From Comamonas sp. lk (GTDB lineage Bacteria > Pseudomonadota > Gammaproteobacteria > Burkholderiales > Burkholderiaceae_C), in NCBI GenBank assembly GCA_945925985.1, contig CAMELV010000001.1:186001-250000 (forward strand): DNA of 64,000 bases. The letters are read 5' to 3'. The number at the start of each line of letters is the position of its first letter. Position 1 is the first letter of the stretch. This document shows positions 1-64,000 of this stretch, in pieces. The notes beneath the pieces are model-generated. The model worked only from the letters and a program-made list of their open reading frames with translations, searched no databases and was not told the DNA's origin. Both the position numbers and the translations under genes were made by a program.

Positions 1-2
1 CC

Positions 3-881
3 GCCTACGCCGGCGCCAAGGCCCGGGTGTTTGGCCAACAGGCCTTGATGGTCCTCAACCGCGACGACCCGCTGGTGATGGCCCTGTTGCCCGAACCGAG
101 CCGGGCCCGGCTGCAGCGCCCGCAGTGGCGCGAGCACATCACCTTTGGTGGCGACCTGCCGCAGCGCCCGGGTGACTTCGGTATCGAAGCGGTCAATGGC
201 ATGGTCTGGTTGGTGCGCGCGCTGGAGGCCGACGAGACCCTCAAGCCGCGTAAAGGCGAAGCGCTGGAGCTGCACCTGCAACGGCTGATGCCAGCCGACG
301 CCCTTCGCATCCGTGGCCTGCACAACGCCTTGAATGCCCTGGCCGCCTTGGCATTAAGCCAGGCCGCCGGCTGTGCCTTGGGTCCGTTGTTGTATGGGCT
401 GCGCGAGTACCGTGGCGAGCCGCACCGGGTAGAGGCAGTCGCCGTCGTGCAAGAGGTGACGTATTTTGACGACAGCAAGGGCACCAATGTCGGCGCCACA
501 GTGGCTGCCTTGAACGGCCTGGGTCAGGAGCAGCGCCTGATTGCGATTCTGGGCGGCGTCGGCAAGGGGCAGGACTTTGCCCCGCTGGCCGAGCCCGTGG
601 CCCGTCATGCGCGCGCGGTGGTCTTGATCGGTCGCGATGCGCCGCTGATCCATGCGGCCCTGGCGCAGTCCGGCGTGCCCTTGTTTGAGGCCAGTTCCAT
701 GGGCGATGCAGTCGCTCGTGCGGCTGGCTTGGCCCATGCCGGAGACGCGGTCCTGATGTCGCCGGCCTGCGCCAGCTTTGACATGTTCGACAACTACGAG
801 CACCGGGGCCATGCCTTTGCCGCGGCCGTGCAGGCACTGGCCGACGAGGTTGGTGTGATGAGCTTGGGGGCTGCTGCATGA
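3..881 (+). CDS. murD: UDP-N-acetylmuramoyl-L-alanine--D-glutamate ligase MurD (5' truncated by window edge)
   Basis: This is the C-terminal two thirds of MurD, the cytoplasmic ATP-dependent ligase that adds D-glutamate to UDP-MurNAc-L-Ala. The frame is open from base 3, so the start and the P-loop lie outside the window. Visible family features are the central-domain [11 protein letters not shown] segment (about 318-350) and the C-terminal-domain FDDSKGTN motif (about 467-490), where MurD binds substrate. The next gene, ftsW, starts inside the stop codon (ATGA at 878-881), as is usual in dcw clusters. The call rests on these motifs and on the order that follows. Confidence 0.96.
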
Positions 882-2134
882 GCGCGCAGACGGGTCTGCT
901 GCAAGGTTGGATTGGCGGGTTGCGCAAACCGGCGGCTGATGTGCTGCCCGTGCGCCTGAGCGGCACGCGCCGCATGGATACGGTCAACCTGCCCAGCACG
1001 GTGAGCGGTGTCGACCAGGCCCTGGTCTGGGTCACGGTGACCCTCATGCTGTGGGGCTTGGTGATGGTGTACTCGGCCTCGATTGCCATGCCGGATAGCC
1101 CGCGTTTTGCCCGCTACACGCACAGCTATTTCTTGACCCGCCACGTGATGTGGCTGTCGCTGGGCGCCATCGCCGCCTTGGTGGCGTTCCAGGTGCCAGT
1201 GGCGCGCTGGGAAACGTCGGCGCGCTGGCTGTTCGTGGCCTCACTGGTGCTGCTGGTGTTGGTGTTGATACCCAATGTCGGCAAAGTGGTCAATGGTGCG
1301 CGGCGCTGGATCGCGCTCGGGCCGATCGGCTTTCAGCCGTCTGAGCTGGCCAAATTCGCCGTGCTGCTGTATGCGGCCGACTATATGGTGCGCAAGATGG
1401 AAGTGAAAGACCGCTTCCTGCGCCATGTGACACCTATGGGGGCTGCGGTCGCGCTGGTCGGGGTGCTGTTGCTGGCTGAGCCCGACATGGGGGCCTTCAT
1501 GGTGATCGCCGTGATTGCCATGGGCATCTTGTTCCTGGGTGGCGTCAATGCCCGCATGTTCTTTGTGATCGCTTTTGGGCTGCTGGTGGCCTTTGGCCTG
1601 ATGATCGCCGTGAGCGATTGGCGGGCCGAACGCATCTTTGCCTACCTGGACCCGTGGAGTCAGAAAAATGCCCTGGCCAAGGGCTTTCAGCTGACGCATT
1701 CGTTGATTGCCATTGGTCGTGGCGAGATCTTTGGCGTGGGACTGGGCGGCAGCGTCGAGAAATTGCATTGGCTGCCAGAGGCGCATACCGACTTTCTGTT
1801 GGCGGTGATTGGCGAAGAGTTCGGCCTGGTGGGGGTGCTGTGCGTGCTTGGCCTGTTTTTGTGGCTGACCAGGCGCATCATGCACATCGGTCGCCAGTCG
1901 ATCGCGCTGGACCGGGTGTTTGCCGGGTTGGTGGCCCAGGGTGTGGGAATCTGGGTGGGCTTCCAGTCCTTCATCAATATGGGGGTGAACCTGGGTGCTC
2001 TGCCGACCAAGGGCCTGACGCTGCCGCTGATGAGTTATGGCGGCTCCGCTATTTTGGTCAACCTGATTGCCGTCGCTGTGGTGCTGCGCATTGACCACGA
2101 AAACCGCATTCTGATGCACGGGGGGCGGGTATGA
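878..2134 (+). CDS. ftsW: Septal peptidoglycan glycosyltransferase FtsW (SEDS family)
   Basis: A 418-residue polytopic inner-membrane protein of the SEDS family. FtsW polymerises lipid II at the division septum together with FtsI. Its first ~45 residues are cytoplasmic, followed by about ten hydrophobic segments. The conserved [14 protein letters not shown] block holds the Asp that is essential in SEDS enzymes, and the C-terminal PLMSYGGSA motif is typical of FtsW and RodA. It overlaps murD by ATGA and is itself overlapped by murG (2131-2134), which indicates translational coupling. Its place between murD and murG separates it from the second SEDS gene at 19742, called rodA. Confidence 0.97.
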
Positions 2135-3204
2135 AAAGCGCCTTGATCATGGCCGGCGGCACGGGCGGGCACATTTTCCCGGGGCTGGCGGTGGCGCAGG
2201 CGCTGCGCGAACGCGGCTGGCGCGTGCACTGGCTGGGTGGCACCGGCAGCCCCAGCCAACCCAGCATGGAAAGCCAGCTGGTACCGCCACAGGGCTTTGC
2301 TTTTGAGGCCATTGATTTCTCGGGCGTGCGAGGCAAAGGCTTGCTCACGCTGGCGTTGTTGCCGCTGCGGCTGCTGCGCGCTTTTTGGCAGGCGCTGCAG
2401 GTGGTGCGCCGGGTCAAGCCAGACGTGGTGGTGGGGCTGGGGGGCTTCATCAGCTTTCCGGGCGGCATGATGGGGGTGCTGTGGGGCAAGCCGCTGGTCC
2501 TGCATGAGCAAAACTCGGTCGCGGGACTGGCCAACAAGGTGCTGGCTGGTGTGGCCGATGCCATCTTCACCGCCTTCCCCCAGGTTCTGGCCAAGGGGCT
2601 ATGGGTCGGTAATCCGCTGCGCAGCGCTTTTCTTGGGATACCCGAGCCGGCTCACCGCTTTGCCGGGCGCAGCGGGCCGCTGCGGGTGCTGGTGCTGGGC
2701 GGCAGCCTGGGCGCGCGCGCCCTCAATGACCTCGTGCCACGCGCCTTGGCGTTGTTGCCGCCGGAGCAGCAGCCGCAGGTCACGCACCAGAGCGGCCAGC
2801 GCCAGATCGACGACCTGCGGGCCAACTACGCAGCCGCTGGCGTGAAGGCCGAGCTCACCCCCTTCATTGACAACACGGCGCAGGCTTTTGCAGAGGCCGA
2901 CCTGGTGATCTGCCGCGCCGGCGCCAGCACGGTGACCGAGCTGGCCGCCGTCGGCGCGGCGGCGGTGTTCGTGCCGTTCCCGTCGGCGGTGGACGACCAC
3001 CAGACCCATAACGCCCGTTTTTTGGTCAGCCAGGGTGCCGGCTGGCTGCTGCCGCAGCCGGGTTTGACGCCGCAACGGCTGGCCGCGATGCTGGCCACCT
3101 TGACCCGCGAAGAGCTGCTGGCCTGCGCCACTCGGGCCCGCGAGTTGGCCAAAACCGAGGCCACCAACGCGTTGGTGGCCGCCTGCGAGGCATTAACCCC
3201 ATGA
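2131..3204 (+). CDS. murG: UDP-GlcNAc:undecaprenyl-PP-MurNAc-pentapeptide GlcNAc transferase MurG
   Basis: A 357-residue GT28 glycosyltransferase that converts lipid I to lipid II on the inner face of the cytoplasmic membrane. The N-terminal glycine-rich loop reads [20 protein letters not shown] and GGSLGA follow, and the C-terminal UDP-GlcNAc site appears as [12 protein letters not shown]. Length matches the family. The start overlaps the ftsW stop and the end overlaps the murC start by four bases. Confidence 0.98.
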
Positions 3205-4634
3205 AGCACGCTGTGCGCCATATCCATTTTGTTGGCATCGGCGGCGCCGGTATGTCGGGCATTGCCGAGGTGCTGCTGAACCTGGGCTATGAGATCTCGG
3301 GCTCTGACCTGGCCGACAGCGCCACCCTGCGCCGGTTGGCGGGTCTGGGGATACAGACCCAGGTGGGTCACCTGGCCAGCCATGTGGCCGGCGCTGACGC
3401 GGTCGTCACCTCAACCGCCGTGAAGGCCGACAACCCCGAGGTGTTGGCCGCGCGGCAGCGGCGCATTCCAGTGGTGCCGCGCGCCCTGATGTTGGCCGAA
3501 CTGATGCGCCTGAAGCGGGGCATTGCCATCGCCGGCACCCACGGCAAGACCACCACCACCAGCCTGGTGGCCAGTGTGCTGGCAGAGGCCGGCCTGGACC
3601 CCACCTTTGTGATTGGTGGCCGGCTCAACAGTGCCGGCGCCAACGCCCGGCTGGGCCAGGGTGATTACATCGTGGTCGAGGCCGACGAATCTGACGCCTC
3701 GTTCCTCAACCTGTTACCGGTCATGGCGGTGGTGACCAACATCGACGCCGACCACATGGAGACCTACGGGCACGACTTTGGCCGGCTCAAGCAGGCCTTT
3801 GTTGACTTTTTGCACCGCATGCCTTTTTACGGCACAGCGGTCCTGTGCACTGACGACGCCGCCATCCGTGAGATCGTGCCCCAGGTCACCTGCCCGGTCA
3901 CCAGCTACGGGTTCGAAGAAGGCGCCCAGGTGCGGGCTGTTGAGGTGCGCGCGGTGGGCGGGCAGATGCAGTTCACGGTGCAGCGCCGCAACGGCGTGGT
4001 GCTGCCCGACCTACCGGTGGTGCTGAATCTGCCAGGCCGACACAATGTGCTCAATGCGCTGGCGGCCATCGCGGTGGCCGTCGAGCTCAATGTGCCAGAC
4101 GACGCCGTCCAGCAGGCACTGGCTAATTTCAAGGGCGTGGGACGCCGATTCCAGCGCTATGGCGAAGTCGCGGCCAGCACTGGCGGCAGTTTTACGCTGG
4201 TCGATGACTATGGTCACCACCCGGTCGAGATGGCAGCCACCTTGGCGGCGGCACGCGGTGCCTTCCCTGGGCGGCGCCTCCTGCTGGCGTTTCAGCCCCA
4301 CCGCTACACCCGAACGCGGGATTGTTTTGAAGATTTCGTGCGGGTGATCGGTTCGGCCGACGCCGTTCTGCTGACCGAGGTCTACGCCGCCGGCGAAGCC
4401 CCGATCGTCGCAGCAGACGGCCGCAGCCTGGCGCGGGCGTTGCGGGTGGCGGGCCGGCTGGAGCCACAGTTTGTCGACGACATTGCCCATCTGCCACAAG
4501 CCATTGCCGACTACGCCCGCGCCGGTGACGTGGTCTTGTGCATGGGCGCCGGCTCCATCGGCGGTGTGCCAGCACGTGTGCTGAGTTTGCTATCAATTAC
4601 AGAGCATAAAACCCAGGAGGGACATGGGTTGTGA
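3201..4634 (+). CDS. murC: UDP-N-acetylmuramate--L-alanine ligase MurC
   Basis: A 477-residue Mur ligase that adds L-alanine to UDP-MurNAc. It shows an N-terminal Rossmann motif [15 protein letters not shown], the ATP P-loop GTHGKTTTT and the C-terminal-domain motif DDYGHHPVE. The last ~15 codons (about 4586-4634) lie in an AT-rich stretch containing TTTGCTATCAATT that resembles part of the dispersed repeat seen elsewhere in the window, so the natural C-terminus may have been replaced or extended. It overlaps murG upstream and ddl downstream by four bases each. Confidence 0.97.
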
Positions 4635-5611
4635 GCCAATTTGATGTTGGAAAAGTAGCGATTCTGATGGGCGGCACCTCGGCCGAGCGCGAGGTCTCGC
4701 TCATGTCGGGTCAGGGCGTGCTGCAGGCCTTGCGTTCCATCGGGGTCGACGCCTACGCCTTTGACCCGGCTGAGCGCGGCCTGGCCGAGTTGCGGCGCGA
4801 CGGCTTTGCCCGCTGTTTCATTGCCCTGCACGGGCGCTACGGTGAAGACGGCACGGTGCAGGGCGCGCTGGAGCTGCTCGGCATGCCCTACACCGGCTCA
4901 GGTGTGATGGCGTCGAGTATCGCCATGGACAAGGTCATGACCAAGCGACTCTGGCACGCGCAGGGCCTGCCGACACCGGCCCATGTGCTGCTGCCAGGGG
5001 ACGCCTTGCCTGCCGGCCAACTGGCGGCCGTCTGCCAGCAATTGGGTCTGCCGCTGATCGTCAAGCCGCCGCACGAGGGCTCGTCGATCGGTGTCAGCAA
5101 GGTTGCGCAGGCCGAGCAGTTGGCGCCGGCAGTTCAACTGGCCGCCCGCTATGACGCCGAGGTGCTGTGCGAGGCCTTTATCGAGGGCGAAGAGGTGACC
5201 TGCCCGGTGCTGGGCAGCGGGGCTCAGTCGCGCACGCTGCCGGTGGTGCGTATTCAGGCGCCGCAGGGGGCCTATGACTACCAGAACAAATACTTTACCG
5301 ACGTGGTGCAGTACCACTGCCCCAGCGGCCTGCCTGCAGCCGAGGAAGACGAGATTTCCCGCATCGTGCTGGCGGCCTACCGTGCCCTGGGCTGCCGTGG
5401 CTGGGGCCGCGCCGATTTGATGATCCGGGCCAGCGACCGCCAGCCCTTCTTGCTGGAGATGAACACCTCGCCCGGCATGACCACGCACTCACTGGTGCCG
5501 ATGTCGGCGCGGGCTGCGGGCATCGACTACCCGGCCCTGTGCCTGGCTGTTTTGGAGCAAGCCACGCTGGACTATGCGCGGGCGCCTGTTGCGGCCGGGA
5601 CGCTGCCATGA
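4631..5611 (+). CDS. ddl: D-alanine--D-alanine ligase
   Basis: A 326-residue ATP-grasp enzyme that joins two D-alanines for the pentapeptide stem. The start is GTG at 4631, overlapping the murC stop (GTGA), with an AGGAGG Shine-Dalgarno at 4615-4620. Features are the N-terminal [14 protein letters not shown] loop, [12 protein letters not shown], and the C-terminal metal and substrate motif EMNTSPGMT. DdlB is the usual form within dcw clusters. Confidence 0.97.
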
Positions 5612-6387
5612 ACAAAACCCTGCCTGTCGACATCCGGCTGATGCAACTCACAGCGCAAGGCTTGTGGCTTGTCTTCGCTGGGCTGGTGCTGGCGGGCACG
5701 GTCGTCTTTGTCTCGCGGCATGCCGCCTTTGCGCTACGTGGTATCACGATCAGCGGCGATGTCACCCACAACAATGCCCTGACGCTGCGGGCCAACGTGG
5801 CGCCGCACCTGAGCGGTACATTTTTCACACTTGATCTGGGGCGTGCCAGGAGCGCCTTTGAGGCAGTGCCCTGGGTGCGCCAAGCGGTGGTGCAGCGTGA
5901 ATTTCCGAACCGCTTACGGGTGCGGTTGCAGGAGCACCAGGCGGTGGCGTATTGGGGGTTGGAGGGGGAGTCCCGCCTGGTCAATAGCTTTGGCGAGGTA
6001 TTTGAGGCCAACGTCGGCGAGGTGGAGCACGATGGCCTGCCTCGTCTGCAAGGGCCAGACGGCCAGTCGGCCCAAGCTTGGGAGGCGTTCCAGGCCTTGC
6101 AGCCCCTGTTCGAGTCGATGGACCTGGCCTTGGAGCAGCTCGATCTGAGCGGCCGCGGCAGTTGGCGCGCACGGCTCGACACCGGCGCGGTGATCGAACT
6201 CGGCGCCGGCAGCCTGCCCGAGGTGCAGGCCCGCACCCAGACATTTTTGAAGTCGCTGACCCAGGTCAGCGCGCGTTATGGGCGCAAGCCCGAGGCGCTG
6301 GAGACGGCGGATTTGCGCCATCGGGACGGTTATGCCCTGCGAATGCGTGGTGTAACGACCCTGGCGCAGGATGCAAGCAAAAAGTAG
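5608..6387 (+). CDS. ftsQ: Cell division protein FtsQ
   Basis: A 259-residue bitopic divisome protein linking early and late division proteins. I chose the ATG at 5608, which overlaps the ddl stop, over a longer in-frame start at 5539 inside ddl. A short cytoplasmic N-terminus and one membrane segment (about residues 15-36) come first. A periplasmic POTRA domain follows ([16 protein letters not shown] onward), then the FtsQ/DivIB region with the ...[23 protein letters not shown]... pattern. ftsA follows after 28 bases. Confidence 0.95.
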
Positions 6388-6415
6388 TGGCAACCCCAAC
6401 AGCAGGTGACGACAT

Positions 6416-7645
6416 ATGGCGAAAGAATACAAAGACTTGGTCGTAGGCCTTGACATTGGTACCTCCAAGGTCATGGCCGTTGTGGCCGAAGTGCTGCCCA
6501 ACGGCGAGCTCAAGCTCGCCGGCCTGGGCATCGCCGCCAGCAACGGGCTCAAGCGTGGCGTGGTGGTCAACATCGACGCCACGGTGCAGAGCATCCAGCA
6601 GGCGCTCAAGGAGGCCGAGCTCATGGCTGATTGCAAGATCACCCGGGTCTACACCGGCATCACTGGCAGTCACATCCGAGGCATGAACTCCAGCGGCATG
6701 GTGGCCATCAAAGACCGCGAGGTCACCGCCGCCGACGTGGCCCGGGTGGTTGAGACCGCCAAGGCGATCAACATCTCGACCGACCAGCGGCTGCTGCTGG
6801 TCGAGCCGCAAGAGTTCATCATCGACGGCCAGGATGTGCGCGAACCGATTGGCATGAGCGGTATCCGGCTCGAGGCCAAGGTACACATCGTGACCGGCGC
6901 CCAGAGTGCGGCCGAAAACATCATCAAGTGCGTGCGCCGCTGCGGGCTGGAGGTGGAGCAGTTGATGCTCAACCCGCTGGCCAGTAGCCTGTCGGTCCTG
7001 ACCGAGGACGAGCGCGAGCTCGGTGTGGCGCTGGTCGATATCGGCGCCGGCACCACCGACATTGCCATTTTTACCAACGGCGCCATTCGACACACCGCCG
7101 TGATCCCGATTGCCGGCGACCTGATCACCAGCGACATTGCCATGGCTCTGCGCACACCCACCAAAGACGCCGAAGACATCAAGGTGGAAAACGGCTACGC
7201 CAAGCAGTTGCTGGCTGACCCGAACACGCAGGTCGAGGTGCCCGGCCTGGGCGACCGGGCCCCGCGCATGCTCAGCCGTCAGGCCCTGGCCGGTGTGATC
7301 GAGCCGCGCGTCGAAGAGATTTTCCAGCTGGTGCACCAGGTGCTGCGGGACTCCGGCTTTGAAGAAATGCTCTCAAGCGGCATCGTGTTGACCGGCGGCA
7401 GCTGCATCATGCCGGGCATGGTGGAGCTGGGCGAAGATATTTTCCTCAAGCCGGTACGCCGGGGCATCCCCAAGTACGTTAGCGCGCTGGCCGACATGGT
7501 GGCACAACCGCGCGCCGCCACCGTGATGGGGCTACTTGAAGAGGCGCGCATGGCCCGGCTGCGCGGTTTCAAGGTCGCGCAAAAAAATGGCTCTATGAAA
7601 ACAGCAGTCGGCCAGTTCAAGGACTGGTTTACCAGGGTATTTTGA
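6416..7645 (+). CDS. ftsA: Cell division protein FtsA (actin-like FtsZ membrane anchor)
   Basis: A 409-residue actin-fold ATPase that tethers FtsZ filaments to the membrane and recruits the divisome. The N-terminal phosphate-1 motif is GLDIGTSKVMAV, with VDIGAGTTDIAIF in the middle and LTGGSCIMPGM near the C-terminus. The end, QFKDWFTRVF, fits the amphipathic membrane-targeting helix of FtsA. It lies between ftsQ and ftsZ as expected. Confidence 0.97.
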   Translation: MAKEYKDLVVGLDIGTSKVMAVVAEVLPNGELKLAGLGIAASNGLKRGVVVNIDATVQSIQQALKEAELMADCKITRVYTGITGSHIRGMNSSGMVAIKDREVTAADVARVVETAKAINISTDQRLLLVEPQEFIIDGQDVREPIGMSGIRLEAKVHIVTGAQSAAENIIKCVRRCGLEVEQLMLNPLASSLSVLTEDERELGVALVDIGAGTTDIAIFTNGAIRHTAVIPIAGDLITSDIAMALRTPTKDAEDIKVENGYAKQLLADPNTQVEVPGLGDRAPRMLSRQALAGVIEPRVEEIFQLVHQVLRDSGFEEMLSSGIVLTGGSCIMPGMVELGEDIFLKPVRRGIPKYVSALADMVAQPRAATVMGLLEEARMARLRGFKVAQKNGSMKTAVGQFKDWFTRVF

Positions 7646-7674
7646 TGGCCTGCCCGAGCTACCAATCCTTGTGG

Positions 7675-7706
7675 CGCCAGCGCGCCAGTCCTCCAGGGCG
7701 CTGGCG
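7675..7706 (+). other. Inverted repeat in the ftsA-ftsZ spacer
   Basis: CGCCAGCGC (7675-7683) pairs perfectly with GCGCTGGCG (7698-7706) across a 14-base loop, in the 158-base gap between ftsA and ftsZ. No T-run follows on the plus strand, so it does not look like a simple intrinsic terminator. It could be an mRNA processing site, a stability element or a weak attenuator that sets the ftsA:ftsZ ratio. The downstream part of the gap becomes AT-rich and carries an AGGAG ribosome site before ftsZ. Confidence 0.55.
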
Positions 7707-7803
7707 GTGTATCGGCCCGCCTGGGTGACCCCGAAGTCGAATTGAAAACAACAGAACCACTTTTTTAGCAACTGCAACTTACTTACTTTCCAGGAGAACA
7801 AAA

Positions 7804-9066
7804 ATGCCTATCGAAATGATCGAAGAAGAAGCTTTCAACCAGGGCACCCGGATCAAAGTCATTGGCGTCGGCGGCGGCGGCGGCAACGCCGTCAGCCACA
7901 TGATCAACAGTGAGGTGCGGGGCGTCGAGTTCATCTGCGCCAACACTGACGCTCAGGTGCTTGATGGCCACGGCGCCCATTGCGTTATTCCGCTTGGCCG
8001 CACCGGCCTCGGCGCCGGCGGCATACCTCAGCGGGGCCGCGAAGCGGCCGAGCTCGCCATTGAGGACATTCGGGCCGCCATCGACGGGGCGCACATGTTG
8101 TTCATCACCGCCGGTATGGGTGGCGGTACCGGCACCGGCGCCGCGCCTGTGATTGCCCGGGTGGCCCGTGAGATGGGCATCCTGACGGTGGGGGTGGTGA
8201 CCAAGCCCTTCGAGTTCGAGGGTGACAAACGCATGAGCAATGCAGAAGCCGGCCTGGCCGAACTGGAGGCCAATGTCGACTCCCTGATCGTGGTGCTCAA
8301 CGAAAAGTTGATGGAAGTGCTGGGCGATGATGCGACCGAGGACGAAGCCTTTGCCCGTGCCAACGACGTGCTCAAAAACGCGGTGGGCGGCATTGCTGAA
8401 ATCATCAACGTGAAGGGCCATGTGAACGTCGACTTTGAAGACGTGCGCACCGTGATGGGCGAGCCGGGCAAGGCCATGATGGGGACCGCCCAAGCCGCCG
8501 GTCCGGACCGGGCCCGTATTGCTGCCGAACAGGCCGTGGCCTGCCCGCTGCTTGAAGGCATTGACCTCTCGGGTGCAAAGGGCGTGCTGGTGCTGATCAC
8601 CGCCGCCAAGGGGTCGCTCAAGTTGCGCGAATCCGGCTTGGCGATGAACACCATTCGGGCTTTTGCCTCGCCTGATGCCCATGTGATCTACGGCACCGCC
8701 CACGACGACTCCCTGGGCGACAACATCCGGGTCACGGTGGTTGCCACTGGCTTGTCGCGCCAGGGCGCCAACCGGGCCAAGCCACAACTGCAAGTGCTGC
8801 GCACCGGTACCGACAACACACCGTTCCATGTGCCGACGCTCAACATCGCCAACGCCTCGGGCGCGCCGGTGGCCTCTCTCGGCGGCGCAGGCGCGTCGGT
8901 ACCCGGCAGTATGGGCAGGGCACAGCCCGACTACCATGACATGAAGCGGCCCAGCGTCTGGCGCCAGCGTGACCGCACTCAGGCCGCGGCCAAAGTCGAT
9001 GCGCTGTCATCTGGCGGCATGGAAGACTTTGAAATCCCCGCCTTTCTGCGCAAGCAAGCCGATTAG
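7804..9066 (+). CDS. ftsZ: Cell division protein FtsZ (tubulin-like GTPase)
   Basis: A 420-residue tubulin homologue that forms the Z-ring. It has the N-terminal GVGGGGGNAVSHM, the GTP-binding tubulin signature GGGTGTGAAP and the T7-loop region (NVDFEDVRTVM). A glycine/alanine-rich linker (about residues 340-400) is followed by the conserved C-terminal peptide DFEIPAFLRKQAD, which binds FtsA and ZipA. A strong CAGGAGAAC ribosome site lies just before ATG 7804, consistent with high expression. Confidence 0.98.
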   Translation: MPIEMIEEEAFNQGTRIKVIGVGGGGGNAVSHMINSEVRGVEFICANTDAQVLDGHGAHCVIPLGRTGLGAGGIPQRGREAAELAIEDIRAAIDGAHMLFITAGMGGGTGTGAAPVIARVAREMGILTVGVVTKPFEFEGDKRMSNAEAGLAELEANVDSLIVVLNEKLMEVLGDDATEDEAFARANDVLKNAVGGIAEIINVKGHVNVDFEDVRTVMGEPGKAMMGTAQAAGPDRARIAAEQAVACPLLEGIDLSGAKGVLVLITAAKGSLKLRESGLAMNTIRAFASPDAHVIYGTAHDDSLGDNIRVTVVATGLSRQGANRAKPQLQVLRTGTDNTPFHVPTLNIANASGAPVASLGGAGASVPGSMGRAQPDYHDMKRPSVWRQRDRTQAAAKVDALSSGGMEDFEIPAFLRKQAD

Positions 9067-9078
9067 TAAAATACAAGG

Positions 9079-10002
9079 GTGCTGCAACAACGAACCCTCA
9101 AAACCCTGACGCGCGCCGTTGGTGTCGGGCTGCACAGCGGGCAGCGGGTAGAGCTGACCCTGCGACCGGCGCAGCCCGATACTGGCATTGTGTTTCGCCG
9201 CGTCGATCTGCCCGAGCCAGTGGACATCATGGTGTCGGCGGCGGCTGTCTCCGACACCCGGCTCGCCAGCACGCTGTCCCACGGCAACGTCAAGGTCCAC
9301 ACGGTGGAGCATCTGATGTCGGCCTGCGCCGGGCTGGGGGTTGACAACCTGTATGTAGACATCACGGCCGAGGAGGTGCCCATCCTCGACGGCTCAGCCG
9401 CGTCTTTTGTGTTTCTACTCCAAAGTGCGGGTATCGTGCTGCAAAATGCACCGCGCCGTTTTATCCGGCTGCTGGCGCCTGTCGAAGTGCGCGAGGGCCT
9501 GGGCGCAGCAGAAAAATGGGCCCGGCTTGAACCCTTTCATGGCTACCGGCTGAGCTTCGAGATTGATTTTTCACACCCGGCGGTGGATGCCACCGGCCAG
9601 CGCGTGGTGTTCGACATGAGCACCGACTCTTACTCGCGCGACATCGCCCGCGCCCGCACCTTCGGCTTCACCAAAGACGTCGAGATGATGCGCGCCAATG
9701 GCCTGGCGCTTGGCGGCGGGCTGGACAACGCCATTGTGATGGACGACTACAAGGTGCTCAACGCCGAAGGCTTGCGCTATGACGACGAGTTCGTCAAGCA
9801 CAAAATCCTGGACGCCATGGGCGACTTGTACCTGGTGGGCAAGCCGCTGCTGGCCAGCTACAGCGCCCGGCGCTCCGGCCACGCGCTCAACAACCGCCTG
9901 CTGCACGAGCTGCTGCGCCGGCCCGAGGCCTGGGATGTGGTGAGCTTTGACGACGAAAAACGCGCACCTTCCGGCTTTGCGCAGCTGGCGCGCGCCTGGT
10001 AA
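9079..10002 (+). CDS. lpxC: UDP-3-O-acyl-N-acetylglucosamine deacetylase LpxC
   Basis: A 307-residue zinc deacetylase that carries out the committed step of lipid A synthesis. Zinc ligands are visible in HTVEHLMSA and [13 protein letters not shown] (H-x3-D). The start is GTG at 9079, giving the conserved N-terminus [28 protein letters not shown] hexamer at 9067-9072 ends only six bases before the start, so a separate near-leaderless transcript is possible besides read-through from ftsZ. It ends the dcw cluster, as in many Proteobacteria. Confidence 0.97.
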
Positions 10003-10025
10003 CCGGCGGAGCCCCTGACCCATGC

Positions 10026-10574
10026 TTAGCGGCTGCGCCCTGCCTTGTACTTGCCGCTGCCAGCGCCTAGCACGCCATCGGCCTGGGCCAGCCGGGCCAT
10101 GGCCTTGGCGGCGTGGGCGTGGGTGATGGCCAGGCCCAGGGCATCGGCGGCGTCGGGCCCGGGCAGGCCGGGCAGGGCCAGCAGGCGGCGCACCATCTCC
10201 TGAACCTGTGTTTTGTCGGCCCTGCCGTAGCCCACCACGGCCTGCTTCATCTGCAGGGCGGTGTACTCAGCCACCGGCAGCTGGCGTGACACCAGCGCCG
10301 TGATGCAGGCGCCGCGCGCCTGGCCCAGCAGCAGTGTGGACTGCGGGTTGACGTTGACAAACACGATCTCGACCGAGGCGCAATCCGGTTGGTAGCGCGT
10401 GCTCACCTCTACCAGGCCGTCAAACAGCACCTTCAGGCGCTCCGGCAGTTGGCCTTTGTCCAGGTGGGTGGTGCTGATGGTGCCGCTGGCCACGTAAGCC
10501 AACTCGGCCCCGGTCACATCAATCACGCCAAAGCCGGTGGTGCGCAGGCCGGGGTCGATGCCAAGGATTCGCAT
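10026..10574 (-). CDS. ruvC: Holliday junction resolvase RuvC
   Basis: A 182-residue endonuclease that cuts Holliday junctions during recombination and repair. The N-terminus [19 protein letters not shown] carries the first catalytic Asp. [24 protein letters not shown] holds the central Glu, and the C-terminal [13 protein letters not shown] region carries the last acidic cluster after [15 protein letters not shown]. It is the last gene of a minus-strand operon, 20 bases after mtgA, and converges with lpxC across a 23-base gap. ruvA and ruvB are not in the window. Confidence 0.96.
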
Positions 10575-10594
10575 GGTGGGAGATCCGGGGATGT

Positions 10595-11365
10595 TCAGGG
10601 CAGCTGCGCCTTGGGCAGCCGCTCCACAATCACGGCCGCCCGCTCGGCCAGGTAGCCCGAATTGGGCAGCTTCTCAAAATAGCGCGGCCGCGGCAGCATC
10701 ACGGCCAGGCGAGCGGCCTCAAGGGCGGTCAGTTTGGCCGCCGGTTTACGGAAATAGTGCTGGGCTGCGGCTTCGGCACCAAACACGCCCTCACCCCACT
10801 CCACGCTGTTGAGGTAGATCTCAAGGATCCGTTGCTTGCTGAGCAGGGCCTCCAGCAGCAGTGTCAGTACAAACTCCTGGCCCTTGCGCAGCAGCGTTCG
10901 CTCACCGGACAAAAACAGGTTCTTGGCCAGTTGCTGGGTGATGGTGGAGCCACCCACCACCTTGGGCGCACGCCCTGATTTAGCCGTGGCAGTGGCGTTG
11001 GCTTTGGCGCCGCCCTTGGCTGTGGCCGCAGCTGCGCTTTTCGCGGCACGGGCTTCGGCCTGAGCGTTTTTCTGCCAGGCTTTCTCCAGCGCCTCCCAGT
11101 CCACGCCGTCGTGCCCGGAAAAACCATCGTCTTCGCTGGCAACTACCGCCCGCTTGAGGTGGTCAGAGATCTGCCCGTAGCCCACCCATTGCTGGCGCCA
11201 TTGCAAACGGTCTTTTTCGGTCAGTATGCGCCATGCCTCGGAACGCTGAAAGGCGGTGGACTGCGGGTCCAGCACCGCCATGGCCGCGATCCTCAGCACA
11301 AAAAACAGCTGCAGGGCCAGCAGGGCCAGCAGCAGCAGGGCCAGCCAACGCAGCAGTGCCCTCAC
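10595..11365 (-). CDS. mtgA: Monofunctional biosynthetic peptidoglycan transglycosylase MtgA
   Basis: A 256-residue GT51 glycosyltransferase with a single N-terminal membrane anchor (about residues 7-30), polymerising lipid II in the periplasm. It has the catalytic-Glu motif [14 protein letters not shown], then [20 protein letters not shown] and [23 protein letters not shown]. Between the first two motifs sits a low-complexity Ala/Lys/Thr insert of about 25 residues (around residues 102-126, [20 protein letters not shown]...) that I do not expect in the family. The start overlaps the stop of the tonB-like gene by ATGA, so the two are coupled. Confidence 0.95.
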
Positions 11366-12231
11366 GGTCGTGCCCCACCTGCGGTGAGCTGGGTTTCCAG
11401 TACTTCTTCCCGGGTGAACTTGAAGCGTGACACCACCAGAATCTGATCGGCCCGGAGGCGCATTTCCTCGTTGAAGCGGCCAAACGGCGCAGCAGCCCGG
11501 GCAATGGCCTCAGCGCGCCGGTCCAGCGCCCGGTTGCCGGAGCTGGAAACCACCTCGGTACCGATCAGGCGACCATCGTGGTTAACCGTGACGATCATGG
11601 TCAACTCCCCATACAGTTTTTGGCCGCCAAGTTGGGGGAAGTTTTCGGTGCCTTTGTCTTCAATCGCCCGGCGCAGGTGGTCGTAATAGGCTGCATACAC
11701 CGCCTCACGGGTGGCCGGGCTGATGTAGCGCCGCTTGGGCCGGGCGTTTTCTTCGTTGATCCGGCGCTCGATCTCGCCCAACACCTTGACCAACTGGCGC
11801 CGTTTTTCCTCGCGCTGCACCTGCTCGGCGGAACTGTCCGGCCGAGCCGGGTCGGGTGGGGGCAGCGCAGCCAGCTGCTTGCGCACCTGCGCCAGGAGCA
11901 GGGTTTGCTGCTCTTGCAGGGTTTGCAAGGTGCGTCGCGCTGCTTCCTGGGCGTCGTCACCACTTTCAGTGCGCAGCGAGGGCGGCAGCGGGCTGGTGGC
12001 ACGGCCTTGCGCCGCCTCGCCACCGCCGGCCATGGTGGCCTGGGCAATGGCCTGCGCCTTCTCAGGCTTTTCTGCCGTGCGGGCATTCACCAGGATCACC
12101 TCCAGCGGCGCCTCCTCGAACACCCGTTTGAAGGTTTCGGGGTCCACCAGGCGAAGCGTCAATAAGGCGGCGTGCAGCGCCAATGAGACGGCCAGCGCCA
12201 GTTGCAGGGGGCTGAACCGGCGCAGATTCAC
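11362..12231 (-). CDS. TonB-like energy transducer protein
   Basis: A 289-residue protein with the architecture of a TonB C-terminal family member. It has a membrane anchor near residues 9-27, then a low-complexity and coiled-coil-prone periplasmic region rich in Glu, Gln, Ala and Pro (about 60-165). The C-terminal TonB-like domain reads LYGELTMIVTVNHDGRLIGTEVVSSSGNRALDRRAEAIARAAAPFG, and TonB proteins use this fold to contact outer-membrane receptors. No exbB or exbD lies nearby. It overlaps both neighbours (rnb stop and mtgA start) by four bases. The energised receptor cannot be inferred, so I give no symbol. Confidence 0.85.
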   Translation of the reverse strand: MNLRRFSPLQLALAVSLALHAALLTLRLVDPETFKRVFEEAPLEVILVNARTAEKPEKAQAIAQATMAGGGEAAQGRATSPLPPSLRTESGDDAQEAARRTLQTLQEQQTLLLAQVRKQLAALPPPDPARPDSSAEQVQREEKRRQLVKVLGEIERRINEENARPKRRYISPATREAVYAAYYDHLRRAIEDKGTENFPQLGGQKLYGELTMIVTVNHDGRLIGTEVVSSSGNRALDRRAEAIARAAAPFGRFNEEMRLRADQILVVSRFKFTREEVLETQLTAGGARP

Positions 12232-14297
12232 GGCGCCGGCGGATCACTCGCGCCAGGGTTCACCGCCGTGTCTGGCTCTGCGAGGTCAACGGCGATCGCA
12301 ATCGGGCCAGCCACCTCGTTGTCGTCATCGCCTTCGTCGGCTTCGGCATCGGCAGCGTCGTCGGGCGCAGCGTCCAGCCGGACCAGCACCGTGGCGCTGA
12401 TGTCCAGGCTAACCTCATCAATCTCCCCCAGCCGCACCCGCACCCGCGCGCCGCGCGGCAGACCCGCCGCCCCCAAGAGCGGCAGCACCAGGGGCAGCGT
12501 GTCGGCACGGGCCAGGTTGTCTTTGAACAAGGTCACATCCAGCTCGGTCAGGCCCTGCTGCTGCAGGTATTTCAGCGTCCAGAATCGTTCCATGGCGCCC
12601 TGGTAGCCGTTGTAGGCAGCGTAGGCCGCGTCAAAGCTGGAGATGATGGCAAACAGGTCGGTGTCACGGGCCTTGAACGGCGCCGCCAGCGCGGCCGTCT
12701 TGCCGTGGCGCACGCAGGCAATGATCTGCCACTGGTTCACCAGGTCGGTGTAGCGGCGCAGCGGCGAGGTGCTCCAGGCATAGCTCGGCACGCCAATGCC
12801 GGCATGCGGCAGCGCCTTGGTGCCCATACGCACCTTGACGCCCGGCAACAGCGAGGCCTGGCTGCGGTAAATGCCGGGCACGCCCAGCTCGGCCAGCCAG
12901 CCGCCCCAGGTGCTGTTGGCCAGGATCATGGCCTCAGCAACGATCAGGTCCAGCGGCGCGCCGCGCATGCGGGTGCTGATCTGCACCTGCTCGTGGCCCT
13001 GTGGTTCCTGGCCGTCGTTACCCAGCAGCCGAAAGTTGTAGTCAGGCCGGTTGAAGGTCTCCGGCTTGCCGCGCACCTGTTCCCGGCCGGCCTTCAGGTG
13101 CTTGGCCAGTCGATGCAAAAATGATAGCGAAGAACGCTTATCCGACAAGGCTTCCGGCTCGATTTCATGTAAAAAACTTGGGTCCTGCAGCCAGACCTCG
13201 GTGACCACGGCATCCAGCTGGTCATGCCGCAAATTGGCCACAATCGGCACCCGCTCCAGCCGGGTCTCGCTGCTGCTCACCGCCAAGGTGGCTTCGTCCA
13301 GCGTCACATACAAAGATACCGCCGGGCAATCGCGCCCCTCTTGCAGGGTGTAGCTCTGCACCACCTCGTCGGGCAGCATGGTGACCTTGTAGCCCGGCAT
13401 GTACACGGTAGACAGGCGCTCGCGCCCCAACTTGTCGATGGCACTGCCCGGCAGCACGGCCAGGCCCGGTGCGGCAATATGAATGCCCACCGTGACCACG
13501 CCGCTGCCCAGGCCCGTTACCGACAGCGCGTCATCAATCTCGGTGGTGGCCGAGTCATCTATCGAGAAAGCCTGGGCTGCCGCCAGAGGCAGCTCGTCAC
13601 GGATGGGTGGGGCCGCCAGCGACGCAAAACCCGTGCCGCGCGGAAAGTTCTCCAGCAAAAAGCGCCGCCAGTGGAACTGGTAGGGCGAGTCGATGGCACC
13701 AGCGCGCTGCAGCAGCTCCAGCACGCCGAGTTGGGTAGCGCGCGAGGCCTCCACCACCGCCTTGTACTCGGGCGCGTTTTTGTCGGGTTTGAACAGAATT
13801 TTGTACAGCTGCTCGCGCACAGGCGCCGGGCATTCGCCCTGGCTCAGTTGCTGCACCCATTGTTCAATCTGTAAGGCCAGTTGCTTTTTCTTCTCAATCG
13901 CCGCCAAGGCCTGGGCAATCACCTCGGCCGTTGCCTTGCGAAAGCGCCCCTTGCCGGCTCGGCGAAAGTAATGCGGCGCCTCAAACAGCCGAAGCAGCAT
14001 GGCCACCTGCTGTTCCAGCGTGGCGTTAACTGAGAAATAGTCGCGCGCCAGATCGGCAAAACCAAACTCGTCCTCAGGCGAAAACTCCCAGGCCAATTCC
14101 AGCTCAATCTCTTGGCTGAGCGCCTGCGCCTGAGCCAGCAAAGCGGCCGGCGCCGGCTTCTCGAACTTCAGCAGCATGTTGGCGCCCTTGACCTTGACGC
14201 GCTTTCCACTGTCCAGCTCCACCTGCGCCGAAGTGTCCGCCTCAGACAACACCCGCCCGGCCATGAATTTGCCGGTTTCTTCAAACAATAAGTACAT
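12228..14297 (-). CDS. rnb: RNase II/RNase R-family 3'-5' exoribonuclease
   Basis: A 689-residue RNB-domain exoribonuclease that degrades single-stranded RNA from the 3' end. The catalytic region shows AFSIDDSATTEIDDALSV, containing the acidic residues that bind magnesium. YAWSTSPLRRYTDLVNQWQI and a C-terminal acidic region (DDAADAEADEGDDDNE) follow. The first in-frame ATG is at 14351, but MYLLFEETGKFMAGRV at 14297 is the family-like N-terminus. Residues around 'EIEPEALSDKRSSLSFLHR' are encoded by a dispersed repeat copy (13116-13168). It is the first gene of rnb-tonB-like-mtgA-ruvC. Confidence 0.9.
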   Translation of the reverse strand: MYLLFEETGKFMAGRVLSEADTSAQVELDSGKRVKVKGANMLLKFEKPAPAALLAQAQALSQEIELELAWEFSPEDEFGFADLARDYFSVNATLEQQVAMLLRLFEAPHYFRRAGKGRFRKATAEVIAQALAAIEKKKQLALQIEQWVQQLSQGECPAPVREQLYKILFKPDKNAPEYKAVVEASRATQLGVLELLQRAGAIDSPYQFHWRRFLLENFPRGTGFASLAAPPIRDELPLAAAQAFSIDDSATTEIDDALSVTGLGSGVVTVGIHIAAPGLAVLPGSAIDKLGRERLSTVYMPGYKVTMLPDEVVQSYTLQEGRDCPAVSLYVTLDEATLAVSSSETRLERVPIVANLRHDQLDAVVTEVWLQDPSFLHEIEPEALSDKRSSLSFLHRLAKHLKAGREQVRGKPETFNRPDYNFRLLGNDGQEPQGHEQVQISTRMRGAPLDLIVAEAMILANSTWGGWLAELGVPGIYRSQASLLPGVKVRMGTKALPHAGIGVPSYAWSTSPLRRYTDLVNQWQIIACVRHGKTAALAAPFKARDTDLFAIISSFDAAYAAYNGYQGAMERFWTLKYLQQQGLTELDVTLFKDNLARADTLPLVLPLLGAAGLPRGARVRVRLGEIDEVSLDISATVLVRLDAAPDDAADAEADEGDDDNEVAGPIAIAVDLAEPDTAVNPGASDPPAP
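13116..13168 (+). repeat. Dispersed AT-rich repeat, copy inside rnb
   Basis: Starts with AAAAATGATAGCGAAGAACG and continues with a CTTATCC...AAGGCTTCCGGCTCGATTT pattern. It resembles the copies at 21032, 39205, 50912, 53625 and 63335, though more weakly in the middle. It lies antisense within the rnb reading frame without breaking it. Confidence 0.6.
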
Positions 14298-14340
14298 GAC
14301 GTGGATTGTCCCTGCAAATGCGGGTGGCGCCGCGCTGACC

Positions 14341-14458
14341 GTCATCCCCAACGCCCAACCCCGTCATCCCCGGCCCGACCGGGGATCCATGCCACCCAAA
14401 CGATCGTCATCCCCGGCCCCGACCGGGGATCCATGGCCCCTGGGACGATCCCCAACGA
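14341..14458. repeat. Two palindromic GTCATCCCC...GGGGATCCATG repeat units
   Basis: Unit 1 (14363-14393) and unit 2 (14406-14438) both read GTCATCCCCGGCC, then a C-rich centre, then CGACCGGGGATCCATG. Each can form a hairpin (CCCCGG with CCGGGG). Fragments GTCATCCCC at 14341 and GATCCCC at 14447 flank them. The units lie in the 248-base gap between the lipoprotein gene and rnb. A related pair occurs at 60720-60790 inside the ynjB-like gene. They look like mobile palindromic repeats rather than a regulatory site. Confidence 0.8.
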
Positions 14459-14471
14459 GTAAGCATCGACA

Positions 14472-14508
14472 CAAAAAAAGCCCCGCGGCCTGGTGGGGCG
14501 CGGGGCTT
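14472..14508 (-). terminator. Intrinsic terminator of the lipoprotein gene
   Basis: On the minus strand AAGCCCCGC (14508-14500) pairs perfectly with GCGGGGCTT (14486-14478) and runs into TTTTTTT. It lies 38 bases past the stop of the gene at 14546. Confidence 0.9.
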
Positions 14509-14545
14509 GGATGTTCAGGCCATTCGGGCCTGAGCGGGGAAGAGG

Positions 14546-16948
14546 CTACTGGCGGACGAACTTGAATGTTCCTGCTGCCCCGCCTGGTGGGACGAGGGTG
14601 CCACTGCCAGTACCCTCCAGGAAATTGAGCGTCCCTGTCACTGACGATGTCTCGCCGCCAGTTGGCTTGTTTGTGAAAGCAATTGCACCAGTTACGGGGT
14701 TGAATGACGTCAATGTGCAGTTATCTCCAGTGCACCTCGAAAAGCCGTGGCCAAATATCACTGACTGGCCAACCTTGGTTGGATCACTGTCCGGATAAGC
14801 ATCCCAGGTGCCTTGGTAGGATGCGGGTGTCAGCGCCAGGGGCGTGTCAACATTCACCGCTGGCAGGCCCAATTTGGCCAGCATGGCCGCCGATGCCACG
14901 GTGTTCAGCCGGGCATTGCTGTACGTAGTGGGTCGGGCTTGGAAACCGTAGTACACCTTGCCACCACGTTCCACCATGACCCTGGTGGAGTTGATCCCAG
15001 AAGCCAGGGCGGGCAGACCAGTAAAACTCAGGGTACGGGCATCGCCCAAGGTATTGATCACATAATTTCCATTTCCAATCACATTGCAGTTGTCGGAGGA
15101 ACCGTTGTAGCGTTGCTGGCAGGCATAGAAGGTTGCCGCACCCCCATCGCCGCTTTTTGAGCCAAATGCCACTCGCAGACGGGTATTACCTGTATAAAAG
15201 CTTGTGGCTTGGTTATCAGACGAAACAGTGGGTGCTGTGCCGATGTTGCCCAGGCTCATAACCGTGTTGCCCCATGCCTCGCTGCGTGCGCCGCTGGTGA
15301 GCGAGACACCGTCCTTGCCGGTGATGGTGAAGCCGCCACCACCTACGTTACAAGGGAGTTTTCCATCGTAGCTTGTCAGCATTTCTTCCAGCGTGCTCGC
15401 TGCCTTGGAGGTGAAAGTCTTAGAGTTGCAGGGTGTTGATGTTTGAACGTAGCCCCAGTTGCTGCTGCCCGGATAATAAGTAATGGCTGTCGTCAAATCA
15501 GTGCCCGTTGTGTAGCCAATCTTGGAATTTTCCGGGAAGGTGGCGTCGGCCAGCATTGTGCCCAGTGCAGTCCTGCCACCATCGGTGTTGGTGACCGTAC
15601 CCAGGTCGGTGCCGTAGCCGGCCTTCGCGGCGTCTGTCAAAACATCGACGATTTTTTTGCCAGAAACGTCAAACATAGCCCGTTTGTCTCTGCCCGTTAT
15701 TAAATTGTCGCAATAGTTATGGTTGCTGTTGCCATTGGCATCACGGACTGTGGCGGTACTTTCAAAGTTTAGTGCGCAGCCGGCCCAAGCTGTGCCGGTC
15801 CAATGCACATCTGATCCACGCCAAGGGAAGGAGCCACCGTTCCAGCTAGCCACCGTCCCCCCAGAGCTGCTGTACCGGTTGTCCACGTAACGCACATTGC
15901 CTTTGCTGTCGGCGGTGTTTTGCGGGACCGTGCTCGACATGAAACGCATGAAATAGTTGTCCGCGTCGTTGAAATTCAGCGAGCGCAGGCTGAAGCCCGC
16001 AGCTGGCGTCTCAGCCACCACGGGGGCTTTGTTGATGGCAACATTGGTGGCAATACCGGTTGAAGTCAGACCTTTGTTTTCCGTGACGACCACTTCGGTC
16101 ATTTTTGCTCTCAGTGCATCGTCCTTGTCTTTTTGGGCTTTCTCAACGGCCGCTTTTTTCTCGGTCGCATTGATCAATGCCTTGGCATCCGTCAGTGCTT
16201 TTTCGAGCGCGGCAATCTGCGTTTGGTTTTCGGCCAGTTTGGTGACCAGAGCCGGCAACATCTCCATCAACCTGGCTTGGATGGCTTTGTCCAAGTCTGC
16301 CTTGGTAATGTTTGCGCCGGCCGCGTCTTTGGTGCCTTCCGCATCTTTGACGGCTACCGACTGCTGCTGGGTTGTCACCACCACCATGCGCGCAATGTTG
16401 GCGGCGGCTTTGTGGTCGTCGGTTGCGCCCTTGCTGAAGTCTTCAAACAGCGAGACGTTGATGCCAGTCTGGGCCTTGACCACGTCTGCCGCTGCGGCGC
16501 TGGTTGAGCCGGGATTGCTGACCATGTGGTTGTGAACCAGGGTAGTCAGTGGTGTGATCACGGCCGTCTGGTCGGCGGGCGCCTTCATGGTGAAGGGGGT
16601 GGGCACCAGGCCGGTGTCGGCATCAATCGCGTCGGTGCCGACCACGGCGATGACTGGGTACTTGCCAACATCCGTGCTGTTGACCTTGATCGTCACCTTG
16701 CCGGTGGCGTCTGTCTTGCCTGTGGGCTCATTGGCATCGCAAACGCTGTTGTTGTTGATGTCCAGGCAGACCTGGGCGTTTTCAATGGGGCCGTCAATGA
16801 CCGTCAACGACACGTCTGTGGTGGCGACGACCACGCCTGCTGGTGTGTCGTTGTTCGTGGCCGAACTGGACCCCCCGCCACAGCCGTAAAGCGCCAATAA
16901 TCCGGCACCGGTTAAGCCCAGTACCAGCCGTTTCAATGCAATGTTCAT
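14546..16948 (-). CDS. Large predicted lipoprotein of unknown function
   Basis: An 800-residue protein that I do not recognise. I chose ATG 16948 because it gives a clear lipoprotein signal: positive MNIALKR, a hydrophobic core, then LLALYGC with the lipidated Cys at residue 23, followed by a GGGSSSATNN linker. A Cys-containing, Asp/Asn-rich calcium-binding-like loop follows (DINNNSVCDANEPTGKTDATG region, about residues 68-90) in a carboxypeptidase-regulatory-like domain. A helical Ala/Lys/Gln-rich stretch with coiled-coil character spans roughly 230-290. The C-terminal half (about 330-800) is rich in Gly, Ser, Thr and Asn with several Cys, consistent with an exposed beta-structured domain. 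Composition is less GC-rich than its neighbours. It is monocistronic, with its own terminator, and divergent from the response regulator. Confidence 0.75.
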   Translation of the reverse strand: MNIALKRLVLGLTGAGLLALYGCGGGSSSATNNDTPAGVVVATTDVSLTVIDGPIENAQVCLDINNNSVCDANEPTGKTDATGKVTIKVNSTDVGKYPVIAVVGTDAIDADTGLVPTPFTMKAPADQTAVITPLTTLVHNHMVSNPGSTSAAAADVVKAQTGINVSLFEDFSKGATDDHKAAANIARMVVVTTQQQSVAVKDAEGTKDAAGANITKADLDKAIQARLMEMLPALVTKLAENQTQIAALEKALTDAKALINATEKKAAVEKAQKDKDDALRAKMTEVVVTENKGLTSTGIATNVAINKAPVVAETPAAGFSLRSLNFNDADNYFMRFMSSTVPQNTADSKGNVRYVDNRYSSSGGTVASWNGGSFPWRGSDVHWTGTAWAGCALNFESTATVRDANGNSNHNYCDNLITGRDKRAMFDVSGKKIVDVLTDAAKAGYGTDLGTVTNTDGGRTALGTMLADATFPENSKIGYTTGTDLTTAITYYPGSSNWGYVQTSTPCNSKTFTSKAASTLEEMLTSYDGKLPCNVGGGGFTITGKDGVSLTSGARSEAWGNTVMSLGNIGTAPTVSSDNQATSFYTGNTRLRVAFGSKSGDGGAATFYACQQRYNGSSDNCNVIGNGNYVINTLGDARTLSFTGLPALASGINSTRVMVERGGKVYYGFQARPTTYSNARLNTVASAAMLAKLGLPAVNVDTPLALTPASYQGTWDAYPDSDPTKVGQSVIFGHGFSRCTGDNCTLTSFNPVTGAIAFTNKPTGGETSSVTGTLNFLEGTGSGTLVPPGGAAGTFKFVRQ

Positions 16949-17136
16949 ACCTATTCCCCTGTTGGTGGTGCAGACAGCCAAATAGCCGACCAATGATGAG
17001 ATTTCTGATGACTTTGATCTGCGTCACCACTCTCTTCATGCTTGATGGTTCTGAACATCCCATATTCATGGGGTGCCGTGCGCTGGTCAGCCCTGCTGCT
17101 TGGCGCTATGCTCAGCTTTGAAACAAAGGTGAGACC

Positions 17137-17853
17137 ATGTGGCGAGTACTGGTGGTGGAGGATGATGCTGGCATGCGTGAATTTTTCGCCGGCAGCGTGG
17201 CGCGCTGCGCCGAGCTGGTCCTGGCCGCCAGCGTGGGCACGGTGGCAGAGGCGCTGGCCTGGCTGGACGACTCCGCCAACATGGTGGATGTGCTGCTGAC
17301 CGACCTGGGCCTGCCTGACGGTTCCGGCCTGGAAGTGATTCGCCATTGCGTCAGCTTGCACCCGCGGTGTGAGCCTCTGGTGATCTCGATGTTTGGCGAT
17401 GAAGACAATGTGCTGGCCAGCATCGAGGCCGGCGCTTTGGGCTATATCCATAAGGACGCCACGCCTGATGACATTGCCCAGACCATTTTGGACATGCGTG
17501 CCGGCGCCTCGCCCATTTCACCCATGATCGCGCGGCGGGTGCTCTCCAAATACCGCACTGATCAGGCCAACGTGGCCAACGCCTCGACCATCCGCTCAGA
17601 CATAGGTGTGGCCGAGCTGACCGCGCCGGTGACCGACGCGGCTGGCAGCACGCCCACGCGCCAACTGTTGTCGCCTCGCGACCAAGAGGTACTGTCGCAC
17701 ATTGCCCGCGGCTTTTCTTATGCCGAGATTGCGCGGCTGCAAAGCCTCAGTGTGCACACCGTGCAGTCTCACATCAAAAACCTATACGCCAAGCTGTCAG
17801 TGCACTCCAGAAGCGAGGCGGTGTTCGAGGCCACGCGCATGGGCTTGATCTGA
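17137..17853 (+). CDS. NarL/FixJ-family response regulator
   Basis: A 238-residue two-domain regulator. The receiver domain (about 1-125) has the acidic pocket EDD, phospho-acceptor Asp56 in LLTDLGLPDGSG, and Lys in GYIHKDATPDD. A ~50-residue linker leads to a C-terminal LuxR-type helix-turn-helix (LSPRDQEVLSHIARGFSYAEIARLQSLSVHTVQSHIKNLYAKL). It is encoded 13 bases ahead of a matching histidine kinase, so the two form a cognate pair. The divergent lipoprotein gene is a plausible target, by position only. Confidence 0.93.
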   Translation: MWRVLVVEDDAGMREFFAGSVARCAELVLAASVGTVAEALAWLDDSANMVDVLLTDLGLPDGSGLEVIRHCVSLHPRCEPLVISMFGDEDNVLASIEAGALGYIHKDATPDDIAQTILDMRAGASPISPMIARRVLSKYRTDQANVANASTIRSDIGVAELTAPVTDAAGSTPTRQLLSPRDQEVLSHIARGFSYAEIARLQSLSVHTVQSHIKNLYAKLSVHSRSEAVFEATRMGLI

Positions 17854-17866
17854 GGCGCCGGGTTTG

Positions 17867-19729
17867 ATGTCCTTGCGTCGCTGGTGCCATCGCTGCTGGT
17901 TGGGGCTGGTACTTTGGCTGGCCCTTATGCCCTTTACGCCCCTTATGGCGCTGACAGCGCAAGCACAAGGGCCGACGCTGATATTTCAAACAGCCCAGGC
18001 TGAGATCACAGTCCAGGGTCAGACCAAGCAGCAACAAGTTAGCCTGCCCTATTTGTGGGACCGTGAGCATCCGGCGCAGTCTGGATGGATGGTGTTTGAG
18101 CTACGGTTTTCCCTCGCGGCTCCCCCGCTTGAGCCCTATGGCTTAACCATTCCCAAAATCAGCAACGGCTACTCGGTCTACCTTAATGGTGTCTTGCTGG
18201 ACCGCTTTGGGGATCTGACGCGCCATGACCGCGCTGATGCCAAGCTGCCCCGGCTGATTGCCGTACCGTCTGGTGCTTTGCAAGCGACCAATGTGCTGCG
18301 ACTGATGGTGGGCGCCGACGTCGGGCGCCAGGGCGGTTTGTCGACGGTCACCTTGGCGCCGATGGCATTGGCACGTGCGGCCTACACGCCGGTCTGGCGT
18401 TGGCGGGTGCTGGGTCCGCAGATGGTGGCCATCTTCAGCGCGCTGGTTGGGCTGATTGGTTTGTTGCTGTGGTTGACTCAACCGGCTGTGCGGGCTGATG
18501 GCACCGTCGGGCACGATGCGGTCTACCTGTATGGCAGTCTTGCCGAATTTTGCTGGGTCTTTAGGGTCGCCGATTCGCTGCTGGAGAGTCCCCCCCTGCC
18601 GCTGCCTTGGTGGAGCGTGTTGTCAGCGCTGTCGCTCTGGGGTTGGAGCAGCCTCACGGTGCTGTTTTGCATTGAGGTGGTGGGCTGGGGCCAGTCTCGC
18701 CGCCTCTCCGGAATGCAGCTCTGGCTGGGTGTGCTGGGGCTGCTTGGCCTGGGGGCGGCGGTGGCGGCACGGGTCTACGGCTGGCCGCCGGCGCTGACGG
18801 TCTGGTATGGCCTGCTCGGTTTGACGTTCCTGCTGTTTTCCTTGGCTTTGGTGTGGCAGGCCTTGCAGCGCGGCGCAGGGATCAACAGTCGGTTGTTGGC
18901 CTTCGCGATTTTGGTCAATGTGCTGATCGGTTTGGTAGACCTGTACCAGCTCAGGGTGAACCCCAGCATGGATGGCCGGTCCAGTTTGTACTACTCGTCC
19001 GTCCTTTTCGGTTTGGTCGCCGCTTTGATCGTGCTCAGGCGTTTTAGTTCGGTGAGCCGCCAGGCGCAGCATCTCATGGGCAACCTGAATAGCCTGGTGC
19101 AGCACAAAGAGCAAGCGTTGTCCATCAGCTACGAGCGCTTGGAGCAGGTCGCGCGGGAACAAGCCCGCAGCGGTGAGCGCAGCCGGATATTGCGCGACAT
19201 GCACGACGGGGTGGGCTCGCACATCAGCATAGCGATCCAGCAACTGCAGTCGGGCGGGGCCCGAGGTGACGAGGTGCTGCACACGCTGCGCGACTCACTG
19301 GACCAGCTCAAGCTCGCGATCGATGCGATGCACCTGCCCCCTGGCGACATCACCGCGCTGCTGGCCAACCTGCGCTATCGGCTCGAGCCCCGGCTGAAGG
19401 CCTGCGGCATAGAGCTGGAGTGGGCAGTGGATGCGCTGGAGCCTGTGGCCGGTTTTGATGCAGGCGCCATGCGCCAACTGCAGTTCATGCTGTTAGAGGC
19501 CATCTCCAACGTGATGCAGCACGCTCAGGCCAGCCAGCTGCGCATCGAGGCCCAGCAGACCCCACAAGGGGCACGCATTGGCGTGGTCGATAACGGCCGC
19601 GGCTTTGATGCGGGCCAGGTGGCGCGCCGGGGCTTGCGGCTGATGCAGGAGCGGGCACAGGCCGTTGGCGTGCAGTTACAAATTCACAGCTTGGCGGGGC
19701 GTAGCGTTGTCGAACTGAACTTGGGGTGA
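17867..19729 (+). CDS. Membrane sensor histidine kinase (HisKA_3/NarX-UhpB type)
   Basis: A 620-residue sensor kinase. A signal-like N-terminus (to about residue 34, ending ALTAQAQG) is followed by a periplasmic beta-rich region (about 35-175) with a jelly-roll-like YGLTIPKISNGYSVYLNGVLLDRFGD stretch. Then come seven or so membrane helices (about 185-395). This layout resembles 7TM-DISM sensors. The kinase core has the H-box LRDMHDGVGSHIS (His446) and an ATPase domain with NVMQHA and DNGRGFDAGQVARRGLRLMQERA. The start at ATG 17867 follows a TTG that is also in frame. The ligand is unknown. Confidence 0.9.
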   Translation: MSLRRWCHRCWLGLVLWLALMPFTPLMALTAQAQGPTLIFQTAQAEITVQGQTKQQQVSLPYLWDREHPAQSGWMVFELRFSLAAPPLEPYGLTIPKISNGYSVYLNGVLLDRFGDLTRHDRADAKLPRLIAVPSGALQATNVLRLMVGADVGRQGGLSTVTLAPMALARAAYTPVWRWRVLGPQMVAIFSALVGLIGLLLWLTQPAVRADGTVGHDAVYLYGSLAEFCWVFRVADSLLESPPLPLPWWSVLSALSLWGWSSLTVLFCIEVVGWGQSRRLSGMQLWLGVLGLLGLGAAVAARVYGWPPALTVWYGLLGLTFLLFSLALVWQALQRGAGINSRLLAFAILVNVLIGLVDLYQLRVNPSMDGRSSLYYSSVLFGLVAALIVLRRFSSVSRQAQHLMGNLNSLVQHKEQALSISYERLEQVAREQARSGERSRILRDMHDGVGSHISIAIQQLQSGGARGDEVLHTLRDSLDQLKLAIDAMHLPPGDITALLANLRYRLEPRLKACGIELEWAVDALEPVAGFDAGAMRQLQFMLLEAISNVMQHAQASQLRIEAQQTPQGARIGVVDNGRGFDAGQVARRGLRLMQERAQAVGVQLQIHSLAGRSVVELNLG

Positions 19730-19741
19730 CGATAATCCAGT

Positions 19742-20896
19742 ATGGCCGTCACCTTTCAGTCCGTGCCCCTGTGGCGCCGCATCACCCCTTGGTTCCGTGG
19801 TTTTGACGGCCCGCTGGCCTTTATTGTGTTCCTGCTGGCCTGTGCGGGCCTGCTCACCATGTACTCCTCGGGCTTCGACCACGGCTCGCGCTTTGAGGAC
19901 CACGCCCGCAACATGCTGATCGCCGGCGGCATTATGTTTGTCATGGCTCAGGTGCCACCGCAGCGCCTGATGGCCTTTGCGGTGCCGCTCTACCTCGTCG
20001 GGGTGGCTCTGCTGGTGGCGGTGGCGGTGTTCGGGGTGACCAAAAAAGGTGCCCGCCGATGGCTTAACTTGGGCGTGGTCATTCAGCCCAGTGAAATCCT
20101 GAAGATTGCCATGCCGCTGATGCTGGCCTGGTGGTTCCAAAAACGAGAAGGTCAGTTGCGCCCGCTGGATTTCCTGGTGGCTGGCGTGTTGCTGGCCGTA
20201 CCGGTGGGGCTGATCATGACGCAGCCTGACCTGGGGACGGCGCTGTTGGTGCTCGCGGCTGGTGTGTCGGTCATTTTTTTCGCAGGATTGAGCTGGCGCC
20301 TGGTCATTCCGCCGGTGGTGCTGGGCCTGGTGGCTGTCACGCTGCTGGTCGTGTTTGAGCCGCAGTTGTGTGCTGATGGCGTCAGTTGGCCCGGCCTGCG
20401 CGACTACCAGCGGCAACGCATTTGCACCCTGCTCGATCCAGGGCGGGACCCCTTGGGTCGGGGCTTTCACATCATCCAGGGCATGATTGCCATCGGCTCG
20501 GGTGGCTTCTGGGGCAAGGGCTTCATGCAGGGTACGCAAACCCACCTGGAGTTCATCCCGGAGCGAACCACCGACTTTATTTTTGCCGCGTTTTCAGAAG
20601 AGTTCGGCCTGTTCGGCAACTTGTTTCTGGTGATGGCCTTTGGCTTTTTGGTGCTGCGCGCACTCAGCATCGCGCTGGAAGCCTCCACCGTGTTCGCCCG
20701 GTTGCTGGCGGGTGCTTTAGCCATGATTCTCTTCTTTTATGCCTTCGTCAATATGGGGATGGTCAGTGGGATTTTGCCGGTGGTAGGCGTACCGCTGCCC
20801 TTCATCAGCTACGGCGGCACGGCCATGGTGACCTTGGGATTGGCACTTGGCATGTTGATGTCGATTGCCAAATCCAAACGACTGGTGCAGTCATGA
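19742..20896 (+). CDS. rodA: Rod-shape peptidoglycan glycosyltransferase RodA (SEDS family)
   Basis: A 384-residue polytopic SEDS protein that polymerises glycan strands for cell elongation with PBP2. The essential Asp lies in FIPERTTDFIFAAFSEEFGLFG, and the C-terminal motif is VPLPFISYGGTAM. It is shorter at the N-terminus than FtsW and carries GVTKKGARRWLNLG, typical of RodA. The usual partners mreBCD and mrdA are not adjacent; a two-component kinase precedes it. GATAAT at 19731-19736, five bases before the start, with TTGTCG 18 bases upstream, suggests its own near-leaderless promoter. Confidence 0.96.
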   Translation: MAVTFQSVPLWRRITPWFRGFDGPLAFIVFLLACAGLLTMYSSGFDHGSRFEDHARNMLIAGGIMFVMAQVPPQRLMAFAVPLYLVGVALLVAVAVFGVTKKGARRWLNLGVVIQPSEILKIAMPLMLAWWFQKREGQLRPLDFLVAGVLLAVPVGLIMTQPDLGTALLVLAAGVSVIFFAGLSWRLVIPPVVLGLVAVTLLVVFEPQLCADGVSWPGLRDYQRQRICTLLDPGRDPLGRGFHIIQGMIAIGSGGFWGKGFMQGTQTHLEFIPERTTDFIFAAFSEEFGLFGNLFLVMAFGFLVLRALSIALEASTVFARLLAGALAMILFFYAFVNMGMVSGILPVVGVPLPFISYGGTAMVTLGLALGMLMSIAKSKRLVQS

Positions 20897-21795
20897 CCGA
20901 CCTTGTGACACCTTTTCCAGTCAGCGTCGTCGGGGTCGGGCATATGGGCGGCGCCATGGCACAGCGCCTGCTGGCCCTGGGCTGGCCGGTGCAGGTTTGC
21001 GATGTACGCCCCGAGCGGCTGCAGGCTCTGGCATCATTTGGGGCTGTAGGCCACGTCCAGCCTAGCGTTGTTGCTATCAATTCGGTAGTGTGTATCGTGG
21101 CTGTGGTGGATGCGGCGCAGACCGAGGCGGTGCTGTTCGGCCCGCATGGGCTGTCCCCTGCCATGACCGTGGGCAGCGTGGTGATGCTGTGCCCGACGCT
21201 GGCCCCTGAGGACGTGGAGGCCTTTGCCCGGCGGCTGGCCTCATTCGGCCTGCACGCGGTGGATGCGCCAATGTCGGGCGGCCCGGTGCGGGCCCTGGAC
21301 GGCAGCATGAGCCTGATGGTGGCCTGCGCCCGCCCTGTGTTTGAACGTTACCAGGCGCTGTTTGATGCACTGTCAAGCCGGGTGTTTCACGTCAGCGAGC
21401 GCGTCGGTGACGGCGCCCGCACCAAACTGGTCAACAACCTGGCCGCTGCCATCAATTTGGTGGGTGCGGCTGAGGTGCTGGTGATGGCGCAAAAAATGGG
21501 GCTCGACCCGAGCCGTACCCTGGACGTGATTGAGCAGTCCAGCGGGCAAAGCTGGATCGGGTCTGACCGCATGCGTCGCGCCATCGCTGGCGACTATGCG
21601 CCGCGCGCGCACCTGACGCTGCTGCAAAAGGACACGCGGCTGGCGGTTGCCGCAGCCCAGGCCGCCGAGTTTGTCGGACCACTGGGCGCCAGCACGCGCG
21701 ACGTCTTTGCCAGTGCCAGCGCCGCCGGGCTGGGCGCGCTCGATGATGCAGCCCTGTTTGACTGGCTGGGCCGCGGCCCTAGAATAAAGCCATGA
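20893..21795 (+). CDS. NAD(P)-dependent beta-hydroxyacid dehydrogenase (3-hydroxyisobutyrate dehydrogenase family)
   Basis: A 300-residue oxidoreductase. I chose ATG 20893, which overlaps the rodA stop, because the family's N-terminal Rossmann loop VVGVGHMGGAMAQRLLALG follows directly. The substrate-binding DAPMSGGPVRALDGSMSLMV and the catalytic-Lys region GARTKLVNNL match the family. Substrate is uncertain: hydroxyisobutyrate, tartronate semialdehyde and others are possible. Codons for about SFGAVGHVQPSVVAINS are contributed by a dispersed repeat (21032-21085) lying between the Rossmann core and the next strand. Confidence 0.9.
   Translation: MTDLVTPFPVSVVGVGHMGGAMAQRLLALGWPVQVCDVRPERLQALASFGAVGHVQPSVVAINSVVCIVAVVDAAQTEAVLFGPHGLSPAMTVGSVVMLCPTLAPEDVEAFARRLASFGLHAVDAPMSGGPVRALDGSMSLMVACARPVFERYQALFDALSSRVFHVSERVGDGARTKLVNNLAAAINLVGAAEVLVMAQKMGLDPSRTLDVIEQSSGQSWIGSDRMRRAIAGDYAPRAHLTLLQKDTRLAVAAAQAAEFVGPLGASTRDVFASASAAGLGALDDAALFDWLGRGPRIKP
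21032..21085 (+). repeat. Dispersed AT-rich repeat, copy inside the hydroxyacid dehydrogenase gene
   Basis: Shares GGGCT-TAGGCCACGTC, then TAGC-TTGT and TGCTAT-AA, with the intergenic copy at 39205-39264 in the same order and spacing. Here it is read in the plus orientation, a different frame from the copies at 50912, 53625 and 63335. Confidence 0.75.
21758..21785 (+). promoter_or_regulatory. Candidate leaderless promoter for tldD
   Basis: TTGACT (21758-21763), a 16-base spacer and TAGAAT (21780-21785) make a near-consensus sigma-70 promoter inside the end of the preceding gene. The -10 ends six bases before the tldD ATG, so transcription would start at or next to the start codon. Confidence 0.6.
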
Positions 21796-23252
21796 TTTCA
21801 CGCGAACCCACCCTCGAACGCTTGGCGATTGCCAAGTCCCTGCTGCTCACGCCCTTCGGGCTGGACGAATCCCACCTGCTGCGTGCCCTGGCCGAGATCA
21901 AGGCGCACCGGGTCGACGAGGCGGACCTGTACTTTCAGTACACCCGCAGCGAGGGTTGGAGTCTGGAGGAGGGCATTGTCAAGACCGGCTCATTCAGCAT
22001 CGACCAAGGGGTAGGGGTGCGGGCCGTCAGCGGTGAAAAGACCGCTTTTGCTTACTCCGACGACATCTCAGAGGCTTCTTTGCTGGACGCCGCACGCACG
22101 GTGCGCTCTATCGCCGCCCAGGCGCAGGGTGCCAGGGTCAAGGCCGGCAAGCGCCGGATCGCCGAGGCCCGCTCGCTGTACCGTGATCTGGACCCGATCG
22201 CCAGCCTGGACAGCACGGCCAAGGTGGCGCTGCTGGGTCGGGTTGAGCAACTCGCGCGGGGCAAAGACCCCCGTGTGGTGCAGGTGATGGCCGGCCTGGC
22301 CAGCGAGTACGACGTGGTGCTGGTGGCCCGCGCCGATGGCACGTTGGCCGCTGACGTGCGCCCGCTGGTTCGCCTGTCAGTGACGGTCATCGCCGAGCAA
22401 AAAGGCCGGCGCGAGATGGGCTCGGCCGGTGGCGGTGGCCGCTTCGGCCTGGCTTGTTTTGACGATGCCTGCATCGGCCGCTATGTCGATGAAGCAGTAC
22501 AGGCGGCCCTGACCAACTTGGTGGCCCGGCCGGCGCCAGCGGGTGAAATGACCGTGGTTCTTGGCCCGGGTTGGCCCGGCATTCTGTTGCATGAGGCCAT
22601 AGGCCACGGGCTGGAAGGCGATTTCAACCGCAAGGGCTCCAGTGCCTTCAGTGGCCGCATCGGCCAGCGCGTGGCGGCCAAAGGCGTCACGGTACTGGAC
22701 GACGGCACCTTGGCCGACCGGCGCGGCTCGCTCAATGTGGACGATGAAGGCAACGCCAGCCAGCGCAATGTGCTGATTGAGGACGGCATCCTCAAGGGCT
22801 ACATCCAGGACAGCATGAATGCCCGGTTGATGGGCGTGGCGCCTACCGGCAATGGCCGGCGCGAGAGCTATGCCCATGTGCCCATGCCACGCATGACCAA
22901 CACCTATATGCTGGCCGGCGACAAGGCGCCCCAAGAGATCGTCGCCAGCATCAAAAAAGGCCTTTACGCGACTAATTTTGGTGGCGGTCAGGTCGACATC
23001 ACCTCGGGCAAGTTTGTGTTTTCAGCCAGTGAGGCCTATTGGGTCGAAAACGGCAAGATCCAGTACCCGGTCAAAGGCGCCACCCTGGTTGGCAGCGGCC
23101 CCGAGTGCCTGAAGCGCGTGTCCATGATCGGCAACGACATGAAGCTCGACAGCGGGGTTGGCACTTGCGGCAAGGAAGGCCAGAGCGTGCCGGTCGGTGT
23201 GGGCCAGCCCACCCTGCGCATTGACGGTCTGACCGTTGGCGGCACGGCCTGA
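21792..23252 (+). CDS. tldD: Metalloprotease TldD
   Basis: A 486-residue member of the TldD/PmbA family. With TldE it forms a zinc protease that trims unfolded or modified peptides in the cytoplasm. The metal site HEAIGHGLEGD fits the HExxxH motif of TldD subunits. Late conserved segments include NGRRESYAHVPMPRMTNTYM and SGKFVFSASEAYW. Length is normal. The start overlaps the upstream stop (ATGA at 21792-21795). The tldE/pmbA partner is not in the window. Confidence 0.96.
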   Translation: MISREPTLERLAIAKSLLLTPFGLDESHLLRALAEIKAHRVDEADLYFQYTRSEGWSLEEGIVKTGSFSIDQGVGVRAVSGEKTAFAYSDDISEASLLDAARTVRSIAAQAQGARVKAGKRRIAEARSLYRDLDPIASLDSTAKVALLGRVEQLARGKDPRVVQVMAGLASEYDVVLVARADGTLAADVRPLVRLSVTVIAEQKGRREMGSAGGGGRFGLACFDDACIGRYVDEAVQAALTNLVARPAPAGEMTVVLGPGWPGILLHEAIGHGLEGDFNRKGSSAFSGRIGQRVAAKGVTVLDDGTLADRRGSLNVDDEGNASQRNVLIEDGILKGYIQDSMNARLMGVAPTGNGRRESYAHVPMPRMTNTYMLAGDKAPQEIVASIKKGLYATNFGGGQVDITSGKFVFSASEAYWVENGKIQYPVKGATLVGSGPECLKRVSMIGNDMKLDSGVGTCGKEGQSVPVGVGQPTLRIDGLTVGGTA

Positions 23253-23285
23253 GGCTGTGCGAGCCGCTGTGCTACATTTAGCCTC

Positions 23286-23354
23286 ATGAAATTCGCTTCG
23301 TTTTTCTCTAGCTACTTTTGGTTCTCCAACGCCACCGGCGGTAGAGAGTTCTGA
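23286..23354 (+). CDS. Phenylalanine-rich leader peptide of the aroG attenuator
   Basis: A 22-codon reading frame. Six codons are Phe (positions 3, 6, 7, 11, 13, 22), one Tyr (10) and one Trp (12), far above chance. It starts MKFASFF and ends GGREF. A TACATT hexamer lies 8 bases before its ATG. Its last codons (Thr-Gly-Gly, ACCGGCGG at 23335-23342) are complementary to the 5' arm of the downstream terminator, as in amino-acid attenuators where ribosome stalling decides termination. The DAHP synthase gene follows. Inference from sequence layout; not tested. Confidence 0.88.
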   Translation: MKFASFFSSYFWFSNATGGREF

Positions 23355-23387
23355 ACGTCCCTGACCCAAACGTCCCGATCTTCCAGA

Positions 23388-23416
23388 AACCGCCGGCACC
23401 CCCGGCGGTTTTTTTA
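23388..23416 (+). terminator. Attenuator terminator upstream of aroG
   Basis: AACCGCCGG (23388-23396) pairs perfectly with CCGGCGGTT (23402-23410) over a 5-base loop and runs into seven or eight T. It lies 33 bases after the leader-peptide stop and 42 before aroG. The alternative antiterminator pairs ACCGGCGG (23335-23342) with the 5' arm CCGCCGG. Confidence 0.9.
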
Positions 23417-23457
23417 TGTGTTGTTGTCCTGCCCATTGATCGAATAAGGAGTCCGCC

Positions 23458-24606
23458 ATGAATCCCGAAGCCACCGTCGCCAGCCCTAAGGCCTGGTATG
23501 CCAACGCCGTCGCTCACCCGACTGACCGTACGGGTCAGACCGACGACCAACGCATCAAGGACATCACCGTGCTACCGCCCCCAGAACACCTGATTCGTTT
23601 TTTCCCGATCCATGGCACGGCCATCGAGTCCTTGATCAGCAGCACCCGCCACCGCATCCACGACATCATGGCCGGTACCGACGACCGCCTGCTGGTGGTG
23701 ATTGGTCCCTGTTCCATCCACGATCCCGCAGCCGCCGTGGAGTACGCCCGCCGCTTGCTGGCCCAGCGCCATCAGTACGCCGACACGTTGGAGATCGTGA
23801 TGCGGGTTTATTTTGAGAAGCCCCGCACCACCGTAGGCTGGAAAGGGCTGATCAACGACCCCTACCTGGATGAAACCTTTCGCATCGATGAGGGCCTGCG
23901 TATCGCGCGGCAGCTGCTGATTGACATCAACCGGCTGGGACTGCCGGCTGGCAGTGAGTTCCTGGACGTGATCTCGCCGCAATACCTGGGCGATTTGATC
24001 TCTTGGGGTGCGATTGGCGCCCGCACCACCGAGAGCCAGGTGCACCGTGAACTGGCGTCTGGCCTGTCAGCGCCGATCGGATTCAAAAACGGCACCGACG
24101 GCAACATCAAAATCGCGACCGACGCGATCCAGGCCGCCGCTGGCGGCCACCACTTTTTGTCCGTGCACAAGAACGGCCAGGTGGCGATTGTGCAAACCCA
24201 TGGCAACCGAGATTGCCACGTCATTCTGCGCGGCGGCAAGGCGCCCAACTACGACGCCGTCAGCGTCGCCGCTGCCTGCCAGGACTTGCAGAAGGCCAAA
24301 TTGCCGCCCACACTGATGGTGGACTGCAGCCACGCTAACAGCAGCAAGCAGCATCAGAAACAGGTCGATGTGGCACGTGACATTGCCGGCCAGTTGGCCA
24401 CGGGCTCACGCAGTATTTTTGGCGTCATGGTGGAAAGTCACCTCCAAGCCGGGGCGCAAAAATTCACGCCGGGCCAAGACAGCGCCGCTGGTCTGGTCTA
24501 TGGCCAAAGCATCACCGATGCTTGCTTGGGCTGGGACGACTCGCTGCAGGTGCTGTCGGTTTTATCCGAAGCCGTCAAAGCGCGTCGCGAGGCACATCCC
24601 GTCTAA
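23458..24606 (+). CDS. aroG: 3-deoxy-7-phosphoheptulonate synthase (class I DAHP synthase)
   Basis: A 382-residue enzyme condensing phosphoenolpyruvate and erythrose 4-phosphate, the first step of the shikimate pathway. Family motifs include VVIGPCSIHDPAAAVEYARR, the PEP-binding MRVYFEKPRTTVGWKGLINDP, SWGAIGARTTESQVHRELASG and the late DCSHANSSKQH. Start ATG 23458 follows an AAGGAG ribosome site. The Phe-rich leader and attenuator suggest control by charged tRNA-Phe, so a Phe-sensitive AroG-type isoenzyme is likely. The feedback residue set was not checked. Confidence 0.95.
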   Translation: MNPEATVASPKAWYANAVAHPTDRTGQTDDQRIKDITVLPPPEHLIRFFPIHGTAIESLISSTRHRIHDIMAGTDDRLLVVIGPCSIHDPAAAVEYARRLLAQRHQYADTLEIVMRVYFEKPRTTVGWKGLINDPYLDETFRIDEGLRIARQLLIDINRLGLPAGSEFLDVISPQYLGDLISWGAIGARTTESQVHRELASGLSAPIGFKNGTDGNIKIATDAIQAAAGGHHFLSVHKNGQVAIVQTHGNRDCHVILRGGKAPNYDAVSVAAACQDLQKAKLPPTLMVDCSHANSSKQHQKQVDVARDIAGQLATGSRSIFGVMVESHLQAGAQKFTPGQDSAAGLVYGQSITDACLGWDDSLQVLSVLSEAVKARREAHPV

Positions 24607-24651
24607 AAGGATCAAATCTCGCCATAAGCCTCGTGGTTAAAGGGGATGCAG

Positions 24652-26061
24652 CTACTTTTTTTGTAGCGCATCCAGCAGTTTGCGGTGGATGCCGCCAAAG
24701 CTGCCGTTGCTCATGCACAGGATGTGGTCGCCGGCCTGTGCCACGGCAACAATGGCAGCCACCAGGCCGTCGACCGTGTCGGTCACCGTAGCCCGCGCAC
24801 CCATAGGCTGCAACGCACTGCGCGCGTCCCAATCCAGGCCACCCGCGTGGCAAAACGCCAGATCGGCCGCCTCCAGGCTCCAGGGTAACTGCGCCTTCAT
24901 GGCGCCGAGCTTCATGGTATTGCTGCGTGGCTCAAACGCGGCCAGAATACGGGCGCCCGGGGCTATGCTGCGGCGCAGACCATCCATGGTGGTTCGGATG
25001 GCGGTCGGGTGGTGTGCAAAGTCGTCATACACCGTGAAGTCCCCCCCGGCGCCGGCCACCCGGCCGCACACCTCCATGCGCCGCTTGACGTTCTGGAAGC
25101 TCGTCAGCGCCTGGGCCGCTTCCGCGGGGGGTACGCCCACATGCTCGGCCGCGGCGATGGCCGCCAGGGCGTTGAGCTGGTTGTGCACACCGCCCAGGGA
25201 CCACCGCACCTGACCGGCCGGGCGGCCCAGCTGCTGCACCCGGAAATCGTGCGGCTCACCTTGCGCCGTGAAATCGCTGACCGCAGCGCCAAAGCTGCGG
25301 ACCTCGCTCCAGCAGCCCAAGTGCAGCACGCGGCTCAAGCTGTCCTCCAGCCCGTTCACCACCAGCCGGCCGGTACTGGGCACGGTGCGGACCAGGTGGT
25401 GAAACTGACGTTCGATCGCCGCTAGGTTGTCAAAAATATCGGCGTGGTCGAATTCCAGGTTGTTCAATACGGCGGTGCGGGGGCGGTAGTGCACAAACTT
25501 GCTGCGCTTATCAAAAAAAGCGGTGTCGTACTCATCAGCCTCGATCACGAACAACGGCAGTGTGCCAGGTGCCGCCGCGGCAGCGCCGCCCAGTCGGGCC
25601 GACACGCCGAAGTTCAAGGGCACGCCGCCGACCAGAAAGCCGGGCGCCAGGCCGGCCTGCTCCAGAATCCAGGTCAGCATGGCAGTGGTAGTGGTTTTGC
25701 CGTGCGTGCCGGCCACCGCCAACACATGCCGTCCTTGCAGCACGTGTTCGGCCAGCCATTGCGGGCCGCTGGTGTAGGGCAGGCCGGCGTCCAGAATCGC
25801 CTCCATCAGCGGGTATTTGGGCGAGCCATCAGCCCGGCGGGCCCGGCTGACCACATTGCCCACCACGTACAGATCCGGCTGCAGCGCCAGTTGCTCGACG
25901 TCAAAACCCTCGATCAGCTCAATGCCCAGCGCACGCAACTGGTCGCTCATGGGGGGGTAGACTCCGGCGTCGCAGCCGGTGACGCGGTGTCCGGCCTCGC
26001 GGGCGAGCGCGGCCAAACCGCCCATGAAGGTGCCGCAAATACCCAAAATGTGAATGTGCAT
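24652..26061 (-). CDS. mpl: UDP-N-acetylmuramate:tripeptide ligase Mpl (murein recycling)
   Basis: A 469-residue Mur ligase family member that reattaches recycled L-Ala-gamma-D-Glu-meso-DAP to UDP-MurNAc. It begins MHIHILGICGTFMGGLAALA, typical of Mpl rather than MurC, and has the P-loop [11 protein letters not shown] and the C-terminal VYDDFAHHPTAI. Its last codons (LQKK) and stop lie in the AT-rich GCTACAAAAAAAGTAGCTGC palindrome (about 24646-24665), possibly a repeat insertion at the gene end. ampD at 35803 acts in the same recycling pathway. Confidence 0.95.
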   Translation of the reverse strand: MHIHILGICGTFMGGLAALAREAGHRVTGCDAGVYPPMSDQLRALGIELIEGFDVEQLALQPDLYVVGNVVSRARRADGSPKYPLMEAILDAGLPYTSGPQWLAEHVLQGRHVLAVAGTHGKTTTTAMLTWILEQAGLAPGFLVGGVPLNFGVSARLGGAAAAAPGTLPLFVIEADEYDTAFFDKRSKFVHYRPRTAVLNNLEFDHADIFDNLAAIERQFHHLVRTVPSTGRLVVNGLEDSLSRVLHLGCWSEVRSFGAAVSDFTAQGEPHDFRVQQLGRPAGQVRWSLGGVHNQLNALAAIAAAEHVGVPPAEAAQALTSFQNVKRRMEVCGRVAGAGGDFTVYDDFAHHPTAIRTTMDGLRRSIAPGARILAAFEPRSNTMKLGAMKAQLPWSLEAADLAFCHAGGLDWDARSALQPMGARATVTDTVDGLVAAIVAVAQAGDHILCMSNGSFGGIHRKLLDALQKK

Positions 26062-26093
26062 CGGCTGATTTTAGGAGGGCCGGTACAGGCAAA

Positions 26094-26705
26094 ATGGCGG
26101 GCATGGAGTCGCTGAAAACTGAAATCGCCGCATCCGCGGCCCGTCTCATTGTGGAGGAAGGGCTGGACTATGGCTCGGCCAAACACCGGGCGCTGAAGCT
26201 GATGGGGTTGCCGGGCCGCACGGCACTACCGGGCAATGATGAGATCGAGGACGCCGTGGTGGATTACCTTGCCTTGTTTTGCGCAGACACCCAGCCCATC
26301 GAGTTGCGCGCGCTGCGTGAGCTGGCGGTGGTCTGGATGGCCCGAATGGCGGATTTTCGGCCACACTTAAGTGGTGCAGTCTGGCACGGTACAGCAACAC
26401 GTCTGAGCGACATTTACATTCAGTTGTTTTGTGAAGACAGCAAATCTGCCGAAATCTTCCTGATCGACCATCAGGTGCGCTATGTGCCGCGAACCGTCAC
26501 TGGTTTCCATGGGGATACCGTCGACGCCTTGAGCGTGCACGCCTTGTGCCCGGGCTTGGGCGAAGAGGTGGGCGTCCATTTGCTGATTTATGACCGTGAC
26601 GACATGCGCGGTGCCCTCAAGGCCGACGCCAAGGGGCGGACACCACGCGGTGACCTGGCGGCCGTGCTCGCTTTGCTGCATGATCTGCCCCATGACGCAG
26701 CCTGA
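26094..26705 (+). CDS. Conserved hypothetical protein
   Basis: A 203-residue protein divergent from mpl, with no signal peptide or membrane segment. The N-terminus, GMESLKTEIAASAARLIVEEGLDYGSAKHRALKLMG, looks helical. The middle has LSDIYIQLFCEDSKSAEIFLIDHQVRYVPRTVTGF, suggesting a nucleotidyltransferase-like alpha/beta core, but I cannot name a family with confidence. ATG 26103, nine bases downstream, is an equally good start because CAAAAT lies just before it. The next gene starts 14 bases before its stop, so the two are coupled. The position beside mpl may mean a link to murein, by context only. Confidence 0.75.
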   Translation: MAGMESLKTEIAASAARLIVEEGLDYGSAKHRALKLMGLPGRTALPGNDEIEDAVVDYLALFCADTQPIELRALRELAVVWMARMADFRPHLSGAVWHGTATRLSDIYIQLFCEDSKSAEIFLIDHQVRYVPRTVTGFHGDTVDALSVHALCPGLGEEVGVHLLIYDRDDMRGALKADAKGRTPRGDLAAVLALLHDLPHDAA

Positions 26706-27303
26706 CCTTCCTGACTCAACTGTTGCCCCGATGAGCGCCCGTACCGCTGATGAACCTGGCCGACGCCGGCGGCGTCTGCTCGCTGGCGTGGGCGGAGTCG
26801 CCGTGTTGGCTGGGGCAGGTTTGGCCTGGTGGCGTCAACGGACGCCCGCTACCGGCCCGACTGCGCCAGGCGCGGCTGACCCCATGGCTGCCGCGGGTCT
26901 TTGGTCCTTGTCATTAGCCACCCCAGACGGGGGCACGCTGTCGCTGGCGGCGTTGCGTGGTCGCCCCTTGCTGCTCAATTTTTGGGCGACCTGGTGCCCC
27001 CCGTGTATCGAAGAGTTACCGTTACTTGATCGGTTTTATCTGGCAAATTCAGCGAACGGCTGGCAAATGCTCGGCATCGCCGTCGATCAACAAGACCCAG
27101 TGCAACGGTTTCTGAGTCGTTCGCCCGTGGCGTTCCCAGTTGTCTTGGCAGGTTTTGCTGGCATTGAACTGAGTAAGAGCCTGGGTAATCTCAGTGGCGG
27201 CCTGCCGTTTACTGTGGTGCTGGGTCAGGATGGGGCGGTTGCGCACCGTAAAATGGGCAAAGTGACAGACGTCGATCTGTCCGCGTGGCAACGCCTGGGC
27301 TGA
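26692..27303 (+). CDS. TlpA/ResA-like membrane-anchored thioredoxin
   Basis: A 203-residue thiol-disulfide oxidoreductase. I chose ATG 26692, inside the end of the preceding gene, over 26590. An Arg-rich stretch (GRRRRRLLAGVGG) and a hydrophobic anchor (about residues 28-47) place the thioredoxin fold in the periplasm. The redox site is FWATWCPPCIEELPLL, and the cis-Pro region is SGGLPFTVVLG. Such proteins usually reduce apocytochrome c or other periplasmic thiols. The specific partner is not evident. Confidence 0.9.
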   Translation: MTQPDLPDSTVAPMSARTADEPGRRRRRLLAGVGGVAVLAGAGLAWWRQRTPATGPTAPGAADPMAAAGLWSLSLATPDGGTLSLAALRGRPLLLNFWATWCPPCIEELPLLDRFYLANSANGWQMLGIAVDQQDPVQRFLSRSPVAFPVVLAGFAGIELSKSLGNLSGGLPFTVVLGQDGAVAHRKMGKVTDVDLSAWQRLG

Positions 27304-27420
27304 GGCCTGCACTGGACCATCCAGCTTGGGTGGTGTTTGTATAAATTCCCTCTACTTAGCCGACATTTGCCAAATTTAAGGTAAATTAGGGGGTCTTTAA
27401 TTAAAATCGTTGGAGATTTG

Positions 27421-27861
27421 ATGGACTTAAGAAAACTCAAGACCCTGATCGACCTCGTGTCAGAGTCAAATGTCTCCGAGCTTGAGATCACAGAGCCTGA
27501 AGGTAAGGTGCGAATTGTCAAAGGTGGGGGTGCCATGGTTCAGTATGTGGCGCAACAGCCGTCGCCAGCCATGCCGGTCCCGGCGATGCCAGCGGCACCT
27601 GAGGCGGTGCCGGACGTGGCACCCGTTGGGCACACGGTGAAGTCGCCGATGGTTGGCACGTTTTACCGCTCGGCGTCGCCGGGTGCCAAATCATTCGTTG
27701 CGGTAGGCGACACCATCAAGGCCGGCGAAACCCTCTGCATCATCGAAGCCATGAAAATCCTCAACGAAATTGAGGCTGATGTTTCTGGCACGGTGGCACA
27801 GATCTTGTGCGAAAACGGGCAGGCCGTGGAATACGGTCAGCCCTTGTTTGTGCTCGTGTGA
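27421..27861 (+). CDS. accB: Biotin carboxyl carrier protein of acetyl-CoA carboxylase
   Basis: A 146-residue carrier subunit of acetyl-CoA carboxylase, the first step of fatty-acid synthesis. The N-terminus [23 protein letters not shown] is typical. A Pro/Ala-rich linker (about 45-70) leads to the biotinyl domain with [18 protein letters not shown], where the Lys is biotinylated. A TTG at 27418 precedes the ATG in frame, but ATG 27421 after TTGGAG is the family start. The 117-base upstream gap is markedly AT-rich from about 27335 and probably carries the accBC promoter. Confidence 0.97.
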
Positions 27862-27879
27862 TCCGTAGCTGCCCAGTCC

Positions 27880-29229
27880 ATGTTTAAGAAAATTCTTGTC
27901 GCCAATCGGGGTGAGATCGCCCTTCGAATCCAGCGCGCCTGTCAGGAGCTCGGCATCAAGGCCGTCATGGTCTACTCCGAGGCCGATCGTGAGGCCAAGT
28001 ATGTCAAGCTGGCCGAAGAAGCTGTTTGTATCGGGCCAGCGCCGTCGGCTCTGAGCTACCTCAACATGCCGGCCATCATTTCGGCGGCCGAGGTCACCGA
28101 CGCCGAAGCCATTCATCCGGGTTACGGTTTCCTGAGTGAGAACGCTGATTTCGCCGAGCGGGTTGAAAAGAGTGGCTTCCAGTTCATTGGTCCCACGCCT
28201 GAATCGATCCGGATCATGGGCGATAAGGTCTCGGCCAAGCAGGCCATGATCAAAGCTGGCGTGCCTTGTGTGCCGGGTTCAGAGGGTGAATTGCCGGATG
28301 ATCCGGTGCAGATTCGCCGAATTGCACGCGAGGTAGGCTACCCAGTCATCATCAAGGCCGCGGGCGGCGGCGGCGGGCGTGGCATGCGGGTCGTACACAC
28401 GGAGGCAGCCTTGATCAACGCCGTTGCCATGACCAAGGCCGAGGCCCAGAGTGCCTTTGGCAACCCCTCGGTGTACATGGAAAAGTTTCTCCAGAACCCG
28501 AGGCACATCGAAATCCAGATACTGGCTGATAAGCATAAAAATGCGGTTTATCTGGGCGAGCGGGATTGCTCCATGCAGCGCCGGCACCAAAAAATCATCG
28601 AGGAAGCACCAGCCCCTGGCGTACCGCGCAAACTGATCGAGCGGGTGGGTGATCGCTGCGTGGCGGCTTGCAAGAAAATTGGTTATCGGGGTGCCGGTAC
28701 CTTTGAGTTCCTCTACGAAGATGGGGAGTTTTATTTCATTGAGATGAACACGCGGGTGCAGGTAGAGCACCCGGTCACGGAAATGACGACCGGTATTGAC
28801 ATTGTGCGGACCCAGATCATGGTGGCTGCCGGCGAACGGTTACCGTTTACCCAGCGGCAGATCGAGATCCGCGGGCATGCCATCGAATGCCGCGTGAACG
28901 CGGAAGATCCGTACAAATTTGTGCCGTCGCCGGGTCGCATCACGATGTGGCACGCCCCCGGTGGCCCGGGCGTGAGGGTCGACTCCCACATTTACACCAA
29001 TTATTTCGTTCCGCCCAATTACGACTCCATGGTGGGAAAAATCATTGTGCACGGCGACACGCGTGAACAGGCACTGGCACGTATGCGTACCGCCTTGGGG
29101 GAGACCGTGGTGGAGGGCATTAACACCAATATTCCGCTGCATCGGGAACTGATGGTGGATGCGAAGTTTATGAGCGGGGGCACCAATATCCATTACCTTG
29201 AAGAGTGGCTGGGCCACCGCACGCGCTGA
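27880..29229 (+). CDS. accC: Biotin carboxylase subunit of acetyl-CoA carboxylase
   Basis: A 449-residue ATP-grasp enzyme that carboxylates the biotin on AccB. Motifs seen are the N-terminal [30 protein letters not shown], the glycine-rich ATP loop [14 protein letters not shown], and [16 protein letters not shown]. It follows accB by 18 bases, the standard arrangement. The end directly abuts prmA. Confidence 0.98.
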
Positions 29230-30135
29230 GTGGGTCCGAACGTGTTCGAGTTGATGCTGATCTCCCCACAGCCCCTCGTGGAGCAAGTCAGTGAAGCACT
29301 GGATGCCCTTGATGCGCTGAGCGTCAGCGTCGAGGATGCAGACGCCCAAACTGATGCTGAGCAGGCACTGTTTGGTGAGCCTGGCATGCTGCCACCTAAG
29401 GACGGCTGGCAGCGCTCGCGGATCAGCGCCTTGTTCTCGTCTAAAGCCCTGGCTGAAGACGCGCAAGCTTTGTTGCTTGCCCAGGATTTCTCCGTCGGAT
29501 GCCAGGTGCTTGGGGTAAAGGCTGTGCCAGAGCAGGATTGGGTACGCTTGACTCAGTCGCAATTTGCCCCAGTCGATATCACGCCGGAATTCTGGATCGT
29601 GCCGACCTGGCATGAGCCGCCAAGCCAGGCGCGCGTTGTGATTCGACTGGATCCGGGCATGGCTTTCGGCACGGGGACGCACCCCACCACCCGCATGTGC
29701 CTGCGCTGGATTGCCCGGCAAGATCGGTCGGGTAGGGCTGGTCTTGGCAGAGTACTGGATTACGGGTGCGGTTCGGGGATTCTCGCCATCGGTGCAGCCA
29801 AATTTGGGGCAGCGGACATTGACGCCATTGACTTAGATGGTGCTGCTATTGAGGCTACCTTGCTCAACGCGTCTGCGAATCAAGTCACCGTCAAGGCCGG
29901 ATTGCCGGAAACGGCGACGGGCTGCTATCAGACCGTGCTGGCCAATATTCTCGCTACGCCACTCAAGGTCTTGGCGCCCTTGCTCTGGTCGCGCGTTGCA
30001 GCGCCCGGGAGCTTGGTTCTGGCTGGCATTCTGGAGCGTCAGCAACAGGAGTTGATCGACGCCTATGCGCCCTTTTGTCAGTTGGAAGTGACAGATCTGG
30101 AAGACGGATGGATCCTGATGACCGCCAACCGTTAA
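29230..30135 (+). CDS. prmA: Ribosomal protein L11 methyltransferase PrmA
   Basis: A 301-residue SAM-dependent methyltransferase that trimethylates ribosomal protein L11. The N-terminal L11-binding domain reads MFELMLISPQPLVEQVSEALDALDALSVSVEDAD in pattern. The SAM site is VLDYGCGSGILAIGAAKFG, and VLANILATPL is the motif IV region. The start is GTG at 29230, one base after the accC stop; a second GTG at 29242 would begin with VFELML and is equally plausible. prmA downstream of accC is common in beta- and gammaproteobacteria. Confidence 0.96.
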   Translation: MGPNVFELMLISPQPLVEQVSEALDALDALSVSVEDADAQTDAEQALFGEPGMLPPKDGWQRSRISALFSSKALAEDAQALLLAQDFSVGCQVLGVKAVPEQDWVRLTQSQFAPVDITPEFWIVPTWHEPPSQARVVIRLDPGMAFGTGTHPTTRMCLRWIARQDRSGRAGLGRVLDYGCGSGILAIGAAKFGAADIDAIDLDGAAIEATLLNASANQVTVKAGLPETATGCYQTVLANILATPLKVLAPLLWSRVAAPGSLVLAGILERQQQELIDAYAPFCQLEVTDLEDGWILMTANR

Positions 30136-30683
30136 TCCTGGACCAGGCGGAAGAGGCCGTGACGCCGCCTTGGCTTGTGCAGTCTGCGCCGCTAACCCAG
30201 CAGAACGGCAATCCAGTCGTTTTGGCCGCACTGGCATCGCTCGCCGTTGCCCTGCTGTTGGTATTCGCACTGCAAATAGTGGTCCACGAGCGGGATCACC
30301 TCGCCGCCAGTTACCCGCGCCTGACCGGGCCGCTCGAGCGTTTATGCGAACCTCTCAATTGCAGTGTCAAGGCGCTGCGAAGGATCGAGGCCCTTGTGAT
30401 TGAAAGTTCGTCATTCACGCGTTTGGGTGAAGATGTCTTTAGGCTGTCTGTTGCATTAAAAAATACGGCCGGTTTGACCCTGGCTATGCCTTCGATCGAA
30501 TTGACCCTAACGGATGCGCAAGATCAGGCTTTGGTGCGGCGTGTTTTGGAGCCTCAGGATCTGTTGGCCAACACGGAGGCCATGGAGTCTGGTGCCGAAT
30601 GGTCGTCCGCCATTGAGGTCGTGCTGGCAAGTCCGGTCGCAATTGCGGTCAATAGCTATCGGCTCGTCGCCTTTTACCCGTGA
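30108..30683 (+). CDS. DUF3426 membrane protein lacking its usual zinc ribbon
   Basis: About 191 residues, starting within the last codons of prmA (ATG 30108; a longer start at 30075 exists). One membrane segment (about residues 35-57, VVLAALASLAVALLLVFALQIVV) is followed by a periplasmic DUF3426 domain with the conserved LCEPLNCSVKALRRIEALVIESSSF and a VAFYP end. Homologues after prmA in Burkholderiales usually begin with a CxxC-CxxC zinc ribbon and a long linker. Neither is present here, so the gene looks shortened by deletion but otherwise intact. Function unknown. Confidence 0.8.
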   Translation: MDPDDRQPLILDQAEEAVTPPWLVQSAPLTQQNGNPVVLAALASLAVALLLVFALQIVVHERDHLAASYPRLTGPLERLCEPLNCSVKALRRIEALVIESSSFTRLGEDVFRLSVALKNTAGLTLAMPSIELTLTDAQDQALVRRVLEPQDLLANTEAMESGAEWSSAIEVVLASPVAIAVNSYRLVAFYP

Positions 30684-30708
30684 TAGGTCGTCGGTCGAGT
30701 CCGGTCGT

Positions 30709-30741
30709 AAAAAAGCCCAACACTGTGAGGTGTCGGGCTTT
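30709..30741 (-). terminator. Intrinsic terminator of the H1-like gene
   Basis: On the minus strand AAAGCCC (30741-30735) pairs with GGGCTTT (30718-30712), extended by an inner GACAC/GTGTT stem, and six T follow. It lies just past the stop at 30762. On the plus strand only three T follow, so it mainly serves the minus strand. Confidence 0.85.
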
Positions 30742-30761
30742 GAGCTAACCCAAAAACTGGC

Positions 30762-31154
30762 TCAGGGCTTGCTAGCTGTGGGAAACGGCCAAGCAGCCTG
30801 TGGGTTCAGCGTGGTCTGAGCGGCTTGAGCAGCAGGAGCAGGCGATGCCTTCGCAGCGGGTGCTTTCGCGGCTTTCTTGGCTGCCGGCTTCTTGGCTGCT
30901 TTCTTGGCCGCTGGTTTTTTTGCTACTGCAGCTTTTTTTGCTACTGCAGCTTTCTTGGCAGGAGCCTTTTTCGCAGCCGCTTTCTTTGCTGCAACGGCTT
31001 TTTTAGCCGGTGCTGCCTTTTTAGCGGGTGCTGCCTTCTTGGCCGGCGCAGCTTTCTTAGCCGCGACTGTCTTGGCGGGTGCTGCCTTTTTCGCGGGTGC
31101 AGCTTTCTTTGCTGGAGCGGCTTTAGTCGCAGCCGGTGTTTTTGCAGTTGCCAT
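30762..31154 (-). CDS. Histone H1-like alanine/lysine-rich DNA-binding protein
   Basis: About 130 residues built mainly of Ala, Lys and Pro in repeats of the AAPAKKAAPAKK and AKKPAAKKAA kinds, resembling the C-terminal tail of histone H1 and AlgP/HctB-type proteins. These bind DNA non-specifically and compact the nucleoid. Two ATGs are adjacent (31157 and 31154); AAGGAG spaced six bases before the second favours 31154. The last 20 residues (TTLNPQAAWPFPTASKP) depart from the repeat. It lies downstream of nrdB on the same strand but has its own ribosome site, an upstream gap and a terminator. Confidence 0.9.
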   Translation of the reverse strand: MATAKTPAATKAAPAKKAAPAKKAAPAKTVAAKKAAPAKKAAPAKKAAPAKKAVAAKKAAAKKAPAKKAAVAKKAAVAKKPAAKKAAKKPAAKKAAKAPAAKASPAPAAQAAQTTLNPQAAWPFPTASKP

Positions 31155-31325
31155 CATTTTCTCCTTCGTCGGATTGCAAAGAGCACTTCATACAAGTTGG
31201 AATGCACGAAGCGATTCATGTTGTTGGGGTCAATCCCAGCATCATGAACTCGGGGACACAGACGCAAGTGGCGCTGCCTGGCGCTTTCTTGCGACTGTGA
31301 AATTCTGGGTGTCATGTGGAAGCGC

Positions 31326-32522
31326 TTAGTCCCAGGACAGCGCACCGCCGGACTGGTATTCAATGACCCGGGTCTCAAAAAAATTCCGTTCCTTCTTCAG
31401 GTCAATCATCTCGCTCATCCAAGGGAAAGGATTCTCTTCATTGGGGAACAGGGGCTCAAGGCCGATCTGCGTTGCACGCCGGTTGGCGATATAGCGCAGA
31501 TAGCCCTTGAACATAGATGCATTCAGACCCAGCACGCCTCTTGGCATGGTGTCTTCTGCATACCGATATTCCAGCTCTACCGCTTTTTCAAATAAGGCCC
31601 GAATCTCGAGCTTGAACTCGGCGGTCCACAACTGCGGGTTCTCTAGCTTGAGCTGATTAATCAGATCGATACCAAAATTGCAGTGCATGGACTCGTCACG
31701 CAAAATGTACTGGTACTGCTCTGCAGCACCTGTCATTTTGTTCTGTCGGCCCAGCGCCAGGATTTGGGTAAAGCCAACGTAAAAGAACAAGCCTTCCATC
31801 AGGCAAGCAAACACGATCAGTGACTTAAGCAGTGTTTGATCAGTCTCTGGTGTGCCGGTCTTGAACTCGGGGTTCATGATGGCTTGGATAAAAGGAATCA
31901 GAAATTCGTCTTTGTCGCGGATCGACTGCACCTCGTTATAGGCGTTGAAGATCTCGCCCTCGTCCAGCCCAAGGGACTCGACAATATACTGGTATGCGTG
32001 AGTATGAATCGCCTCTTCAAAGGCCTGCCGCAACAAGAACTGGCGGCACTCAGGGGCAGTGATGTGGCGGTAAGTGCCCAGTACGATGTTGTTGGCAGCC
32101 AGAGAATCCGCGGTGACAAAAAAACCGAGATTTCGTTTGATGATCCGCCGCTCGTCTTCAGTTAGCCCATTGGGATCCTTCCACAAGGCAATGTCCCGCG
32201 TCATATTAACTTCTTGCGGCATCCAGTGATTAGCGCAGCTTGACAGATACTTTTCCCACGCCCATTTGTACTTGAAGGGGACCAGTTGGTTGACGTCGGT
32301 CTGACCGTTGATGATGCGCTTGTCCGCCGCGTTCACGCGACGTGGGCTGCCAGTTTTGATGCTTGCCGCTGCATGCGTGCTAAGGGCCGGAACCCGCGGG
32401 CCATCATGCAGCAGTTGAGGTGCCGGGCGAATGGCGACAGTTGCAGCAGCCTGAACCCCGGTTGGTCCGTCAGGCTGAGACACTCGAGGCATTGGTTTTA
32501 CTTCTTCGTCCCAGGTCAACAT
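31326..32522 (-). CDS. nrdB: Ribonucleoside-diphosphate reductase beta subunit (class Ia, R2)
   Basis: A 398-residue R2 subunit that houses the di-iron centre and tyrosyl radical. Iron ligands appear in [33 protein letters not shown] and [14 protein letters not shown]. The Tyr four residues after the first ligand His (HTHAY) fits the radical Tyr. The C-terminal tail that docks to R1 ends [10 protein letters not shown]. The N-terminal ~75 residues before the conserved core are low in complexity. It lies 130 bases after nrdA and is probably cotranscribed. Confidence 0.96.
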
Positions 32523-32652
32523 AAATAGTCCAATCGTCGGATTATGAAATGAGTGAATTGAATTTGAAAGGATTCATTCACATCAGTGCGTGTCTGATAG
32601 CGATGTGTTGTGAGACTGCAGCGTAATCGAGCCCGTGGGGCCTCGTCGTTCG

Positions 32653-35568
32653 TTACTGGCATGACTCGCAGGTGGGATCATCGACCCCGCAAAATTTGAT
32701 GTCGGTGGCGGGACCGGCGGCCATCTGCAACTTTGCCGCTGCGGCGGCGGCATCCATGGCACTCATGGCCGCCTTACCACCAGACTCCTGCCCGGAGGAC
32801 ACGGCGTTCATGCGACCTGCAGAGACGGTCGATTTTTCAGCGTGCGTGGCTGATATGGTCCTAAGGTAGTAGGTGGTCTTTAAGCCACGAATCCATGCGA
32901 GCTTGTAGGTGTCGTCAAGTTTTTTGCCTGATGCACCGGCCATGTAGATGTTGAGCGACTGGGCTTGGTCGAGCCATTTTTGCCGGCGTGCGGCTGCTTC
33001 TACCAGCCAGGTTGTTTCCACTTCAAAGGCCGTGGCATAAAGGGCTTTGATTTCTGCCGGCACACGGTCAATAGGCGCTAGCGAACCGTCAAAATGTTTC
33101 AAGTCCATCACCATCACGTCGTCCCACAGGCCCAGGCGTTTCAAATCGCGAACCAGATAGCCATTGATGATGGTGAATTCACCTGACAGATTGGATTTGA
33201 CAGACAGATTGCCAAAGCAGGGCTCGATCGAAGCGTCCACGCCGATGATGTTGGAGATGGTGGCCGTCGGCGCGATGGCAGTGCAGTTCGAATTACGCAT
33301 GCCATCGACGGCAATTTTCGCGCGCAGTGCGTCCCAGTCAAGCCGACTTGTGCGATCGACTTCTACGTAGCCACCGCGTTGCTGCGCCAGCATGTCGAGG
33401 GTGTCGATCGGCATGATGCCTTGGTCCCATAGGGAGCCCTTGTAGCTGGAATAGCGGCCCCTCTCGCGCGCCAACTCGGTGGAGGCCCAATAAGCGTAAT
33501 AACAGATGGCTTCCATTGACTGGTCGGCGAAGGCCACGGCTGCCTCGCTGGCGTAGGGGATGCGCAACTCGTAAAGGCTGTCTTGGAAGGCCATGACACC
33601 CAGCCCTACCGGCCTGTGCCGCATATTGGAATCGCGTGCCTTCTTGACGGCGTAGTAATTGATGTCAATGACGTTGTCGAGCATGCGCATGGCGGTCGTG
33701 ATCGTCGTCCGCAGTTTTGCGTGATCGAGCACGCCGTCTTTCAAGTGCTGCAGCAAATTGACCGAGCCGAGGTTGCAGACCGCGGTCTCGGTATCGCTGG
33801 TGTTGAGCGTGATTTCCGTGCACAGGTTACTGGAGTGAACCACGCCCGCATGTTGCTGCGGTGAGCGCAGGTTGCAGGCATCCTTGAACGTGATCCAGGG
33901 GTGGCCGGTTTCAAACAGCATGGTCAGCATCTTGCGCCACAGGTCCGCCGCTGGCAAAGTGCGTGATGGTTTGATCTCTCCGCGCGCTGCTTGTTCTTCG
34001 TAGGCGACATAGGCTTTCTCGAACGCCAAGCCGAATTTGTCGTGAAGGTCGGGCACATTGCTGGGTGAAAAGAGGGTCCACTGGCCTTTCTCCATGACCC
34101 GCCGCATGAACAGATCGGGGATCCAGTTCGCGGTGTTCATGTCGTGGGTCCGACGGCGGTCATCGCCGGTATTCTTTCGCAGCTCGAGGAACTCTTCGAT
34201 ATCCAGGTGCCAGGTCTCCAGGTAAGTACATACCGCACCCTTGCGTTTACCGCCCTGATTGACGGCAACGGCCGTGTCGTTGACGACCTTCAGGAAGGGC
34301 ACCACCCCTTGCGACTCGCCGTTTGTTCCTTTGATGTGCGAACCCAGCGCACGCACCCGTGTCCAGTCGTTGCCAAGGCCACCCGCAAATTTCGACAGCA
34401 AGGCGTTTTCCTTGATGGACTCGTAAATACCATCAAGGTCGTCGGGCACCGTGGTGAGATAGCAACTCGACAGTTGTGAGCGCAAGGTACCGCTGTTGAA
34501 CAGCGTTGGTGTGCTGGACATGAAGTCGAATGAGGACAGGATCTCATAAAACTCGATGGCTCGGGCTTCCCGATCAATCTCATTGAGTGACAAGCCCATG
34601 GCCACACGCATAAAAAATGCCTGGGGCAATTCAATCCGGCTCTTGCCTACGTGGAGGAAGTAACGGTCGTACAGCGTTTGCAGTCCGAGGTAGTCAAATT
34701 TCAGATCGCGCTCTGCTTTGAGGGCGGCCCCTAGTCGCGCCAAGTCGAACTGCAGCAGTTTTTCATCTAACAGTTCATTGGCTACGCCCTTTTTGATGAA
34801 GCCGGGAAAATACTCGACATAGGCTTGGGCCATGCCAGAGGGGTCGACATCCTTGCCCAGCACTTCTTTGGCGATGGTGTGGAACAACAACCGGGCCGTA
34901 GCGTAGGTGTAGTCAGGGTCTTTTTCAATCAGCGTCCGGGCTGCAAGCACGGACGCCTTGTAGACCTCGTCCATGGGAACGCCGTCATAAAGGTTGCGCA
35001 GCGTTTCGGCGAAGATAGGGTCTGCCTTGACATCTGTGCCTAAGCCTGCGCAGGCCGCGTGGATCAGGTTGCTCAGCCGATCCATGTCCAGCAAGATGCG
35101 TTCGCCGTTATCGATGGCATGCAGCTGGGGCAACTGCGGTGCTGTCAGCGCCGCACTTTTGGCGCGCTCTTGCGTGCGTTTTTCACGGTACAGCACATAG
35201 GCACGTGCGACCTCGTGATGGCCGCCACGCATCAAGCCCAGCTCAACGTGGTCCTGTACGTCTTCGATGTGAAATGTACCGCCGCCAGGTCGTGAGCGCA
35301 TGAGTGCTCGGATGACCGCTTGGGTGAGTTCATCCACCATTTCTCGCACACTGGATGATGCGGCACCTTGCGTGCCGTGAACAGCCAAAAAGGCCTTCAT
35401 CATGGCCACTGCGATCTTGTTGGGCTCAAACGGTACGACTGCGCCATTGCGGCGAATGATCTGGTACTGGCTGAGCATGTGGGGGGCGAGCTGTGCGGTC
35501 TCTGGCGAACTGTGGGTCGCATGAATCCCCGTTCGCAGGGTCATTGATGTGTCTAATGCAGTCTGCAT
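32653..35568 (-). CDS. nrdA: Ribonucleoside-diphosphate reductase alpha subunit (class Ia, R1)
   Basis: A 971-residue catalytic subunit making deoxyribonucleotides. The N-terminal ATP-cone (IIRRNGAVVPFEPNKIAVAMMKAF) gives allosteric control. The ten-stranded barrel follows with SSCYLTTVPDDLDGIYESIKE, NLCTEITLNTSDTETAVCNLGSVNL and the finger-loop region. The C-terminal redox pair lies in DPTCESCQ. I chose ATG 35568 (MQTALDTSMT), preceded by GAGG, over an in-frame ATG at 35634. It is preceded by an overlapping promoter and tandem NrdR-type boxes. Confidence 0.96.
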   Translation of the reverse strand: MQTALDTSMTLRTGIHATHSSPETAQLAPHMLSQYQIIRRNGAVVPFEPNKIAVAMMKAFLAVHGTQGAASSSVREMVDELTQAVIRALMRSRPGGGTFHIEDVQDHVELGLMRGGHHEVARAYVLYREKRTQERAKSAALTAPQLPQLHAIDNGERILLDMDRLSNLIHAACAGLGTDVKADPIFAETLRNLYDGVPMDEVYKASVLAARTLIEKDPDYTYATARLLFHTIAKEVLGKDVDPSGMAQAYVEYFPGFIKKGVANELLDEKLLQFDLARLGAALKAERDLKFDYLGLQTLYDRYFLHVGKSRIELPQAFFMRVAMGLSLNEIDREARAIEFYEILSSFDFMSSTPTLFNSGTLRSQLSSCYLTTVPDDLDGIYESIKENALLSKFAGGLGNDWTRVRALGSHIKGTNGESQGVVPFLKVVNDTAVAVNQGGKRKGAVCTYLETWHLDIEEFLELRKNTGDDRRRTHDMNTANWIPDLFMRRVMEKGQWTLFSPSNVPDLHDKFGLAFEKAYVAYEEQAARGEIKPSRTLPAADLWRKMLTMLFETGHPWITFKDACNLRSPQQHAGVVHSSNLCTEITLNTSDTETAVCNLGSVNLLQHLKDGVLDHAKLRTTITTAMRMLDNVIDINYYAVKKARDSNMRHRPVGLGVMAFQDSLYELRIPYASEAAVAFADQSMEAICYYAYWASTELARERGRYSSYKGSLWDQGIMPIDTLDMLAQQRGGYVEVDRTSRLDWDALRAKIAVDGMRNSNCTAIAPTATISNIIGVDASIEPCFGNLSVKSNLSGEFTIINGYLVRDLKRLGLWDDVMVMDLKHFDGSLAPIDRVPAEIKALYATAFEVETTWLVEAAARRQKWLDQAQSLNIYMAGASGKKLDDTYKLAWIRGLKTTYYLRTISATHAEKSTVSAGRMNAVSSGQESGGKAAMSAMDAAAAAAKLQMAAGPATDIKFCGVDDPTCESCQ

Positions 35569-35661
35569 TTTTTCCTCGTTTTGGGCTGGGTGATGTCGAT
35601 TTTGAAGTGCTGGGCGACTGCCATTGTGCTGCATTGCCTTTCACTTGATCCCGACCAGCAC

Positions 35662-35709
35662 ACACTATATATGGGGTCTCAGGGGAATACAAGGCACTAC
35701 AGGTAGCGT
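35662..35709 (-). promoter_or_regulatory. nrdAB promoter with two NrdR-type boxes
   Basis: On the minus strand TTGTAT (35692-35687), a 17-base spacer and TATAGT (35669-35664) form a good sigma-70 promoter. Box 1, ACACTATATATGGGGT on the plus strand (35662-35677), matches 14 of 16 positions of the NrdR consensus and covers the -10. Box 2 (35694-35709) matches 11 of 16 and starts 32 bases away, the helical spacing usual for paired NrdR boxes. NrdR represses when dATP is high. Consensus from memory; nrdR itself is not in the window. Confidence 0.8.
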
Positions 35710-35802
35710 TTCGACAAGAATTGACTCGATCGCGACAACTGTCGCTTTTCCCCGCCCTTTGACTCTGCCTGCAGGGGCGGCAGTCGCCCGCCATCCAAGC
35801 GT

Positions 35803-36420
35803 TTAGGCCTGGTGCGTGCGCCGTGGCAGGATCCGGTCACCGCAGCCTAGTCCCTGTTGCAGCCTGGGCCAATCAAAGCCAGCGCCAGGATCGAATTTTC
35901 GGCCGGGAGCCACGTCCTCGTGACCTGCTATATGTTGGATCGGGAAGCCCTGCAGCAGGGCCGCGCCCAGGCTCGCAAGTGTCTCGTATTGAGGTTCGGC
36001 AAAGGGCTCACTTTCGAGCCCCTCGAGCTCAATACCGATCGAGTCGTCATTACAGTTGGCGCGGCCGCGATAGTGCGAGACGCCAGCGTGCCAGGCGCGG
36101 TCTTTACAGCTGACAAATTGCCAGAGCTCCCCGGTGCGCTGAATAAAGAAATGACTAGAGACTTGGAGGCCTTCTATAGTTTGGTAGTAGGGGTGCTCGT
36201 TCCAGTCAAGTTGGTTGGTGAAAAGGCGCTGCACGGCGTCTCCGCCGTAGGCACCGGGGGGAAGGCTGATGGCGTGCAGAACGATCAGGTCGACCTGCGT
36301 TGCCAACGGGCGCTGGCCACAGTTGGGCGACCGCAGATGTCGGGCGAACCGGTACCAGCCGTCGCGCCATAGGGCTGCGGGCGCTGACTCTGTGGTTGGT
36401 GCGCTTTCAGTTGCTGTCAT
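35803..36420 (-). CDS. ampD: 1,6-anhydro-N-acetylmuramyl-L-alanine amidase AmpD
   Basis: A 205-residue cytoplasmic zinc amidase that removes the stem peptide from anhydro-MurNAc-peptides during murein recycling. Zinc ligands are the His in LIVLHAISLP, the His in AGHEDVAPGRKFDPG and its Asp. RAWHAGVS and SIGIELEG are also conserved. There is no signal peptide, as expected for AmpD. It feeds the same pathway as mpl (24652). AmpD also lowers beta-lactamase induction in bacteria with ampR/ampC; none is seen here. Confidence 0.94.
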   Translation of the reverse strand: MTATESAPTTESAPAALWRDGWYRFARHLRSPNCGQRPLATQVDLIVLHAISLPPGAYGGDAVQRLFTNQLDWNEHPYYQTIEGLQVSSHFFIQRTGELWQFVSCKDRAWHAGVSHYRGRANCNDDSIGIELEGLESEPFAEPQYETLASLGAALLQGFPIQHIAGHEDVAPGRKFDPGAGFDWPRLQQGLGCGDRILPRRTHQA

Positions 36421-36718
36421 CCGCGAGGTCCATATTGACTGGTGTGTCTATGTTCGGTCACGCTGCAGAGTGGGCGCATGCATCTGTCGCCTATCCGGGT
36501 CACCGTCAACGACCCGGCTGTGGTGATGACGTCTCGGCGGGGCGAGGACATGGTGATGTCGTTGCCAACAGCTTATATCTATTTGACGATTCTGCGCGTA
36601 TGCCACAAACGGACCGCCGCTCCGCAGTGAGTTCTGGCGCTGGTCCCTCCCTCCAGGCGCTCGGGCGGGGCCTTTCGCTTTGGTCCTCGGTGATCGACGA
36701 CCCTGGCCTCGCCGACAT
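36421..36718. other. Gap between ampD and the PP0621 gene with no recognisable gene
   Basis: Almost 300 bases without a reading frame I can support. Short open stretches exist on both strands, but their translations are rich in Arg, Ser, Pro and His without family motifs. The ampD promoter presumably lies here. In related genomes I recall pilS/pilR-type regulators near this position, so it may be a deletion scar, but I could not recognise any remnant. Confidence 0.5.
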
Positions 36719-36946
36719 TCAGGGCTCCGCGAGCTGTCGGTGCTCTGTGCTGCAGTAGGGGCCGAGTCGGCCGTGCTGTGCCTCAGCCGCTGGCAAATGA
36801 ACCGCGCAGTGCAGGCATCGGACCATGTCGGTTTGAGGGGCCAAAGGCGGTTTGCGATTGACACCGTCCCCCATCCTTGCGCGGCGACTAAAGCGCCAGA
36901 TCCACGCCATCAGAAGCACCACGCCGATCAGCAGCAGCAGCTTCAT
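36719..36946 (-). CDS. PP0621-family small membrane protein
   Basis: A 75-residue protein with an N-terminal membrane segment (MKLLLLIGVVLLMAWIWRF), a basic stretch (RRARMGDG) and a C-terminal Cys/His motif (MVRCLHCAVHLPAAEAQHG, then YCSTEHRQ) that could bind zinc. This matches the PP0621 family as I know it. The function is unknown. It overlaps the preceding YpjD-like gene's stop by ATGA. Confidence 0.85.
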   Translation of the reverse strand: MKLLLLIGVVLLMAWIWRFSRRARMGDGVNRKPPLAPQTDMVRCLHCAVHLPAAEAQHGRLGPYCSTEHRQLAEP

Positions 36947-37746
36947 GTCGTGCGGCCCAAGACCACCTCCATCACAAAGCGTGAACCGACGTAAGCCAGC
37001 AACAGCAAGCCCGAGCCGATATACAAGATTCGCACCGCCCGCTTGCCGCGCCAGCCAAAGCGAGCCCGACCAAACAGCAGTGTGGCAAAGGTCAGCCAGG
37101 CGAGGACCGAGAAGGCTGTTTTATGGTCCCATTTCAAGGGGGCCTTGGCCTCATAGAGTTGGCCGCCAAACAGGATGCCCAGCAGCAGCGTGGCTGACAG
37201 CAGCAGAAAGCCGGCGTTGATGAAGCGAAAGGTGAGGCGCTCGATGGTCAGCAGGGGTACCCCAGTGTGAGAGTCCTGCCCCATCCGGATGCGTTCTTCG
37301 GTGCGGGTCATGAACCAGGCATGCGCCACGGCTGTCGCAAACAGACCGTAAGAGGAAATACCCAGCGCCCAGTGGACTGGCAACCAGGGCGATGCGTGGG
37401 GAAGCAGCGCACTGCCCGGGAACACCATGGCCAGCACCACGGCAGCCACGCCCAGTGCCGAAAGGGGCCACCGCATCTCAAGCATTGGAAACAAATAGCT
37501 CTCTACCGCATACACCAGCGTGACCAGCCAGACGGTGACCGACAAGGCTGGCGCAAATCCGAAGTAAACCGGCTCGCCGGTCGAGCTGGCCAGCAGCAGG
37601 GCACCATGCAGAAACCACCCAAGCCAGAGGGCGGCTCGCGCAGCCCGTGCACTGAGCTTCGGCAGGGACAGTGCCGACACTGCGTAGGCCGCCACAGCGC
37701 TGAGGGCCAAGGACAGGCTAAGGGATGATGCACTGGCTAAAATCAT
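36943..37746 (-). CDS. Cytochrome c assembly family protein, YpjD-like
   Basis: A 267-residue membrane protein with about eight hydrophobic helices and the CcsA/CcmC/YpjD tryptophan-rich region (the SPWLPVHWALGISSYGLFATAVAHAW pattern). The late LKWDHKTAFSVLAWLTFATLLFGR also fits. Family members with this size and position beside ffh are usually called YpjD, whose role is not settled. True CcsA proteins handle heme, and no ccsB lies nearby. It is divergent from ffh across 76 bases. Confidence 0.85.
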   Translation of the reverse strand: MILASASSLSLSLALSAVAAYAVSALSLPKLSARAARAALWLGWFLHGALLLASSTGEPVYFGFAPALSVTVWLVTLVYAVESYLFPMLEMRWPLSALGVAAVVLAMVFPGSALLPHASPWLPVHWALGISSYGLFATAVAHAWFMTRTEERIRMGQDSHTGVPLLTIERLTFRFINAGFLLLSATLLLGILFGGQLYEAKAPLKWDHKTAFSVLAWLTFATLLFGRARFGWRGKRAVRILYIGSGLLLLAYVGSRFVMEVVLGRTT

Positions 37747-37822
37747 GCTAACAGTTTAACGTTTTGTCTCCCGCCATTTTCATGTGGCGATCAACATTGG
37801 TGCCGTTCAGCGGCAAACCTGC

Positions 37823-39187
37823 ATGGCATCCTCCCTCACCGACAAACTTTCCCGGCTCGTCAAGGAAATGCGGGGTCAGGCTCGTATCACCGAGTCCAAC
37901 GTCACCGACATGTTGCGGGAGGTCCGCATGGCGCTGCTGGAGGCCGACGTGGCCTTGCCCGTTGTGCGTGATTTCATCGCCCGAGTCAAGGACAAGGCGC
38001 TGGGGCAGGAGGTGCTGGGCTCGCTGTCGCCGGGCCAGACCCTCGTGGGCATTGTGAACCAGGAGCTGGCCGCCACCATGGGTGACGGCATCAGCGACAT
38101 CAATCTCGCGGCACAACCGCCTGCGGTGATTCTGATGGCTGGTCTGCAGGGCGCCGGTAAAACCACCACCACGGCGAAGCTGGCCAAGCACCTGATCGAG
38201 AAGCGGCGTAAAAAGGTGCTGACGGTGTCGGGTGACGTGTACCGACCGGCGGCCATCGAGCAACTGAAGACCGTGACAGCGCAGGCCGGAGCCGAATGGT
38301 TTCCGAGCACGCCAGACCAGAAGCCGGTGGACATTGGTCTGGCTGCGCTGGATTACGCGCGCAAGCACTTTTTTGACGTGCTGCTGGTTGACACGGCCGG
38401 CCGCTTGGCGATTGATGAGGCCTTGATGTTGGAGATCAAGGCCCTGCACGCTGCGCTGAACCCGGTGGAGACCCTGTTTGTGGTGGATGCCATGCAGGGG
38501 CAGGACGCGGTCAATACGGCACGCGCCTTCAAGGAGGCCCTGCCCTTGACCGGCATCATCTTGACCAAGACCGATGGCGATTCACGCGGGGGCGCCGCCC
38601 TGTCGGTGCGGCAAGTCACCGGGGCGCCGATCAAGTTTGCTGGCACCAGCGAAAAAATCGATGGCCTGGAGGTGTTTGATGCCCAGCGCCACGCCGGGCG
38701 CATCTTGGGCATGGGCGACATTCTGGCGCTGGTGGAGCAGGTCACGGCCGGTGTCGACATGGCGGCGGCGCAAAAGCTGGCGGCCAAGGTCAAGAGCGGT
38801 GCGAGCTTTGACCTGAATGACTTTCTGGGTCAAATTCAGCAGATGAAGCAGATGGGCGGGTTGTCCAGCCTGATGGACAAGTTGCCGGCGGCGATGGCGG
38901 CCAAGGCGGGCCAGGTCGACATGGTGCGTGCTGAAAAAGACATCAAGCGAAAGGAGGGCATCATCTACAGCATGACGCCGCTGGAGCGCAGCAAGCCCGA
39001 CATCATCAAAGCCACGCGCAAACGCCGAATCGCCACCGGCGCTGGCGTGCAGGTTCAGGATGTCAACCGCATGCTCAAGGAATTCGAGCAGATGCAGGAG
39101 ATGATGAAAAAAATGAAGGGCGGCGGGATGATGAAGATGATGAAGCGAATGGGCGGCATGAAAGGTATGCCCAGGATGCCGTTCTAG
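37823..39187 (+). CDS. ffh: Signal recognition particle protein Ffh
   Basis: A 454-residue SRP54 GTPase that binds signal sequences and 4.5S RNA and delivers ribosomes to FtsY. I chose ATG 37823 (MASSLTDKLSRL) over an in-frame ATG at 37784. The N domain is followed by the G domain (G1 GLQGAGKTTTTAKL, DTAGRLAID, TKTDGDSRGGAALS). The methionine-rich M domain (about 300-454) ends MKKMKGGGMMKMMKRMGGM. Its receptor ftsY is at 60820. Confidence 0.97.
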   Translation: MASSLTDKLSRLVKEMRGQARITESNVTDMLREVRMALLEADVALPVVRDFIARVKDKALGQEVLGSLSPGQTLVGIVNQELAATMGDGISDINLAAQPPAVILMAGLQGAGKTTTTAKLAKHLIEKRRKKVLTVSGDVYRPAAIEQLKTVTAQAGAEWFPSTPDQKPVDIGLAALDYARKHFFDVLLVDTAGRLAIDEALMLEIKALHAALNPVETLFVVDAMQGQDAVNTARAFKEALPLTGIILTKTDGDSRGGAALSVRQVTGAPIKFAGTSEKIDGLEVFDAQRHAGRILGMGDILALVEQVTAGVDMAAAQKLAAKVKSGASFDLNDFLGQIQQMKQMGGLSSLMDKLPAAMAAKAGQVDMVRAEKDIKRKEGIIYSMTPLERSKPDIIKATRKRRIATGAGVQVQDVNRMLKEFEQMQEMMKKMKGGGMMKMMKRMGGMKGMPRMPF

Positions 39188-39204
39188 ACGTCTGATTTTT
39201 TTAA

Positions 39205-39264
39205 GTGAATAGGGCTCTAGGCCACGTCATATATAGCTTGTTTGCTATTAAAATAGCAAGCGCT
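39205..39264. repeat. Dispersed AT-rich repeat, intergenic copy between ffh and miaB
   Basis: Reads GGGCTCTAGGCCACGTC (39212-39228), then TATATAGCTTG and TTTGCTATTAAAATAGC, a small palindrome. Aligned over 42 bases to the copy at 53625-53679 (opposite strand), 32 positions agree. It fills nearly the whole gap between two convergent genes, where its palindromes might also act as a transcript end. Confidence 0.8.
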
Positions 39265-39269
39265 TGCAT

Positions 39270-40625
39270 TCAGGCCGGAGACTGAATAGCAGCCAATGTT
39301 TCATGAGTCAGGACCTCGCCGCGCAAGGTGTAGCTGCGGGTCTCGGTGATCCGCACGTCGACCAATTGCCCTATTAGCCGTGGCTGGCCGACAAAATTCA
39401 CCACCCGGTTGCATTCGGTGCGGCCCATCAGTTCGGTGGCGTCCCGCTTGGAGGCACCTTCCACCAAGATGCGCTGCACAGTGCCGAGCCGGCTGTCACT
39501 GATGCGTCGGATGCTGGCGTTGATGACTCCCTGCAGGTGCTGCAAGCGGCGCAGCTTGACCTCGTGCGGGGTGTCATCCGCCAGGTTGGCGGCCGGGGTA
39601 CCGGGCCGTGGGCTGAAGATAAAGCTGAAGGAGTTGTCGAAGCTGATGTCGTCAATCAGCTTCATCATCTTGTTGAAATCGTCCTCGGTCTCGCCGGGGA
39701 AGCCGACGATGAAGTCACTGCTGAGCGCCATGTCAGGCCGGATGGCACGCAGTTTGCGCACCGTGCTTTTGTACTCCATCGCGGTGTAGCCGCGCTTCAT
39801 CGCCATCAGGATGCGGTCTGAGCCATGCTGCACCGGCAGATGCAGGTGGCTGACCAGCTTGGGCAGCTTGTCATAGCCGGCAATCAGCGCCGGGGTGAAC
39901 TCATTGGGGTGACTGGTGGTGTAGCGAATGCGCTCGATTCCGGGAATGTCAGACACATAGGTCAACAGAGTGGCGAAGTCCGCGGTCTCCAGGCTGTCGC
40001 CCATGGGCGCGCGCCAGGCGTTGACGTTCTGTCCCAGCAGCGTGACCTCTTTCACGCCCTGGTCGGCCAGGCCAGCCACTTCCACCAGCACGTCTTCAAA
40101 CGGGCGCGACACTTCTTCGCCACGGGTATAAGGCACCACGCAGTAGCTGCAGTATTTGGAACAGCCCTCCATGATGCTGACGAAGGCGGTAGCGCCTTCA
40201 ACCCGCGCCGGCGGCAGGTGGTCGAACTTTTCGATCTCGGGGAAACTGATGTCCACCTGCGACTGGTTCAGGCGCTGGCGCTCGGCCAACAATTGCGGCA
40301 GCCGGTGCAGGGTTTGCGGGCCGAACACCACATCCACGTAAGGCGCCCGCGCGATGATAGCTGCCCCCTCCTGGCTGGCGACACAACCGCCAACGCCAAT
40401 CAGCACGCCCTTTTTCTTCAAATGCTTGACCCGGCCGAGATCGGAAAAAACCTTTTCCTGCGCTTTTTCCCGCACCGAGCAGGTGTTGAACAGGATCAGG
40501 TCGGCATCATTGACATTGTCGGTCGGCTCATAGCCCTGGGCCGCGTGCAAGACATCGGCCATTTTGTCCGAGTCGTACTCGTTCATCTGGCAGCCAAAGG
40601 TTTTAATGAAGACTTTTTTGCTCAT
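39270..40625 (-). CDS. miaB: tRNA-2-methylthio-N6-dimethylallyladenosine synthase MiaB
   Basis: A 451-residue radical-SAM methylthiotransferase that modifies A37 of tRNAs reading UNN codons. The N-terminal domain ([17 protein letters not shown]) carries one cluster's cysteines. The radical-SAM motif is CSKYCSYC (about residues 155-162), and a C-terminal TRAM domain follows. Length and motifs separate it from RimO. It converges with ffh across the repeat copy. Confidence 0.96.
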
Positions 40626-40795
40626 GGTCGGGATGTCGGTGTGCCGGGGCCTTCGGCATTGGCGCGGTCCGTTAGCGCATCGAAGAGCAGATTGTCTATT
40701 AAAAGTGGGCCATCACCGTTCTAGGTCTGGCGAGCCGTCATAGCCATTGCGAGCGGTCCCGCTTTTGTAAATCGGTGCCTATCGCCAAAGGGCGA

Positions 40796-41980
40796 TCACA
40801 ACAGGCCCAAGTCTTTTGCCTCCGCCCCGGGGAATACGCCGGCCAGTTGCGTCGGGCTTAGGCCGAACTGGCGTGCTAGTAGGCCGCCCAGCAGGCCGCG
40901 GTACTCGTTGAGGACCGGGTAGTCGCGGTTTTGGAACAGGTTAGCGGCCGTCACCGGCACTTGCTCACCAGCCACCTGGCCCCTGCGCAGGCCGCCACCC
41001 AGCACCCAGTAGACGCTGCCGTGGCCGTGGTCGGTGCCGTTGTTGCCGTTTTGACGGAAGGTGCGGCCAAATTCGCTGACCACCACCACGGTGGTCTCGC
41101 GCCAGCGGTTGCCCATTTCCTGTGCGTAGGCGGCCAGGCCCCGGCCTAGCTCTTCAAAGCGGCTGGCCAGTTGGCCGGTGGCGCCGCCCTGGGCCACATG
41201 GGTGTCCCAGCCGCCGACATCCACAAAACCCAGGTTGTAGCGGCCCTTCATCAGCCGGGCGATGCGTCGCGCCTCCAGCTCGAAACCCTTGGCGCTGATG
41301 GCGTTGCGGCTGGCAGCGTCCATCTCTGCGGCCATTTCGCGCACCACCTCGTCACGCACGGTGAAGCCCTGGTTGACCGAACCCGACAGTTCGGTGCCCT
41401 GGTACATGGCGCTGATGATGCTGCTCTGGCGCGCGTCTACCGCGGGCTTGGCCACTGAGCGCAGCGCGGTGTTGGGTACCTGGACGTCACCCTGCATGAC
41501 CAGCGGCAGCCGGTCGGTGAAGGCCATGGCGCCTGAGCCCTTGAGGGTGGCGGCGAGCCGGTTCAGAAAGCCTGAGCGGTAGTTGCGGCTGCCCTCCGGC
41601 GCCTGGCCGAGTTCGATGCTGTCCTGTGTCTCAAAATGGCTGCGTGTGAGGTCGTGCGTGCCGGCAAAGGGAACAAAAGCCGCCTGCCCCTGCTGAAATA
41701 ACGTGTACACGCTGTCACGCAGCGCCGGGTGCAGGCCCCAGTCGGCGTTGAGTGGTAGTGCTGTGTTGACGTCTGAGCTGGGCCTTGCGACGGCAATAGT
41801 GGGCCGCACCTCGTAGTAAAAGCTGCTGCTCACTGGAACCAACAGGTTGGCAGCGTCGTAGCCGCCGCGCAAAAATACCACCAGAAAACAGGGCTGCGTC
41901 GGACCGGCAGCCCAGAGCTGGCCGGCGCTCAGGGCCAGGCTGGTGCCGGCCAGGGATTGCAGCAGTTGACGGCGTTGCAT
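40796..41980 (-). CDS. DUF1501 domain protein, Tat-exported
   Basis: A 394-residue protein with a twin-arginine-type signal (MQRRQLLQSLAGTSLALSAGQLWA). It has the DUF1501 sulfatase-like core: CFLVVFLRGGYDAANLLVP at the start and VVVVSEFGRTFRQNGNNGTDHGHGSVYWV near the end, where the Asp/His-rich motif could bind metal. It is encoded 18 bases after a DUF1800 gene, the usual pairing for these families. Function of the pair is not known. A hairpin ATCGCC-GGCGAT at 40781-40796 touches its stop. Confidence 0.88.
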   Translation of the reverse strand: MQRRQLLQSLAGTSLALSAGQLWAAGPTQPCFLVVFLRGGYDAANLLVPVSSSFYYEVRPTIAVARPSSDVNTALPLNADWGLHPALRDSVYTLFQQGQAAFVPFAGTHDLTRSHFETQDSIELGQAPEGSRNYRSGFLNRLAATLKGSGAMAFTDRLPLVMQGDVQVPNTALRSVAKPAVDARQSSIISAMYQGTELSGSVNQGFTVRDEVVREMAAEMDAASRNAISAKGFELEARRIARLMKGRYNLGFVDVGGWDTHVAQGGATGQLASRFEELGRGLAAYAQEMGNRWRETTVVVVSEFGRTFRQNGNNGTDHGHGSVYWVLGGGLRRGQVAGEQVPVTAANLFQNRDYPVLNEYRGLLGGLLARQFGLSPTQLAGVFPGAEAKDLGLL

Positions 41981-41998
41981 AGGGCTCCTTGGGGCGAC

Positions 41999-43630
41999 TT
42001 AGCGCCGCATCAGTTCGGGGGAAGACAGCAAAAAGGTGGCCCACTCTTGGGGCGAGCCGGCTTGTGCCAAGGCCGCGCGGGTGCTGGTGCCCAGGCTGTG
42101 CTGCAAGGCCTGGTAGTACAACGCGTTGGCCAGCTGTGGAAAAGCCGGCACCTCTTGCGGCGCGGGCCCCTCGCTGCGGAACAGGCCGGCACTGCCGGAG
42201 GCGATGGCGCGCGCCACTTCAAAGCGCACCGTCATCTGGCCCGGGCTGGCCCAGGCGCTTTCGTCAGATGGCCAGCCGTCAGGCGTCTGGCGTCCGTACA
42301 GAGGCTGGCCCAGCCGGTTGAGCCAGTTCAGCACCGGCCCGGTGTTGAGAATCACCCGCTCGTCATAGGCCAGGCGCAGTGCTGACACCACATAGCGCAT
42401 CGGGTCCTTGAACTTTTGGCCCGCGCCCTGCGCAAATTCCGGCGAGATCAGCAGGGTGCGCAGCGTCACGGCGATGTCGCCATCCGACCCCATGAAGGCT
42501 TGCGCCATGCGTTCCACCAGCGCCTGGGGCGGACTGTCGGCCAGCCAATATTGCGCCAGCTTGCGGCTGACAAAGCGGGCAGTGGCGGGGTGGCGGGCCA
42601 GCCGGTCCAGGGCTTCGTTCAGTTCGGCCAGGCCGCGTTGTTGCAAGGGCTGGCCCAGCAAGGTTTTAGGCGTGAAATCATGCCGGCCTGGTTGGAATTC
42701 AAACACGCCACTGCGCACGTAGTAAGCCTGCAGCTCCCGCCGGCCCACCGGGGTGTTGGTGCTGGTCAGGTTAACGCCGGCGCCAGTCAATACCCGGGCC
42801 AGTTCCTGCACGTCTTTCTGGGTATACGGCCCGTTCACGCCCAGAGTGTGCAGCTCCATCAGCTCACGCGCCAGGTTCTCGTTGACGCGGTTGACTGCGT
42901 TTTGCTCGTTGTCCAGATAGCGCAGCATGGCCGGGTGCAGGGCGGCCGCGCCCAGCAGCTCACGAAAGCGCCCAAGCGCGTGCGGTCGAATCGCCGTGTC
43001 TTCGTAGTCGCCGACCATGGCGCGCAGGTTGGCCTTGTTCTGAAACACACTGAAGTGGTTCAGCCAAAACCAGGTCATCTGTTCCCGCAGTTGGTGTGGT
43101 GAGTAGAGGGCGCGCAGCAGGTGGCGGGATGCGGCTTCACGGGCGAGCCGATTGAGATCTTGCTGGTAGGCCTGCTGGGCGGCTTTTTTCTCGTCATCGT
43201 TTTTGAGTCCGTCGGCATCGCGCCGGCGTTGCTCCAGCTCGATCATCATGGCGGGGAAGGGCTTTTGGCTTAGGGTCAGCGCGGCGATTTGGCTTTGCGC
43301 CGCCGCGGGCAGCGTGGTTGGGCCGGCCACCAACTGCTGAGCCAGCAGGGCGCCGGCGTCCTGGCCGGCGGCCTGCGCCAGCGCCGAGCTGCTGGCGCCC
43401 CAGGTCAGGCGGTTAAGCCAGTGGTAACGCAAGAGGTCGGAGGACTGCGCGGAGTTGGTGGCGGCTGCGAGCGCGGCAGGCGAGGGCTTGACGGTTGTGG
43501 GGTCTGGTGCGCCTTGGGGTGCCGTCGCGGTTGGGGTGGTGCTTGTCGGTGGCGCAGCGCAAGCCGCCAACAACAGAGCAAGGCCCCAGCTGCTGGACCT
43601 GCTGCTTATGAACGGGCGCGGTGCGGTCAT
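41999..43630 (-). CDS. DUF1800 domain lipoprotein
   Basis: A 543-residue protein with a lipoprotein signal (GLALLLAACAAP, Cys near residue 24) and a Pro/Thr/Ala-rich linker. The DUF1800 core contains HHLLRALYSPHQLREQMTWFWLNHFSVF in pattern, ENLARELMELHTLGVNGPYTQKDVQELARVLTG and FVSRKLAQYWLAD. DUF1800/DUF1501 pairs are exported together, so both likely act in the periplasm or at the surface. The substrate is unknown. It is divergent from selD across 57 bases. Confidence 0.88.
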   Translation of the reverse strand: MTAPRPFISSRSSSWGLALLLAACAAPPTSTTPTATAPQGAPDPTTVKPSPAALAAATNSAQSSDLLRYHWLNRLTWGASSSALAQAAGQDAGALLAQQLVAGPTTLPAAAQSQIAALTLSQKPFPAMMIELEQRRRDADGLKNDDEKKAAQQAYQQDLNRLAREAASRHLLRALYSPHQLREQMTWFWLNHFSVFQNKANLRAMVGDYEDTAIRPHALGRFRELLGAAALHPAMLRYLDNEQNAVNRVNENLARELMELHTLGVNGPYTQKDVQELARVLTGAGVNLTSTNTPVGRRELQAYYVRSGVFEFQPGRHDFTPKTLLGQPLQQRGLAELNEALDRLARHPATARFVSRKLAQYWLADSPPQALVERMAQAFMGSDGDIAVTLRTLLISPEFAQGAGQKFKDPMRYVVSALRLAYDERVILNTGPVLNWLNRLGQPLYGRQTPDGWPSDESAWASPGQMTVRFEVARAIASGSAGLFRSEGPAPQEVPAFPQLANALYYQALQHSLGTSTRAALAQAGSPQEWATFLLSSPELMRR

Positions 43631-43687
43631 GGCCGGATTATGACGAAGCCAGATAATCAGCGTCCTAGCTGCCCACCCTAAACTGCC

Positions 43688-44770
43688 ATGACCCTAACGA
43701 CTGCCCCCAACCGCCCCGCCACCGAACCACGGCTGACCAGCCTGTCGCACGGCGGTGGCTGCGGCTGCAAGGTCGCGCCGGGTGTGCTGTCAGACATCTT
43801 GAAGGGCATGAGCGCCATGCCCATTCCCCCTGAGCTGTTGGTAGGCATCGAGACTTCGGACGACGCGGCGGTCTACCAGCTCAATCACGAGCAGGCGCTG
43901 ATTGCCACCACCGATTTCTTCATGCCCATCGTGGACGATCCGTATGATTTTGGCCGCATCGCCGCCACCAACGCCATCTCGGACGTGTACGCCATGGGCG
44001 GCCGGCCCATTCTGGCGCTGGCGTTGGTGGGCATGCCGATTAACGTGCTGTCTACCGCCACCATTGGCCGTATCCTGGAGGGTGGCGCCTCGGTCTGCCG
44101 GGCTGCCGGCATCCCGATCGCGGGCGGCCACACCATTGATTCAGTGGAGCCGATTTATGGCCTGGTGGCGCTGGGCCTGGTGCACCCGAAACGTGTCAAG
44201 CGAAACGCCGATGCCCGGGTGGGCGACCGATTGGTGCTGGGCAAGCCGCTAGGCGTGGGCATTTTGTCGGCTGCCCTGAAGAAAGAAAAACTCGACGCTG
44301 CCGGCTATGCGCAGATGCTGGCCGTGACCACCCGGCTCAACACGCCGGGCCCCGATCTGGCCGCATTGGAAGGCGTGCACGCCATGACCGATGTGACGGG
44401 CTTCGGCCTGGCCGGTCACGCCTTGGAGATGGCACGCGGTGCCGGTTGCACAGTGGCCATTGACTGGGACCGTGTACCGTTACTGGCGGGGGTGCGTGAC
44501 CTGGCGGCGCAAGGCTTGGTGACAGGCGCCTCGGGCCGTAACTGGACCGGTTATGGCCAGCAGGTCGAACTGCCGGCGGGTTTTAACTCGGTAGACCGGG
44601 CGCTGCTGAGCGACCCCCAAACCAGCGGCGGCTTGTTGGTGGCCTGCGCGCCCGAAGCCGTCAAGCAAGTACTGGCGGTGTTCGCTCAGCACGGCTTTGA
44701 TGAAGCCGCCGACATTGGCGAAATCACCCCTGGCGGACCTGGCGCAGCCTTGCGGATGCGCCAGGCCTGA
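43688..44770 (+). CDS. selD: Selenide, water dikinase (selenophosphate synthetase)
   Basis: A 360-residue ATP-dependent enzyme making selenophosphate, the selenium donor for selenocysteine and selenouridine. The catalytic motif is HGGGCGCKVAPGVL with Cys25 and Lys28; a Cys codon, not UGA, is used. TTDFFMPIVDDPYDFGRIAATNAISDVYAMGG and GGHTID follow the PurM-like fold. No selA, selB or tRNA-2-selenouridine synthase is in the window. An oxidoreductase of the family sometimes fused to SelD lies at 49130. It converges with phoX over a 6-base gap. Confidence 0.96.
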   Translation: MTLTTAPNRPATEPRLTSLSHGGGCGCKVAPGVLSDILKGMSAMPIPPELLVGIETSDDAAVYQLNHEQALIATTDFFMPIVDDPYDFGRIAATNAISDVYAMGGRPILALALVGMPINVLSTATIGRILEGGASVCRAAGIPIAGGHTIDSVEPIYGLVALGLVHPKRVKRNADARVGDRLVLGKPLGVGILSAALKKEKLDAAGYAQMLAVTTRLNTPGPDLAALEGVHAMTDVTGFGLAGHALEMARGAGCTVAIDWDRVPLLAGVRDLAAQGLVTGASGRNWTGYGQQVELPAGFNSVDRALLSDPQTSGGLLVACAPEAVKQVLAVFAQHGFDEAADIGEITPGGPGAALRMRQA

Positions 44771-44776
44771 ACCGGC

Positions 44777-47020
44777 TTAAACGCCGATCACACCGCCGTC
44801 GTCGCGGGTGATGACCAGCGTGGCTGAGCGGGGCCGGCCGGTCGGGCCATAGCCCTGGTTGCCGGGCCACTGGCTTTGCAGCTTGAAGCCACCGGTCGCG
44901 CCCAGCGCCGGCGTTTCTTCGCCCGGGTGCTGGATGTTGACGAACAGGGTCTTGCCGTCTTCGGTTTCAGTGATCCCGGTCACTTCGGCGCCCTTGGGCG
45001 CCAGCAGAAAGCGCCGCAGCTTGGCATCGCCCAGGGTCGCGCCGATGAAGGTATCTTGTGTACCCGTTACGGTAGCGCCGTTCACGGTGAGGCTGTTCTT
45101 GACCGTGATGCGCCCGCCGTCACCCACCTGCCCTGGCACGGCGGCCAGCAGCATGCAGTTGGTTTCGTCGGTGATTGCGCCGTCGTCGGTCTGGATCCAG
45201 CAGATGCCGCTGGCCCGGCTGAACCACAGGCCGTCTGGCGAGGAGAACGCGTTCTTGGCGGTCAAGCCAGACAGGTTGGCGTCGCCGGCATCTTCTTCGG
45301 CACCAAACACAAAAATGTCCCAGGCAAAGCCAGCCGCTGTGGACAGGCTGTCCTGCTCGCGGAACCGGATGATGTGGCCGTTGGGGTTGCCCGCGCCCTT
45401 TTTGCCGTCAAGGTCGTTGTAAGCGCGCGGGTTGGCGGCGTCCACCTTGGTCGGTGTGCGGTTGGCTGCGCTGTTGTTGGTCAGGGCGAAGTAGATTTCG
45501 CCGTTGTTGTGGTTAACCGCACCCCACTCAGGGCGGTCCATCCGGGTGGCACCCACGGCGTCTGCGGCCAGCCGGGCATTGACCAACACGTCGGCCTGGT
45601 TGGCGAAGCGATAGGCGGCATAGCCGGAGATTTTCGGATCGTTCAGGGTCAGTTCAATCCACTGGCCGCTGCCGTTGGCGTCGAAACGGGCCGCGTACAG
45701 ACGTCCCTCGTCAAGGTATTTGTCACCAGCAGCCATGCCGCCGCCGATGTCGGCACTGCTCCAGACGGCGGTCGAGACGAACTTATAAATGTACTCGTTG
45801 CGCGAGTCGCAGCCCATGTAGAACGCCAGCGGTGCGCCTACTTTGGGCAGGCCGCACACTGCCGCTTCGTGGGCGAAGCGGCCCATACCAACCCGCTTGG
45901 CCGGCACTGAACCGGGGTTCAGTGGATCGATCTCAAGGTTGTAGCCAAAGGTGTTGGGTTCATTGCGGAAGTCTTCGCTGGCAGTGGCTCCGACCGCCGC
46001 AATATTCCAGCGGGTGAAGCGGTTGTCCGTGTCGGACACGGTGTGCCAGCCCTGGCTACGCTCAGATTTTTTGTCTGCCGCCGAAGCGGCATCGATCACG
46101 CCGTAGCGTTTGCGCGAGCTGACGGTTTTGCCGTCAAGCGGTTTTGTGCCGGCGGGCATGCCGAAGTACTGGGACCAGTTCTCTTCGCAGGCCAGGTAGG
46201 TGCCCCAGGGGGTCTTGCCATGACCGCAGTTGTTCAGGGTGCCGCGGCTGGTGGCGCCGCTGGCGTCGAAGCGGGTCACCATCATGGCCCGGATGTCGGC
46301 CAATTGGGCGGCCGGGCCGCTGATACGGGCGGGGGTCTGCGGAGTGATGCGGCGGTTCAACGCCGAGTCCACTTTGTAGGTCCACTGCTTGCCGGATTTG
46401 ACCAGTTCCACGATCGAGACGCCGTGGAGGTTGATTTCCTTGAGCACTTCCAGCTCTGGCCGGCTGCCCAGGTCCCAGTCGCCAAACTGGCTGAACTTGC
46501 GCCCAGTGACGCCGTTGGAGGTCTGGCCGGCTGGGTGCAGCAAGTGAGAGTCCGCTGAACTCTCGTGGTTGACGCTGAGCACGGCCCGGCCAGTGTCTTT
46601 GTCGGAGTATTTGCCGGCGCTGTCGACGTAATAGATGTCCATACCGTCGTGGTGGTCACCGATGCGCTCGGACCAGTCGTCCTTCTCGGTGCCCTGGTTG
46701 CTGAAGCTCGGTACCCGGGTATTGATCGGGTCGCCGCCGGCGTGCAGCACGGTGAAGCTGTAGCCCGGTGGCAGGACCACCTGGTCAAGTAGGCTTTTGT
46801 CGAGGGACGGGAAACCCAGCGCGCTGACTTTGCCGGGGGCGCTGGCGGTGTTTGCCTGGGCAAAAGTGGGCAGCATGCCGGTGGCCGACAGGGCCGCCAG
46901 TCCAAAGCCGCCACGCAGCAGGCGGCGGCGCGCCGGGTTGGCCAGGGACTGTTCAAGCACCTGCTGGAAATGGGTGTTGGTCGTGGGGTTGCAGTTGTCG
47001 TCGTCGAAAGTGGCTGACAT
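44777..47020 (-). CDS. phoX: PhoX-family alkaline phosphatase, Tat-exported
   Basis: A 747-residue periplasmic or extracellular phosphatase of the PhoX family, which uses iron and calcium to release phosphate from organic esters. The N-terminus carries a long n-region and the twin-arginine signal RRRLLRGGFGLAALSATGML. Conserved blocks include WGTYLACEENWSQYFG, RFAHEAAVCGLPKVGAPLAFYMGCDSRNEYIYKF and NIQHPGEET. A candidate PhoB box (47125-47142) lies 105 bases upstream on its strand, which fits phosphate-starvation control. Confidence 0.92.
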   Translation of the reverse strand: MSATFDDDNCNPTTNTHFQQVLEQSLANPARRRLLRGGFGLAALSATGMLPTFAQANTASAPGKVSALGFPSLDKSLLDQVVLPPGYSFTVLHAGGDPINTRVPSFSNQGTEKDDWSERIGDHHDGMDIYYVDSAGKYSDKDTGRAVLSVNHESSADSHLLHPAGQTSNGVTGRKFSQFGDWDLGSRPELEVLKEINLHGVSIVELVKSGKQWTYKVDSALNRRITPQTPARISGPAAQLADIRAMMVTRFDASGATSRGTLNNCGHGKTPWGTYLACEENWSQYFGMPAGTKPLDGKTVSSRKRYGVIDAASAADKKSERSQGWHTVSDTDNRFTRWNIAAVGATASEDFRNEPNTFGYNLEIDPLNPGSVPAKRVGMGRFAHEAAVCGLPKVGAPLAFYMGCDSRNEYIYKFVSTAVWSSADIGGGMAAGDKYLDEGRLYAARFDANGSGQWIELTLNDPKISGYAAYRFANQADVLVNARLAADAVGATRMDRPEWGAVNHNNGEIYFALTNNSAANRTPTKVDAANPRAYNDLDGKKGAGNPNGHIIRFREQDSLSTAAGFAWDIFVFGAEEDAGDANLSGLTAKNAFSSPDGLWFSRASGICWIQTDDGAITDETNCMLLAAVPGQVGDGGRITVKNSLTVNGATVTGTQDTFIGATLGDAKLRRFLLAPKGAEVTGITETEDGKTLFVNIQHPGEETPALGATGGFKLQSQWPGNQGYGPTGRPRSATLVITRDDGGVIGV

Positions 47021-47124
47021 AGGAATAGCTCCGTGGTGGGTTTGACGCTGTCAAAAGGGCGGGCGCTGCGTGACTTAAGGTCCAGCAACACAAGGTTGAC
47101 AGACGCCCATTGGAGTCGACCCAT

Positions 47125-47142
47125 AAGACAAATTTGTGACAA
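47125..47142 (-). promoter_or_regulatory. Candidate PhoB (Pho) box upstream of phoX
   Basis: On the minus strand TTGTCAC-AAAT-TTGTCTT matches 14 of 18 positions of the Pho box consensus (two CTGTCAT units with a 4-base spacer) and points towards phoX. The core ACAAATTTGT is also a plain palindrome, so chance or another regulator is possible. Confidence 0.5.
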
Positions 47143-47231
47143 ATCCACTGCGGCTCTCAGGGCTTTGCGATACTCTGACGGGGGAGCTTATTGTTGACGG
47201 CCGCTCAGTGTCGGCCATGTCGGGAGATCTT

Positions 47232-49157
47232 ATGTCCATGGTGTTTCAGGAACAACGCAATGTGCTGGTGCCCATGCGCGACGGCGTCCAACTGGCGGCC
47301 GACATCTTGCGTCCGGCGGAAGGCGGCCGCGTGCCGGCCCTGCTCAATTTCGGGCCCTACCACAAGGACGGACGGGGTGGTCGGCTGGCGGTGGACAGCG
47401 TGCACCGGCATTTTGCGGCGCTGGGCTATGCCGGCGTGAGCGCCGATCTGCGCGGCTTGGGCAATTCAGGCGGCGTGAGCCCCGGCGCCTTCCACGCCGA
47501 CGAGGCGCTCGACGGGCATGACCTCGTGGAGTGGATCGCGGCTCAACCCTGGTGCGACGGTAACGTGGGGATGTGGGGGGTGTCCTACCCCGGCATCACG
47601 GCGCTGGCCACGGCGGCCACCTGCCCGCCACACCTGAAGGCGATCGTGCCCATTCATGCCAGTGCGGACCTGTACCGCGGCGTGGTGGGACTGGGTGGTA
47701 CCGCCAGCGGTTTCTGGATGCGGGCCGACTGGGGCCCCCGTATGGCAGCCTATAACCTGATGGCGCCCCTGTGGCAGGACCCGCAGGGGCGCTGGGCCAA
47801 GGTGTGGGCCGAGCACCTGGCCGGCAATAAGCCCTGGCTGGAGGCGTTTACGGCGCATCCCGATGACGATGACAAAGACGACGATTTTTGGCGCTCTCGC
47901 CGCGTCGATGTGACGCGCATCGAGTGTCCCACCTTCAACATCTGCGGCTGGCGTGACCTCTACGCCGACTGCACGCCACTTGACCATGAACTTATCCGTG
48001 CGACTAAAAAGCTGATGATGGGCCCCTGGAAGCACGAGTTCCCCGACACCGCCAAGGAAGCACCCGCAGCGGGCCTGTGGGAGATGCAGCGGTGGTTTGA
48101 CCGCTGGCTCAAAGGCGTGGACTGTGTCGGGCTGCATGGCTCGGTGCAGACGCCTGCCGTCAGCCTGTATGTGCAGGGTCGGCGTGGCCACTGGCGCACC
48201 GAGGCTGCCTGGCCGCCGGCCGGCACCGCACGCCAGACGTGGTACCTGGGCGAGGCCGGCGCCCTGAGCCCACAGGTGCCGGCGTCAGCCCAGACCGGTT
48301 ACGCCTACGACCCGACGGTGGGTATGCACTCGCTGGCCTGGGACCCCTGGACCACGGCGCTGGACCCCAGCTTGCCGCGCGACCACTCGGCCGACGACGC
48401 TCGCTCGCTGTGTTTCACCACAGCACCGCTGACCGAGCCGCTGCAGATCATGGGGGCACCGGCGGCCCGTCTGACACTGCTGGCCAGTGCGCTGCCCCTG
48501 AACGTGGTGCTCAAACTCTCGGCGGTGGCCGCCAATGGCGCCTCGACCCTGATCACCACCGGCTGGATGAAGCTCGACAGGGTGGCCGTGGCGGGTGAAC
48601 AGACCACAGTGCCGGTGCCCTTGCGCACCACGGCCTACCGGCTTGAGGCGGGCGAGCGGCTGCGGCTGTCGGTGGCCTGTGCCGACTTTCCGAGGGTCTG
48701 GCCTACCCCTGTGCCGGCTAATTTGCGTGTGTTTCACGGGGAGCAGACGGCCTTGACCCTGCCGGTGCAGGCGGTGGATGTGGCCAGCGGCGCTGCTGCG
48801 CCTCAATGGGGCCCACTGCAGGCCAGTGCGCTGGCCTCGGCCAACGACCTGGGCGGTGCGCAGAGTTGGAACACCAACCGCGAGCTGATGACCGACACAG
48901 TGCGGCTTGAGGCGACCCGCCACGAGCGTATTCGGGTTGACGGCGCCAGCGAGCTGGTGATCGACCACGCCTATGGTGCGGCGGTCAGCGCGGCGCGTCC
49001 GGACCTGGCCGCGATGCAGTCCACCACGACGGTGCGTTTTGAGCAGGCCGCCGGGTGCACCGAGCTGGTGGCACGCACGGTGTCCACGGCTGAACAGACG
49101 CGTCTGCAAGTGGTGGTCACGCGGGACGGTCAGCCCTGGTGGTCGGGCAGCTGGTAG
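47232..49157 (+). CDS. CocE/NonD-family serine hydrolase (X-Pro dipeptidyl-peptidase S15 fold)
   Basis: A 641-residue hydrolase. I chose ATG 47232 because GGGAG lies five bases before it; upstream in-frame ATGs at 47136 and 47217 have no ribosome site. The N-terminal alpha/beta-hydrolase domain begins NVLVPMRDGVQLAADILRP. The nucleophile Ser lies in GMWGVSYPGITAL, and a later MMGPWKHEF holds the likely catalytic His. A C-terminal jelly-roll domain (about 390-641) follows with GERLRLSVACADFPRVWP. Family enzymes cleave acyl esters or peptides; the substrate cannot be read off. Its 3' end overlaps the convergent oxidoreductase by 28 bases. Confidence 0.88.
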   Translation: MSMVFQEQRNVLVPMRDGVQLAADILRPAEGGRVPALLNFGPYHKDGRGGRLAVDSVHRHFAALGYAGVSADLRGLGNSGGVSPGAFHADEALDGHDLVEWIAAQPWCDGNVGMWGVSYPGITALATAATCPPHLKAIVPIHASADLYRGVVGLGGTASGFWMRADWGPRMAAYNLMAPLWQDPQGRWAKVWAEHLAGNKPWLEAFTAHPDDDDKDDDFWRSRRVDVTRIECPTFNICGWRDLYADCTPLDHELIRATKKLMMGPWKHEFPDTAKEAPAAGLWEMQRWFDRWLKGVDCVGLHGSVQTPAVSLYVQGRRGHWRTEAAWPPAGTARQTWYLGEAGALSPQVPASAQTGYAYDPTVGMHSLAWDPWTTALDPSLPRDHSADDARSLCFTTAPLTEPLQIMGAPAARLTLLASALPLNVVLKLSAVAANGASTLITTGWMKLDRVAVAGEQTTVPVPLRTTAYRLEAGERLRLSVACADFPRVWPTPVPANLRVFHGEQTALTLPVQAVDVASGAAAPQWGPLQASALASANDLGGAQSWNTNRELMTDTVRLEATRHERIRVDGASELVIDHAYGAAVSAARPDLAAMQSTTTVRFEQAAGCTELVARTVSTAEQTRLQVVVTRDGQPWWSGSW

Positions 49158-50251
49158 CGCCGGATGAAGCCACGGTCGATGCGGTCCTTGAGCCACCAGA
49201 CCCAGCGGCCCTGCGCGGACCAGGGGCCCCAGCTGGCGATAGCCTGATGGTTGCCGCATGACAGCAGGTTCAGGGTGTGCTCGGGTGGCTGGTGGGCCTC
49301 TAGGGGCTGGCCCGACAGGGCTGCATTGAGATTATTGGCCAGTGCGTCACCAGCGCGCACGGTATAGACGCCGCTGCGGGCGATGGGGCGGTCGACGCGG
49401 CTGCTGATGTCACCGGCGGCAAACACATGGGGGTGACTGGTAGAGCGCAGGCAGGCGTCCACCGCGAGAAACCCCTGCGCGTCCAGCGCCAGCCCGCTGC
49501 TCTGCAGCCAGCCCGGGGCTTGCGCGCCGGTGGCAATCAGCGGCACGTCACAGGCCAGGCGGGCGCCGCTGGCCAGCAGCACCTCGCCTTCTGTGAAGCG
49601 GCTGGCGGCATCCGGCAGCGCGGTGATCTGGCGGCTTTTGAGGGCTCTCACCACCCGGGCTTGTACCGACACCGGGTAGTTGGCGGCCAAGGCGCCGCCG
49701 GTCAGTAGCGTGACGGCGGCACCGGGCAGACGGTGGCGCACCGCCATGGCCAGCTCGATGCCAGCCGCGCCACCGCCGACCACCGCCAGCCGGAGCGCCT
49801 GGGTTTGTGCCAGCGCGACCACGCGCGGCCACAGGGTGCCAAAGGCTTCGATCGGGCGCACAAACAAACCATGCTCGCGCACGCCGGGCATGATTGCCTC
49901 CAGGCGGTGCCGGTCTTGCACGGCACCGGTGTTGACCGACAGCCAGTCGAAGTCAAGGACGCTGTCGTCGTCAAGCGTGACCTGGTTGCTGGCGGCGTCC
50001 AGCGCGACCAAGCTGTGCGGCAGCCAGCGGATTGACGAGCCGGCCAGCAGCGGCTCCAGCGCAATCACGCATTGTTCCAGCGCGTAATGGCCGGCCACAA
50101 AGCCGGGCACCATGCCAGAGTACAGCTGGCGCGGGTGCGGCGTGATGAGTGTGATCTTGGGCGGCAACGCGCCATGGCGAATGAGCTCGGCGTAGCGTTT
50201 GAGCACTTGCACATGGGCGTGGCCGGCGCCAAGCAGGACCAGGTGTTTCAT
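49130..50251 (-). CDS. FAD/NAD-dependent oxidoreductase of the SelD-associated family
   Basis: A 373-residue two-dinucleotide-domain flavoprotein. It opens with the FAD loop LVLLGAGHAHVQVLKRYAE, has the NAD(P) loop LAVVGGGAAGIELAMAVRHRL near residue 155, and the late HVFAAGDISS motif. The GAGHAHVQVL start and YSGMVPGFVAGHY are what I recall of the family named for sitting N-terminal to SelD in fusions (TIGR03169). selD lies 4.4 kb away on the other strand. It is the last gene of the minus-strand operon, 3 bases after the DUF3047 gene. Substrate unknown. Confidence 0.82.
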   Translation of the reverse strand: MKHLVLLGAGHAHVQVLKRYAELIRHGALPPKITLITPHPRQLYSGMVPGFVAGHYALEQCVIALEPLLAGSSIRWLPHSLVALDAASNQVTLDDDSVLDFDWLSVNTGAVQDRHRLEAIMPGVREHGLFVRPIEAFGTLWPRVVALAQTQALRLAVVGGGAAGIELAMAVRHRLPGAAVTLLTGGALAANYPVSVQARVVRALKSRQITALPDAASRFTEGEVLLASGARLACDVPLIATGAQAPGWLQSSGLALDAQGFLAVDACLRSTSHPHVFAAGDISSRVDRPIARSGVYTVRAGDALANNLNAALSGQPLEAHQPPEHTLNLLSCGNHQAIASWGPWSAQGRWVWWLKDRIDRGFIRRYQLPDHQG

Positions 50252-50254
50252 GGT

Positions 50255-51010
50255 TCAGGGGTTCCAGCGCAGTTGGGTCAGGTAGGCCAGGCTTTGTCCG
50301 CCCGTATTGTCGCTGTCGGCGCCGACCGCCACCGCGATGACCGGCGGGGTGCTGCGGCTCTCCTGGCCGAACAGGCGGGCAAAGTCTTCGGCCACATTGC
50401 GCCGCTGGGTGACCCACTGGCCGCTGGGGCTTGCGGGGCCGTCCAGCACCAGGTAGCGCACCCGGGCCGAATAGGGGTTGGCGCCAGCGCTCCCGGCCGG
50501 GTAGCGGCTGTCCCACAGGTAGCACAGGGTGGCGGCCGGCAGGGCCTGGCCGGTCACTGCGCGCGCCAGGCTCAAAGCTGCCCGCTGGCCGAAAGGGATG
50601 TCTGCCAGCGGCTGGTCAAACATGACACAGACCTTGAGCGCGGCGTCGTCGCCGGGCTTGGTGGCGATATCGGCCTGTGGCAGGCCGCGTTCGAGCCGCC
50701 AGCGCCAGCTCAAGTGACGCGGTGCTGGCCCGTCCCAGGCGTGGCTGATCACGCCATAGGAGGCGTTGGTGCTCAGTTCCAGCACGGTTTCACTGGCCAG
50801 CGGCACGAGGCTAAAGCGGCTGCGTGGTACAGCTTTGTCGGCCGGCAGGCCGCTGGCCACCCAGGCCGGGTGCAGCGCGACCCCGGCGGCATCAAACGGC
50901 GCTAAATTTTGAGAAAAAGCGGCTCCAGGCCACGTGCTTATTAGGGTTGTAGCTATTAAAATAATAGCAATCCGGAATTGCTGCAGGGTGAGCGGCATGG
51001 GCGTCAGCAT
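50255..51010 (-). CDS. DUF3047 exported protein
   Basis: A 251-residue protein with a signal peptide (about residues 1-34, cleavage near AAFSQN) and a DUF3047 domain: LSWRWRLERGLPQADIATKPGDDAALKVCVMFD, LCYLWDSRYPAG and a late VIAVAVGADSDNTGGQSLAYL. The beta-rich pattern suggests a periplasmic binding or lectin-like fold. Most of the signal peptide (residues about 13-33) is encoded by the dispersed repeat at 50912-50970. It starts 2 bases after the preceding gene, so it belongs to the same operon. Function unknown. Confidence 0.85.
   Translation of the reverse strand: MLTPMPLTLQQFRIAIILIATTLISTWPGAAFSQNLAPFDAAGVALHPAWVASGLPADKAVPRSRFSLVPLASETVLELSTNASYGVISHAWDGPAPRHLSWRWRLERGLPQADIATKPGDDAALKVCVMFDQPLADIPFGQRAALSLARAVTGQALPAATLCYLWDSRYPAGSAGANPYSARVRYLVLDGPASPSGQWVTQRRNVAEDFARLFGQESRSTPPVIAVAVGADSDNTGGQSLAYLTQLRWNP
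50912..50970. repeat. Dispersed AT-rich repeat encoding the DUF3047 signal peptide
   Basis: Plus strand reads GGCTCCAGGCCACGTG, then TTGTAGCTATTAAAATAATAGCAA. On the coding minus strand ATAGCT...TGGCCTGGAGCC is read in the same frame as the copies at 53625 and 63335, giving IA-x4-L...GA-x-F. Confidence 0.8.
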
Positions 51011-51012
51011 GG

Positions 51013-53199
51013 TCAGCCCCGGCGCCAGTCGTGGTAGCGGCGCACCCAGGCCAGCAGCCGCTCGGGGGCGTGGGCACGCTTCCAGGTGCCGGCGGCGTAT
51101 TTGTTGGCCTCGCTCAATGTAGGGTAGGGGTGGATAGTGCCCAAAATTTTATTTAGCCCCAGGCCCTGCTGCATGGCCAGCGTGTACTCGGCCAGCAACT
51201 CGCCGGCCTGGCTGCCGACGATGGTCACGCCCAGGATGCGGTCTTGCCCGGGCACGGTCAGCACCTTGACGAAGCCCTCGGTCTCACCCTCGGCGATGGC
51301 GCGGTCCAGGTCGTCGAGCGGGTAGCGGGTGATCTCATAGGCCATGCCCTGGGCGCGGGCGGCCTGCTCGTTCAGTCCAACGCGGGCCACCTCGGGCTCA
51401 GTAAAGGTGACGGCGGGCAGGGCCCGGTAGTCGGCCTTGAAGCGCCGGAACTGGCCAAACAAGGCATTGACGGTGGCGTACCAGGCCTGGTGCGCCGCGG
51501 CGTGTGTGAGTTGGTAGGTACCGGCCACATCGCCCACGGCATAGATGTTGGGGTACAGGGTTTGCTGGTAGGCGTTGGTGTCGATGGTGCGGCCGGTGGG
51601 TATGCCCAGGGCCTCCAGGCCATAGCCGTCCAGCCGGGCCACCCGGCCCACGGCGCACAGCAGTTCGTCGAAGGGCAGGGCAGTTTCTTGCCCATCCTGA
51701 CTCACCACCAGGGTCTTGATCGGGGTCTTGACCGGTGCGTCCGCCCCGGCTGCAGTTTCACAGCGCAGGGCCGTGTGGCCAGTCAGCACCCGCACGCCGT
51801 CGGCCCGCAGCGCGGCCATAACGAGAGTTGACACGTCCGCGTCTTCTCGCAGCAGCAGGCGAGGCGCCTGCTCTACCAGCGTCACCTGTGAGCCGAGCCG
51901 GGCAAAGCTTTGCGCCAGCTCGCAGCCGATGGGCCCGCCGCCCAGCACCAAGAGCCGCTTCGGTGCCGCCGTCAGCGTGGCAAAACGCGCCCACAGGGTG
52001 TCACTGGTCACATAGCCGGCTTCGGCCAGACCTGGCAGGGGCGGTACCAGCGGGCGGGCGCCAGCGGCAATCACAATGCTGCGGGCGCTCAGCCGCTGCG
52101 AGCTGCCGTCGGGGTGCCTGATCTCGACCGTCCAGGGGTTGCACAGGGTGGCGTGGCCCTGCACCACCTCCACCCCCAGGCTGGTGTAGCGGGCCACGCT
52201 GTCATGCGGCGCAATGGCGGCGATCACGCTCTGGATGCGCTGCATCACGGCCGGGAAGTCGACCACCGGCGCCACGCTCTGCAGGCCAAAGCGGCTGGCA
52301 TCGCGCATCTGCTGCGCCACCCGGGCGCTTTTGATCAAGGCCTTGCTGGGCACACAGCCGTAGTTCAGGCAATCGCCGCCCATGACCTTGGCCTCCACCA
52401 GCGTCACCCGGGCCTTAACGGCCGCTGCAATGTAGGCCGAGACCAGCCCACCGGCGCCGGCACCGATGACGATCAGGTTGCGGTCAAAGCGCCGGGGCCG
52501 CTGGCCACGCCAGCGTGCATACACCCGGCGCCGCTGCAGGGCCAGCATGACTGCCTTGGCCAGCAAGGGGAACAGGCCCAGCAGGGCCAGCGCGCCGAGC
52601 AAGCCCGGGCTGGCGACATCGCGCAGTGCGCTGATGCTGGCGAGTTCGGTGCCGGCGTTGACGTAGACCGCCGTGCCGGCCAGCATGCCGAGCTGGCTGA
52701 CCCAGTAAAAGGTCCAGGGGCGCAGGCGGGTCAGACCCATGGCCAGGTTGATGACAAAAAAGGGCACCACCGGAATCAGGCGCAGGCTGAACAGATACAG
52801 GGCGCCATCGCGCGCCAGCCCCTGGTTGATGCCAGCCAGCCGGGCGCCAAAGCGGGCTTGCACACTGTCGCGCAGCACAAAGCGGGCCGCCAGAAAGGAC
52901 ACGGTGGCGCCGAGGGTGGAGGCAAACGACACCAGCAGCAGGCCCCAGCCCAGCCCGAAGATGCCGCCGCCTGCCAGCGTCAGGATGGCGGCACCGGGCA
53001 GCGACAGCGAGGCCACTGCCACATAAAGCGCAAAGTAGGTGCCGCGTACCGCCCAGGGCGCCTCGGCATACAACGCGCTGAGCCCGGCCTGGCTGGCCTT
53101 CAGGTAGGCCAGGCTGAAAAAGCGGCCCAGGTCCAGCGCCACAAAGCCGGCCAGCGCCAGCAACACCGCGCCCAGAACCAGCAGCCGACTGCGGGTCAT
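51013..53199 (-). CDS. Fusion of a VTT/TVP38 membrane domain and a mercuric reductase-like disulfide oxidoreductase
   Basis: A 728-residue protein. Residues ~1-230 form a TVP38/TMEM64 (VTT) domain with about six membrane segments (SLPGAAILTLAGGGIFG, FSLRLIPVVPFFVINLAMGL). Residues ~240-728 are a class I pyridine nucleotide-disulfide oxidoreductase: FAD loop VIGAGAGGLVSAYIAA, redox Cys pair GGDCLNYGCVPSK, NAD loop VLGGGPIGCELAQSFARLG, and a C-terminal dimerisation motif HPYPTLSEANK. No mercury-binding C-terminal Cys pair is seen, so mercuric reduction is unlikely. I chose ATG 53199, which overlaps the preceding stop by ATGA, over 53301. The electron acceptor is unknown. Confidence 0.88.
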   Translation of the reverse strand: MTRSRLLVLGAVLLALAGFVALDLGRFFSLAYLKASQAGLSALYAEAPWAVRGTYFALYVAVASLSLPGAAILTLAGGGIFGLGWGLLLVSFASTLGATVSFLAARFVLRDSVQARFGARLAGINQGLARDGALYLFSLRLIPVVPFFVINLAMGLTRLRPWTFYWVSQLGMLAGTAVYVNAGTELASISALRDVASPGLLGALALLGLFPLLAKAVMLALQRRRVYARWRGQRPRRFDRNLIVIGAGAGGLVSAYIAAAVKARVTLVEAKVMGGDCLNYGCVPSKALIKSARVAQQMRDASRFGLQSVAPVVDFPAVMQRIQSVIAAIAPHDSVARYTSLGVEVVQGHATLCNPWTVEIRHPDGSSQRLSARSIVIAAGARPLVPPLPGLAEAGYVTSDTLWARFATLTAAPKRLLVLGGGPIGCELAQSFARLGSQVTLVEQAPRLLLREDADVSTLVMAALRADGVRVLTGHTALRCETAAGADAPVKTPIKTLVVSQDGQETALPFDELLCAVGRVARLDGYGLEALGIPTGRTIDTNAYQQTLYPNIYAVGDVAGTYQLTHAAAHQAWYATVNALFGQFRRFKADYRALPAVTFTEPEVARVGLNEQAARAQGMAYEITRYPLDDLDRAIAEGETEGFVKVLTVPGQDRILGVTIVGSQAGELLAEYTLAMQQGLGLNKILGTIHPYPTLSEANKYAAGTWKRAHAPERLLAWVRRYHDWRRG

Positions 53200-53801
53200 G
53201 ACAAGGCCCGCCAGCCCCACCAGAGGCGGGTGGCGATGGTGATGGCGCACAGGCTGGCAAAGCCGTAAGCCAGCGCCGCAAAGTGTTCTGGCCACAGGCA
53301 CATGGCGGCGAAACAGAGCAGCGTCTCGGTAGCCTCGGTAAGCCCGCCCAGAAAATAAAAGGATTTGTTCGGGTAGGCGGTGCTGCTCAGGCCGCGCTTG
53401 GCAGCCAACACGGCAAAGGCCAGAAAGCTGGCGCTGGTGCCCATGAAGGCGGCCAGCAGCACCGCCGCTGGCAGCGCGTTTCGTGGCGGGTCGGCCAGGG
53501 CAAAGGCCAGGGGGATGCTGGCGTAAAACAGGAAGTCCAGCGCAATGTCCAGAAAACCCCCGGCATCCGTGGGTTGTCCCTGACGCGCGACCGCGCCGTC
53601 CAGGGCATCCAAAATTCTTGAGCCAAATATGGCTCCAGCCCCCGCCAGATATAGCTCGTTAGCTATCAAAAACGCAGCAAATACGCCCAGAGCGAAGCCG
53701 GCCAGTGTGACACTGTTGGCCGACAGGCCCCAGCGCGCCAGCTGCCGGCCAGCGGCGGTGACCGGGCGGCGGATCAGGGCGGTGGCGTAGGGGTCAAGCA
53801 T
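53196..53801 (-). CDS. CDP-alcohol phosphatidyltransferase family protein (YnjF-like)
   Basis: A 201-residue membrane enzyme that would transfer a phosphatidyl or similar group from a CDP-alcohol. The signature D-x2-DG-x2-AR-x8-G-x3-D-x3-D is complete in ILDALDGAVARQGQPTDAGG and the following FLDIALD. Six or so membrane segments are present. I chose ATG 53801 (MLDPYATALIRRPV) over 53855. Codons for about FLIANELYLAGAGAIFGS in the second membrane helix come from a dispersed repeat. In E. coli a YnjF of this family is encoded with YnjBCD, as here. Confidence 0.88.
   Translation of the reverse strand: MLDPYATALIRRPVTAAGRQLARWGLSANSVTLAGFALGVFAAFLIANELYLAGAGAIFGSRILDALDGAVARQGQPTDAGGFLDIALDFLFYASIPLAFALADPPRNALPAAVLLAAFMGTSASFLAFAVLAAKRGLSSTAYPNKSFYFLGGLTEATETLLCFAAMCLWPEHFAALAYGFASLCAITIATRLWWGWRALS
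53625..53679. repeat. Dispersed AT-rich repeat inside the CDP-alcohol phosphatidyltransferase gene
   Basis: Plus strand reads AAATATGGCTCCAGCC, CCGCCAGATATAGCTCG, TTAGCTATCAAAAACGC. It keeps the coding frame and encodes a membrane helix just before the catalytic motif. Confidence 0.8.
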
Positions 53802-53855
53802 GGAGCAAATGGCAGGATAACCCATGGCAGCGCGGGGCGCACAGGTCACAGGCAC

Positions 53856-54488
53856 TCATGGGGCAGGCGGCAGATGCGTGAGGTGCGCTGGGTCGGCTAT
53901 GTCGGCCAAGTCATGGGTCACCAGCAGCGCCGGGATCTGGCGGGTGCGCACCAGCCCAAACACCAGCGCCCGCATGCGTTCGCGCAGCGCCACATCGAGC
54001 CGGGCGAAGGGCTCATCGAGCAGCAGCGCCAGCGGTTGGGCCAGCAGCGCGCGCGCCAGCGCCACCCGGGCTCGTTGGCCGCCTGAGAGCGTGGCTGGGT
54101 CAGCATTGGCAAAGGCGTCCATTTCCACGTCGGCCAGGGCCTGCCGCACCTGGGCTTGGCGTTGGACCGCCGGGCCACCGGGCACGGCAAACAGCAGGTT
54201 GTCGCCAATCGTCATGTGAGGAAAGAGCAAGTCGTCCTGGAACAGGATGCCGACCCGGCGTGCATGCGCTCGCAGCCTGTCGATGCGCTGGCCGTTCAGG
54301 TGCACCAGACCGTCAAACTGCAGGCCCTCAGGCAGGGTGCCGCAGAGGGCGGCCAGCAGGCTGGATTTGCCCGAGCCACTGGGCCCCATCAGGGTGTGCA
54401 CGCAGCCCGGCGCCACGCTCAAGCGCAAGGGGCGCAGCAACACCCGCTGTGGTGTGCTCAGGCTGTGCAGATCGAGAGTCAAGGTCAT
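53856..54488 (-). CDS. ABC transporter ATP-binding protein (YnjD-like)
   Basis: A 210-residue ABC ATPase. It has Walker A GPSGSGKSSLL, Q-loop ILFQDDLLFPH, signature LSGGQRARVALARAL, Walker B LALLLDEPFARLD and the switch His in LLVTHD. I chose ATG 54488 (MTLTLDLHSLSTPQ); a longer frame upstream reads into the permease gene and has no family match. It follows the fused permease by 32 bases. Short ATPases of this kind serve thiamine, iron and YnjBCD-type importers. Confidence 0.92.
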   Translation of the reverse strand: MTLTLDLHSLSTPQRVLLRPLRLSVAPGCVHTLMGPSGSGKSSLLAALCGTLPEGLQFDGLVHLNGQRIDRLRAHARRVGILFQDDLLFPHMTIGDNLLFAVPGGPAVQRQAQVRQALADVEMDAFANADPATLSGGQRARVALARALLAQPLALLLDEPFARLDVALRERMRALVFGLVRTRQIPALLVTHDLADIADPAHLTHLPPAP

Positions 54489-54520
54489 AGCAGGCAGGAC
54501 TGTACAGGCTGGGGTAGCCC

Positions 54521-56188
54521 TCACAAGCGCCGGGCCCGGCCCAGCCGGGCCGCTAGCGCGAACATCAGCACCGGCAGCAGCCATTGCAGCCCGGCGTAGG
54601 CGGCGGTGAGTGAGCGCTGACCACCCGAGGCCAGCGTGACTGCTTCGGTGCTGACCGTGTTGAAGCGGCCCGCCCCCAGGTAGAGCGTGGGCAGGTACTG
54701 CGCCACGCTGACGGCAAAGCCCACCGCCAGGCTGGCGGTCAGGGCGGCGCGCAGCATCGGCCATTTGACCTGCCACAAAAAGGCCCAGCGGCTGCGGCCC
54801 AGCGTGGCGGCCAGCTGCGCCAGCCGGGCATCGAAGCCGTTATACGGCCCCTGCAGCGCCAGCAGCACATAGGGCAGGCAGGCCAGCGTGTGTGCCAGCC
54901 ACAGGCCGCTGGCTTGGCCGTCCAGCCCCCAGGCCAGGGCCAGCTGGTGCAGCCCCAGCACCCACAGCACGCCGGGCAGCGCCAGGGGCAAGTAGAGCAG
55001 TACCTGGGCCCGCCGATGCCAGCTGTGCGGCGCCAGCTCCAGCCAGGCCACCGCCCACAGTAGCGCGCTCAGGCTGCTCGCCAGCGCCAGCCCGGTGGTG
55101 GCCCAGAGGGTGCCACTGCTGGCCAGCACCGATCGCCAGGCGGCCAGGCTCCAGACTTCGGGCAAGAGCTGCGGGAAAGGCCAACTGCCGGTGAAGCTGC
55201 CCAAGCCCAGTGCCAGACCCACGGCCAGGTAAATGCCCATTAGCCAAGCCAAAGGCTGGCGGGGGATGGCTTTGCTGGCGGTTGCAGCTGGGGTCGAGCC
55301 GGGCGAGTGCTGGGCGCCTGCGCGTATCGCGTCGGGGCCGCGTGTCCGGCGACGGCGCCACAGGGGGCTGCGCGCGCTGCCCCAGGCCAGCGCTGCCGCC
55401 AGTGCCATGGCCGCCGCCAGCAGCCACGCCGCGGCAGCACCCTGAGCGTTGGTGGCCGGATCAGCATCCTGCAGCCACTGCCAGGCCAGCACGGCCAATG
55501 TGGGAGGCGCGCCGGGCCCGATCACCAGCGCCACATCCACCACGGTCAGGTTGTAGGCCAGCACTGCCAATAGTGGTCCCAAAAGCCGGGGCCAGAGCTG
55601 AGGCCAGGCCAGGCGCCACCAGGCGCTGCGGGCGCTGTAGCCCAGGGTCTGCGCCAGCCGCAGCTGCTGTTGCAACTGCTGACCCACCTCGGGCCGTTGC
55701 AACTGGGCCAGCGCGGCCCACAGCAAAAACGGCGTCTCTTTGAGCACCAACACCGCCACCAGGCCCAGGCCCCAGGGGTCTTGCGTGGTGGCCCAGGGCG
55801 GCGGCGCGCTTAAGCCGGTGGCCCATGGGGACAGCAGCCGCAGCAGCCAGCCACTGGGCGCCAGCAGGGCCACCAGCCCGATCGCCAGGGCCGCATGCGG
55901 CAGGGCCAGCAGCGGCGCCAGGCCGCTTGCCAGCTGCGCCCCTACCGCGGCGCTGGGCAGCGGGCTGAAGCTGCGGCACAGCAGCCAGGCTGCTGCCAAT
56001 GTGCTCAGCGCGCTGGCCAGCAGCCCGGTCCACAGGCTCATCGCCAGCGCGCGCAGGGTTTGCGAGTCGCGCCACAGCGCGGCCCAGGCCGGTGCATCCA
56101 GCCCGGCCTGCACCGCTGCCCACAGGCTCCAGCCCAGGGGCAGGGCGGCGAGGGTGAACAGCATCAGTGAGAGGGTTGGGGCGGGCAT
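54521..56188 (-). CDS. Fused-permease ABC transporter membrane protein (YnjC-like)
   Basis: A 555-residue permease with two homologous halves of about six helices each, split near residue 275-310 by a basic linker (SARSPLWRRRRTRGP). Each half carries an EAA-type loop (LQRPEVGQQLQQQLRLAQTLGYSARSAWWRLAWPQLWP and LAQLAATLGRSRWAFLWQVKWPML regions). The fusion is typical of the ThiP/FbpB/YnjC group. With the ATPase behind it and a YnjB-like binding protein at 59507, a YnjBCD-type importer is the best call. The ligand is not known; ThiP-type thiamine uptake is less likely given YnjF beside it. Confidence 0.87.
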   Translation of the reverse strand: MPAPTLSLMLFTLAALPLGWSLWAAVQAGLDAPAWAALWRDSQTLRALAMSLWTGLLASALSTLAAAWLLCRSFSPLPSAAVGAQLASGLAPLLALPHAALAIGLVALLAPSGWLLRLLSPWATGLSAPPPWATTQDPWGLGLVAVLVLKETPFLLWAALAQLQRPEVGQQLQQQLRLAQTLGYSARSAWWRLAWPQLWPRLLGPLLAVLAYNLTVVDVALVIGPGAPPTLAVLAWQWLQDADPATNAQGAAAAWLLAAAMALAAALAWGSARSPLWRRRRTRGPDAIRAGAQHSPGSTPAATASKAIPRQPLAWLMGIYLAVGLALGLGSFTGSWPFPQLLPEVWSLAAWRSVLASSGTLWATTGLALASSLSALLWAVAWLELAPHSWHRRAQVLLYLPLALPGVLWVLGLHQLALAWGLDGQASGLWLAHTLACLPYVLLALQGPYNGFDARLAQLAATLGRSRWAFLWQVKWPMLRAALTASLAVGFAVSVAQYLPTLYLGAGRFNTVSTEAVTLASGGQRSLTAAYAGLQWLLPVLMFALAARLGRARRL

Positions 56189-56291
56189 TGCGGCATAAAG
56201 TATGGCAGCTGTCGGTGTGGCATGGGCGCCCGGGGTGACCTGCTACATTGCCGGGACCGCTCGGGGCCGCGTCGGCCACCGGGAGCCCAAC

Positions 56292-57650
56292 ATGACCCTC
56301 ACGTCTCCCCACCCCATCTGGTCCCGCCTGGACAGTGCCCGGCTCGGGCTGCTCTACTTTGTGGCGCTGTCGGCCAGCCTGGGCACGGCCGTGTCGGCCA
56401 TCGGCCGCCTGCTGCTTTACCTGGTCGCCCTGGTTTATTTGGTGGGCCGTGCCAGCGGACGCGGCCGGGCTCCGGGCACGGGTTTGCCACCGGCCTTGAG
56501 CTGGGCGGTCTTACTTGCCTTGGCCTACATGGCGCTGTCAGTGCTGTGGTCGGCGGTGGCGCCGGTTGAGGCTCTGTGGTCCTGGAGCCGGCATGCCCGG
56601 ATCTTGACTATTCTGGTCCTGCTGTGTCTGATCACCAGCCAGACCGAGGCCCGCGCCGTGTTGCGCGTCTTTATCTGGGGCCAGTTGTTTGTGGTGTTCA
56701 GCGCTTGGATGCTGGTGTTCAAGCTGCCAGTACCCTGGGCCACCGGCGTCTGGCAGGGTAGTTATGCGGTCTTCAGCACTTATTTGGAGCAGGGCATCTC
56801 GCAAGCCGTGCTGGTGGCCCTGCTCTGGTTCCAGCGCGATCAGGTTTTCGGGCCCCGGGGGCGCTGGCTGGCCGTGGCCTGCGCATTGGCTACAGCGGTA
56901 CTGACCATCGGTCTGATGCCGGGGCGCAGCGGGCACTTGGTGTTGTTGGGCCTGCTGACCTTTGTCCTGCTGCATCAGTTGCCTAGGCGCCACCGCTGGT
57001 TGGTGTTTTTGGTGCCGATTCTCAGCGTGGCCTTGGTATTTCAGCTGTCCACGGCTTTTCGGGATCGCATGAACCAGATGGTCTCAGAAGTCGCCTTGCA
57101 TCGTCAGGGCAGCACGCAAGACACATCGTCCGGCACCCGGCTCGAGTACTGGCGCGCATCGCTGCAGGCCATTGCCGAGCGGCCGCTTTTGGGCCATGGT
57201 GCGGGCAGCTGGAACCAGACCTACCGCCAGTTCAAAGGACCGCAGGCCTCGCCGCTGAACGACACCGTGGCCGACCCGCACCAGCTATTTTTGTTGTGGG
57301 CGGTTGAAGGCGGCTTGCTGGGGCTGGCGCTGTTGTGCGCGGTCTTAGCTGCTTTGTGGCGACATGGCAGTTCGCTGGCTGCTCCTGGTGGCCAGGCCCT
57401 CCAGGTGATGCTGCTGGCCCTCGTGATCTCTGGCCTGTTCAATTCCATGATCTATGGCATCGGTATCGGCGACTTCTTCTGTATTGGCTTGGGTATTCTG
57501 GCCGCCCTGGGTCGCCACCCGGTTCGGTCGCCCGGCGGCCCCGGCATGGGCCAGCCCGGCCGCCACTCCGCCAAAGCGGTTGCCTTCAACCAGGGTGGCC
57601 TGGGGCATGGCCAGGCGCAGGGCGTCGACCAGCGGGCGCAGGGCGGATGA
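56292..57650 (+). CDS. O-antigen ligase-family membrane protein with an antisense-derived tail
   Basis: A 452-residue polytopic protein with about ten to twelve membrane helices and the Wzy_C/O-antigen ligase region: MPGRSGHLVLLGLLTFVLLHQLPRRHRW, and the large-loop SGTRLEYWRASLQAIAERPLLGHGAGSWNQTY. Such enzymes join O-antigen or other glycans to lipid A core or to proteins. I chose ATG 56292, after GGGAG, over 56202. The natural-looking C-terminus is near residue 409 (LGILAALGRH). The remaining ~43 residues are low-complexity Gly/Gln and run antisense through the Hsp70-like gene. Confidence 0.83.
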   Translation: MTLTSPHPIWSRLDSARLGLLYFVALSASLGTAVSAIGRLLLYLVALVYLVGRASGRGRAPGTGLPPALSWAVLLALAYMALSVLWSAVAPVEALWSWSRHARILTILVLLCLITSQTEARAVLRVFIWGQLFVVFSAWMLVFKLPVPWATGVWQGSYAVFSTYLEQGISQAVLVALLWFQRDQVFGPRGRWLAVACALATAVLTIGLMPGRSGHLVLLGLLTFVLLHQLPRRHRWLVFLVPILSVALVFQLSTAFRDRMNQMVSEVALHRQGSTQDTSSGTRLEYWRASLQAIAERPLLGHGAGSWNQTYRQFKGPQASPLNDTVADPHQLFLLWAVEGGLLGLALLCAVLAALWRHGSSLAAPGGQALQVMLLALVISGLFNSMIYGIGIGDFFCIGLGILAALGRHPVRSPGGPGMGQPGRHSAKAVAFNQGGLGHGQAQGVDQRAQGG

Positions 57651-58820
57651 GCCACCGGTCAGGTAAACCGCATCCACGCTGGTTTGGCCAGCCGCACGGA
57701 CGCAGGCTTGGGCGCACTGCACCACCTGCGCCACCGGAACTTGAAGCGCGTCGTGCAGGCGCCCGGCGTCTAGGCTGGCACTCAGCCCATCGCCCAAAAA
57801 ATCTAAGGTGATCGGCGCCATTTGGCCGGACTCGGAGCAGGCAATTTTGGCGCTCTCTACTGCTGACAACAGGCGGTGGCCGTGTTGTCCGTCCAGCGCC
57901 TGCATCAGCCGCTGGTGAAGCACCGGGTCGGCGTAGCTGGGGCGCAGTTCCCGGGCAAAGTGCAGCGCGCGCCGGGTGTAGGCCTGGTGGATCAGGTGCC
58001 AGGTGGCCAGGTCAAAGAACACGCTGTTGGGCACTGGCCGGCCGCCCGTGCCCTGGTGCTTGTAGCCCAGCAGAGGCATCACGGCTGACAGGTCCAGCAG
58101 GCGGTCAAAGTCGGTGCCGCCGAGGTGGATGCCGGTGGTGGCCAGGATGTCGGCGCGCCGGTCGCGCAGGTGGCTGCGCGCCGGGTTCAGCCGGATCACC
58201 GTGAAATCTGAGGTGCCGCCGCCGATGTCCACCACCAGGGCCGTGGTTTCGCCGTTTACGCGTTGTTCGTAGTCGAGTGCGGCGGCAATGGGCTCGAGCT
58301 GGCAGCTCAGGTGGGTAAAGCCGGCGTCGCGCGCCGCCCGCTCTAGCGTGGCCTGGGCCTGGGTGTCGCGATCGGCGTCGTCGTCAACAAAGTGCACTGG
58401 GCGCCCCAGCACCGCGTGCGTCAGCGCCTGGCCGGCCTGGGCCTCGCAGCGGCGTTTGAGCTCCTTGAAAAACAGCACCAGAATGTCGTAGAAGCGCAGG
58501 CTCTGGCCGTTGACGGCGGTGTACTCGTTCATCAGCCGGCTGCCCAGTAGGCTCTTGAGCGAGCGCAGCAGTCGGCCCTCGGTGCCGGCCAGGTAGGCTT
58601 GCATCGCCTCAGTACCGTACAGCACGGACTGCGTTTCGTTGGCAAAAAACAGCGCGGTCGGCATTTCAGCGCGACCCTCACCCAGCGGCATCACCTGCAG
58701 CCTGCCGTCAGCACCGATCAGCGCTGCGGCCGAGTTGGAGGTGCCGAAATCGATGCCCAGCACCAGGGGCTGGTCGGTGGCGCCGGCGCGGCGCACCGGG
58801 CGCTCCATCACCTGGCTCAA
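57345..58820 (-). CDS. Hsp70-family (YegD-like) protein with an antisense-derived tail
   Basis: A 491-residue actin-fold protein. It shows the ATPase motifs LGIDFGTSNSAAAL, ALVVDIGGGTSDFTVI and VYLTGGSSALRPLVDAL. It lacks the Hsp70 substrate-binding domain, which fits YegD-type putative chaperones. The family-like end is VEGNRFGGVAAGLA near residue 421. The ~65 residues that follow (Gln/Thr/Glu/His-rich) run antisense through the convergent ligase gene, so the two frames overlap by 306 bases. The start overlaps the esterase stop by ATGA. Confidence 0.87.
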   Translation of the reverse strand: MSQVMERPVRRAGATDQPLVLGIDFGTSNSAAALIGADGRLQVMPLGEGRAEMPTALFFANETQSVLYGTEAMQAYLAGTEGRLLRSLKSLLGSRLMNEYTAVNGQSLRFYDILVLFFKELKRRCEAQAGQALTHAVLGRPVHFVDDDADRDTQAQATLERAARDAGFTHLSCQLEPIAAALDYEQRVNGETTALVVDIGGGTSDFTVIRLNPARSHLRDRRADILATTGIHLGGTDFDRLLDLSAVMPLLGYKHQGTGGRPVPNSVFFDLATWHLIHQAYTRRALHFARELRPSYADPVLHQRLMQALDGQHGHRLLSAVESAKIACSESGQMAPITLDFLGDGLSASLDAGRLHDALQVPVAQVVQCAQACVRAAGQTSVDAVYLTGGSSALRPLVDALRLAMPQATLVEGNRFGGVAAGLAHAGAAGRPNRVATQGGQNTQANTEEVADTDAIDHGIEQARDHEGQQHHLEGLATRSSQRTAMSPQSS

Positions 58821-59494
58821 GCGGCGGGGCCCAGGACCAGGGCCAGAAAGGCCGAGATGTCAGAAATTTCTTGCGGGTGCAGGCTGTGCGGCATCGGGTA
58901 GCTGCGCCAATGCACCGGCTGCCCCAATGCGACCAGTGCATCGCGTGAGTCCTCGCCGCGGGCGATCACCACCACCGGGTCCTGCGTGCCGTGCGCCATG
59001 AAGACGGGTGTTTGGGCGTTGGCCGCGTGTCGCTCGGCGGTAAACCGGTCGGCCAGCGGCAAGTAGCCCGACAGCGCCATGATGCCGGCCAACCGTTGTG
59101 GCAGCCGCAAGCCCGTGTGCAGGGCCATGGCGCAACCTTGGCTGAAGCCGGCCAGCACAATGCGCTCGGCCGGTATGCCGCGCGCCACTTCATGCGCGAT
59201 CAAGGCCGCAATGGCGCGCTCCGATGCTTGGATGCCGGCGGCGTCCTGTTGGCTGACCAGGTTTGGGCCGAGGATGTCGTACCAGGCCGGCATCATGTAG
59301 CCGCCATTGACTGTGACCGGCATGCTGGGTGCGTGCGGAAACACAAAACGTATTGGCGGGCAGCCGGACAGATCGAGTTCGGGCACCAGCCCGGCAAAAT
59401 CATGGCCGTCGGCGCCCAGACCATGCAGCCAGATCACAGCGGCGGTGGGGTGCGGGGCTGTTTCGAGTTCGACGCAGGGTAGCAAAGGGTTCAT
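58817..59494 (-). CDS. Phospholipase/carboxylesterase-family alpha/beta hydrolase
   Basis: A 225-residue cytoplasmic serine hydrolase of the acyl-protein thioesterase/carboxylesterase group. The start AVIWLHGLGADGHDFAGLVPEL supplies the oxyanion region. The nucleophile lies in VLAGFSQGCAMALHTGL, the Asp in GTQDPVVV and the His in PHSLHPQE. It lies 12 bases after the ynjB-like gene and is coupled to the Hsp70-like gene. The physiological ester is not known. Confidence 0.92.
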   Translation of the reverse strand: MNPLLPCVELETAPHPTAAVIWLHGLGADGHDFAGLVPELDLSGCPPIRFVFPHAPSMPVTVNGGYMMPAWYDILGPNLVSQQDAAGIQASERAIAALIAHEVARGIPAERIVLAGFSQGCAMALHTGLRLPQRLAGIMALSGYLPLADRFTAERHAANAQTPVFMAHGTQDPVVVIARGEDSRDALVALGQPVHWRSYPMPHSLHPQEISDISAFLALVLGPAA

Positions 59495-59506
59495 GGTGAG
59501 CGGGTT

Positions 59507-60823
59507 TTATTGGCCATAACGTTTGAGCCATTCCCGCTCCAGCGGCTCCACCCAGCTGCCGTGCGGCTCGGGCAGTGCAGGGGCGCTGCGCGACACCTGG
59601 CCAGGTAGCGGTTTTGCAGCAAAGCGGGCGAGGTCGGTCGGGCTCAGTCGCTCCAAGGCCAGCACAGTGGGGTCGCCCCACACCGCGATATCGGCTTTGC
59701 GCGCCTGCGCCTCGGGGCTGAGCAGAAAGTTGGCCACCACCTGAGCCGCGTCGCTGGCGCTGGCGTTGACGGGGATCGCAACAAAGTGGGTGTTGCCGAT
59801 GGTCCCGCTCTCAAACTGATAGCTGACAATGCTGGCCGGCAGACGCTTGGCGGCGATTTCGTTGGCGGCATCGTTGGGGTTGAAGGTCAGCGCCAGCAGC
59901 AGTTCGCCATCGGCCAGCATCTGTCGCATGGCCTCGGCGTTTTGCGGAAACTGCCGCCCTGAGCGCCACAGCTGCGGATGCAGCGCGTCCAAGGTTCGCC
60001 ACAGCGGCGCCGTGGCCTGCGCAAAGGCCGTCAGCGTGACCGGGCGGTACAGCGCACTGCGCTCGGTGTTCAGGTCCAGCAGCAATTGCTTAAGAAAGGT
60101 GGTGCCGTGGAAGTTGGGCGGGCGCGGGTAGGTGAGGCGGCCGGGGTTGGCCTTGGCAAAGGTCAGCATCGCGTCCAGGCTGCGTGGCGGCTCGGGGGTG
60201 CGCCGACTGTCCGCCATAAAGGTTAGCTGCGCCATGCCCCAGGGGGCCTCCATTCCGTCCACCGGCTCAGAAAAATCCAGGCGGGTGGTCGGTTTGCCCT
60301 GCACGTCAACCAGCGCGTAGCCGGGCAGGCCTTCAGCAAAGGGACCCAACAGCAGGCCCTCGCGCTTCATGGTCAGGAAGTTCTCGCCGTTGATCCACAC
60401 CAGGTCCACGCTGCCACGGGTCTTACCTGCGGCTTTTTCGGCCCGGACCCGTTTGACCATGTCAGCGGCATCACTGATCTTGACGTGCTCCAGCCGCACC
60501 CCATGACGCTGCAGCAGCTCGCCCGCCACCCACTGGATGTAGCTGTTGATCGCCTCCGAGCCGCCCCAGGCATTGAAGTAAACCGTCTGGCCACGTGCGC
60601 GGGCCTCGATGGCCGCCCAGGCGGCATTGGTTTGGGCCCAGGCCGGGGCGCTCAGGCCCGCCGCCATGGACCCCATAGACGCCAAAAGGGCCAGCGCAGT
60701 GCGGCGCGTCGGCAGGCATGGATCCCCGCTTTCGCGAGGATGACGGATGGCGTGTTGCCCGTCATTCCCGCGCAGGCGGGAATCCAGGTTGATTGGGGTT
60801 TGACTGAGGCGTGGAATGTTCAT
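59507..60823 (-). CDS. ABC transporter solute-binding protein (YnjB-like) with a repeat-encoded N-terminus
   Basis: A 438-residue binding protein. Residues ~45-64 form a Tat/Sec-like signal (PTRRTALALLASMGSMAAG, then APAWAQ). The mature part has VYFNAWGGSEAINSYIQWVAGELLQ, DLVWINGENF and YPRPPNFHGTTFLKQLLLDLN, the pattern of YnjB. The first ~40 codons, between the ATG coupled to ftsY (ATGA) and the signal, are two palindromic repeat units giving NLDSRLRGNDG and RHPRESGDP. How export works with this extension is uncertain; a downstream start may be used. Its likely permease and ATPase are at 54521 and 53856. Confidence 0.85.
   Translation of the reverse strand: MNIPRLSQTPINLDSRLRGNDGQHAIRHPRESGDPCLPTRRTALALLASMGSMAAGLSAPAWAQTNAAWAAIEARARGQTVYFNAWGGSEAINSYIQWVAGELLQRHGVRLEHVKISDAADMVKRVRAEKAAGKTRGSVDLVWINGENFLTMKREGLLLGPFAEGLPGYALVDVQGKPTTRLDFSEPVDGMEAPWGMAQLTFMADSRRTPEPPRSLDAMLTFAKANPGRLTYPRPPNFHGTTFLKQLLLDLNTERSALYRPVTLTAFAQATAPLWRTLDALHPQLWRSGRQFPQNAEAMRQMLADGELLLALTFNPNDAANEIAAKRLPASIVSYQFESGTIGNTHFVAIPVNASASDAAQVVANFLLSPEAQARKADIAVWGDPTVLALERLSPTDLARFAAKPLPGQVSRSAPALPEPHGSWVEPLEREWLKRYGQ
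60720..60790. repeat. Palindromic repeat pair inserted in the 5' end of the ynjB-like gene
   Basis: Minus strand contains GATTCCCGCCTGCGCGGGAA (60785-60766) and then GTCATCCTCGCGAAAGCGGG followed by GATCCATG. It is the same family as the units at 14363-14438, but in frame inside a gene. Confidence 0.85.
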
Positions 60824-61854
60824 GACAGCAGGGCCTGGGCAAATTCGCGGGCATTGAAAGTTTCGAGGTCTTCGAGCTGCTCGCCGACGCCGATGAAGTA
60901 AACCGGGATCGGCCGCTCCCGCGCAATCGCGGCCAGCACGCCACCCTTGGCGGTGCCATCCAGTTTGGTCACGATCAGCCCGGTCAGTTGCAGTGCGTCG
61001 TCAAAGGCGCGCACTTGCGCCAGGGCGTTCTGCCCGGTGTTGCCGTCGATCACCAGCAGGGCCTCGTGCGGTGCGCTGGCGTCGGCCTTCTGGATCACGC
61101 GTTTGATTTTTTTCAGCTCTTCCATCAGGTGCAGCTGGGTGGGCAGGCGCCCGGCGGTGTCGACCAGCACCACGTCGCGGCCCCGTGCCCGGCCGGCACT
61201 CACCGCGTCAAAGCTGACTGCGGCCGGGTCGCCACCCTGCTGGCTAATGATCTCGACCGTGTTGCGCTCGGCCCAGGCGCCCAGCTGCTCGCGTGCGGCA
61301 GCGCGGAAGGTGTCGGCAGCAGCCAGCAACACGCTGGCGCCCTCCTGTGCCAGGTGGTGGGTCAGTTTGCCAATCGACGTGGTCTTGCCGGCGCCGTTGA
61401 CCCCCGCGACCATGATCACGGTGGGCTTGTGCTGACCAATCAGCAGCCGCTTCTCGAGGGGCGCCAGCAGCGCCGTGAGGGACTCGACCAGCAGCGCCTT
61501 GACCGCAGCCGGCTCGGTGACGCGCGCCTCTTTGACCCGGTGTTTCAGGTCTGCCAGTAAAAATTCGGTGGCCTTGACGCCGGTGTCGGCCATCAACAGC
61601 GCGGACTCCAGGTCTTCGTAAAGGGCCTCGTCGATGCGGGTGCCGGTGAAGACGCTGGCCAGGGCGCTGCCAGTCTTGCGCAGGCCCAGGCTGAGCTTGC
61701 GCAACCAAGAGCTGCGCTCGGCTGGCGCCGCCGGGCTGGCCGCGGTCAGGGCGCTGGCGGGTGCGTCGGTGACCTGCCGATGCGGGCTTGGGCGACTGGT
61801 CTGGGCGGTACTCTCAACCGGTGGAGGGGATTTCTTTTTGAAAAAACTGAACAT
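60820..61854 (-). CDS. ftsY: Signal recognition particle receptor FtsY
   Basis: A 344-residue SRP receptor GTPase at the inner membrane. The acidic N-terminal A domain is very short (FFKKKSPPPVESTAQTS), common in betaproteobacteria. The NG domain shows VMVAGVNGAGKTTSIGKLTHHL, DTFRAAAREQLGAWAERN, VDTAGRLPTQ, TKLDGTAKGG and YFIGVGEQLEDLETFNAREF. It overlaps the ynjB-like start by four bases and is divergent from the M16 peptidase gene across 28 bases. Confidence 0.97.
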   Translation of the reverse strand: MFSFFKKKSPPPVESTAQTSRPSPHRQVTDAPASALTAASPAAPAERSSWLRKLSLGLRKTGSALASVFTGTRIDEALYEDLESALLMADTGVKATEFLLADLKHRVKEARVTEPAAVKALLVESLTALLAPLEKRLLIGQHKPTVIMVAGVNGAGKTTSIGKLTHHLAQEGASVLLAAADTFRAAAREQLGAWAERNTVEIISQQGGDPAAVSFDAVSAGRARGRDVVLVDTAGRLPTQLHLMEELKKIKRVIQKADASAPHEALLVIDGNTGQNALAQVRAFDDALQLTGLIVTKLDGTAKGGVLAAIARERPIPVYFIGVGEQLEDLETFNAREFAQALLS

Positions 61855-61882
61855 TGGGCGCTGCTTAGAATCACAGCATTCT

Positions 61883-63304
61883 ATGAAACCAACTTTCTTG
61901 CGCCGGTCCGGCGCCCGTGCCCTGGTGGCGTGCCTCTTATGCTGCCCGCTGCTGGTGGGGACGGTTCAAGCCCAGGCCGTCGTCCAAGCGACCCAGTTCA
62001 CCCTGGCCAACGGCCTCACTGTGATTGTCAAACCCGACCGGCGCGCTCCGACGGCGGTGCACATGCTCTGGCTGCGGGTAGGCTCCATGGACGAGGTGGA
62101 CGGCATCTCCGGTGTGGCCCACGTGCTGGAACACATGATGTTCAAGGGCTCGGCCGAGATCAAGGCCGGCGAATTCTCCCGCCAGGTGGCCGCGCTAGGC
62201 GGCCGCGAGAATGCCTTTACCAGCAGGGATTACACCGGCTATTACCAGCAGATTCCGGCCAACCGCCTGGCCGATGTGATGCGGCTTGAGGCTGACCGCT
62301 TTGGCCGCAGCCAGTGGGCCGATGCCGAGTTTGCCAAGGAAATTGAGGTGGTCAAGGAAGAGCGGCGTATGCGCACCGAGGACAATCCGCGCGCCATGAT
62401 GAGCGAGGCGCTCGCGGCTTCGGTGTTCCTGGCATCCCCCTACCGGCGGCCCATTGTGGGCTGGATGAGCGACCTGGACGCTATGACGGCCGCCGACGTG
62501 CGTGAGTTTTACCAGCGTTGGTATGTGCCTGCTAATGCGGCGGTGGTGGTGGCCGGCGATGTGGATGTGGACCAGGTCCGCCAGTTGGCGGAGCAGTATT
62601 ACGGTGTGATCCCGGCTCGTGCCGTGCCGGCGCGTAAACCCCGCACCGAGCCCATTCAGACCGGATTGCGCCGGCTCGAACACAAAGCGCCAGCTGAGCA
62701 GGCCCGGTTGACCCTGGCCTTCAAGGTGCCTGGCCTGGCCGGATTGGACGTGACTGCAGGAGCCGCTTCTGATGACGCTTTGGCGCTCACGGTGCTGTCT
62801 GCCGTGCTGGATGGCTACAGTGGCGCCCGGCTGGACCGCAGCCTGACGCAGGGCGCAGAACGCCTGGCCGACAACGCCTGGGCCTACAACGGCCTGTGGG
62901 GCCGTGGGCCGCAACTGTTCTCCTTGGGTGCCACACCGGCCCCGGGCAAGAGCGTGGCTGAGGTGGAAGCAGCGCTGCGTTCGCAGGTCGAACGAATTGC
63001 CCGCGAAGGGGTGACCGAGGCCGAGCTTGCCCGCGTCAAGACCCAATGGGTGGCGGCCCAGGTGTACAAGCTGGATTCGGTTTTTAACCAGGCGCGCGAA
63101 CTGGGCAGCCAGTGGGTGCAGGGTTTGCCACTGGATGCGGGTGACCGGCTCATTGAGCGCTTGCGGAGTGTCAGCGCGGCGCAGGTGCAGGGGGTTGCCG
63201 CCCGCTATTTTGGTGACGACCAGCTCACTGTGGCTGTGTTGAGGCCTCAACCGCTGGACCCTAACCGCAAGGCGCGGGTGCCAGCAGCTGGCCTGCGCCA
63301 TTGA
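61883..63304 (+). CDS. M16-family zinc metallopeptidase, catalytic member
   Basis: A 473-residue exported peptidase. The signal peptide ends near VGTVQAQA (about residue 31). The inverted zinc motif is HVLEH in GVAHVLEHMMFKGSAEIKAGEF, with the downstream Glu in EIEVVKEERRMR. The second M16 lobe (about 245-440) follows with RLTLAFKVPGLAG. I chose ATG 61883 over an in-frame start at 61634 that would run through ftsY. TAGAAT at 61866-61871 suggests a short-leader transcript. Pairs with the next gene; pqqL-like, but no PQQ genes are near. Confidence 0.93.
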   Translation: MKPTFLRRSGARALVACLLCCPLLVGTVQAQAVVQATQFTLANGLTVIVKPDRRAPTAVHMLWLRVGSMDEVDGISGVAHVLEHMMFKGSAEIKAGEFSRQVAALGGRENAFTSRDYTGYYQQIPANRLADVMRLEADRFGRSQWADAEFAKEIEVVKEERRMRTEDNPRAMMSEALAASVFLASPYRRPIVGWMSDLDAMTAADVREFYQRWYVPANAAVVVAGDVDVDQVRQLAEQYYGVIPARAVPARKPRTEPIQTGLRRLEHKAPAEQARLTLAFKVPGLAGLDVTAGAASDDALALTVLSAVLDGYSGARLDRSLTQGAERLADNAWAYNGLWGRGPQLFSLGATPAPGKSVAEVEAALRSQVERIAREGVTEAELARVKTQWVAAQVYKLDSVFNQARELGSQWVQGLPLDAGDRLIERLRSVSAAQVQGVAARYFGDDQLTVAVLRPQPLDPNRKARVPAAGLRH

Positions 63305-63310
63305 CCCGCC

Positions 63311-64000
63311 ATGCTGCGAGACGAAATGAATACTCCTAAAAAGATAGCTATAAAGCCACTGCTGGCGTGGGCTGGAATGGTTTTTTGCATGGCATCGGCA
63401 GTGGCTGGCATTCCCATTGAGCGCTGGGTACAGGCCTCTGGGGCCGAAGTCTTTCTGGTACCCAGCCCGGCGATCCCGATGCTCGATGTGCAAATCGATT
63501 TCGACGCCGGCAGCCGTCGTGACCCGCCTGCGCAGGCGGGTTTGGCCGCCATCATGGCGGCCATGAGCGCAAAAGGTGTGCTGGCCGGCGGCCCTGCCGA
63601 ACCGGCACTTGATGAAAATGCCCTGAGCGAGGCCTGGGCCGACCTGGGCGCTTCATTCGGCGCCGGCGCCGGCGCCGACCGCTTCAGCTTTTCCTTGCGA
63701 ACCTTAAGTTACCCCGACCTGCTGGCTCGCGCAGCGGCGCTGGCCGCCCGCCAAATGGGACAGCCGAGCTTTCCCGATGCCGTTTGGCAAAGTGAGCGCG
63801 AGCGGCTGAAGGCATCGCTGCGCGAGGCCAATACCCGGCCTGCCACCCTGGCCGCGCGTGCCTTCAGCCGTGCGGTCTACGGCAGCCACCCCTACGGCCA
63901 GGAAATGACCGAGGGTACTTTGTCTGCGATCAGTGTGGCCGATATGCAGGGCCTGCAGCGCACCCTGTTGCCCTGCCGGGCCCGCGTGACGCTGGTTGGC
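63311..64000 (+). CDS. M16-family peptidase-like protein, non-catalytic partner (3' truncated by window edge)
   Basis: An open frame to the window end (230 codons). ATG 63326 (MNTPKKIAIKP) is an alternative start. A signal peptide ends near MASAVAG. The first M16 lobe is recognisable (MLDVQIDFDAGSRRDPPAQAGLAAIMAAM), but the zinc motif HxxEH is missing: AAIMAAM stands where HVLEH does in the partner. In bacterial M16 pairs one subunit is commonly inactive. Part of the signal peptide is encoded by a dispersed repeat (63335-63388). Confidence 0.9.
   Translation, partial: MLRDEMNTPKKIAIKPLLAWAGMVFCMASAVAGIPIERWVQASGAEVFLVPSPAIPMLDVQIDFDAGSRRDPPAQAGLAAIMAAMSAKGVLAGGPAEPALDENALSEAWADLGASFGAGAGADRFSFSLRTLSYPDLLARAAALAARQMGQPSFPDAVWQSERERLKASLREANTRPATLAARAFSRAVYGSHPYGQEMTEGTLSAISVADMQGLQRTLLPCRARVTLVG
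63335..63388. repeat. Dispersed AT-rich repeat encoding the M16 partner's signal peptide
   Basis: Plus strand reads AAAAAGATAGCTATAAAG, then CTGGCGTGGGCTGGAATGG and TTTTTT. It aligns to the coding strand of the 53625 copy codon by codon from ATA GCT to the TTT codon, in the same frame. Confidence 0.75.

Follow-up and report, generated by a model that had tools for sequence, protein, structure and literature searches.

A predicted YnjBCD-YnjF operon of Comamonas whose redox and membrane parts are exchanged with ArsS gene clusters in Burkholderiales

What is the role of an operon that joins a YnjCD-type importer and a YnjF-like phosphatidyltransferase to membrane and redox proteins? To our knowledge, no substrate is known for the Escherichia coli ynj system, and in E. 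coli K-12 both YnjBCD and YnjF count as orphans. We analyzed a 64,000-nucleotide stretch of DNA from Comamonas sp. lk (hereafter, the window), in which six frames lie on the minus strand at 49130..56188 (Table 1). ORF coordinates confirmed the initial annotation of six tightly packed genes (gaps of 2-54 bases and a 4-base overlap), each at the position assigned there; from the permease to the SelD-type flavoprotein, the spacings are 32, 54, -4, 2, and 3 bases. Judged by this spacing, the six genes form one predicted operon.

Table 1. Features of the ynj locus in the window; coordinates of the six operon genes (49130..56188) rest on likely start codons
Feature	Position	Strand	Basis
YnjB solute-binding protein	59507..60691, start uncertain	-	NF008633, 524 bits (cut-off 203)
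Alpha/beta hydrolase (Abhydrolase_2)	58817..59494	-	Pfam profile match, locus maps
YegD-like Hsp70 chaperone	57345..58820	-	248.6 bits, under cut-off 331
YnjC-like fused permease	54521..56188	-	Position is ynjC's place in relatives
YnjD-like ABC ATPase	53856..54488	-	Family profile, 108 bits
YnjF-like CDP-alcohol phosphatidyltransferase	53196..53801	-	PF01066, 36.6 bits (cut-off 22)
VTT (DedA/TVP38-type) membrane domain fused to disulfide oxidoreductase	51013..53199	-	PF09335, 78.5 bits (cut-off 33.9), and PF07992/PF02852
DUF3047 protein	50255..51010	-	PF11249, 165.7 bits (cut-off 27)
SelD-type flavoprotein	49130..50251	-	TIGR03169, 316.7 bits (cut-off 310)

The permease had no match in Pfam and matched curated family models (CysT, PotC, and ThiP) only weakly. 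For the YnjF-like protein, the motif D-x2-DG-x2-AR-x7/8-G-x3-D-x3-D, the catalytic motif of CDP-alcohol phosphatidyltransferases, was intact in all 24 copies examined; in the family-profile search, no equivalog model scored above its cut-off, the best model being archaetidylinositol phosphate synthase (54 bits, under the cut-off of 180). In an alignment, the DUF3047 protein showed a hydrophobic, signal-like stretch at the N-terminus. A sequence search of solved structures gave no convincing relative of the DUF3047 protein (best E 0.36), and a search for DUF3047 on viral contigs yielded nothing useful. The SelD-type flavoprotein is a 373-aa stand-alone frame without a SelD fusion, and among solved structures, the chains closest to it in sequence belong to NADH-dehydrogenase-like and FSP1-type flavoproteins.

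A ynjB gene was found on the same strand 3.3 kb upstream of the six-gene run, and the YnjBCD importer is therefore complete. This gene was absent from the initial annotation. So were two observations described below: that parts are exchanged with ArsS clusters, and that some versions of the locus have a kinase and TIGR04282/TIGR04283 or a NupC-like transporter. The open frame of ynjB extends to 60823 across a repeat. In the window, ftsY lies upstream of ynjB and a plus-strand Wzy_C gene separates ynjB from ynjC; the YegD-like Hsp70 gene stays beside ynjB in close relatives. The AlphaFold2 model of YnjB had a mean pLDDT of 93, and in a fold search with this model, binding proteins for phosphonate, sugar phosphate, iron, citrate, and polyamine matched about equally. 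A sequence search of solved structures for YnjB and for the kinases of the hybrid loci (below) was uninformative.

We then examined how far this gene set is conserved, using tblastn locus maps (matches of at least 55 bits retained) for the counts, since ORF maps miss genes in GC-rich DNA. The families grouped in the initial annotation also co-occur outside the window genome: YnjBCD, YnjF, the VTT-flavoprotein, DUF3047, and the SelD-type flavoprotein were found together in 8 of 80 named loci, in several genera, though the full set was seen in Burkholderiales only. A curiosity of a single genus is ruled out by the presence of the full set in other genera. G016, G025, and G035 have the same gene order, the last with a GGDEF/EAL gene inserted between ynjC and ynjD, and G014 has it up to the contig end. 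A cultured relative, Limnohabitans sp. 2KL-17 (locus L188), also has much of the operon. None of 20 control regions, hand-picked at round coordinates, contained any listed part. Given the kept order, the 8 of 80 named loci, and the 0 of 20 control regions, the gene grouping exceeds chance. Among 23 phylum-wide loci, a ynjF-like gene was near ynjBCD in 16, none of which had ArsS, and a VTT or VTT-flavoprotein gene in 9; YnjBCDF with the VTT-flavoprotein also occurs in other families (L149, L151, and L152). YnjBCD is frequently alone, with neither YnjF nor the kinase/transferases in 5 of the 23. Two further loci (L127 and L156) combine a NupC-like transporter with YnjF, the VTT-flavoprotein, and the SelD-type flavoprotein, the transporter of L156 scoring 272 bits vs. 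the nupC cut-off of 442. The retention of the unit over genera and the intact YnjF motif in 24 of 24 copies lend partial support to the initial reading of import, lipid attachment, and a redox step.

The same parts also accompany a second kind of cluster. In oxo-arsenosugar biosynthesis, as described in an excerpt of PMC12159101, a radical-SAM enzyme adenosylates arsenic; it is called ArsS in a title cited there. In Burkholderiales, the VTT-flavoprotein, DUF3047/DUF547, the SelD-type flavoprotein, and sometimes a bufferin operon are found with ArsS. L063 and L065 hold the SelD-type flavoprotein, DUF3047, TIGR04282, TIGR04283, DUF547, the VTT-flavoprotein, and ArsS inside one 20-kb stretch, and in L062, L058, L161, L162, and L269, ArsS lies beside several of the shared parts. 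An MTAP-like phosphorylase is likewise present in ArsS clusters. The VTT-flavoprotein, counted as a frame of more than 700 codons, was present in 37 of 249 genomes (in 4 of them, a stop interrupts the match), lying no more than 10 kb from ynjB in 7 of 11 genomes carrying both and no more than 10 kb from arsS in 7 of 19. These exchanged parts supply a pointer to the substrate class, which the initial annotation had lacked. Across the phylum, we inspected 20 ArsS loci hand-picked from 102, over 19 families and including three contigs under 8 kb; these contained no YnjF and no SelD-type flavoprotein, DUF3047 and DUF547 in one locus each, VTT-type or flavoprotein parts in five, and TIGR04283 in five. 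Since 12 of the 20 had no shared part at all, the shared set, though strong in Burkholderiales, is sparse in other groups.

In the window genome (G000, a 94.8% complete draft), the best match to ArsS (TIGR04167) reached 25 bits vs. the cut-off of 300, and TIGR04283 had no match at E 1e-30; therefore, no arsenosugar is expected by that route there. ArsS was found in 0 of 23 ynjB genomes vs. 102 of 249 in the phylum sample (Fisher 5e-6), in 1 of 15 (G024) among relatives, and over cut-off in 3 of 50 in the named sample, the 50 being hand-chosen from 80 loci, mostly with partner genes or longer contigs. Mutual exclusion of ynjB and arsS is not established: G024 and the three named genomes have both, and the Fisher value is no proof because ArsS is concentrated in few families without ynjB.

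What is new here is that Burkholderiales ArsS clusters and ynjB loci exchange parts, including eight hybrid loci in which ynjB lies beside the "arsenosugar biosynthesis" transferases TIGR04282 and TIGR04283, names that we take to be context-based themselves. No ArsS over cut-off was found in the genomes of these eight loci, five of which also carry an APH-type kinase. A kinase-ynjBCD arrangement with TIGR04283/TIGR04282 is seen in L131, L145, L042, and L252 (transferases above their own cut-offs in the first three), a kinase and the transferases adjoin ynjB in L181 and L217, and ynjB has the transferases only in L233 and L240. The L145 kinase, for which a Pfam search at E 0.01 gave no match, is 61% identical to that of L131. 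YnjF was not seen in seven of the eight, where TIGR04282/TIGR04283, mostly with the kinase, occupy its place. Quick trees gave at least four partner changes for the VTT-flavoprotein (44 rows) and at least five for TIGR04283 (24 rows; one long-branch pair was flagged in the tree set), with weak support throughout and the weakest for TIGR04283; short matches, matches with a stop, duplicates, and two TIGR04283 rows with neither partner were left out.

Starting from the observed gene content, conservation, exchange with ArsS clusters, and intact motifs, we propose that YnjBCD takes up a ribose-type compound, perhaps one containing arsenic, and thereby feeds an ArsS-type downstream pathway in which the compound is joined to a membrane lipid. 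By family, YnjB would bind a small polar periplasmic molecule for import by YnjCD; by family and motif, YnjF would link it to CDP-diacylglycerol, and the molecule would therefore become a phospholipid head group. The VTT domain may move or place the product lipid in the membrane, and DUF3047 could act on the product outside. The SelD-type flavoprotein and the disulfide oxidoreductase fused to the VTT domain may maintain the reduced state of the head group or of a thiol/metalloid center. In the hybrid loci, the compound would instead be phosphorylated, activated, and transferred by the APH-type kinase, TIGR04282 (nucleotidyltransferase-like), and TIGR04283 (a glycosyltransferase), respectively. 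These are the steps expected for a free ribose-type sugar, the pathway otherwise being supplied, presumably, by ArsS and a nucleoside phosphorylase. We tentatively favor the reading that one pathway exists in two versions, one making its starting compound with ArsS and the other, represented by this operon, fed by import. A narrower version is doubtful: YnjBCD would import arsenosugars, or the 5-substituted ribose of ArsS clusters, and YnjF would turn it into an arsenosugar phospholipid, amounting to arsenolipid scavenging in bacteria unable to make arsenosugars; the best-known member would be E. coli ydjXYZ-ynjABCDEF. We know of no report that E. coli handles arsenosugars.

A somewhat less likely reading is that import and lipid attachment serve an arsenic-free substrate, such as a polyol, a sugar phosphate, methylthioribose, or another 5-substituted ribose, and that ArsS clusters simply draw on the same general-purpose parts for lipid decoration and redox chemistry. 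YnjBCD and YnjF often occur together at loci where no ArsS is seen (16 of 23), among 50 named ynjB genomes only 3 have ArsS above its cut-off, the best model for YnjF is the archaetidylinositol phosphate synthase mentioned above, and the MTAP-like phosphorylase of ArsS clusters shows that 5-modified riboses generally would fit. However, the hybrid loci pair ynjB with exactly the two transferases of ArsS, and do so in separate lineages. We consider it unlikely that the locus is a loose envelope- or metal-stress neighborhood, with importer, VTT, redox proteins, and bufferins co-inherited under the same stress and sharing no pathway. Bufferin genes do adjoin both kinds of cluster, lying beside ynjB in L178, L181, L182, L184, L185, L187, L189, L197, L148, and L150 and beside arsS in L128, L062, and L274 (2 of 23 ynjB loci and 0 of 20 ArsS loci in the phylum-wide sample), and they point to metal stress in general; an excerpt of PMC12452194 describes enhanced growth under copper stress. 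Plasmid carriage and the listing of E. coli ydjXYZ-ynjABCD in the FNR regulon table of PMC3688515 would also fit, but the tight spacing with its 4-base overlap, the gene order fixed over genera, and the replacement of YnjF by the kinase/transferase set in seven of eight hybrid loci argue for a common pathway. Selenium handling, with the SelD-type flavoprotein marking a selenium step, appears very unlikely: although TIGR03169 is named for proteins at the SelD N-terminus and three genomes of the same genus as the window (G003, G011, and G020) have TIGR03169 frames of more than 750 codons, long enough for a SelD fusion, the flavoprotein stands alone in the window, and in E. coli and Klebsiella several genes separate selD from ynj. 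The literature search found no paper naming a "selenodomain."

The exchange of parts offers a testable substrate class for the orphan YnjBCD and YnjF, and makes the VTT proteins and the phosphatidyltransferase candidates for how arsenosugars are made into phospholipids. In the literature excerpts consulted, the formation of arsenosugars and arsenolipids is ascribed to ArsM and a radical-SAM step, and within those excerpts no lipid-attaching enzyme is named; no paper combining arsenosugar phospholipid with arsM was found. The exchange also ties bufferins, the SelD-type flavoprotein, DUF3047, and DUF547 into one network.

Among known systems, E. coli ydjXYZ-ynjABCDE with ynjF likewise holds YnjB, YnjC, YnjD, YnjF, and VTT proteins in one neighborhood. 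In E. coli K-12, two DedA/VTT genes (ydjX and ydjZ) belong to the run that includes ynjABCD. A VTT link therefore exists in E. coli as well, and the initial view of the VTT part as an addition made in this operon does not hold. The E. coli locus differs in that its VTT proteins lack the flavoprotein fusion, no DUF3047 or SelD-type flavoprotein is annotated, and YdjY, YnjA, and the sulfurtransferase YnjE are carried; our literature search found no paper treating ynjF, ynjB, and ynjE together. The VTT-fused flavoprotein shares its family and CX4C active-site disulfide with mercuric reductase and dihydrolipoyl dehydrogenase but differs from them in the VTT fusion and in scoring under both curated cut-offs. 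MerA carries a C-terminal CC pair. A mercuric reductase identity was rejected on the TIGR02053 score (348 vs. 454 bits) and the absence of this pair: of 29 VTT fusions examined, all had the CX4C motif and none the C-terminal CC. In some relatives (L182 and L148, for example), a bufferin (BufABCD) operon is found immediately upstream of ynjB, whereas ftsY takes this position in the window; a term search of the main text of the bufferin survey (PMC12452194) gave no "arsen," "TVP38," "DedA," or "ABC transporter." Finally, the ArsS clusters (TIGR04167 with TIGR04282/TIGR04283) of Burkholderiales share the VTT-flavoprotein, the SelD-type flavoprotein, and DUF3047/DUF547, sometimes together with bufferin genes and a YnjA-like gene, whereas the window genome has the importer and YnjF in place of ArsS/TIGR04283.

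The six minus-strand genes that the initial annotation had placed in one operon, together with the families it had named, were borne out by reading frames and family matches, and the spacings between them are, in order, 32, 54, −4, 2 and 3 bases. Further upstream lies the gene for a YnjB solute-binding protein. A Wzy_C gene on the plus strand separates it from ynjC, and it is followed by genes encoding an alpha/beta hydrolase and an Hsp70 of YegD type. In a scan of named relatives, from which very near records may have been left out, the best YnjB match was 92% identical and came from a Rhodoferax MAG. Between ynjB and the presumed ftsY there is an intergenic repeat that reads LDSRLRGNDG...RHPRESGDP in the ynjB frame, and the true ynjB start probably lies inside or past it. 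The ends of the Wzy_C and Hsp70 frames overlap by about 300 bases; since a same-genus locus (L041) carries an additional 310-codon frame between them, a deletion in the window is possible.

Positions and gene content of the features and loci discussed (positions in the window unless a locus or genome is named)
Feature	Position	Strand	Content or match
Operon	49130-56188	minus	5'->3': fused permease, ATPase, CDP-alcohol phosphatidyltransferase, VTT-disulfide oxidoreductase fusion, DUF3047, TIGR03169 flavoprotein
Wzy_C and Hsp70 frames	56289-58820	plus; minus	
YnjB solute-binding protein	59507 to about 60691	minus, as operon	NF008633, 524 bits, cut-off 203
Intergenic repeat	60692-60823		
Presumed ftsY	60820-61854	minus	named from sequence
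Regulator, L050	3312-5651		GGDEF/EAL
Regulator, L131	3353-4750		GGDEF
Plasmid region, L272	7077-16042		bufferin genes, VTT-flavoprotein, SelD-type flavoprotein, ynjB
Radical-SAM frame	G050:C1:2946732-2950230		weak ArsS match, 47 bits
L252 (G003, window genus)			APH-type kinase-YnjB-YnjC-YnjD facing TIGR04282-TIGR04283-DUF547-VTT-flavoprotein
L042 (G020)			kinase-YnjBCD-DUF3047, plus flavoprotein, TIGR04283, TIGR04282
L131 (G109)			kinase-YnjBCD-TIGR04283-TIGR04282-VTT-flavoprotein-flavoprotein
L145 (G145)			kinase-YnjBCD-TIGR04283-TIGR04282
L181			YnjF with kinase/transferase set
L217			YnjB adjoined by kinase and transferases; YnjC, YnjD not found at locus
L233, L240			transferases; kinase not found at locus

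We then compared this neighborhood across genomes. The run YnjB-hydrolase-Hsp70-YnjC-YnjD-YnjF-VTT-flavoprotein-DUF3047-flavoprotein is kept in three genomes of the same genus (G016, G025 and G035), and in a fourth (G014) as far as the contig end (loci L041, L044, L050 with L270, and L039). Among 80 named YnjB loci, the best 80 of 579 relatives, eight (L178, L182, L184, L186, L187, L189, L191 and L197) had YnjC, YnjF, VTT-flavoprotein and SelD-type flavoprotein alongside YnjB, and DUF3047 was present in each of these eight. Sequence behind YnjB extends for 9 kb or more in 51 of the named loci; in these we counted YnjC in 44, YnjF in 20, VTT-flavoprotein in 12, DUF3047 in 9, SelD-type flavoprotein in 9, TIGR04283 in 4 and the arsenosugar radical-SAM enzyme ArsS in none. 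In a phylum-wide sample, YnjB was present in 23 of 249 genomes, and all 23 loci were mapped: every one had YnjC, 16 had YnjF, 9 had VTT or VTT-flavoprotein and 4 had SelD-type flavoprotein, with DUF3047 and DUF547 in 3 each, and TIGR04283 and bufferin genes in 2 each, while none of 20 control regions held any listed part. These counts therefore identify ynjBCD-ynjF as the wide core and VTT as a common partner; the full set of the window was seen only in Burkholderiales among the loci examined. In L149, L151 and L152, DUF547 lies between VTT-flavoprotein and ynjB, at the position of DUF3047 elsewhere, and L182, L178, L063 and L065 have both; two ynj clusters (L050, L131) enclose a regulator.

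DUF2282-DUF692-DUF2063-DoxX genes, described as the bufferin core in passages of PMC12452194, directly precede ynjB in L181, L182, L185, L187, L148 and L150; in L178, L184, L189 and L197 most of these genes occupy that position. They also occur near arsS in L128 and L062 (most of them in L274). A term search of the main text of PMC12452194 returned neither "arsen" nor "TVP38". YnjB relatives appeared in 75 plasmid-collection records, two of which were examined. On the conjugative IncC plasmid NZ_MH760469.1 (L272), an apparent first half of ynjC ends at IS26 beside resistance genes.

At hybrid loci, ynjB adjoins the "arsenosugar biosynthesis" transferases TIGR04282 and TIGR04283. Transferases of L131, L145 and L042 exceeded curated cut-offs, and the L131 and L042 kinases belong to PF01636; the L145 kinase had no Pfam match, yet is 61% identical to that of L131. 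Likely catalytic residues are invariant in all eight aligned kinases. No ArsS over cut-off was found in the eight hybrid-locus genomes, that of L233 giving a weak match (57 bits versus a cut-off of 300). A third supply type (L127 and L156) places a NupC-like transporter, at 272 bits versus a cut-off of 442 in L156, with YnjF, VTT-flavoprotein and SelD-type flavoprotein. Because quick trees indicate at least four changes of partner system for VTT-flavoprotein (n = 44) and at least five for TIGR04283 (n = 24), the parts were probably joined more than once.

Neither ArsS nor TIGR04283 was found in searches of the window genome (4.29-Mb draft, 94.8% complete, the window being part of contig C1). 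Elsewhere in Burkholderiales, L063 and L065 combine ArsS with SelD-type flavoprotein, DUF3047, TIGR04282, TIGR04283, DUF547 and VTT-flavoprotein; L062 does so with bufferin genes, VTT-flavoprotein, DUF3047, TIGR04283 and TIGR04282; and L058, L161, L162 and L269 resemble these, the ArsS of all seven loci exceeding its cut-off. The annotation of a plasmid from Burkholderia glumae lists arsS, an MTA phosphorylase, both "arsenosugar biosynthesis" transferases, the flavoprotein and the VTT-flavoprotein. Of 15 ArsS-positive relatives, 13 offered at least 5 kb around arsS (G015 and G037 were left out), and in the tblastn map 11 of these had one or more shared parts nearby (VTT, VTT-flavoprotein, TIGR04282/04283, DUF547, DUF3047 or SelD-type flavoprotein), and G038 and G051 had none. 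Part-sharing is thinner phylum-wide: among 20 ArsS loci, a VTT-type or flavoprotein part and TIGR04283 occurred in five each, DUF547 and DUF3047 in one each, and YnjF, SelD-type flavoprotein and bufferin genes in none, with 12 lacking any shared part. The apparent avoidance between ynjB and ArsS is confounded by phylogeny. In G050, the radical-SAM frame is flanked by TIGR04283 and VTT-flavoprotein and is possibly a divergent ArsS with different chemistry.

Together, these comparisons confirm that the neighborhood is real and recurrent, and widen the first observation. The data show its content, order, conservation and intact motifs; the reading as import, lipid attachment and redox steps, first put forward in the initial annotation, is an inference with partial support. 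The CX4C motif is intact in 29/29 VTT-flavoproteins and the CDP-alcohol motif in 24/24 YnjF copies. The confident predicted model of YnjB shares its fold with proteins that bind phosphonate-type ligands, sugar phosphate, metal-citrate, iron or polyamines, the top match being STM0429, a phosphonate-binding protein. Among solved chains, a putative nucleotide-diphospho-sugar transferase comes closest to the TIGR04282 protein, whose next-best model is a guanylyltransferase. An imported substrate would be attached to CDP-diacylglycerol and the product moved by the VTT domain, with the two flavoproteins carrying out reduction and DUF3047 acting outside. We found no description of this neighborhood in the open-licence papers that our searches listed and that we examined; it offers a testable lead on YnjBCD, an orphan transporter.

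Arsenosugar phospholipids are reported to occur both in an alga and among the biota of a lake (PMC7345539), and a cyanobacterium makes arsenolipids (PMC7177459). An arsenic-linked gene is absent from view in most ynjBCD loci, and most ArsS loci outside Burkholderiales lack all of the shared parts; what links the two kinds of cluster may be 5-substituted riboses as a class, not arsenic specifically. As to the ribose-type substrate itself, it is suggested by the parallel between the two supply routes. In the ArsS route, a radical-SAM enzyme adenosylates arsenic (PMC12159101), and a phosphorylase would then release a ribose 1-phosphate; importer and kinase would yield the same product, which TIGR04282 would activate and TIGR04283 transfer, with YnjF as an alternative way onto a lipid.
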